This document shows positions 1 through 23,322 of a stretch of DNA of 23,322 nucleotides, piece by piece. This DNA is from a virus. Within the stretch, counting starts at the first letter, position 1, and each line of letters opens with the position of its first letter. The notes beneath the pieces are model-generated. The model worked only from the letters and a program-made list of their open reading frames with translations, ran no database searches and was not told the DNA's origin. The DNA lies in IMG/VR virus record IMGVR_UViG_3300028008_001404, positions 1-23,322 of that record, one strand, 5' to 3'. Made by a program: the position numbers and the translations under genes.

Positions 1-1
1 C

Positions 2-29
2 TTGACAACAATCCTAACTCGTGTATAAT
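2..29 (+). promoter_or_regulatory. consensus sigma70-type promoter
   Basis: A perfect -35 box (TTGACA, 2-7) is separated by 16 bases from a perfect -10 box (TATAAT, 24-29). Transcription would begin near position 36 and read into the desaturase and oxygenase genes. The spacer is one base shorter than the 17 seen in the five promoters at 16-18 kb. It probably serves early transcription by unmodified host RNA polymerase. Confidence 0.75.
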
Positions 30-63
30 AGCGTTATCGCTTATGATAATAATAATGATTCTT

Positions 64-71
64 TATAAATA
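64..71 (+). promoter_or_regulatory. T4-type late promoter
   Basis: Exact TATAAATA, the consensus recognised in T4-like phages by the gp55 sigma factor with the gp33/gp45 co-activators. Transcription should start about six bases downstream (near 77). This gives a leader of roughly 22 bases that still contains the GAGGG ribosome site at 89-93 and the ATG at 99. It lies downstream of the sigma70 promoter, so the cluster may be read both early and late. Confidence 0.75.
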
Positions 72-98
72 TCTTTATGGAGACTTTTGAGGGTAGTT

Positions 99-653
99 AT
101 GTTTTTAATCCACTTTTATATATTTTATTGGATAGTAGCCGCTATTGGACTCACAATAGGGTATCACAGATGCATATCACATAAAGATATATCTTTGCAT
201 CCAATATTAGAAACAATAACAATCTACTTAGGTACTATAGCTAGTGCGTGTTCACCGTTAAGTTGGGCAGGTGTTCATCGTATGCATCACGCATATGCTG
301 ATACAGAAAAAGACCCCCACAGCCCTAAATACAAAAAATGGTACGAGATACTATTCTCATCTTATAAAGTAAATCATATACCAAGAAAGTTTGTGAAGGA
401 CTTATACGATAATCCAAGAGTTATGTTTTTCCATAGATATAAAATACATGTTTTCATAATAACTTATGCTATAGCTTTTTATGTAAATCCAATCTTTCTT
501 ATGTATCTAGTATTATTGTTGCCAACATCATTCATATTCTATGGCTTATTAAATTTAGTAGGTCATGATGAAAATGGCGCTACAAACAAATGGTGGATAA
601 ATTTATTCGCCCCTTTCGAAGGTAATCATACAGAACATCATGCAAAGAAATAG
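99..653 (+). CDS. fatty acid desaturase-like membrane protein, short form
   Basis: 184 residues, hydrophobic, with the three histidine boxes of membrane di-iron acyl desaturases: HRCISH (23-28), HRMHH (60-64) and HTEHH (177-181). The family inserts double bonds into acyl chains using iron, oxygen and electrons from ferredoxin or cytochrome b5. The ATG at 99 is chosen because GAGGG at 89-93 is ideally spaced; a TTG at 87 would leave almost no leader from the late promoter. The protein stops three residues after the third box and lacks the usual C-terminal tail, so it is much shorter than typical delta-9 desaturases. All metal-ligand boxes remain, so activity is possible but unproven. Its end overlaps the next gene by 14 bases. 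It could alter host membrane fluidity during infection (inference). Confidence 0.85.
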   Translation: MFLIHFYIFYWIVAAIGLTIGYHRCISHKDISLHPILETITIYLGTIASACSPLSWAGVHRMHHAYADTEKDPHSPKYKKWYEILFSSYKVNHIPRKFVKDLYDNPRVMFFHRYKIHVFIITYAIAFYVNPIFLMYLVLLLPTSFIFYGLLNLVGHDENGATNKWWINLFAPFEGNHTEHHAKK

Positions 654-1209
654 TGATACACATTGGGTTAAAATGAACTTTAAGGTTCCTTGTTCTGATA
701 TAGAAAAGGAATACAAAGCAGTACGCAATTCTTTGGTTGTTCATAGACCCGAAGATGGTCATAAAGATTGGTTTGCTATGACTCTTTATGGAGTAGGAGC
801 AAATAGTACAAACAGCCATTGGGAATATGGACGTAAAGCTAAAAAAGATATAACTGATGTGGGAAAGCAATGCCCTAAAACAATGGAGTTTGTTAACTCG
901 TTACCATACGCTAGAATAGATGATGTGAGATACTTGGTAATTAAATCGGGTGGTTACATCGCTGAACATGTAGACGTTCCAGAGCATAATTGGCTAGACC
1001 CTCTTAACATATCGATTACATACCCAAAGGGAAGTAAGTTTGTTATGGATGGTGAAGACATACCATACCACTCAGGGGCTTCTTTTGTTCTTAATATACA
1101 TTACCCACATATGGTTAAGAACGAATCTAAAGAAGATAGACTGCATTTATTAATTCATGGAAAGAAAAAGAAAGAGTTTTGGGATGACATTGCTGAACTC
1201 AGATTGTAG
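640..1209 (+). CDS. aspartyl/asparaginyl hydroxylase-like 2OG-Fe(II) oxygenase
   Basis: 189 residues. The C-terminal half carries the jelly-roll signature of 2-oxoglutarate/Fe(II) dioxygenases: HVD (H110, D112) after a GGYIAEH strand, then H157 and R167 in the H-x9-R arrangement that binds iron and the 2OG carboxylate. The HMVKNESKEDRLHLLI context resembles aspartyl/asparaginyl beta-hydroxylases, which hydroxylate protein side chains. Substrate is unknown here. It is the first of a run of related oxygenases that includes the genes starting at 1681, 2477, 3420, 4639, 5066 and 5526. It overlaps the desaturase by 14 bases and has no strong ribosome site of its own, suggesting translational coupling. 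Confidence 0.85.
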   Translation: MQRNSDTHWVKMNFKVPCSDIEKEYKAVRNSLVVHRPEDGHKDWFAMTLYGVGANSTNSHWEYGRKAKKDITDVGKQCPKTMEFVNSLPYARIDDVRYLVIKSGGYIAEHVDVPEHNWLDPLNISITYPKGSKFVMDGEDIPYHSGASFVLNIHYPHMVKNESKEDRLHLLIHGKKKKEFWDDIAELRL

Positions 1210-1684
1210 CGTTACTAGCTTTTTTCCAGAAGATAGACCAGACATTATAAAGAAGTTATCGGAGACAACTTACAACCACGTTAACTACGACAATTTAGAT
1301 TGGTTTGAATTCGATTGCGTTTCTATATTACAAAATGGAGATGATATAGTAGGGTTTAGTTCTGTATGGCACAGACCAGAGTATTATAAAAAAGGTGAAG
1401 TTAGAATATTAAATCGCTATTGGGAAAACAACGAACTACGTCGTATCGGTAGGGAATTGGCAAGAAGCCACATCATTTCTATTGTTAAAGATCAATTAAG
1501 GTTTGCAAAAGAACTTGGTTATACATCAGCATTTATAAGCAGAGAGAAAAATCCAAGAATGTTGCGAGAGTTTATAAATAAAGTAGCAATAGCTACAGAT
1601 ACAATATGGAATATACATGACGAAAGAGTTTCAGTTTGTGACGGTCATGGGTGTTTACAATATAAAGGATACACGGAATTATGA
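1184..1684 (+). CDS. hypothetical protein, weakly GNAT acetyltransferase-like
   Basis: 166 residues from the ATG at 1184, preferred over the ATG at 1157 because an AAGAG-type ribosome site lies about seven bases before it and none precedes 1157. A strand resembling the central GNAT beta-sheet (DDIVGFSSVWHRPEYY) is followed by a charged stretch containing RRIGREL and a later segment (ELGYTSAFISREKNPR) like the acetyl-CoA-side half of GNAT enzymes. There is no clean Q/RxxGxG/A signature, so the family is tentative. It lacks the HxD oxygenase signature. It is wedged between two oxygenase genes, overlapping the first by 26 bases and the next by 4 (ATGA), so it is probably made in the same late programme. 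Confidence 0.7.
   Translation: MTLLNSDCSVTSFFPEDRPDIIKKLSETTYNHVNYDNLDWFEFDCVSILQNGDDIVGFSSVWHRPEYYKKGEVRILNRYWENNELRRIGRELARSHIISIVKDQLRFAKELGYTSAFISREKNPRMLREFINKVAIATDTIWNIHDERVSVCDGHGCLQYKGYTEL
1573..1580 (+). promoter_or_regulatory. possible internal T4-type late promoter
   Basis: Exact TATAAATA inside the GNAT-like gene, about 100 bases upstream of the oxygenase start at 1681. A transcript from about 1586 would have a 95-base leader. In such an AT-rich sequence one exact octamer can arise by chance, so this is a weak call. Confidence 0.3.
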
Positions 1685-2484
1685 AAACTAGATATGAGTT
1701 ACCACCATTTCAGAAGCTTGATGCACATTTTGATGTGAGCAAGATCATTGAGGTCGTGCGTAACATGCCAAGTGAAACCGATGATTTGAAAGAAAAAGAT
1801 GGCTACGGTGATTTGGTTGGTGGAAAAACAGCAAAACTACAAAAAGCTTTTGGCTTGAAGTTTGATACAATTGAAGACGCTTATCAGTTCTTACAGGACA
1901 ATGACGTAAAAGAGTCAGAGTTTCGCAATGGACTAGGTGGCAAGCGTATGGCTTGGGACTTTAGAAATTATGTAAAACCATTTGAAGACTACATTGTAGA
2001 AGATGGTAAAGGTAAATATGAGGTTAATGGTTCACCATATAAGCAGATTGCTTTGACCAAATACAACCCAGATGAAGAAGATCGTATCTATGAAAAGAAA
2101 ATACCTAAAAGTAGGCTTGATGAAAGACACTACAACTTAATGAAAGATTGGGTAAAAGGTACTTACTTAGAAGAAATACTTAAAACTTTTAAGGGTGAAG
2201 TTACACGAGCAAGAATTGCCATAATGGAGCCAGGTGCTTATGTTGCAGAGCATATAGACTATAATACAGACTATTCTATTCGTTTTCATATCCCAATCAC
2301 GACAAACGATGATTGTGGGTTTTATTGTATAGATAAAGATGGGAACAAAATAAATCAGACTATGGAACCAGGGTCGCTTTGGTTTCTAAATCAAGGTATG
2401 AGACATTCTGCTTGGAACAAAGGTACGACCACGCGATCACATATTATCATATCAGTAAATGGCCAGGAAGATTTACATGATTAA
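1681..2484 (+). CDS. 2OG-Fe(II) oxygenase, Asp/Asn hydroxylase-like
   Basis: 267 residues, the second largest oxygenase of the array. The C-terminal domain shows RARIAIMEPGAYVAEHID with the HxD iron ligands H191 and D193, then RFHIPI, the third ligand H242 in GMRHSAWN, and the 2OG-binding arginine R252 in TRSHIIISV, exactly ten residues later. The first 130 residues form a charged extension that I do not recognise; they may define the substrate. The family hydroxylates protein or small-molecule substrates. The ATG overlaps the preceding stop (ATGA), typical of coupled translation. It overlaps the next gene by 8 bases. Confidence 0.85.
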   Translation: MKTRYELPPFQKLDAHFDVSKIIEVVRNMPSETDDLKEKDGYGDLVGGKTAKLQKAFGLKFDTIEDAYQFLQDNDVKESEFRNGLGGKRMAWDFRNYVKPFEDYIVEDGKGKYEVNGSPYKQIALTKYNPDEEDRIYEKKIPKSRLDERHYNLMKDWVKGTYLEEILKTFKGEVTRARIAIMEPGAYVAEHIDYNTDYSIRFHIPITTNDDCGFYCIDKDGNKINQTMEPGSLWFLNQGMRHSAWNKGTTTRSHIIISVNGQEDLHD

Positions 2485-2986
2485 AACATGGACAAATGAC
2501 TCATTTATAGAAACTGATTATAAGGTTGATCCAGAGTTTTGGCACAATTATATGACTGGTGAATGGACTGACAGTAATAAATTATATTCAGAATATGTTA
2601 GCGATGCAACAGGCGGCAAAGAAATGAATAAGTTCTTTGTCCAAGAGATACACAATTTTGATAGACCACTTCTTAGGTTGATCAAAAAGATATGGAACAC
2701 ATTCGAAATAAGACCACAGGAATTTCGCTGTAACTTCTTTAGAGTATTAGAAGGTGGGGAGTTGCCAATTCATGTTGATGTAAAAAGTGAATGCTCAGTA
2801 TTGATACCTGTAACTGAAAATACTGGTGAATTGTATGTTGATGATGGGAACACACGAGACTCCATAGTATATGACACTATGACTGTACTCAACACAAAAA
2901 AACCACACGGTGTAAAATCACCAATAAAGGAACGTATCGTCTTTCATATGGGGATACACGACATTCCATTCGGAGAACTAAAATGA
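2477..2986 (+). CDS. 2OG-Fe(II) oxygenase-like protein
   Basis: 169 residues from the ATG at 2477, chosen over the ATG at 2459 because AGGAAG at 2465-2470 is well spaced for it. The core contains FFRVLEGGELPIHVD with H99 and D101 as HxD, a SVLIPVTENTGELYVDDGN strand pair, H144 in KPHGVKS and R153 nine residues later. All expected iron and 2OG ligands are therefore present. The N-terminal 80 residues are aromatic and polar, without a recognised domain. Substrate unknown. It overlaps the preceding gene by 8 bases and the next by 4. Confidence 0.82.
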   Translation: MIKTWTNDSFIETDYKVDPEFWHNYMTGEWTDSNKLYSEYVSDATGGKEMNKFFVQEIHNFDRPLLRLIKKIWNTFEIRPQEFRCNFFRVLEGGELPIHVDVKSECSVLIPVTENTGELYVDDGNTRDSIVYDTMTVLNTKKPHGVKSPIKERIVFHMGIHDIPFGELK

Positions 2987-3447
2987 TTAAAAAGTTAAAC
3001 TTACCACAGTTGACAATGCCTTCACCAGTCCACAACGCACTAGAAATTGAATATGACAGTTCAATTATTAACTACACAGCTTGGACTCTTACAGGTGAAA
3101 CCTCTGCTTTAGTAGAAGGACAGGTATTACAAGAGATTTTAGATAATTCACACATGCGCTATCAAGAGTCTGATGCAACTAAAAATGATAGGATTTTTAC
3201 AACAGAGTCACGTTGGAGAATTCTATATATCATCGATCCTGTAGGCACAGTATTACACGCTCACGATGCCGACGATAATGTCACATCTTCGATTACAGCC
3301 GCATCGGGAGAATGGTATCTTATTGACTCGCACGTTAAAAATTCCGTTTCTGGAATTACAGGTACACAAACTGCTATAACGATTAACCATCCAAATGATT
3401 TTACAGTGAGCGAACAAGCATGGATCGACAACCTTATTATAGAGTAA
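2983..3447 (+). CDS. degenerate 2OG-oxygenase-like protein
   Basis: 154 residues. The layout follows its neighbours (RWRILYIIDPVGTVLHAHDADD, later WYLIDSHVKNSVSG...TAITINH), suggesting the same jelly-roll fold, but the catalytic signature is altered. No clean HxD occurs: H92, H94, D95 and D97 are clustered. After the candidate third ligand H117, the position ten residues on is glycine (G127), not arginine. It may be inactive, a structural or sensing paralogue, or may bind metal differently. It is in the same overlapping operon (ATGA start) and overlaps the next gene by 28 bases. A small structural protein of unrelated fold is an alternative. Confidence 0.7.
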   Translation: MIKKLNLPQLTMPSPVHNALEIEYDSSIINYTAWTLTGETSALVEGQVLQEILDNSHMRYQESDATKNDRIFTTESRWRILYIIDPVGTVLHAHDADDNVTSSITAASGEWYLIDSHVKNSVSGITGTQTAITINHPNDFTVSEQAWIDNLIIE

Positions 3448-3914
3448 TTGATACAGTTGATCTCGAAAAGATCAAAAGTGAGTTATCTCTTATTCACCAT
3501 GAAACGACCTATGCACTTCAAGGCGAATGTGTTTCAGACAGCGTGTTTAAACACATAGTACCTGCAACCAATCAAACTAATGCTTGGGAAAGACAAACGA
3601 AAGTGACAGCCAAAGACTTGGTTGAGTTTCACTTTGCTTTGCCATATACTAACTCCTTGTTGGTAAAATACAATCTGGCATATAGTAGGGTTATGATATT
3701 AAATGGCAAAACGTGTTACACCTACCACAAAGACTTTACTAAAAGAGTACACATACCAATCGAAACTAACGATAATAACTTCTTTGTTATGAATGATGAA
3801 GTTTTTAGATTACCAGCAGATGGTAGTGTTTATGAAGTAGACACAACAAACCTCCATACATTTGTCAACGCTTCCACATCAACTCGAACTCATATTGTTG
3901 GTACTATGTTATGA
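3420..3914 (+). CDS. 2OG-Fe(II) oxygenase-like protein
   Basis: 164 residues. The signature is complete: RVMILNGKTCYTYHKD gives H103 and D105, then RVHIPIETNDNN, the third ligand H146 in NLHTFVNAS and R156 in TRTHIV exactly ten residues later. This closely parallels the gene at 1681, so the two are probably paralogues. The N-terminal 70 residues have no recognised domain. Its start has only a weak GAG upstream, and the 28-base overlap with the preceding gene suggests coupling. Substrate unknown. Confidence 0.8.
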   Translation: MDRQPYYRVIDTVDLEKIKSELSLIHHETTYALQGECVSDSVFKHIVPATNQTNAWERQTKVTAKDLVEFHFALPYTNSLLVKYNLAYSRVMILNGKTCYTYHKDFTKRVHIPIETNDNNFFVMNDEVFRLPADGSVYEVDTTNLHTFVNASTSTRTHIVGTML

Positions 3915-4642
3915 AAACAATATTGTCTGGCTGTAGTTGGTCTAATAGAAATTACTTCCCAAGAATGCACCCTAGCTATGACACATCATACCCAAAGTGG
4001 GATGAGTTACTACAAGATTATTACGATTGGGATATTGTTAATGTGTACGGAGACGCCCTTGGTAACGTAGAAATAATAAAAAAAGCAATAAAAGAAATAT
4101 ACACTCACAACACTGAAAGATGTATTATAGCTTTATCTCAGTGGTATAGGTTTTCTACCCCTGGTGATAATCGTTTTAACCCAAATACACATAAAGCTGT
4201 TGTCTGGGACGATGATGTATCTGAAGAACAAAAAGCTAGTTATCAAAAATGGGTAGATAGACACAACAATTACTTTGAGATTATGCCTTTTGATGATAAA
4301 ACTAAGAAAGCCCTCATAGAAGAAACTCTATTTCAATTATATATACTAATAGATTTATGCGCCTACAAAAATATAGAACTTGTCGTGTTTCAGATGATAA
4401 ACCCATTGATGGAAAACCAAGACGTTTATGATATGTTAAACTCTGATTATTTTAATGCAATACATAAAAGAAAGAGAAAGCATAATGTAAATATATTTGG
4501 TTGGCCTTTTCATTGGCAGTATGGTGGCACTTGTTTTGAAGAATTGCTTCAAGGAGATTGTATGATTAGTAAACGAGATAGACACCCTAACGCAAGAGGC
4601 CATCAAGAAATATTTAGAATATTTAAAGGATTTTACAAATGA
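3911..4642 (+). CDS. SGNH/GDSL hydrolase-like protein
   Basis: 243 residues. The N-terminus (ILSGCSWSNR) looks like block I of SGNH hydrolases, with S9 as nucleophile candidate in G-C-S, and the C-terminus has DRHPNARGHQEI, matching block V with D223 and H225 as the catalytic Asp-His pair. A conserved asparagine candidate lies near NVYGDALGN. SGNH enzymes cleave or transfer acyl and acetyl esters on lipids and polysaccharides. A role in trimming or esterifying surface glycans would fit the glycosyltransferases nearby, but that is inference. It starts with ATGA overlap to the preceding oxygenase and ends with a 4-base overlap to the next. Confidence 0.75.
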   Translation: MKTILSGCSWSNRNYFPRMHPSYDTSYPKWDELLQDYYDWDIVNVYGDALGNVEIIKKAIKEIYTHNTERCIIALSQWYRFSTPGDNRFNPNTHKAVVWDDDVSEEQKASYQKWVDRHNNYFEIMPFDDKTKKALIEETLFQLYILIDLCAYKNIELVVFQMINPLMENQDVYDMLNSDYFNAIHKRKRKHNVNIFGWPFHWQYGGTCFEELLQGDCMISKRDRHPNARGHQEIFRIFKGFYK

Positions 4643-5085
4643 ATTATTATGAATTGCCACGTTTTTTATCTGATGAACAACACAAAGCCTTTCTAACCAT
4701 ATCAGAGAACGTTAAAGAATGGACACCATACCAGTCTACCGTATCAGGTAATCGTATGGGTATGTATTATTTCCAAACAGGATTGACGTTTGCAGATCGT
4801 AATGTAGCTTTGATAAAGCTAGAACCTAACGATGTTATGGATTGGCATGTAGATGGTAAACGAAACACTGCGCTAAGCTACCCACTATCTGATAATTATG
4901 CACCTTGTTCTTTTGAAGATGCTGCTGGTTTTGACGGTGTGATGCTGTTAAACACTCAGGCTAGACATGCTGTTTTTAATAATGAACATATTCGGTATAG
5001 TATCAACATATCATTTCAAGAACCAATTGATGAAGCTATAGAAATTTTTAATGGACTGACTGAGTATGAATTTAAAACATCTTAA
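4639..5085 (+). CDS. 2OG-Fe(II) oxygenase-like protein
   Basis: 148 residues. VALIKLEPNDVMDWHVDGK supplies the HxD motif (H70, D72); H110 in TQARHAVFN and R119 in HIRYSINISF supply the third iron ligand and the 2OG-binding arginine, nine residues apart. The short N-terminus begins with a PRFLSDEQ segment, a common entry helix in phage prolyl-hydroxylase-like proteins. It overlaps the SGNH gene by 4 bases and the next gene by 20. Substrate unknown. Confidence 0.82.
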   Translation: MNYYELPRFLSDEQHKAFLTISENVKEWTPYQSTVSGNRMGMYYFQTGLTFADRNVALIKLEPNDVMDWHVDGKRNTALSYPLSDNYAPCSFEDAAGFDGVMLLNTQARHAVFNNEHIRYSINISFQEPIDEAIEIFNGLTEYEFKTS

Positions 5086-5545
5086 CTTCAAAATAGACAA
5101 GCCACGTTTTAGAGAAGTAGCAGAAACATGGCGAAACAACGGACGTTGGTATCAATGGAAACAGTTTGACCAAGTAGATAAGTGGTGGCAGACTTACCCA
5201 CAACAAGGCGAAGACCCCAACATAAATGAGGTTGCAGAGGCTTTAAATATCCAACAGTTTGATAATAGACCACGGTTTTATTGGTTGGAGACTAATAATG
5301 ATATACCTATACATTATGATGAGGATCACGTTACGTCTATACAAATTAACTTACTGGAGCAAACACCTGTTATAGGTATAGAAGGTGTAGGTGACGTACC
5401 TTACGAAGCTATGGTAATCAACAATGGTGATATAAGACATTGGGTTGACCCAGTACCATATGAAAGGTTGCAAATGAAATTTGTAATGAGAGAAACTTGG
5501 CAAGAAGTAATAGAGGCAATACCGAATGAATATATACAGAACTGA
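5066..5545 (+). CDS. 2OG-Fe(II) oxygenase-like protein
   Basis: 159 residues, with a tryptophan-rich N-terminus (several W between 22 and 41) that may form a binding surface. PRFYWLETNNDIPIHYDEDH gives H83 and D85, then H125 in DIRHWVDP and R134 in YERLQMKF nine residues on. The residue pattern is the same as in the gene at 4639, so these are likely neighbouring paralogues. It overlaps both neighbours by 20 bases. Substrate unknown. Confidence 0.82.
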   Translation: MNLKHLNFKIDKPRFREVAETWRNNGRWYQWKQFDQVDKWWQTYPQQGEDPNINEVAEALNIQQFDNRPRFYWLETNNDIPIHYDEDHVTSIQINLLEQTPVIGIEGVGDVPYEAMVINNGDIRHWVDPVPYERLQMKFVMRETWQEVIEAIPNEYIQN

Positions 5546-6398
5546 TAGACCTTTCTCTGATGAAGAACTTAGGACTATGGACATTATACACAACCCAAAC
5601 GTTAAGATGTTCAAAGATCAAAATGAACCTTCTTATGTAATTCATGATTTCATAACAGATGCAGAAAGAGAACAACTACTATGCGCTTGGGATTATCACT
5701 TTGATGCAAACGGTGAGATAATTAATGAACACATTTATAGAATAGTATATCCAATGCTTATCAAAGAAATATCAGACATTATCAGACCAAAAATATATGA
5801 AGAGTTTGGTGATGATACAATATTTTATTCAGATATAGCTGGTGATGATCCTATGAGCGTTGGTGATCAAATGTTCAAAGCAGTAAAACCTTATGGACTT
5901 CATACTGATGCGGTTACTCATTTAGATGGTTATAGACCTTACAAAGATATTATCATACCCCTAGAAATTAATGGTGGTGGTACTTACGTAACATTTAACC
6001 AAAGGTATCGTGGACACGCAACTATGTTTATGAATGGAAGAGACATAGCTTCTTTTGCCAACTACCATAACGTGATTAAGAATACAAATTACTCATATTA
6101 TGGCGTAGATGATATTGATATTAGCAATAGAGACGTGTATAAATTAAAAGAGATAATGCCTAAGCATATTCCTTTATCTGTGTACGATGGTTTAAGTATA
6201 GAGAACATATTCCCATGGGAACACTGCCACGCAATCGTACAGGATACGTCAGTTTTACATGCGCCAACTGGGTTTGAAGGTTCCAAGATAGGTCTAACAT
6301 TACATCTTATGAAGAAAGATGCTGATTATAATAATAGTATAAAGGGACATTATACCCCTTGGAGTCCACTCACTCGACCAGTAATCCAAAGTTCTTAG
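5526..6398 (+). CDS. 2OG-Fe(II) oxygenase-like protein, long form
   Basis: 290 residues, the largest and last of the oxygenase array. KPYGLHTDAVTH gives H126 and D128; the third ligand is H245 in SVLHAPTG. The expected arginine is replaced by lysine (K254 in EGSKIGLTLH), a substitution seen in some 2OG enzymes. Between them is an insert of about 80 residues, longer than in the other members. An N-terminal SYVIHDFITDAEREQL segment resembles the start of prolyl-hydroxylase-like domains. Ribosome site GAGG lies near 5513. The 3' end overlaps the opposite-strand glycosyltransferase gene by 29 bases, with no terminator between them. Confidence 0.82.
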   Translation: MNIYRTDRPFSDEELRTMDIIHNPNVKMFKDQNEPSYVIHDFITDAEREQLLCAWDYHFDANGEIINEHIYRIVYPMLIKEISDIIRPKIYEEFGDDTIFYSDIAGDDPMSVGDQMFKAVKPYGLHTDAVTHLDGYRPYKDIIIPLEINGGGTYVTFNQRYRGHATMFMNGRDIASFANYHNVIKNTNYSYYGVDDIDISNRDVYKLKEIMPKHIPLSVYDGLSIENIFPWEHCHAIVQDTSVLHAPTGFEGSKIGLTLHLMKKDADYNNSIKGHYTPWSPLTRPVIQSS

Positions 6399-8085
6399 AA
6401 ATCATATGAACCATCACAGTATTGTTCTCAAGTATTCTTGCTTTGAGTTCATACTTACTTATGTCATGTTCTCTTGTACCTTTGGTAAAAGCCTCAATCC
6501 TCTCACTCATGTGTTTGAGATGCCACGTTTCGCATAGTCTTTCAACAGACACGCCATTCATTGTAACTTTATATGACATAATTGTCTCATTGTCGTAGCC
6601 AAACGATTCTTGGACTTGTGGTGGGTAGATTGAGTCTTCTTTAAGCTCTTCCATCATAGTTAATACGTCATCTATGTCAGAAAAGTAGTCTAGTTTTTCC
6701 ATCACCTTTCTGCTTGCCATCATGATGCCCGTATTGAAAACATAATTATCGGGTTCAACATCTTCTTCAGATAACATGGCATGGCAATTCCAATACTTAG
6801 CTTCTGGTGATCTAAAGTCTTTGTCGTAGTTTTTAAGATACAAAGCATCCCAAAGCTTTACGCCAGAGTTTTCTGCATTAGTAGCATCACAACATAAACA
6901 ATGCTCAGCCTTGATCCAATCAAAAACATTTACTTCAAATTTATCAAACCAAACATCTAAGTCCACGTACAATACTAGATCATACCAATGCGTCATATAA
7001 TCTAAAAGATGCACCTTATATAGATTAATTACATCGTATTCTGATAGCTGTGGGAACCTAGCACGAAACTCTTCATATCTATTATCTCTACCAAAGTGAA
7101 TGTAAGTTGCTCTTTGGGCGTGTGCATATTCAAGATGGTTATCGTATAACTTGTCTTTATATTCAGCTAACCTCTCTTTAGTTCGCTTACTCTTGTTGAC
7201 AGGATCGTCTTTAGGTCCTCTTGGGTTGTCGAGACGTTCATCAGGTATTTCGATGTAAATAGAATATATTAGCTTTGTCTTGTCTTGAAAAAACGTGCTG
7301 AACTTCTTATTAACGAAATGTGCAATTTCGATATTATCCCAATCCAATGGCTGTGGCTTCTCTTTGATAATCTTATGCCATCTTTCGTCCATAATCTCAT
7401 ACGGAATATCTGTACTTTCCATAATATATGAGAAAACGCTTTCATTGTTTGGGTAGTAATACATTCTAAGAAATTTATATTCGTCCGAATCTACCCCAAG
7501 CAAACGCATGGTGTTTATTCTTTCCATAATACTAGGTAGACGTTCGATAAGCTTAATCTGCTTAATATGTTCAGACTTAGCAATCATTATACCAGTATTC
7601 ATTACGTGATTTCCACCACCACCCAAAAGGTCTTTTGTGATATGGTACTTTAACGTTGGAGAACGGTTTCCTATATTCTCGAACTTAACGCCTTCAATGT
7701 CTTTGCATGTTACTTCGTCGGTTTGTACTTGAATGTGAATACCTTTGCTCAAATCTAATTCGTCAAACACATTCTTTTCTGTATTAAAAATAACGTCCAT
7801 ATCTACGTACATTACTTCATCGTATTCTTCAGCTAACTCTGCCATAATATGGTGTTTATATATGTTAGCCGTTGTGAACTCTAAATCAAGATTAACATCA
7901 AAGTCTTTCATTGTGTTATGATAAAATTTAAACTCGACATTAATCAAACTATTAGCGTATTCTTCTTTGTTTGAAATTAACCTATCAAAGTATTCGTTGA
8001 CAGACTCAGTAGCAAAATAGTTTGCACTCCACTGATCTTGTTCTTTTTCAATATCATCGTAGGTTGTAAATATAACTCTCTTCAT
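6370..8085 (-). CDS. tandem two-domain GT-A glycosyltransferase
   Basis: 571 residues from the ATG at 8085, which overlaps the preceding stop (ATGA); upstream in-frame codons belong to the methyltransferase gene. Two GT-A modules follow each other. Module 1 has YVDMDV (D95, D97), then MNTGIMIA, an NESVFSYIM helix and IAHFVNKKF. Module 2 has YVDLDV (D375, D377), FNTGIMMA, NETIMSYK and MVHMISKNF. The DxD motifs bind the metal and nucleotide sugar. The matching motif order shows internal duplication. Such enzymes could add two different sugars, or build a repeating disaccharide on DNA, a virion protein or host surface; the acceptor is unknown. It is the last gene of the minus-strand module and its end overlaps the plus-strand oxygenase by 29 bases. 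Confidence 0.85.
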   Translation of the reverse strand: MKRVIFTTYDDIEKEQDQWSANYFATESVNEYFDRLISNKEEYANSLINVEFKFYHNTMKDFDVNLDLEFTTANIYKHHIMAELAEEYDEVMYVDMDVIFNTEKNVFDELDLSKGIHIQVQTDEVTCKDIEGVKFENIGNRSPTLKYHITKDLLGGGGNHVMNTGIMIAKSEHIKQIKLIERLPSIMERINTMRLLGVDSDEYKFLRMYYYPNNESVFSYIMESTDIPYEIMDERWHKIIKEKPQPLDWDNIEIAHFVNKKFSTFFQDKTKLIYSIYIEIPDERLDNPRGPKDDPVNKSKRTKERLAEYKDKLYDNHLEYAHAQRATYIHFGRDNRYEEFRARFPQLSEYDVINLYKVHLLDYMTHWYDLVLYVDLDVWFDKFEVNVFDWIKAEHCLCCDATNAENSGVKLWDALYLKNYDKDFRSPEAKYWNCHAMLSEEDVEPDNYVFNTGIMMASRKVMEKLDYFSDIDDVLTMMEELKEDSIYPPQVQESFGYDNETIMSYKVTMNGVSVERLCETWHLKHMSERIEAFTKGTREHDISKYELKARILENNTVMVHMISKNFGLLVE

Positions 8086-8747
8086 ACGCCTATAACCATA
8101 TAACGTGTGCATTCTTCATTAACTTGCATTTCACCTTTCCACATAACAACAGCCAAGTCTAATGACTCGACAAACTCATCTAAACTATTTTGCGTATTAA
8201 TGTGACTTTGGATAGAATGATAATTATTGCTTTGAAAACAAATCATAGTCTCTCTTGTCTTAGCGCCAAGGATTAAACGTATATCATCTGGTTCCATATG
8301 CTCACAACTTGTATTGATAATAAGTTGATACGCATCAGCCCTAGTAAAGAAATAGTCTAAAGCATCGTCAGTAATTGAATGATTATTTTTATAGTCATCA
8401 TTACCATATTTTAGTATATCTCCATAACGCTCACACATTGGGTCTGAGTCAACATTCCAAATATTTATTTTCTTGTCTATCTTTTGGCGAAGTAGCATAC
8501 CATTCAAACCATACCAACTGCCAAGAATAATAATATCCTGTAGTGGACACCATTTAAACTGATCATCAGTAAGGAAAGGTACTAGGGTATCAACAAGCCA
8601 TTGCTTGCCTTTTATCTGTGCATCATTGACAGAGTTAATAATATCATAGCTTCTGTATAAATCTATGTCTTTATTATACTTAGATTCGTTGTAAATGTCA
8701 CCTAGTGTTCGAAGTGCATTTTCATAAATTGTTTCTAGGTAGCTCAT
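8082..8747 (-). CDS. class I SAM-dependent methyltransferase-like protein
   Basis: 221 residues. A Rossmann-like core is visible: DIIILGSWYGLNGMLL (about 71-86) serves as the glycine-rich motif I, INIWNVDSDP (95-103) as the acidic end of strand 2 that binds the SAM ribose, and LIINTSCEHM (142-151) as motif IV. This set is familiar in marine T4-like phages, but the acceptor is not known. No DNA target-recognition domain is seen, so methylation of a sugar or other small acceptor is as likely as nucleic acid methylation. Its start lies within the end of the preceding gene (26-base overlap) and its stop overlaps the next start (ATGA). Confidence 0.78.
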   Translation of the reverse strand: MSYLETIYENALRTLGDIYNESKYNKDIDLYRSYDIINSVNDAQIKGKQWLVDTLVPFLTDDQFKWCPLQDIIILGSWYGLNGMLLRQKIDKKINIWNVDSDPMCERYGDILKYGNDDYKNNHSITDDALDYFFTRADAYQLIINTSCEHMEPDDIRLILGAKTRETMICFQSNNYHSIQSHINTQNSLDEFVESLDLAVVMWKGEMQVNEECTRYMVIGV

Positions 8748-9327
8748 ATTTCATTCCATTATACATATCAATTGGTGCATCTCTATATTCATTAGCAACG
8801 CTGTTCACAAGCCCATGATCGAAAGTATTAAACTCCAATCCTTCGTGGACTAAAAATCTGTCGATGCCTTTATACTTACGCATGAAGTAATCTTTATTAG
8901 ACATAAAGTGATCCCATATGTGGGTTTGCTCACCAGCAGTCCATGTGATTACTGAACTATTTATATGAACATCATAAGCATGTGGAGCCATGTAGAGATC
9001 GTCTTTCCAATAGTCTTTGAGTATAGTCAAACCATCCCACTTTAAAAAGGAACTTGGGTCTTCTTTAATATCCATGTCAAGATCAAAGAATAGACACTTA
9101 CCTTTTACTGGAAAGTCTGCGCTAAACATTGCTAGTTTATTCCACCAAAACCTTAAACTAGGTTTCTTAAAACAGGGAATGACTTCTACTTCAACACCGA
9201 TTCTATCTTCTGTGTAGCAAAAATACTGTGTCGTGGGAAAAAACTCTTTTAATTTATCCCTCAATCTATTTACATGTTCAGCACTATACTTATCGCCGTG
9301 CTTTACGAATATTATATTGTCTGCCAT
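8722..9327 (-). CDS. single-domain GT-A glycosyltransferase-like protein
   Basis: 201 residues. LRFWWNKLAMFSA is followed by CLFFDLDMDI, an extended DxDxD motif (D82, D84, D86) matching the metal/nucleotide-sugar site of GT-A enzymes. A late TFDHGLVNSVANEYRD segment fits the acceptor side. No membrane segment. It overlaps the preceding radical SAM gene by 16 bases and the methyltransferase by 26, so it belongs to the same transcript. Sugar and acceptor are unknown. Only the DxD region resembles the tandem enzyme encoded downstream at 6370-8085. Confidence 0.78.
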   Translation of the reverse strand: MADNIIFVKHGDKYSAEHVNRLRDKLKEFFPTTQYFCYTEDRIGVEVEVIPCFKKPSLRFWWNKLAMFSADFPVKGKCLFFDLDMDIKEDPSSFLKWDGLTILKDYWKDDLYMAPHAYDVHINSSVITWTAGEQTHIWDHFMSNKDYFMRKYKGIDRFLVHEGLEFNTFDHGLVNSVANEYRDAPIDMYNGMKYELPRNNL

Positions 9328-10379
9328 TCAAACCCTCTCACTTTATTCATTATGTTTATTTTTCTGTAAAGCTCATCATATAGTTTTTGGTTAAATTCTG
9401 ATACCAACCCAAAGCCCACTGTGTCCAACTCATCTTGTGTTCTAGTATTTAAATAATTCATTTCGTGTGGGTGGAATAGAAGATTATAACTCTTTAAACC
9501 GTTCTTTCCGATCTTAACAGTTGGTAAATTAGAATAGAAATCATTTATTTCATTTACATCTAATATATTAAAATAGGATATTGTAGGTATTACCTTTGGC
9601 ACAACACCTACTTCACCGTGCAATCTTTCAATCATATCAAGAGTTTTTGTGAAAGATGTACCTCTTATCCATTCATATTTTCTACCAATGTGATCTAAAC
9701 TTGCAACCATTTCTATCTTTTTAAATTTCTTAAGTACGTCCATAAAACGTTTTGAAATCAAAGAACAATTTGATGTGAACCAAACAGTACATTCTGGATT
9801 TACTTCTGCAAGCCTTTCTAAAATCTTTGCGTTACGCATATCGGCAAATGGTTCCCCACCTTTGATGTGCAATACATGAAGGTTAGGTAACAACTCTATA
9901 ATCTTTTCAACGTCACTATCGCTTAGGCGCATATCAGGTTGTTTATGGTTGCCAAACAAATGATCTATTGTAGCCCACTTACTACTAAAGTAGCTTGAAC
10001 ACATAACACATGTTTGGTTGCACGTATTGCTTGTTGTGAACTCTAAGTAGCTTACTGTGCCAGTTTCATATTTCACATGCTCTGGATTAAGCCATTCAAA
10101 TACATCAGCATGAGTGTTATCTCCTTGCCGAATTCTTTCAGCACAGTTACGACAAGCATCTGTACCTTCAATGCCATTTTTCTCAAGTGATTTACGTATG
10201 CTCATATTAAAATCTGAGTACGGAAATTCATCAATTTCATTATTAGTGCTTACGTGATAATCGCTTTTATCCGTCTTTATATTTCGAAATAGCTCTGTAT
10301 TGGAAATCATGCAACATGGCTTCAAGTAACCTTGTGGGTCAATAACTACAGCGTGATCAGGCCATCTACATTTGCTCAT
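9312..10379 (-). CDS. radical SAM protein (third of three)
   Basis: 355 residues. C120-x3-C124-x2-C127 in SNTCNQTCVMCSS binds the [4Fe-4S] cluster that cleaves S-adenosylmethionine, and HIKGGEPF (171-178) is the GGE motif that contacts SAM methionine. Extra cysteines lie before the core: C22-C23 in GYLKPCC and C76-x2-C79 in DACRNC, so an auxiliary iron-sulfur site placed N-terminally is plausible, unlike classic C-terminal SPASM proteins. It resembles the protein at 11644-12831 (shared TTSN-C-NQ-C core, SSKW, KGGEPFAD), so they are paralogues. The start ATG overlaps the previous stop (ATGA). The substrate is unknown; no RiPP precursor gene is evident nearby. Confidence 0.85.
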   Translation of the reverse strand: MSKCRWPDHAVVIDPQGYLKPCCMISNTELFRNIKTDKSDYHVSTNNEIDEFPYSDFNMSIRKSLEKNGIEGTDACRNCAERIRQGDNTHADVFEWLNPEHVKYETGTVSYLEFTTSNTCNQTCVMCSSYFSSKWATIDHLFGNHKQPDMRLSDSDVEKIIELLPNLHVLHIKGGEPFADMRNAKILERLAEVNPECTVWFTSNCSLISKRFMDVLKKFKKIEMVASLDHIGRKYEWIRGTSFTKTLDMIERLHGEVGVVPKVIPTISYFNILDVNEINDFYSNLPTVKIGKNGLKSYNLLFHPHEMNYLNTRTQDELDTVGFGLVSEFNQKLYDELYRKINIMNKVRGFEWQTI

Positions 10380-11647
10380 TTTAATCTCTCAATGTATTGA
10401 TGATACATTCTTGCATTTCTCCTACCTATATTTTTGTCTTCGCAAGGTGTTATGTCTGCGTTAAGTAAAAATTCTCTCAGATCAGATAGATACTCTTTAG
10501 TTTCTGCTTCGACAGCCCAAGGTTCTATGTCTTTGGGCGTTGATGTTCCACCCATTGGTGATAGTATATGATAAGAAAAGGTTAATAGTTTTGAATTACA
10601 AAAGGATAGAATATCTGGTAAGGTATAAACGTTATCTTTACTAACAACAAAAGAACACCCAACGTTTGCTACACCGTAAGCTTGCAATTCTTCTATGTGT
10701 TTTAAAACTTTACTTAAGTCACCGTTTCTTCTCAAGTCTTTGTATATTTCTGGGTCGATAGAATCTAACGATACTGTGAATGTTGTGTTTGGTCTTTGCG
10801 CGAGTTTCCTTGCGTAACCATTTAGAATACTGCCATTCGTTGTTATTTGTATCTTTAAATTCTTAGGATTTTCTTCTTCCACCATTTTTATTATTTTATG
10901 AACTATTGCTTGCGCGAACGGTTCACCACCAGTAAAATTAAGTTTGTCTACTTCATGTATGATGTCTCTTAGTGATTCAATAAACGCATCAGCCACTTCT
11001 GGATCATCGTATATACTTTCGAATCTGCCCATAATGTGAGGGTTTATGTCATCCATAAATGCCTTATATTCTGGAAACTCTAAGCCTTCTGGTATCTTGC
11101 GACCTAAAGTAGATTGTACTTGTTCTTTTAGAAGTCTAGGCATATTTTTACCCATATCCAACATGTGCTGAGATGAGTGGTAAGGACTACAGAATTTACA
11201 TTTATAGTTGCAGGTGTTTGATAGCTCAAGCTCAATTTCTTTTGGAACCGCATGATTTAAATCTCTATCACCACCAACCCAATCAAAGTCTAAGCTACTA
11301 GGTGGTTTATCTTTATCGCATTGCTCTTTACAGTATCTACACCAATCATGTAAGTCACCAGACAAAGAAGCATCACGCACTTCTTCAAAGCCTATGTCAT
11401 TCTGCCAAATATCCCTAAGACTTTTTCCAGGTTCCCATCTAGCTCTATATTTGTTTTTATCTAATTCAAATGGCGTTGTGTCTTCGTATTCTCTTTCCGA
11501 TCTTGCAATAAAAGGACATATTTTAAGCTCACCTTTTTTATTGATGTGGATGGTCTGAAAAGCCGCCCAACAACTCACATTTCTTTCTGCCTTCGTGAAA
11601 GTTTCTTCTTCTCTGCGGTGTTTATTAATTATATCAACGTACTTCAT
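10376..11647 (-). CDS. radical SAM protein (second of three)
   Basis: 423 residues. The cluster motif is C146-x3-C150-x2-C153 (SNTCNYKCKFCSP), with FTGGEPF at 238-244 and a later TTNGSILNG strand typical of radical SAM barrels. N-terminal cysteines C26, C44, C103, C106 and C110 could hold an auxiliary cluster. An insert of about 80 residues between the cluster motif and the GGE motif is larger than in the two flanking paralogues, so it probably has a different substrate. ATGA overlaps join it to both neighbours. Reaction unknown; peptide, sugar or nucleotide modification are all possible. Confidence 0.85.
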   Translation of the reverse strand: MKYVDIINKHRREEETFTKAERNVSCWAAFQTIHINKKGELKICPFIARSEREYEDTTPFELDKNKYRARWEPGKSLRDIWQNDIGFEEVRDASLSGDLHDWCRYCKEQCDKDKPPSSLDFDWVGGDRDLNHAVPKEIELELSNTCNYKCKFCSPYHSSQHMLDMGKNMPRLLKEQVQSTLGRKIPEGLEFPEYKAFMDDINPHIMGRFESIYDDPEVADAFIESLRDIIHEVDKLNFTGGEPFAQAIVHKIIKMVEEENPKNLKIQITTNGSILNGYARKLAQRPNTTFTVSLDSIDPEIYKDLRRNGDLSKVLKHIEELQAYGVANVGCSFVVSKDNVYTLPDILSFCNSKLLTFSYHILSPMGGTSTPKDIEPWAVEAETKEYLSDLREFLLNADITPCEDKNIGRRNARMYHQYIERLK

Positions 11648-12831
11648 CTATAATCCTCTAAGTATGGTGCTAACTCATATATATCTTCATTGTTTTCACG
11701 AGCGACTAAACAAAAGTCAATCCATTGTATCATTCGTTCTTGTATTAGTTTAATATCGTCATCACCCTGTGCCACGCTCAACACGTTATTCATGCCAGAT
11801 AAGTGTAGGTTATCTGTTGTATAATAAGTGTCTGACTTTTTATCCCAATCCTTTAAGTAATTAAATAGCTTGTCTCTGCCTTCTTCTATGTGGTGTTCGT
11901 CTAGGTAACATGGGCTACAGTATTTAGGGAATGTAACAAGGTTCGCCATACTAATTCTATCCACACCATCAATATCTTTCCAATATTCAATAAGTTCTGG
12001 TAAATGCATCCAATTATATACAGATACTGTTGATACGATAACAACTTTACGACCAGAGTGTTCGTGGTATCTCTTAATGTTGTTTACTGTTTTCTTAAAG
12101 TTACCACCGCGTATCCAATCGTACATTTCGTGTACGCCATCAATACTTGCTTGAATATGTACTTCATCTATCTGATGTAATATTTCAATAACAGTATTAG
12201 TCACGAGTTGCATGTTCGTGCATATCTCTACCCTACAGCTAGGATTAGTCTCAGCCAACTTCTTTAATATCTTGATGTTGTTGGGATCAGCGAAAGGTTC
12301 GCCACCCTTGATAGTTAGATGTTGTAGATTAGGAACTATGCCAAGAACTTTATCAACATCAGCCTTAGTCATTTTATACATTTCAGTATGGAACTTATGG
12401 TTCTCATTACGCCATTTCAGTCCAGACTCAACTGCCATCTTTTCATATGGTGACCACTTAGAAGAATATTTGCCAGAACAAGATACACACATTTGATTGC
12501 ATATGTTGCTTGTAGTAATTTCAAGAAACCTAATAGGAATAACATCAGATGCTAAATCTTCTTTATATGTAGGGAAGTTAAATCTGTTGTATGAATCAAA
12601 CCTAGCAATTCGACCTGCATCCCAATGTCTCCAACATACATCACATTGTTTTGGAAACGACTTTTCTTTGAAGTCAGAGCGAAGCTTCTCATAGACTTCA
12701 CCATTAAAGAACTCAGTGAGGTTGTCTACATCTTTGATGTGTGAAAGCGCTACGTTGTCACCTGCACAACATATAACCATTTCACCAATAGGATTAATCG
12801 TAATCCCTGTTTCGGGAACCATACATTTCAT
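11644..12831 (-). CDS. radical SAM protein (first of three)
   Basis: 395 residues from the ATG at 12831. This start is preferred over ATG 12846 and TTG 12873 because an AAAGAG-type ribosome site precedes it and the N-terminus (KCMVPETGITINPIGEMVICC) then aligns with that of the paralogue at 9312-10379. C111-x3-C115-x2-C118 (NICNQMCVSCSG) is the SAM-cleaving cluster site and KGGEPF spans 175-180. N-terminal C21-C22 and C63-x2-C66 may bind an extra cluster. It is the first gene of the six-gene minus-strand module and is divergent from the kinase-like gene; only 44 bases separate the two starts. I could not identify a convincing promoter for it. Confidence 0.84.
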   Translation of the reverse strand: MKCMVPETGITINPIGEMVICCAGDNVALSHIKDVDNLTEFFNGEVYEKLRSDFKEKSFPKQCDVCWRHWDAGRIARFDSYNRFNFPTYKEDLASDVIPIRFLEITTSNICNQMCVSCSGKYSSKWSPYEKMAVESGLKWRNENHKFHTEMYKMTKADVDKVLGIVPNLQHLTIKGGEPFADPNNIKILKKLAETNPSCRVEICTNMQLVTNTVIEILHQIDEVHIQASIDGVHEMYDWIRGGNFKKTVNNIKRYHEHSGRKVVIVSTVSVYNWMHLPELIEYWKDIDGVDRISMANLVTFPKYCSPCYLDEHHIEEGRDKLFNYLKDWDKKSDTYYTTDNLHLSGMNNVLSVAQGDDDIKLIQERMIQWIDFCLVARENNEDIYELAPYLEDYR

Positions 12832-12846
12832 CGTCGACTCTTTCAT

Positions 12847-12854
12847 TATAAATA
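12847..12854 (+). promoter_or_regulatory. T4-type late promoter
   Basis: Exact TATAAATA placed 22 bases before the GTG start of the kinase-like gene. Transcription from about 12860 would leave a short leader that still contains AGGAG at 12866-12870. The octamer overlaps an alternative upstream ATG of the divergent radical SAM gene. Confidence 0.75.
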
Positions 12855-12875
12855 TACCTGTATTTAGGAGCAAGC

Positions 12876-13598
12876 GTGTTAACAGGTTATGAAGTCATAT
12901 TTGATGAACACCTGCGTGTTGGCTCTGCGCTAGGACGTAATGTGTTTCGTGTTGAAAAAGATGGTGTAACTTATTGTTACAAAGACCAAGCTTATCACGA
13001 ATACACAGCCCTTTTACATATCAACCACGAGTCTTTGCCAGAAATAATAGATTATAACAATGGTAGACTTATAAAAGAATGGGTTGAAGGCGAACCACTC
13101 GACTGTGTTCATATCACACCAACTAAAGAACTTATAAGAAAATTCACAAAATACACTAAAGAATTATTTGATATTGTTCATAGCAGTAATTATATTTTAT
13201 TAGACTATACTCTTAAAAACATAGCTTATAACAAAGGTAAGTTTAGATTTTTTGATTTTGATTGCTCAGTACCTTTTGATGTAGTTCTCAAACCTTTGTT
13301 GGGATCACGTAAGCATGAAAATAGACCATACGAAAGTTTACTAGCTAACGTACACTACACAGATGATTATTTTGCGTATGCCTGTGTAATATATACTTGT
13401 ATGACAGGTAGTGTACCATATTCAAATAATCAGAGAGATGTAGAGTTAGCCAAGAAAAATTATGAAACAACTTACAAAGATATAGTACCAGAATTTACGA
13501 CAAAACTTTTAGAAACAGGATTAAACAAAAAAGAAGTTGATTTTATCATAACTTGTCTTAACCCTATTCGAGATGGTAGACCCACAAGTTTTCTATAA
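12876..13598 (+). CDS. protein kinase-like fold protein
   Basis: 240 residues, GTG start with AGGAG five bases upstream. The order of motifs follows protein kinases: a loop GSALGRNVF (16-24) like the glycine-rich loop, K36 in TYCYKDQ as the ATP lysine, E42 as the helix C glutamate, D110-x4-N115 in LLDYTLKNI as the catalytic loop, and D127 in FFDFD as the DFG aspartate. DDYFAYACVIYTCMTGSVPY (about 163-182) resembles the helix F region of Ser/Thr kinases. The usual HRD is LLD, as in some lipopolysaccharide or small-molecule kinases. It may phosphorylate a host or virion protein or a surface sugar; no substrate is evident. Its 3' end overlaps the opposite virion-type gene by 6 bases. Confidence 0.75.
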   Translation: MLTGYEVIFDEHLRVGSALGRNVFRVEKDGVTYCYKDQAYHEYTALLHINHESLPEIIDYNNGRLIKEWVEGEPLDCVHITPTKELIRKFTKYTKELFDIVHSSNYILLDYTLKNIAYNKGKFRFFDFDCSVPFDVVLKPLLGSRKHENRPYESLLANVHYTDDYFAYACVIYTCMTGSVPYSNNQRDVELAKKNYETTYKDIVPEFTTKLLETGLNKKEVDFIITCLNPIRDGRPTSFL

Positions 13599-14171
13599 AA
13601 GATCGTTGTAAATCGCCATTGCTGATGTGATACGAGTTGACTTACGTATAGAAGACTTGATTGATTTGTCGGCTTCTTTAACCAAGTCTTGTTCTAATGC
13701 CCAAAGCTTAAACTTAAACAGTTCTTCTTTACTTTCGTTATTATCACGAATAAAGTCATACACTGCATGATCAACTTTGTTTGTTTTGACTTTAACGTCT
13801 TGGTCAAGACTTAATAATTGATTTTCTTTATCTTGTGTCGCTTGGTCTAGCTCAGCAGTTTGCTTTTCAAGAATTTGTTTGCGCTCCATAAGAAAACGCA
13901 TTCCCAACATTTCTTCTGCCAATGCTTGTGCTTCTGCATTAACCATTTCGCCAAACTGTTTTGCGTGTACTCTTTTGTATTCAGAAGTTCCATCTAAAAG
14001 TTTTTCAAGGTCATAGCCTTCTTCAACTAAAGCTTGGTAATCTCCATTATCACCCACTTCGACCATGTAATTGATTTTTTCACCGTTAGGATTGGTGTAC
14101 ACAACTTCGATTAAACTGTAATCTTCATTTATGTAATATGCCGTATTGATGCTACCGCTAAATTCTGCCAT
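13593..14171 (-). CDS. putative virion-associated coiled-coil protein
   Basis: 192 residues. The first 50 form a beta-rich segment (SGSINTAYYINEDYSLIEVV...NPNGEKINYMVEV). Residues about 90-140 are a long charged helix with heptad-like spacing (MERKQILEKQTAELDQATQD), likely a coiled coil. The C-terminus is basic and serine-rich. It sits last in a three-gene minus-strand set behind a late promoter, directly after a virion-type protein, and has a ribosome site AAGGA. A tail-fibre or baseplate accessory protein or fibre chaperone would fit; I do not recognise a named family. Confidence 0.7.
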   Translation of the reverse strand: MAEFSGSINTAYYINEDYSLIEVVYTNPNGEKINYMVEVGDNGDYQALVEEGYDLEKLLDGTSEYKRVHAKQFGEMVNAEAQALAEEMLGMRFLMERKQILEKQTAELDQATQDKENQLLSLDQDVKVKTNKVDHAVYDFIRDNNESKEELFKFKLWALEQDLVKEADKSIKSSIRKSTRITSAMAIYNDLL

Positions 14172-14181
14172 AATATATTCC

Positions 14182-15183
14182 TTAAGTTGCTGTTACTGTA
14201 GTTCTTAATGTGTGAGATTGGTTCGTTGTTGGAGTACCATTTGGAAACTCTTGTGTACGATAATCAGATGAACTTACAAATCTTTGAGTATATCCAGAAG
14301 CTGACGAACCAGACAATCTCGTGTCAGCCATCACAGTACCCATTGTATTACCAGAACCATTTACGTTATATGTTATTTTTGTATTAAAACCTGCAATGCC
14401 ACTTCCATTAACTGCCATGTTTTGTATCATGGGTCCGAATATATCATCAAACATAGATAGAGGCATTTCTCTTATATCGCCATTTGTATAATCCCAATAT
14501 ACTGGCATAAAGCTAGGCGTGTTAGCTGCTGGTGTAATTTTATGTACGTAATAGTTATTCACAGTTGTAGGTTGGTCTAAAGTTTCACCTATTCCACCAG
14601 AAGTGTAGAGGGAAGCATTTGCTCTTGTGTCAACAAACACAGGAGTTGATGATACTAAAGTCGAGCCAGATACACTATTTGATGTAGATATGTGATAAGC
14701 TCCACCAGCAGCGGCTGATACGGTTCCACTTGTAATAAGCGCAATTGCTGGTTGGATGAAGTATTCAACACAGTCTGCCAAATCCATGGATTGCAGATCG
14801 CCAGCAGTTGGGGTCATAAGAATTGGGAATCGGTGTAGGTTAGTATCAGTAGGTAATGCAGGTGGTGAAGCACTTTCTGTTGTGTTAATTCTGTCATAAG
14901 TACCACCTAAGATTGATGATATGTTAGGCGTGTTTGCAGAAGACGCAAAACCACCATCTGCGGCTGTACGTGTTTCCATAGCACCAGCTATCATACGATT
15001 GTCAGTAATACTAGCTAAATTGCCGCCTGTAGAAACAACGTTAATGTTTACAGTGGTATTAAGAGAATATAGATAAGCAATTCTTTGTAGAACCTGACCT
15101 TCATAGGGATCAAAGGCTGGGTTTGGCATGTCAAGACCAACACCTGCTCCAGTTAAATCACCTTGTAATATCCAACCAGCCAT
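14182..15183 (-). CDS. putative virion structural protein
   Basis: 333 residues, rich in Ser, Thr, Gly, Ala and Asn, with few charged residues and no signal peptide. The composition and the N-terminus (DPYEGQVLQRIAYLYSLNT) are typical of phage virion or fibre-associated proteins. Its start overlaps the preceding stop by one base (TAATG), and the downstream coiled-coil gene begins 10 bases after its stop, so the three form one late transcript. There is no enzymatic motif. Exact position in the particle is unknown. Confidence 0.7.
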   Translation of the reverse strand: MAGWILQGDLTGAGVGLDMPNPAFDPYEGQVLQRIAYLYSLNTTVNINVVSTGGNLASITDNRMIAGAMETRTAADGGFASSANTPNISSILGGTYDRINTTESASPPALPTDTNLHRFPILMTPTAGDLQSMDLADCVEYFIQPAIALITSGTVSAAAGGAYHISTSNSVSGSTLVSSTPVFVDTRANASLYTSGGIGETLDQPTTVNNYYVHKITPAANTPSFMPVYWDYTNGDIREMPLSMFDDIFGPMIQNMAVNGSGIAGFNTKITYNVNGSGNTMGTVMADTRLSGSSASGYTQRFVSSSDYRTQEFPNGTPTTNQSHTLRTTVTAT

Positions 15184-15365
15184 TACGCGGGCAATCCATA
15201 AATTCTAAATGTTTCGTTTCCAGCAGAATCTCGTATGATTAGTTTGTGGTCAACGGCTTTAATAAAATCAATAACTGTGGTTTGAGTTACAGTGTCCATC
15301 GTTGCGATGTTTTGTAATTCTAATGCGTTAGTGATCACTTCCGTTGTGTTTACTTTAATCGCCAT
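15183..15365 (-). CDS. small virion-type protein
   Basis: 60 residues beginning MAIKVNTTEVITN. The ATG at 15365 is preferred over ATG 15371 because AGGAG (15372-15376) is six bases before it, while the upstream ATG touches the ribosome site. A central helix (VTQTTVIDFIKAVDHKL) is followed by an IRDSAGNETFRIYG hairpin. Opening genes of this kind are common just ahead of structural genes in marine T4-like phages. First gene of the three-gene late transcript; function unknown. Confidence 0.72.
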   Translation of the reverse strand: MAIKVNTTEVITNALELQNIATMDTVTQTTVIDFIKAVDHKLIIRDSAGNETFRIYGLPA

Positions 15366-15401
15366 GTTCATCTCCTTTGCTAATTTGACTAGGCTTAACC
15401 T

Positions 15402-15409
15402 TATTTATA
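15402..15409 (-). promoter_or_regulatory. T4-type late promoter
   Basis: TATAAATA on the minus strand, 37 bases upstream of the start at 15365. Expected transcription start near 15396. It supports a late-expressed virion role for the three genes that follow. Confidence 0.75.
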
Positions 15410-15413
15410 ACCT

Positions 15414-15429
15414 AAATACATTTGTATTT
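15414..15429. repeat. 16-base inverted repeat in a divergent promoter region
   Basis: AAATAC-ATTT-GTATTT, two perfect 6-base arms around 4 bases. It lies between the minus-strand late promoter and the plus-strand EF-hand gene. It could be an operator, but AT-rich palindromes of this size also arise by chance. Confidence 0.35.
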
Positions 15430-15468
15430 GATATATTTGCTATGGAAACTTTATGATAGGAGCTAGAA

Positions 15469-15798
15469 ATGGCAGACAAAAAAACAATCGACTCAGATGC
15501 TGTAGAAGGCATGGACGTCAATGGTGATGGTCACATCTCTAAAGAAGAGATGTCGATGCACCTAGAATTTAAAAGAAAAGCACTTGAAGATCAGGACTCA
15601 CAAAGAGATGCCATGAGAAAGATGACATGGTTTGCTTTGATGGGAATGTTACTATATCCATTCGCAATCGTACTGACATCATACTTAGGTATGGATGAAG
15701 CGGCAAATATTGTAGGTGATATCGCACCCACGTATTTTGTAGCTATTTCAGCCTTAGTAGCGGCGTTCTTTGGCGCAGATGCGTTGAAGAAAAAGTAA
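15469..15798 (+). CDS. EF-hand, two-transmembrane protein (holin-like)
   Basis: 109 residues. DVNGDGHISKEE (16-27) is a complete EF-hand calcium loop with D16, N18, D20, S24 and E27 at ligand positions. A charged helix (about 28-48) leads to two hydrophobic segments, about 50-72 and 85-104, and a lysine-rich tail (KKK). The size and topology resemble holins, and a calcium loop might make membrane activity responsive to seawater-level Ca2+ (inference). AGGAG lies a few bases before the ATG. I found no convincing promoter directly upstream. The gene is followed by a strong hairpin at 15807-15828. Confidence 0.75.
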   Translation: MADKKTIDSDAVEGMDVNGDGHISKEEMSMHLEFKRKALEDQDSQRDAMRKMTWFALMGMLLYPFAIVLTSYLGMDEAANIVGDIAPTYFVAISALVAAFFGADALKKK

Positions 15799-15800
15799 AT

Positions 15801-15828
15801 AAAAAAGGGGAGAGCCGAAACTCTCCCC
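15801..15828 (-). terminator. intrinsic terminator for minus-strand genes
   Basis: An 8-bp perfect stem (GGGGAGAG/CTCTCCCC, 15807-15814 with 15821-15828) and 6-base loop, followed on the minus strand by TTTTTT (15806-15801). On the plus strand it ends in only TT, so it should work mainly for minus-strand transcripts but may also limit read-through from the EF-hand gene. A second hairpin (CCTGAT/ATCAGG, 15834-15851) lies just upstream in the minus direction. Confidence 0.85.
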
Positions 15829-15846
15829 TTCTCCCTGATGCTTCGA

Positions 15847-15969
15847 TCAGGCTCTTGTGACACCCATTGTTAATCCGAGTCTTAGCTCTGCCGATTGGTA
15901 GGCAACGTCATTGTCTTGGGATGTGCCTATTCCTATTAAATTTTTCCGTCGATGACGTCGTGCGCCCAC
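15847..15969 (-). CDS. possible 40-codon small ORF or frameshift extension
   Basis: An open frame ends TGA at 15849-15847. It encodes the protein-like stretch GTSQDNDVAYQSAELRL followed by GLTMGVTRA. The only in-frame canonical start I see is GTG at 15969-15967, inside the preceding gene and without a ribosome site. The frame is -1 relative to that gene, and the two join at a run of five A just before its stop (GGA AAA ATT TAA), so a -1 shift there would append 30 residues. Which, if either, is used cannot be decided from sequence alone. Confidence 0.3.
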   Translation of the reverse strand: MGARRHRRKNLIGIGTSQDNDVAYQSAELRLGLTMGVTRA

Positions 15970-16133
15970 TTGATGAAAGCACCCATTTCAGAACCCTCAG
16001 CAATACCATTATCAAAAGCACACTGCTTCAAAGCTGATGTTGGTTCCAGACCTTCTGCTACTGCCATCAAATCTGATGCTTGGTCAAAGACCATCCAATA
16101 GAGAGACTGTAGACTGATAAATTCTGGTTTCAT
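15936..16133 (-). CDS. small hypothetical protein, probable early gene
   Basis: 65 residues from the ATG at 16133; AAAGGG is spaced six bases before it, so the upstream in-frame TTG at 16148 is not needed. Mostly helical and acidic (QSLYWMVFDQASDLMAVAEG, then AEGSEMGAFIKWAHDVIDGK). No recognised domain, no signal peptide. It has its own sigma70-like promoter at 16169-16197 and is followed by the terminator at 15801-15828. Size and promoter suggest an early host-takeover protein. Confidence 0.65.
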   Translation of the reverse strand: MKPEFISLQSLYWMVFDQASDLMAVAEGLEPTSALKQCAFDNGIAEGSEMGAFIKWAHDVIDGKI

Positions 16134-16168
16134 TGGGAACCCTTTCAAGTGATTCTGTTTACTCTTAC

Positions 16169-16197
16169 TTTATAGCGAATCTATTAACTAGTGTCAA
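16169..16197 (-). promoter_or_regulatory. sigma70-type early promoter
   Basis: Minus strand TTGACA (16197-16192), 17 bases, TATAAA (16174-16169). The -35 box contains the TGA stop codon of the upstream gene. The -10 flanks GATTCGC and GTAAGAGTA are shared with the promoters at 16447 and 17713. Confidence 0.8.
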
Positions 16198-16415
16198 GCC
16201 ATTTCTATAAGAGTTGCGAGATTATTAAGAGCCTTTGAACGAGCTTTCATTTCTTTCAAAGTCATAAGAACTAAATTAGTATTTGTTAGCGTATTACGCT
16301 TAGACCAAACAGCATAGAAACCATCACGATCATCAACAACTTCATACTTAGTACCACGCGATTCAAAGCTGTAACACATTTTGTTGTTTTCGGTCATTGT
16401 TGTTTGAACTAGCAT
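16194..16415 (-). CDS. small hypothetical protein, probable early gene
   Basis: 73 residues. A beta-strand-like first half (MCYSFESRGTKYEVVDDRD, FYAVWSKRN) is followed by a helix rich in K, A and L (LKEMKARSKALNNLATLIEMA). No recognised family. An AGAGAG ribosome site precedes the ATG; ATG 16397 is a possible internal start. The stop codon TGA forms part of the -35 box of the next promoter. Confidence 0.65.
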   Translation of the reverse strand: MLVQTTMTENNKMCYSFESRGTKYEVVDDRDGFYAVWSKRNTLTNTNLVLMTLKEMKARSKALNNLATLIEMA

Positions 16416-16446
16416 TGGCTCTCTTTCTTTTTTAACTTACTCTTAC

Positions 16447-16475
16447 TTTATAGAGAATCATTCTGATGTTGTCAA
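16447..16475 (-). promoter_or_regulatory. sigma70-type early promoter
   Basis: Minus strand TTGACA (16475-16470), 17 bases, TATAAA (16452-16447), with GATTCTC before and GTAAGAGTAAG after the -10. It drives the gene at 16194-16415. The -35 lies three bases beyond the stop codon of the preceding gene. Confidence 0.8.
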
Positions 16476-16478
16476 CCC

Positions 16479-16724
16479 CTAAAGCATACTAGGAGTTGAT
16501 TGTTCATCTTTTATTTGCTGAGCTAGAGTAAAAGGTTTCTCTTTACCGTTTAACCAATAAACGCCAAATAGACTGTCGCTAGGATCGAAAACGTGAAGCG
16601 ACTTAGAAATCTTCATGAATATACCAAAACAAGAATAAAGGGTCACGTACTGTCCCTTGTTATCTATAGATGCCTGTAGAGCATTTGCTTTAGCTTCGGC
16701 TTCGTTTTTTCCCGCGTTTATCAT
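16479..16724 (-). CDS. small hypothetical protein
   Basis: 81 residues. A charged N-terminal helix (NEAEAKANALQASIDNKG) precedes a beta-rich centre (QYVTLYSCFGIFMKI, LFGVYWLNGKEKPFT). Unrecognised. The ATG overlaps the stop of the gene at 16724-16927 (TAATG), so these two form a coupled pair behind the promoter at 16960. The end abuts the next promoter. Confidence 0.65.
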   Translation of the reverse strand: MINAGKNEAEAKANALQASIDNKGQYVTLYSCFGIFMKISKSLHVFDPSDSLFGVYWLNGKEKPFTLAQQIKDEQSTPSML

Positions 16725-16927
16725 TACCAGATAACCTCTTCTGTTACTATAATACGTTTGCCAAGGTTTGCGATAACGCAGTCCTCAGTGTAATTTTTCA
16801 TTGCACCGTCATCGAACATTACAGTCACGAGTGTTACGCCATCTGCATCGTCGTGGATCGAAGTGATCTCACCTTTGGCAGTGTATTTTGCGTAGTTGCG
16901 GATAAATCCCATACCAACTTCAAACAT
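16724..16927 (-). CDS. small hypothetical protein, beta-rich
   Basis: 67 residues. The sequence (YTAKGEITSIHDDADG, VTLVTVMFDDGAMKNY, RIIVTEEVIW) reads as a compact beta-barrel of SH3 or KOW-like type, but no named family is clear. GAAAGGA lies just upstream of the ATG. It is the first gene after the terminator-promoter overlap at 16960-16993 and is coupled to 16479-16724. Confidence 0.65.
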   Translation of the reverse strand: MFEVGMGFIRNYAKYTAKGEITSIHDDADGVTLVTVMFDDGAMKNYTEDCVIANLGKRIIVTEEVIW

Positions 16928-16959
16928 GATTTCGTCCTTTCAAGACTGATTACATATAC

Positions 16960-16988
16960 GTTATAGAATCAAAAAAGGGGGCTGTCAA
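16960..16988 (-). promoter_or_regulatory. sigma70-type promoter whose -35 lies in a terminator loop
   Basis: Minus strand TTGACA (16988-16983), 17 bases, TATAAC (16965-16960). The spacer contains CCCCC, TTTTTT and GATTC. It drives the pair 16724-16927 and 16479-16724. The -10 context (GATTC-TATAAC-GTATATG) departs from the three closest promoters of the set. Confidence 0.75.
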
Positions 16989-16993
16989 CCCCC
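16971..16993 (-). terminator. intrinsic terminator overlapping the next promoter
   Basis: On the minus strand GGGGG (16993-16989), a 7-base loop TTGACAG and CCCCC (16981-16977) are followed by TTTTTT (16976-16971). It ends the transcript of the gene at 16998-17267. The loop holds the complete -35 box of the promoter for the next gene, so one 34-base element stops one transcript and starts another. Confidence 0.8.
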
Positions 16994-16997
16994 TATT

Positions 16998-17267
16998 TTA
17001 TCCGTATGCTTCGTTTTGTTCGAAGGCTTTAAACTTAACACGCTTGTTAAACAAAGTAACAGCTTCGTTATAAGACAAGTCTTTCTTGACGTACCGCCAT
17101 GTGTAGCCAATGCCACCTTTGACGTGAGCCATGTAATTACCCTTACGTACCCACACATAGTAGCCACCCCACTCAGGTGGCTTACCGTCAAGAACATCTG
17201 ACCGCCCCATGGCGTATGTCTCAGCACTTTTTGTTTTGGCAACTACGGCAGTGTGTTTATAAATCAT
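16998..17267 (-). CDS. small hypothetical basic protein
   Basis: 89 residues, lysine-rich, with several Trp, Tyr and Gly (GKPPEWGGYYVWVRKGNY, GGIGYTWRYVKKDLS). It resembles small phage proteins of compact beta fold but I recognise no family. A GAGAGGA ribosome site is spaced well for ATG 17267. It has its own promoter at 17299-17327 and terminator at 16971-16993, so it is a monocistronic unit. Confidence 0.68.
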   Translation of the reverse strand: MIYKHTAVVAKTKSAETYAMGRSDVLDGKPPEWGGYYVWVRKGNYMAHVKGGIGYTWRYVKKDLSYNEAVTLFNKRVKFKAFEQNEAYG

Positions 17268-17298
17268 TTCGAATCCTCTCTGATTCTTATTACTCGCT

Positions 17299-17327
17299 TT
17301 TGTAGCACTAGGCGGCTACGCTGTCAA
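17299..17327 (-). promoter_or_regulatory. sigma70-type promoter inside the end of a coding region
   Basis: Minus strand TTGACA (17327-17322), 17 bases, TACAAA (17304-17299). The -35 and most of the spacer encode the last codons and stop of the gene at 17308-17676. An inverted repeat GTAGC/GCTAC spans the spacer and the first -10 bases. It drives 16998-17267. Confidence 0.65.
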
Positions 17328-17676
17328 GCTCTTTTATTTCTTCGAAGCCAAAATTAGCACATACCCACACGATGCCGTTGCCATCAACAATGATGTCGCC
17401 AACAGACAAAGAAGACTTTTGACCTAAACGCTCAATGTTTTCTTCGATGCAAAGGTTGCTGATGTGAAACACATGCTCAAGATCGTTGGCAGTAATATTA
17501 GCAACGTGAGTGTAGTGACCGTCATCGAAGGCTTCAGAAGCAAGAGTTTTGATGCCGATACCACTAAAGTCAAACTGCAAGTTACGCTTAGCTGTAAACT
17601 TAGCATTAGGTATATCTGCATTAACATCTGCGATGTCTTGGTCTGAATATTGTATTTGATAAATCTGATAAAGCAT
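17308..17676 (-). CDS. hypothetical protein, probable early gene
   Basis: 122 residues from the ATG at 17676, preceded by AAAGAGA; more upstream in-frame codons lie over the promoter and are not used. The N-terminus (MLYQIYQIQYSDQDIADVN) and C-terminus (VGDIIVDGNGIVWVCANFG) are beta-rich, with a FHISNLCIEENIERLGQ helix between. The GD-I-IVDGNG-WVC ending is typical of small phage proteins of unknown role. Driven by the promoter at 17713-17741. Confidence 0.68.
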   Translation of the reverse strand: MLYQIYQIQYSDQDIADVNADIPNAKFTAKRNLQFDFSGIGIKTLASEAFDDGHYTHVANITANDLEHVFHISNLCIEENIERLGQKSSLSVGDIIVDGNGIVWVCANFGFEEIKELDSVAA

Positions 17677-17712
17677 TTGATTTCTCTTTCGTTTGATTCT
17701 TTCTACTCTTAC

Positions 17713-17741
17713 TGTATAGCGAATCACGAAAAAGTTGTCAA
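17713..17741 (-). promoter_or_regulatory. sigma70-type early promoter
   Basis: Minus strand TTGACA (17741-17736), 17 bases, TATACA (17718-17713), with GATTCGC before and GTAAGAGTA after. It lies just past the stop of the gene at 17750-18013 and drives 17308-17676. Confidence 0.8.
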
Positions 17742-17749
17742 CACTTAAA

Positions 17750-18013
17750 TTATTCAGTATCCTCTGGTGCTGTATCTGCTGGTATGTAATCATGAATTAC
17801 ATCGTTGGCAGTAACCAAAGAAGCTACGTTAATAACATATTCTCCATCACGTATGTTGATGTAAATGTGACCTGCATCTCCATCAGTATCAGTAGCATAA
17901 TACACACCTTCATTAGATGCATTAAGACCTATCCAATTAGCTTCTACAATAGTTTGGCTTTCACCTGCTTCGACTACCATTGCATTGAGTTCTTCTAACG
18001 TAAAATTATCCAT
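17750..18013 (-). CDS. small acidic hypothetical protein
   Basis: 87 residues from the ATG at 18013; GGAG is well spaced, and the longer frame upstream lies within the nuclease gene. Strongly acidic, beginning with a helix (FTLEELNAMVVEAGE) and continuing with beta segments (GVYYATDTDGDAGHIYINI). The TDTDGDAGH segment is calcium-loop-like but not a proper EF-hand. It overlaps the nuclease gene by 8 bases, so they are co-translated. An acidic partner coupled to a nuclease could be an inhibitor or DNA mimic, but that is speculation. Confidence 0.65.
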   Translation of the reverse strand: MDNFTLEELNAMVVEAGESQTIVEANWIGLNASNEGVYYATDTDGDAGHIYINIRDGEYVINVASLVTANDVIHDYIPADTAPEDTE

Positions 18014-18479
18014 TCTTTTTCTCCATAATTGATACGGCTTTATCATAATCTGCTTTATTGACAACGCCTTCACTCAATAATCTTTTTCTGTTTGCTAGAT
18101 GTGCCGATTGGGTTTCATCTTTTGAACCACCATAATAAGGAACACAATGCCCCTCATCAGCCATTACTTCTGTGACCATACGATCATCTTCCATGATAAA
18201 GTCTCCAAGGATACGACCAAACTTACCCTTCATGTCTTCACCATTCTTTGCGATTTGTGTTTTGAGAATACATTCTTTACCAAGTAACTCTTTAAGTCTC
18301 TTTTTAGCGGCTAAACCAAATACTTTCTCTACTTTATCACTAGTACGTGACTCAGGAGTGTCAATTCCCATAATGCGTACACGTTCGTCTGCTAAAACAA
18401 CACCAAAACCTAATTCGATGTCACAATCAACGGTATCCCCATCAACAACCTTTACAATTTGCGCTCTATACTCATACAT
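18006..18479 (-). CDS. staphylococcal nuclease-like (thermonuclease) protein
   Basis: 157 residues without a signal peptide, so probably cytoplasmic. The SNase fold signature is complete: VVDGDT (11-16), D20, R35 and D40-T-P-E43 in RIMGIDTPE, and KFGR with R89. These match the calcium ligands and catalytic residues of S. aureus nuclease (D21, R35, D40, E43, R87) almost position for position. The enzyme cleaves DNA or RNA phosphodiesters with Ca2+. A phage copy might degrade host DNA or process nucleic acids. The ribosome site AAAGGAAATAGG precedes the ATG. No clear sigma70-like promoter was found upstream; TATAAT with a poor -35 is the best candidate. Confidence 0.9.
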   Translation of the reverse strand: MYEYRAQIVKVVDGDTVDCDIELGFGVVLADERVRIMGIDTPESRTSDKVEKVFGLAAKKRLKELLGKECILKTQIAKNGEDMKGKFGRILGDFIMEDDRMVTEVMADEGHCVPYYGGSKDETQSAHLANRKRLLSEGVVNKADYDKAVSIMEKKNG

Positions 18480-18531
18480 AACCTATTTCCTTTGTATTCT
18501 ATTTTCTGAATTATTACTCAGTCTTATTTAT

Positions 18532-18539
18532 TATAAATA
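18532..18539 (+). promoter_or_regulatory. T4-type late promoter of the curli-containing operon
   Basis: Exact TATAAATA, 19 bases ahead of the first ATG (18559). Start expected near 18545, leaving AGGAG (18548-18552) in the leader. No other promoter is seen between here and the window end, so all downstream genes including the curli set should be late. Confidence 0.8.
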
Positions 18540-18558
18540 GTAATCGAAGGAGATCGAA

Positions 18559-18837
18559 ATGGACTTTTTGACACTAGTAGGTGATGTAGGCTTTCCAATT
18601 GCAGGTGCAATTGCGGCTGGAGTGTTTGTTTTCATAACACTTAAATTCATCTTAGCAAGTGTTTCAGATTCCGTAACTTCTTTGAAGAACATTATGACTG
18701 GTTTGGACAATAGAGTTCAGACTATGAATAATGATTTGGTGAAAATTGATGCACTTCTTAGTTATGCTTTAAACGTCAAACCTAATATTGATCGTATTGC
18801 GGCTAACGAAGGCAAGGACGATGCAAGGAGAGACTAA
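18559..18837 (+). CDS. membrane/coiled-coil protein A (YvrJ/holin-like)
   Basis: 92 residues. The N-terminal VGDVGFPIAGAIAAGVFVF segment (7-25) is a single membrane span with the GFPI...AI motif seen in YvrJ-type and holin-like phage proteins. A helix with coiled-coil spacing follows (LDNRVQTMNNDLVKIDALL). The protein at 19251-19628 has the same layout and shared motifs, so they are paralogues. The start has AGGAG at ideal spacing. A role in lysis or membrane organisation is inferred. Confidence 0.72.
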   Translation: MDFLTLVGDVGFPIAGAIAAGVFVFITLKFILASVSDSVTSLKNIMTGLDNRVQTMNNDLVKIDALLSYALNVKPNIDRIAANEGKDDARRD

Positions 18838-19031
18838 TGTTATGGAAAAATTTGGTACTATCTAAGTTTAGTAATGGATTTCGTATTCTCAATGGAAAGA
18901 ACACAGACGATAAGTTTTTCGTTATTGATGATGTGGAATTAAAAATTGGTGATGAGTTTAGAGTAGGCGCTAATGGCTACTTTGAGCATATCGGAAACCC
19001 TTTGCAAGATTTGATTGATGAGGTTAAGTGA
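18837..19031 (+). CDS. small hypothetical protein B
   Basis: 64 residues. Strand-rich, with KIGDEFRVGANGYFEHIG near the end. The next gene encodes a similar ending (GDVFRV...GW), suggesting paralogy. Its ATG overlaps the preceding stop by one base (TAATG) and AGGAG is spaced seven bases. No known family. Confidence 0.65.
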   Translation: MLWKNLVLSKFSNGFRILNGKNTDDKFFVIDDVELKIGDEFRVGANGYFEHIGNPLQDLIDEVK

Positions 19032-19234
19032 TGTTTTGGATGGATTACAATATAAATCAATCTGGTCACAACTTTAAAGTCGAAGGCGAGTGGGAAGGTG
19101 AAGTAATGGGTGTCAAAAAAGATGGCACTGAAAAAGATTATTGGCTTTACAAACCAGGTGATGTTTTTCGTGTAAACGAAAGCGGATGGTTAGTGAAGAT
19201 TTCTGAGGCTGAAGGAGCCGTGAGAGATAGATAA
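19031..19234 (+). CDS. small hypothetical protein B' (paralogue of B)
   Basis: 67 residues from the ATG at 19031, which overlaps the preceding stop by one base; GAGG at 19020-19023 is spaced seven bases. The KPGDVFRVNESGWLVKI ending matches GDEFRV...GYFEHI of the preceding gene, indicating a diverged duplicate. No membrane segment or enzymatic motif. Function unknown. Confidence 0.65.
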   Translation: MFWMDYNINQSGHNFKVEGEWEGEVMGVKKDGTEKDYWLYKPGDVFRVNESGWLVKISEAEGAVRDR

Positions 19235-19250
19235 AGTAGAGGAAGTAGGA

Positions 19251-19628
19251 TTGGAAATAGCCCAGTTCGATTTAGCCCAAGCAATAAGTGACTATGGTTT
19301 TCCTATAGTGGCGGCGATAGGCATGGGCTATTTCATTTACTTCATCTGGCGATGGGTGACAGAGACTATTGAACCTGTTATCGGTGACGCCATGTTCACG
19401 TTAATCAAATTGGTTGATCGTGTCCGTATGCTTGATAATGATATGATAAGGTTAAACAGCAAGCTTTCAATGGTACTTGAATACAGAGCTAAACTAAACC
19501 CTCAACGTGAGGATGAATTGCATAGATTAGTTAATGAGTTCAAGTCTGAAAGAAAGAGTTTCAACTCAACAGGCAGGGCAGATGATGAAGAAGATAATAC
19601 TAGCGACAACGCTACTACTGATAACTAA
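19251..19628 (+). CDS. membrane/coiled-coil protein A' (paralogue of A)
   Basis: 125 residues if translation starts at TTG 19251 (GAGG about eight bases upstream); no in-frame ATG precedes the membrane segment. DYGFPIVAAIGMGYFIYFIW (14-33) matches the membrane motif of the 18559 protein, and DRVRMLDNDMIRLNSKLSMV aligns with its helix. The extra C-terminal tail is charged and acidic, ending in D/N/T-rich sequence. It overlaps the CsgF-like gene by 44 bases, linking these membrane proteins to the curli set. Holin-like or membrane-organising role inferred. Confidence 0.68.
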   Translation: MEIAQFDLAQAISDYGFPIVAAIGMGYFIYFIWRWVTETIEPVIGDAMFTLIKLVDRVRMLDNDMIRLNSKLSMVLEYRAKLNPQREDELHRLVNEFKSERKSFNSTGRADDEEDNTSDNATTDN

Positions 19629-20049
19629 CACAGCACTGGCAAGTCCGATGCAGTGGGGCTTCAAGAGTCCCTCATTTAACGGACAAGGCTATTCAACACA
19701 CATTCTCAGTATAGAACAACTTACATTCAACAGAAAAAAAGAAATCAAAGAAGCCGCAGAAGCGGAAGAAAGACGTATTGAGCGTGAATTAGAAAACTCT
19801 ACGTTAAATAAGTTCTTGAAGAATGTTGAATCAAGAATATACGCAACAATTTCAAAACAACTAGTAGACTCAATGTTTGCAGACTGCACAAGTGAAACAT
19901 GTCCAAATAGCGGAACGGCTGAAATTGAAGGTAGTACAATTGCATGGGAAAAGGATACTACAACAGGTTCTATTACTCTAACGATCACAGAAGAAGATGG
20001 TAGCCTTACTGAAATAACAATCCCAGGATTAGGGGAGTTTAACTTCTGA
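19585..20049 (+). CDS. csgF: CsgF-like curli assembly factor
   Basis: 154 residues from the ATG at 19585; AGGG is spaced six bases before it and the protein then opens with a clean signal peptide (MKKIILATTLLLITNTALA, cleavage about 19/20). The mature N-terminus (PMQWGFKSPSFNGQGY) matches the CsgF motif F-K/R-N/S-P-N/S-F, the part that in E. coli threads into the CsgG pore. The end (GSLTEITIPGLGEFNF) matches the CsgF C-terminus (DRKTGQ..IQV.GL). CsgF helps attach nucleator and fibre to the cell surface. A charged helical insert (about 36-60, EAAEAEERRIERELE) and two cysteines (DCTSETC) are extra features. Followed closely by a small membrane peptide and CsgG. Confidence 0.85.
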   Translation: MKKIILATTLLLITNTALASPMQWGFKSPSFNGQGYSTHILSIEQLTFNRKKEIKEAAEAEERRIERELENSTLNKFLKNVESRIYATISKQLVDSMFADCTSETCPNSGTAEIEGSTIAWEKDTTTGSITLTITEEDGSLTEITIPGLGEFNF

Positions 20050-20069
20050 TGCACGGTGATAGAGGAAAT

Positions 20070-20156
20070 ATGAAAATAGTATGGCTTATGGTAGCTTTAT
20101 GTGTGGGCTTGCACGTAGTAGTTATACCTATATGGATGTGGGGGTTAGGCTTATGA
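20070..20156 (+). CDS. 28-residue hydrophobic membrane peptide
   Basis: A short frame ATG-TGA with a good ribosome site (GAGG at 20062-20065, five bases spacing) encodes MKIVWLMVALCVGLHVVVIP followed by IWMWGLGL, essentially one membrane span. Its TGA overlaps the CsgG ATG (ATGA), so it is positioned as a translational leader for CsgG. An alternative in-frame ATG at 20049 overlapping the CsgF stop would add seven residues. It could be an inner-membrane helper, a lysis-type peptide or only a coupling leader; too short for homology. Confidence 0.6.
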   Translation: MKIVWLMVALCVGLHVVVIPIWMWGLGL

Positions 20157-20968
20157 AGTTTGTTTTCACAACATGTTTACTATTAATACTTTCTGGCTGT
20201 GCGACAGAAAAAAGTCTTGAAGTTTTAAGTCAAATAAACAAATCACCTATCAATCAACCTAGTCCTATTCAAGGTAGGTTAGAAGCAGTTCCAGCCTTAG
20301 ATGGCGAACTGATACCAATTGCTTTATACAACTTTAACGACATGACTGGGCAAAGAAAACCTGGCGATGGTGTTGCCAACTTATCTAGTGCGGTTACTCA
20401 GGGTAGTGCGGCATGGGTAATACAAGCATTGCAAGATGTGGGTAATAGAGGTTGGTTTAACGTAGTTGAGCGTGTTGGCATGGACAACTTGATTAAAGAA
20501 AGACAGTTAATTAGAAACACACGAGAAATATATAAAGATAAAAATGATGAAGAAGCAGAGCCTTTAAAACCTCTAATATTTGCAGGGTTAATTTTAGAAG
20601 GTGGTATTGTTGGTTATGACAGTAACACAGCCGTTGGTGGTGTTGGTGTTAGATTTATGGGATTAGGTGCTTCAACAGAATATAGAATAGACACAGTAAC
20701 TGTTGTCATGCGTCTAGTAAGCGTATCTTCTGGTAAAGTGTTAATTAGTATTGCTACTGAAAAGACAGTGGCGAGTTATCGATCTGGGGCTGACGTCTTT
20801 AAGTTTTTAGACTTAGGCACTAAATCTTTGGAAATTGAGAATGGGTATTCAGTGAATGAACCTGTAAACTATGCCGTAAGGGCGGCGATTGAACAGGGGA
20901 TTATAGAATTAGTATACGAAGGTATAGACAAAGACTTATGGAAATTTAAAAAGAAAGAAGCAAATTAA
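20153..20968 (+). CDS. csgG: CsgG curli secretion pore lipoprotein
   Basis: 271 residues from the ATG at 20153; the ribosome site TAGG and ATGA overlap with the membrane peptide support it. LLLILSGC (9-16) is a lipobox with C16 as lipidated residue. The mature protein follows E. coli CsgG (277 residues) through NFNDMTGQ, SSAV, ERVGMDNLIKERQLIR, GYDSNTAVGGVGVRFMGLGA, ADVFKFLD and the GIDKDLW ending. CsgG forms a nonameric outer-membrane channel that exports unfolded curlin. The constriction loop differs: E. coli KPYPASNFSTAV (Y51, N55, F56) is KPGDGVANLSSAV here, with the tyrosine lost, asparagine kept, phenylalanine replaced by leucine and one residue inserted. Downstream are its likely substrates. 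Confidence 0.93.
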   Translation: MKFVFTTCLLLILSGCATEKSLEVLSQINKSPINQPSPIQGRLEAVPALDGELIPIALYNFNDMTGQRKPGDGVANLSSAVTQGSAAWVIQALQDVGNRGWFNVVERVGMDNLIKERQLIRNTREIYKDKNDEEAEPLKPLIFAGLILEGGIVGYDSNTAVGGVGVRFMGLGASTEYRIDTVTVVMRLVSVSSGKVLISIATEKTVASYRSGADVFKFLDLGTKSLEIENGYSVNEPVNYAVRAAIEQGIIELVYEGIDKDLWKFKKKEAN

Positions 20969-21687
20969 TGTTTATTAAGAAACTCATATACGCGGTTTCG
21001 TCCATTTTCATTATGACAACAAGTGTTTTAGCAAACGATATATACATCACACAATCTGGTGATACTTTAGACTTGGACATTGTACAAGACGGAACAGACA
21101 ACGAATTTGGTGATGCCACAACTGGCGTTGCTCTAACTGGTGATACTATGGAATTTTCCATCACCCAAACAGGAAACAACAATGATATTGCGGCTACTAT
21201 TAACGGCGACTTTTACACAGGTACTTGGGTATTTACTGGTAACTACAACGTAGTAGACTTAAATTGTGACGGTACTGGTGGAGCAAATTGTGATGATGTA
21301 ACTTTGAATATTACCACAACAGGGGATGAAAACGATTACACGTTCTCTATAGGTAGTGCTGATGATGCTGAAGACAGTACAATTGCATTTACAGTGACTG
21401 GTGACAACAACATCATTGATACAACTGTTGATGGACAAAAATCAGCCATTACCGTAACATTAAACAACTCAACAAGTTTGGCAACTACAAGTGCTGATAG
21501 TGATGAGGGTGTTGCAGTTACTATTGATAGTGCTAACAGCGCGGCTACACATGGTAACGTAATTACTCTTGGAATTACTGGTGGTGGTAGTACATACGAC
21601 ATAACTCAATCAGGAGTTAATGATAATAAAGTCGTAGCTACATTTAATGGAGACTCACACGATGTCGATATTACGCAGAGTGATTAA
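20968..21687 (+). CDS. curlin-like amyloid subunit 1
   Basis: 239 residues with a signal peptide (about 1-22, TTSVLA then NDIY). The mature protein is rich in Asn, Asp, Thr and Gly and has irregular curlin-type repeats: ITQSGDTLDLDIVQDGTDN, SITQTGNNNDIAATI, VTGDNNIIDTTV and YDITQSGVNDNKVVATFNGD. The Q-x-G-x4-N pattern matches the strand-loop-strand repeats of CsgA and CsgB. Repeat order is looser than in E. coli, with acidic, GD-rich turns. It is expected to be exported by the CsgG encoded just upstream; start and stop overlap neighbours by one base. Subunit or nucleator cannot be told apart. Confidence 0.8.
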   Translation: MFIKKLIYAVSSIFIMTTSVLANDIYITQSGDTLDLDIVQDGTDNEFGDATTGVALTGDTMEFSITQTGNNNDIAATINGDFYTGTWVFTGNYNVVDLNCDGTGGANCDDVTLNITTTGDENDYTFSIGSADDAEDSTIAFTVTGDNNIIDTTVDGQKSAITVTLNNSTSLATTSADSDEGVAVTIDSANSAATHGNVITLGITGGGSTYDITQSGVNDNKVVATFNGDSHDVDITQSD

Positions 21688-22820
21688 TGCAATTGCAATT
21701 TATCAAACAGACTGTATTGGTGATTGTATTAATCATGACGCCTACCTTAATATATGGCGATGCAGGTAAGATAGATAAATTTAATGGCTCTGGTGTTCTC
21801 GAAAGAGACGATGACGTCATTAATGGTGGTAAAGGCGTGGGCGTTCAATCTATGGACACAGCCATAACCGAAAGGGGAAGTATGCGGATCAGCTTTGTTG
21901 ATGAGACGCTTGTTGACCTCAAGGCACATACACGTCTATTGATTGACGATTTTGTCTATGACCCTAGTGCTGGTAAAGGTGCTTTAAGTCTTAGGACTAC
22001 TTTGGGTACGGTTAGGTATGCCAGTGGTCAGATAGCTAAAAGAAACAGACGAAACGTAAGTATTAAAACACCAGCAGCGACGATTGGTGTTAGAGGTACA
22101 GACTTTATTATGGTTGTTGATGAATCAGGCAAGACTATGGTTACATTACTTCCAAGTTGTGATGTTGGGGGAAACTGTGTAACTGGCGAAATATCTGTAG
22201 AGACTGATGTGGGTTACGTAATAATGAACCAAGCATTTCAAGCTACGATGGTTAAGAGTTCTTTTAATAAACCATTACCGCCTAGAATACTTGATCTAAG
22301 TGAGAGGGATATTACAAGTCTTCTTATTTTGAGAGAGAGGACGCCATACGATGAAGCACCCCCAATGGAAGGGGAAACGATAGAAAATACAGATGCTCTT
22401 TCAGTAGACTTCTTAGACTTCGATGCTTTAGATACTGATGAACTTGTGGATAGTATTGCTGATATATGGAACACTGATTTAAAAGACGCAGACTTCTATC
22501 TTGAGGAACTTTTGAATGACATCCTTGATGAGTTAGCCCTAGCACTCGCAAATCAATTAAAGTCGGAATTAGATAAACAGAATTTAGAATTTTTTAGAGA
22601 CAAAGGTTTTGGGTATGATCCTAAAACACGCATATTAATAGAAGACGAAGACCCAAACTACCACTTTCAAAGGATAGATAAATCACTACAACACACTGTA
22701 GATTTGTATTTAAACCAAGGATATGGTTACATTTTAAATTTGGAGCAACAGGATGGCACGGTACTTGACTATCGCATTGGCGTTGGCAGTAACACTATTG
22801 ACATTATCCAACGTCAGTAG
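21687..22820 (+). CDS. FecR-domain secreted protein
   Basis: 377 residues with a signal peptide (about 1-24). A FecR domain covers roughly 30-165: GKIDKFNGSGVLER, RGSMRISFVDETLVDL, LRTTLGTVRYASGQ, then KTPAATIGVRGTDFIM, the hallmark GxRGTDF strand. The C-terminal 200 residues are acidic and helical, with no known domain. FecR domains appear in periplasmic signalling and surface or secretion proteins; there is no adjacent sigma factor or TonB receptor, so iron-signalling is unlikely. Its position between two curlin-like genes suggests a role in subunit anchoring or assembly. The end overlaps curlin-like gene 2 by 68 bases. Confidence 0.85.
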   Translation: MQLQFIKQTVLVIVLIMTPTLIYGDAGKIDKFNGSGVLERDDDVINGGKGVGVQSMDTAITERGSMRISFVDETLVDLKAHTRLLIDDFVYDPSAGKGALSLRTTLGTVRYASGQIAKRNRRNVSIKTPAATIGVRGTDFIMVVDESGKTMVTLLPSCDVGGNCVTGEISVETDVGYVIMNQAFQATMVKSSFNKPLPPRILDLSERDITSLLILRERTPYDEAPPMEGETIENTDALSVDFLDFDALDTDELVDSIADIWNTDLKDADFYLEELLNDILDELALALANQLKSELDKQNLEFFRDKGFGYDPKTRILIEDEDPNYHFQRIDKSLQHTVDLYLNQGYGYILNLEQQDGTVLDYRIGVGSNTIDIIQRQ

Positions 22821-23322
22821 TGCTAATGAAATATACATCAACCAAGTTGGTGATGATCTTACCATGACTGTGGTTCAAGATGGTAGTGACAACTACTTTC
22901 AGTATTGTGCTATCAACAATGATTCAAATTGTACAGATATGAACGGCAACGCACATGGTTGGGCAGATGGTATTGCAAGTGATGATTCTACTGTAACAAG
23001 TAGTACAGTTGGTGACGATAATACAGTTGTCGTAGCACATGCAACTGGACAAAATAATACTAATGAAAATATAACCAATATTGATATTGTTGGTGACCGC
23101 AATAAAGCACAAAGCATCTTTTCAAACCCAAGTAACGGAAGTCATTCATATAGTAATATGGATTGGGGTGGACTTAAAGAAACTAATATTGAGATTGACG
23201 GTGATGATAATACAGTAAAACACCAAAGTGATAGTTATGGAGAAGTCGAAGCAAACATCAGTGTAACTGGTGATGACAATAGTGTAATAGTATACCAAAG
23301 GTCAATGCGTAATGTTGCTAAT
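22753..23322 (+). CDS. curlin-like amyloid subunit 2 (cut by window end)
   Basis: At least 190 codons, open to the last base of the window. ATG 22753 is preceded by GGAG at 22742-22745 with seven bases spacing. The signal peptide (MARYLTIALALAVTLLTLSN, about 1-24) is followed by NEIYINQVGDDLTMTVVQDG, which matches the opening of curlin-like 1 (NDIYITQSGDTLDLDIVQDG). Repeats with the core V/I-x-G-D-x-N-x-V recur (VGDDNTVVV, VGDRNKAQS, DGDDNTVKH, TGDDNSVIV). Asn, Asp, Gly and Ser-rich, with two cysteines near residues 56 and 64. Paralogue of curlin-like 1. The C-terminus is missing, so its full repeat number is unknown. Confidence 0.82.
   Translation, partial: MARYLTIALALAVTLLTLSNVSSANEIYINQVGDDLTMTVVQDGSDNYFQYCAINNDSNCTDMNGNAHGWADGIASDDSTVTSSTVGDDNTVVVAHATGQNNTNENITNIDIVGDRNKAQSIFSNPSNGSHSYSNMDWGGLKETNIEIDGDDNTVKHQSDSYGEVEANISVTGDDNSVIVYQRSMRNVAN

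Follow-up and report, generated by a model that had tools for sequence, protein, structure and literature searches.

A conserved glycosyltransferase-methyltransferase block with exchangeable radical SAM genes accompanies a predicted tail-appendage protein in marine T4-like phages

The window (the whole stretch of DNA analysed here) is a 23,322-base IMG/VR virus record, and the contig is a fragment. A FecR-domain protein encoded at 21.7-22.8 kb shares 42-45% identity with a curli-cluster protein of Pelagibacter phage HTVC008M and Methylophilales phage Melnitz, which places the window in that group, as part of a T4-like marine myovirus, a phage of bacteria. Megablast of the whole window against phages gave no DNA-level match in any phage record.

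Six genes, for two glycosyltransferases, a methyltransferase and three radical SAM proteins, lie on the minus strand with intact ORFs and no internal stops (Table 1). The tight overlaps described in the initial annotation were reproduced, with 4 bases (ATGA) at rSAM1/rSAM2 and rSAM2/rSAM3, 16 bases at rSAM3/GTs and 26 at GTs/MT. The exception is MT/GT8t, which overlap by 31 bases as called and by 4 (ATGA) if GT8t starts at codon 10 (8085), probably its true start judging from the L009 orthologue. The long ORFs, and a gene order conserved in distant relatives, rule out chance. A kinase-like gene on the opposite strand sits between S192 and rSAM1 and parts the S333-S192 pair from the six genes here; it has the same position in locus L007, is absent from L008, L009 and L012, and is probably a passenger.

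Table 1 Features of the block and its upstream partners in the window.
Gene	Description	Position	Strand	Basis
GT8t	Two fused GT8-type glycosyltransferase domains	6370..8112	-	PF01501 29.5 bits, cut-off 24.3
MT	Class I SAM-dependent methyltransferase-like	8082..8747	-	AlphaFold model (pLDDT 94) and Foldseek
GTs	Probable small glycosyltransferase	8722..9327	-	phrog_1962 E 2.3e-11; conserved FDLDxDI (DxD)
rSAM3	N-terminal-twitch radical SAM protein, exchangeable	9312..10379	-	PF04055 41.9 bits; NF033640 149.4 bits
rSAM2	N-terminal-twitch radical SAM protein, exchangeable	10376..11647	-	PF04055 70.1 bits; NF033640 128.8 bits
rSAM1	N-terminal-twitch radical SAM protein	11644..12831	-	NF033640 210.2 bits; PF13186 27.9 bits
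Kinase-like gene		12876..13598	+	PF00069 34.8 bits
S192	Partner of S333	13593..14171	-	Constant co-occurrence with S333; no family match
S333	Predicted tail-appendage protein, three tandem repeats	14182..15183	-	hhalign repeats; tail-region neighbours in relatives

GT8t scored above the PF01501 cut-off, and its two halves, 28% identical over 222 amino acids (E 7e-15), each have a DxD motif (VDMDV and VDLDV); GT8 occurs as separate genes in L027, L035 and L047. GTs matched the glycosyltransferase family phrog_1962 and no Pfam family, with FDLD conserved in the alignment. The methyltransferase call made earlier for MT is backed by fold, though not by any Pfam or PHROG profile: the PDB matches of its AlphaFold model in Foldseek were methyltransferases (best E 1e-7, 734 with E ≤ 0.001), pointing to a class I SAM-dependent fold with predicted SAM binding, and its glycine motif is GxWYG rather than the usual GxGxG. 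PHROG and Pfam scans of the S333, S192, MT and GTs alignments returned no informative family, and no strongly hydrophobic segment was found in any block enzyme.

All three radical SAM proteins are assigned by sequence to the radical SAM superfamily, with the CxxxCxxC motif and PF04055 scores above the cut-off of 29.5 bits (53.8 bits for rSAM1). The best NCBIfam model for each was NF033640 (N_Twi_rSAM, cut-off 170 bits). The family assignment suggested as a check in the initial annotation thus has a common answer at the level of best model, but only rSAM1 exceeds the cut-off and rSAM2 and rSAM3 fall below it, so the three appear to belong to or near this family. Its name states no function, so membership gives no reaction. 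The cysteines ahead of the cluster motif follow the pattern C-x12-G-x4-C ... CxxC, as in the family. In 32 rSAM1 orthologues C3, C21, C22, C63, C66 and C111/C115/C118 are invariant, and C199, C305 and C374 likewise. The extra N-terminal cysteines noticed at the outset are therefore explained as a known SPASM/twitch trait of NF033640 and not as an oddity of this phage. PF13186 (SPASM) matched residues 17-81 of the 409-residue rSAM1 ORF, ahead of the radical SAM domain, in agreement with the earlier remark that the usual C-terminal SPASM domain is missing. Calling two of the proteins close paralogues was generous: rSAM1 and rSAM3 are related but only 32-33% identical, and rSAM2 is 24% identical to rSAM1. 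As a viral query rSAM2 retrieved a single relative, and a genome-contig scan for rSAM1, a narrow pattern scan, gave only two weak matches, both in bacterial MAGs, which offered no informative bacterial context.

Radical SAM proteins of the SPASM type are characteristic of RiPP biosynthesis, and weak similarity to several maturase models would fit the production of a RiPP-like peptide. The N-terminal placement of SPASM in rSAM1 differs from that of C-terminal-SPASM peptide maturases, however, and the block has no peptidase or exporter. No RiPP precursor had been visible in the initial annotation, and none fits: neighbouring block genes are in nearly all cases separated by ≤30 bases, too tight for a precursor ORF. 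A RiPP locus is largely refuted, and we regard this reading as highly improbable.

Relatives were retrieved with separate anchors (MT, S333 and rSAM1/rSAM3), all ORFs were called mechanically and typed with profiles built in this analysis, and loci were deduplicated at 90-95% protein identity. Each search contributed at most its best 80 related loci, with divergent blocks undersampled, and the contigs compared are fragments. In the 40 deduplicated MT-anchored loci listed, GTs was immediately upstream of MT in every case and GT8 immediately downstream in 38; S333 or S192 was within 8 kb in 39, and any radical SAM gene was present in 27. The S333-anchored set was chosen independently of the enzymes, and among its 35 listed loci S192 and GTs were downstream in every case (35/35 each); MT (29/35), GT8 (23/35), a radical SAM gene (18/35) and a carbamoyltransferase (5/35) were also present. 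An NAD-dependent sugar epimerase gene stood directly behind S333 in 14 of these 35, and not one of them lacked a glycosyltransferase. Across the deduplicated S333 loci listed, S192 accompanied S333 in 62/62, and the whole GTs-MT-GT8 trio was found in 40 of the 72 listed loci anchored on rSAM1/rSAM3.

The radical SAM genes behave differently from these partners. They number 0 to 5 per block, and roughly half to two thirds of blocks have at least one. The near relatives L007, L009 and L011 share S333, S192, rSAM1 and the trio, but their second radical SAM gene is another one and rSAM3 is missing; L203 and L240 have the block with no radical SAM gene. The anchored counts, together with these swaps and losses, indicate that the constant unit is S333-S192-GTs-MT-GT8 (15183-13593 in the window plus the trio), with the radical SAM genes as exchangeable extras. 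Within this lineage rSAM1 is the steady one, and rSAM2 and rSAM3 the exchangeable ones. The six-gene module first proposed was thus not upheld, since close relatives have other genes in place of rSAM2 and rSAM3 or lack them, and the constant partners S333-S192 lie beyond it; the genes do co-occur, but as a five-gene core with exchangeable radical SAM genes and not as a fixed set of six.

In most relatives S333 and S192 immediately precede the enzyme genes, and all are closely packed in a single operon. Median gaps, from counts that were not deduplicated, are 11 bases for S333/S192, -1 for S192/GTs and 5 for S192/rSAM. Across 15 long records, 33 of 41 radical SAM genes lay no more than 10 kb from MT, where length alone would predict 23%, and in the 7 of these records not picked via radical SAM the figure was 7 of 10 against 25% expected; clustered genes are non-independent, which makes the P values of both comparisons optimistic. 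Radical SAM genes are also found far from S333 (G008, G009 and G010), and, as they are absent from a third to half of blocks as well, they may have other substrates. The 330-kb virus record of L077 (G009) has 16 radical SAM matches, and S333 was not detected in it.

S333 consists of three tandem repeats of ~110 residues (hhalign E about 1e-9), and close to the C-terminus the motif DYRxQEFP is conserved. Its confident model had no fold match by Foldseek in PDB or BFVD, and S192 had no family match. Ser and Thr make up 22.5% of S333 on average, compared with 13.3% over all ORFs. In relatives S333 adjoins VrlC, gp8 and fibre-like genes, a position in the tail module suggesting that it is a virion appendage of the host-recognition region; S192 is possibly an assembly or chaperone protein. 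Radical SAM enzymes with auxiliary clusters in SPASM/twitch domains often act on peptides, and the operon couples the radical SAM genes to S333-S192. The enzymes might therefore modify side chains or backbone of S333, S192 or another phage protein, with the glycosyltransferases glycosylating the same protein. We consider this unlikely, as the S333 and S192 alignments have no invariant cysteine for thioether chemistry and the accessory enzymes nearby in relatives are sugar enzymes.

The block was found in two genomic settings. VrlC stands at most 5 genes upstream of S333 in 56 distinct loci, and downstream in this setting are fibre-like genes and, further on, a T4 neck protein; in 27 other loci the cl5 gene is so placed, which goes with the curli cluster in the window and in several relatives. 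The block holds together in both, also where GTs-MT-GT8 is inverted relative to S333. The host-recognition cluster (HRC) of pelagimyophages is described, in the excerpts of that study used here, as the region between VrlC and the neck gene gp14, holding GT8 genes and radical SAM cassettes (PMC7029224). The presence of glycosyltransferases and radical SAM cassettes here is already published, and VrlC upstream with the neck protein downstream fits the definition. The phages are of the same group, and many relatives of the block, adjacent to VrlC, sit in the HRC. The S333-S192-GTs-MT-GT8 unit, in contrast, is not described in those excerpts, and in the window, a fragment, it adjoins curli genes with no VrlC seen.

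The same linkage bears on modification of DNA. The initial annotation had envisaged a pathway to a modified sugar, peptide or base, and phage glycosyltransferases that modify DNA exist (PMC12619734). Here the block is linked to tail-region and not to nucleotide genes, and no base-modifying synthase was recognised in the window, which is part of an incomplete genome. Nothing found favours a DNA base, and its hypermodification seems very unlikely.

The sugar part of that proposal is supported, as judged from the glycosyltransferase core and from sugar-nucleotide genes in relatives. The only S333 homologue found in cultured phages is that of pelagiphage Mosig EXVC030M (Mosig_00097, QOI69061.1), which grows on Pelagibacter ubique HTCC1062 and has a homologous block: S333-epimerase-S192 adjoins genes for GTs, GT8, MT, a carbamoyltransferase (also seen in other relatives), a radical SAM protein and a DegT sugar aminotransferase. 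Orthologues of rSAM1 with 60-61% identity to that of the window also occur in the gp23-UvsW region. Their neighbours there include genes for an NAD-dependent sugar epimerase, a UDP-glucose/GDP-mannose dehydrogenase and an A-type Fe-S carrier, a gene neighbourhood that favours a sugar substrate for rSAM1 but falls short of proof. In L036-L045, which look like one lineage, rSAM1 orthologues are between UvsW and the A-type Fe-S carrier, with epimerase and UDP-glucose dehydrogenase-like genes nearby. An A-type Fe-S carrier has been reported from T4-like environmental viral genomes, in which radical SAM genes number as many as 12 (PMC5332604). The shared feature is the carrier next to rSAM1 orthologues; neither a glycan block nor a substrate is proposed in the excerpts of that report used here.

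Our preferred reading, held tentatively and a little short of even confidence, is that the block builds and tailors a small glycan for which S333 is the most likely acceptor, so that a virion appendage would be glycosylated. GTs and the GT8 domains would transfer sugars, MT would add a methyl group, and the N-terminal-twitch radical SAM proteins would act on the sugar in at least one SAM-radical step, e.g. dehydrogenation, deoxygenation or epimerisation. In this lineage rSAM1 would provide the steady step and swaps of the others would vary the product, which would be placed on S333, a Ser/Thr-rich protein of three repeats. Gene content, the family or fold of the enzymes, operon structure and conserved linkage are observed, while the presence of S333 in the virion, its part as acceptor, the action of the radical SAM proteins on sugar and the individual reactions are inferred. 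Two observations count against S333 as the acceptor: the fibre-like cl0 group is similarly rich in Ser/Thr (22.2%), and the distance correlation between S333 and GTs with VrlC removed is a modest 0.36, compatible with a direct relation without being strong evidence for one.

The main rival acceptor would be a glycan of the host surface. The same enzymes might remodel LPS core or O-chain during infection and stop superinfection, the tail linkage reflecting co-adaptation of receptor binding and alteration. Host LPS modification is the published reading of GT8 genes in the pelagimyophage HRC, according to the excerpts available (PMC7029224), and sugar-nucleotide, carbamoyltransferase and aminotransferase genes are nearby. 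On the other hand, the block has no membrane-anchored or lipid-carrier enzyme, and the S333-S192/GTs linkage, near absolute in both settings, goes beyond the needs of a general LPS function. We rate remodelling of the host surface as possible but doubtful.

Glycosylation of S333 would have a likeness in mycobacteriophages, which have glycans on their own particles, on capsid and tail tube (Freeman et al. 2023, as cited in the excerpts of PMC10568470 and PMC12619734). The present case differs in that the candidate acceptor is a predicted appendage protein, radical SAM proteins are added, and the virion glycan is a prediction from gene content. Literature searches for radical SAM proteins with tail fibres or phage glycans found no functional work, and, to our knowledge, no substrate has been assigned to the radical SAM genes that are frequent in ocean phages. 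A constant partner set, with S333 always beside glycosyltransferases, and exchangeable radical SAM genes narrow the substrate question to one acceptor and one chemistry. The adjacency of the enzyme genes to the predicted appendage pair, repeated in dozens of related viral contigs, suggests that an unusual modified sugar is put on the virus particle itself or on the surface of the host. More speculatively, and with considerable doubt, marine T4-like phages may diversify the glycan on S333, taken as a previously unrecognised tail-appendage protein, through exchangeable radical SAM enzymes, varying the virion surface by radical chemistry.

Two further gene groups were noted in the window. A run of short overlapping plus-strand genes at 640-6398, convergent with the block, includes several that resemble 2OG-Fe(II)/aspartyl hydroxylases (PF05118 match at 3420-3914) and, by eye, a GNAT-like and an SGNH-like protein; homologues of this run recur near the block in the curli-type setting. 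The plus-strand genes at 20968-21687 and 22753-23322 encode proteins that have curlin-type repeats and begin with signal-like sequences, and they adjoin CsgF/CsgG homologues, in contrast to excerpts of earlier reports in which CsgA/CsgB are missing from such phages (PMC7029224, PMC9004378).
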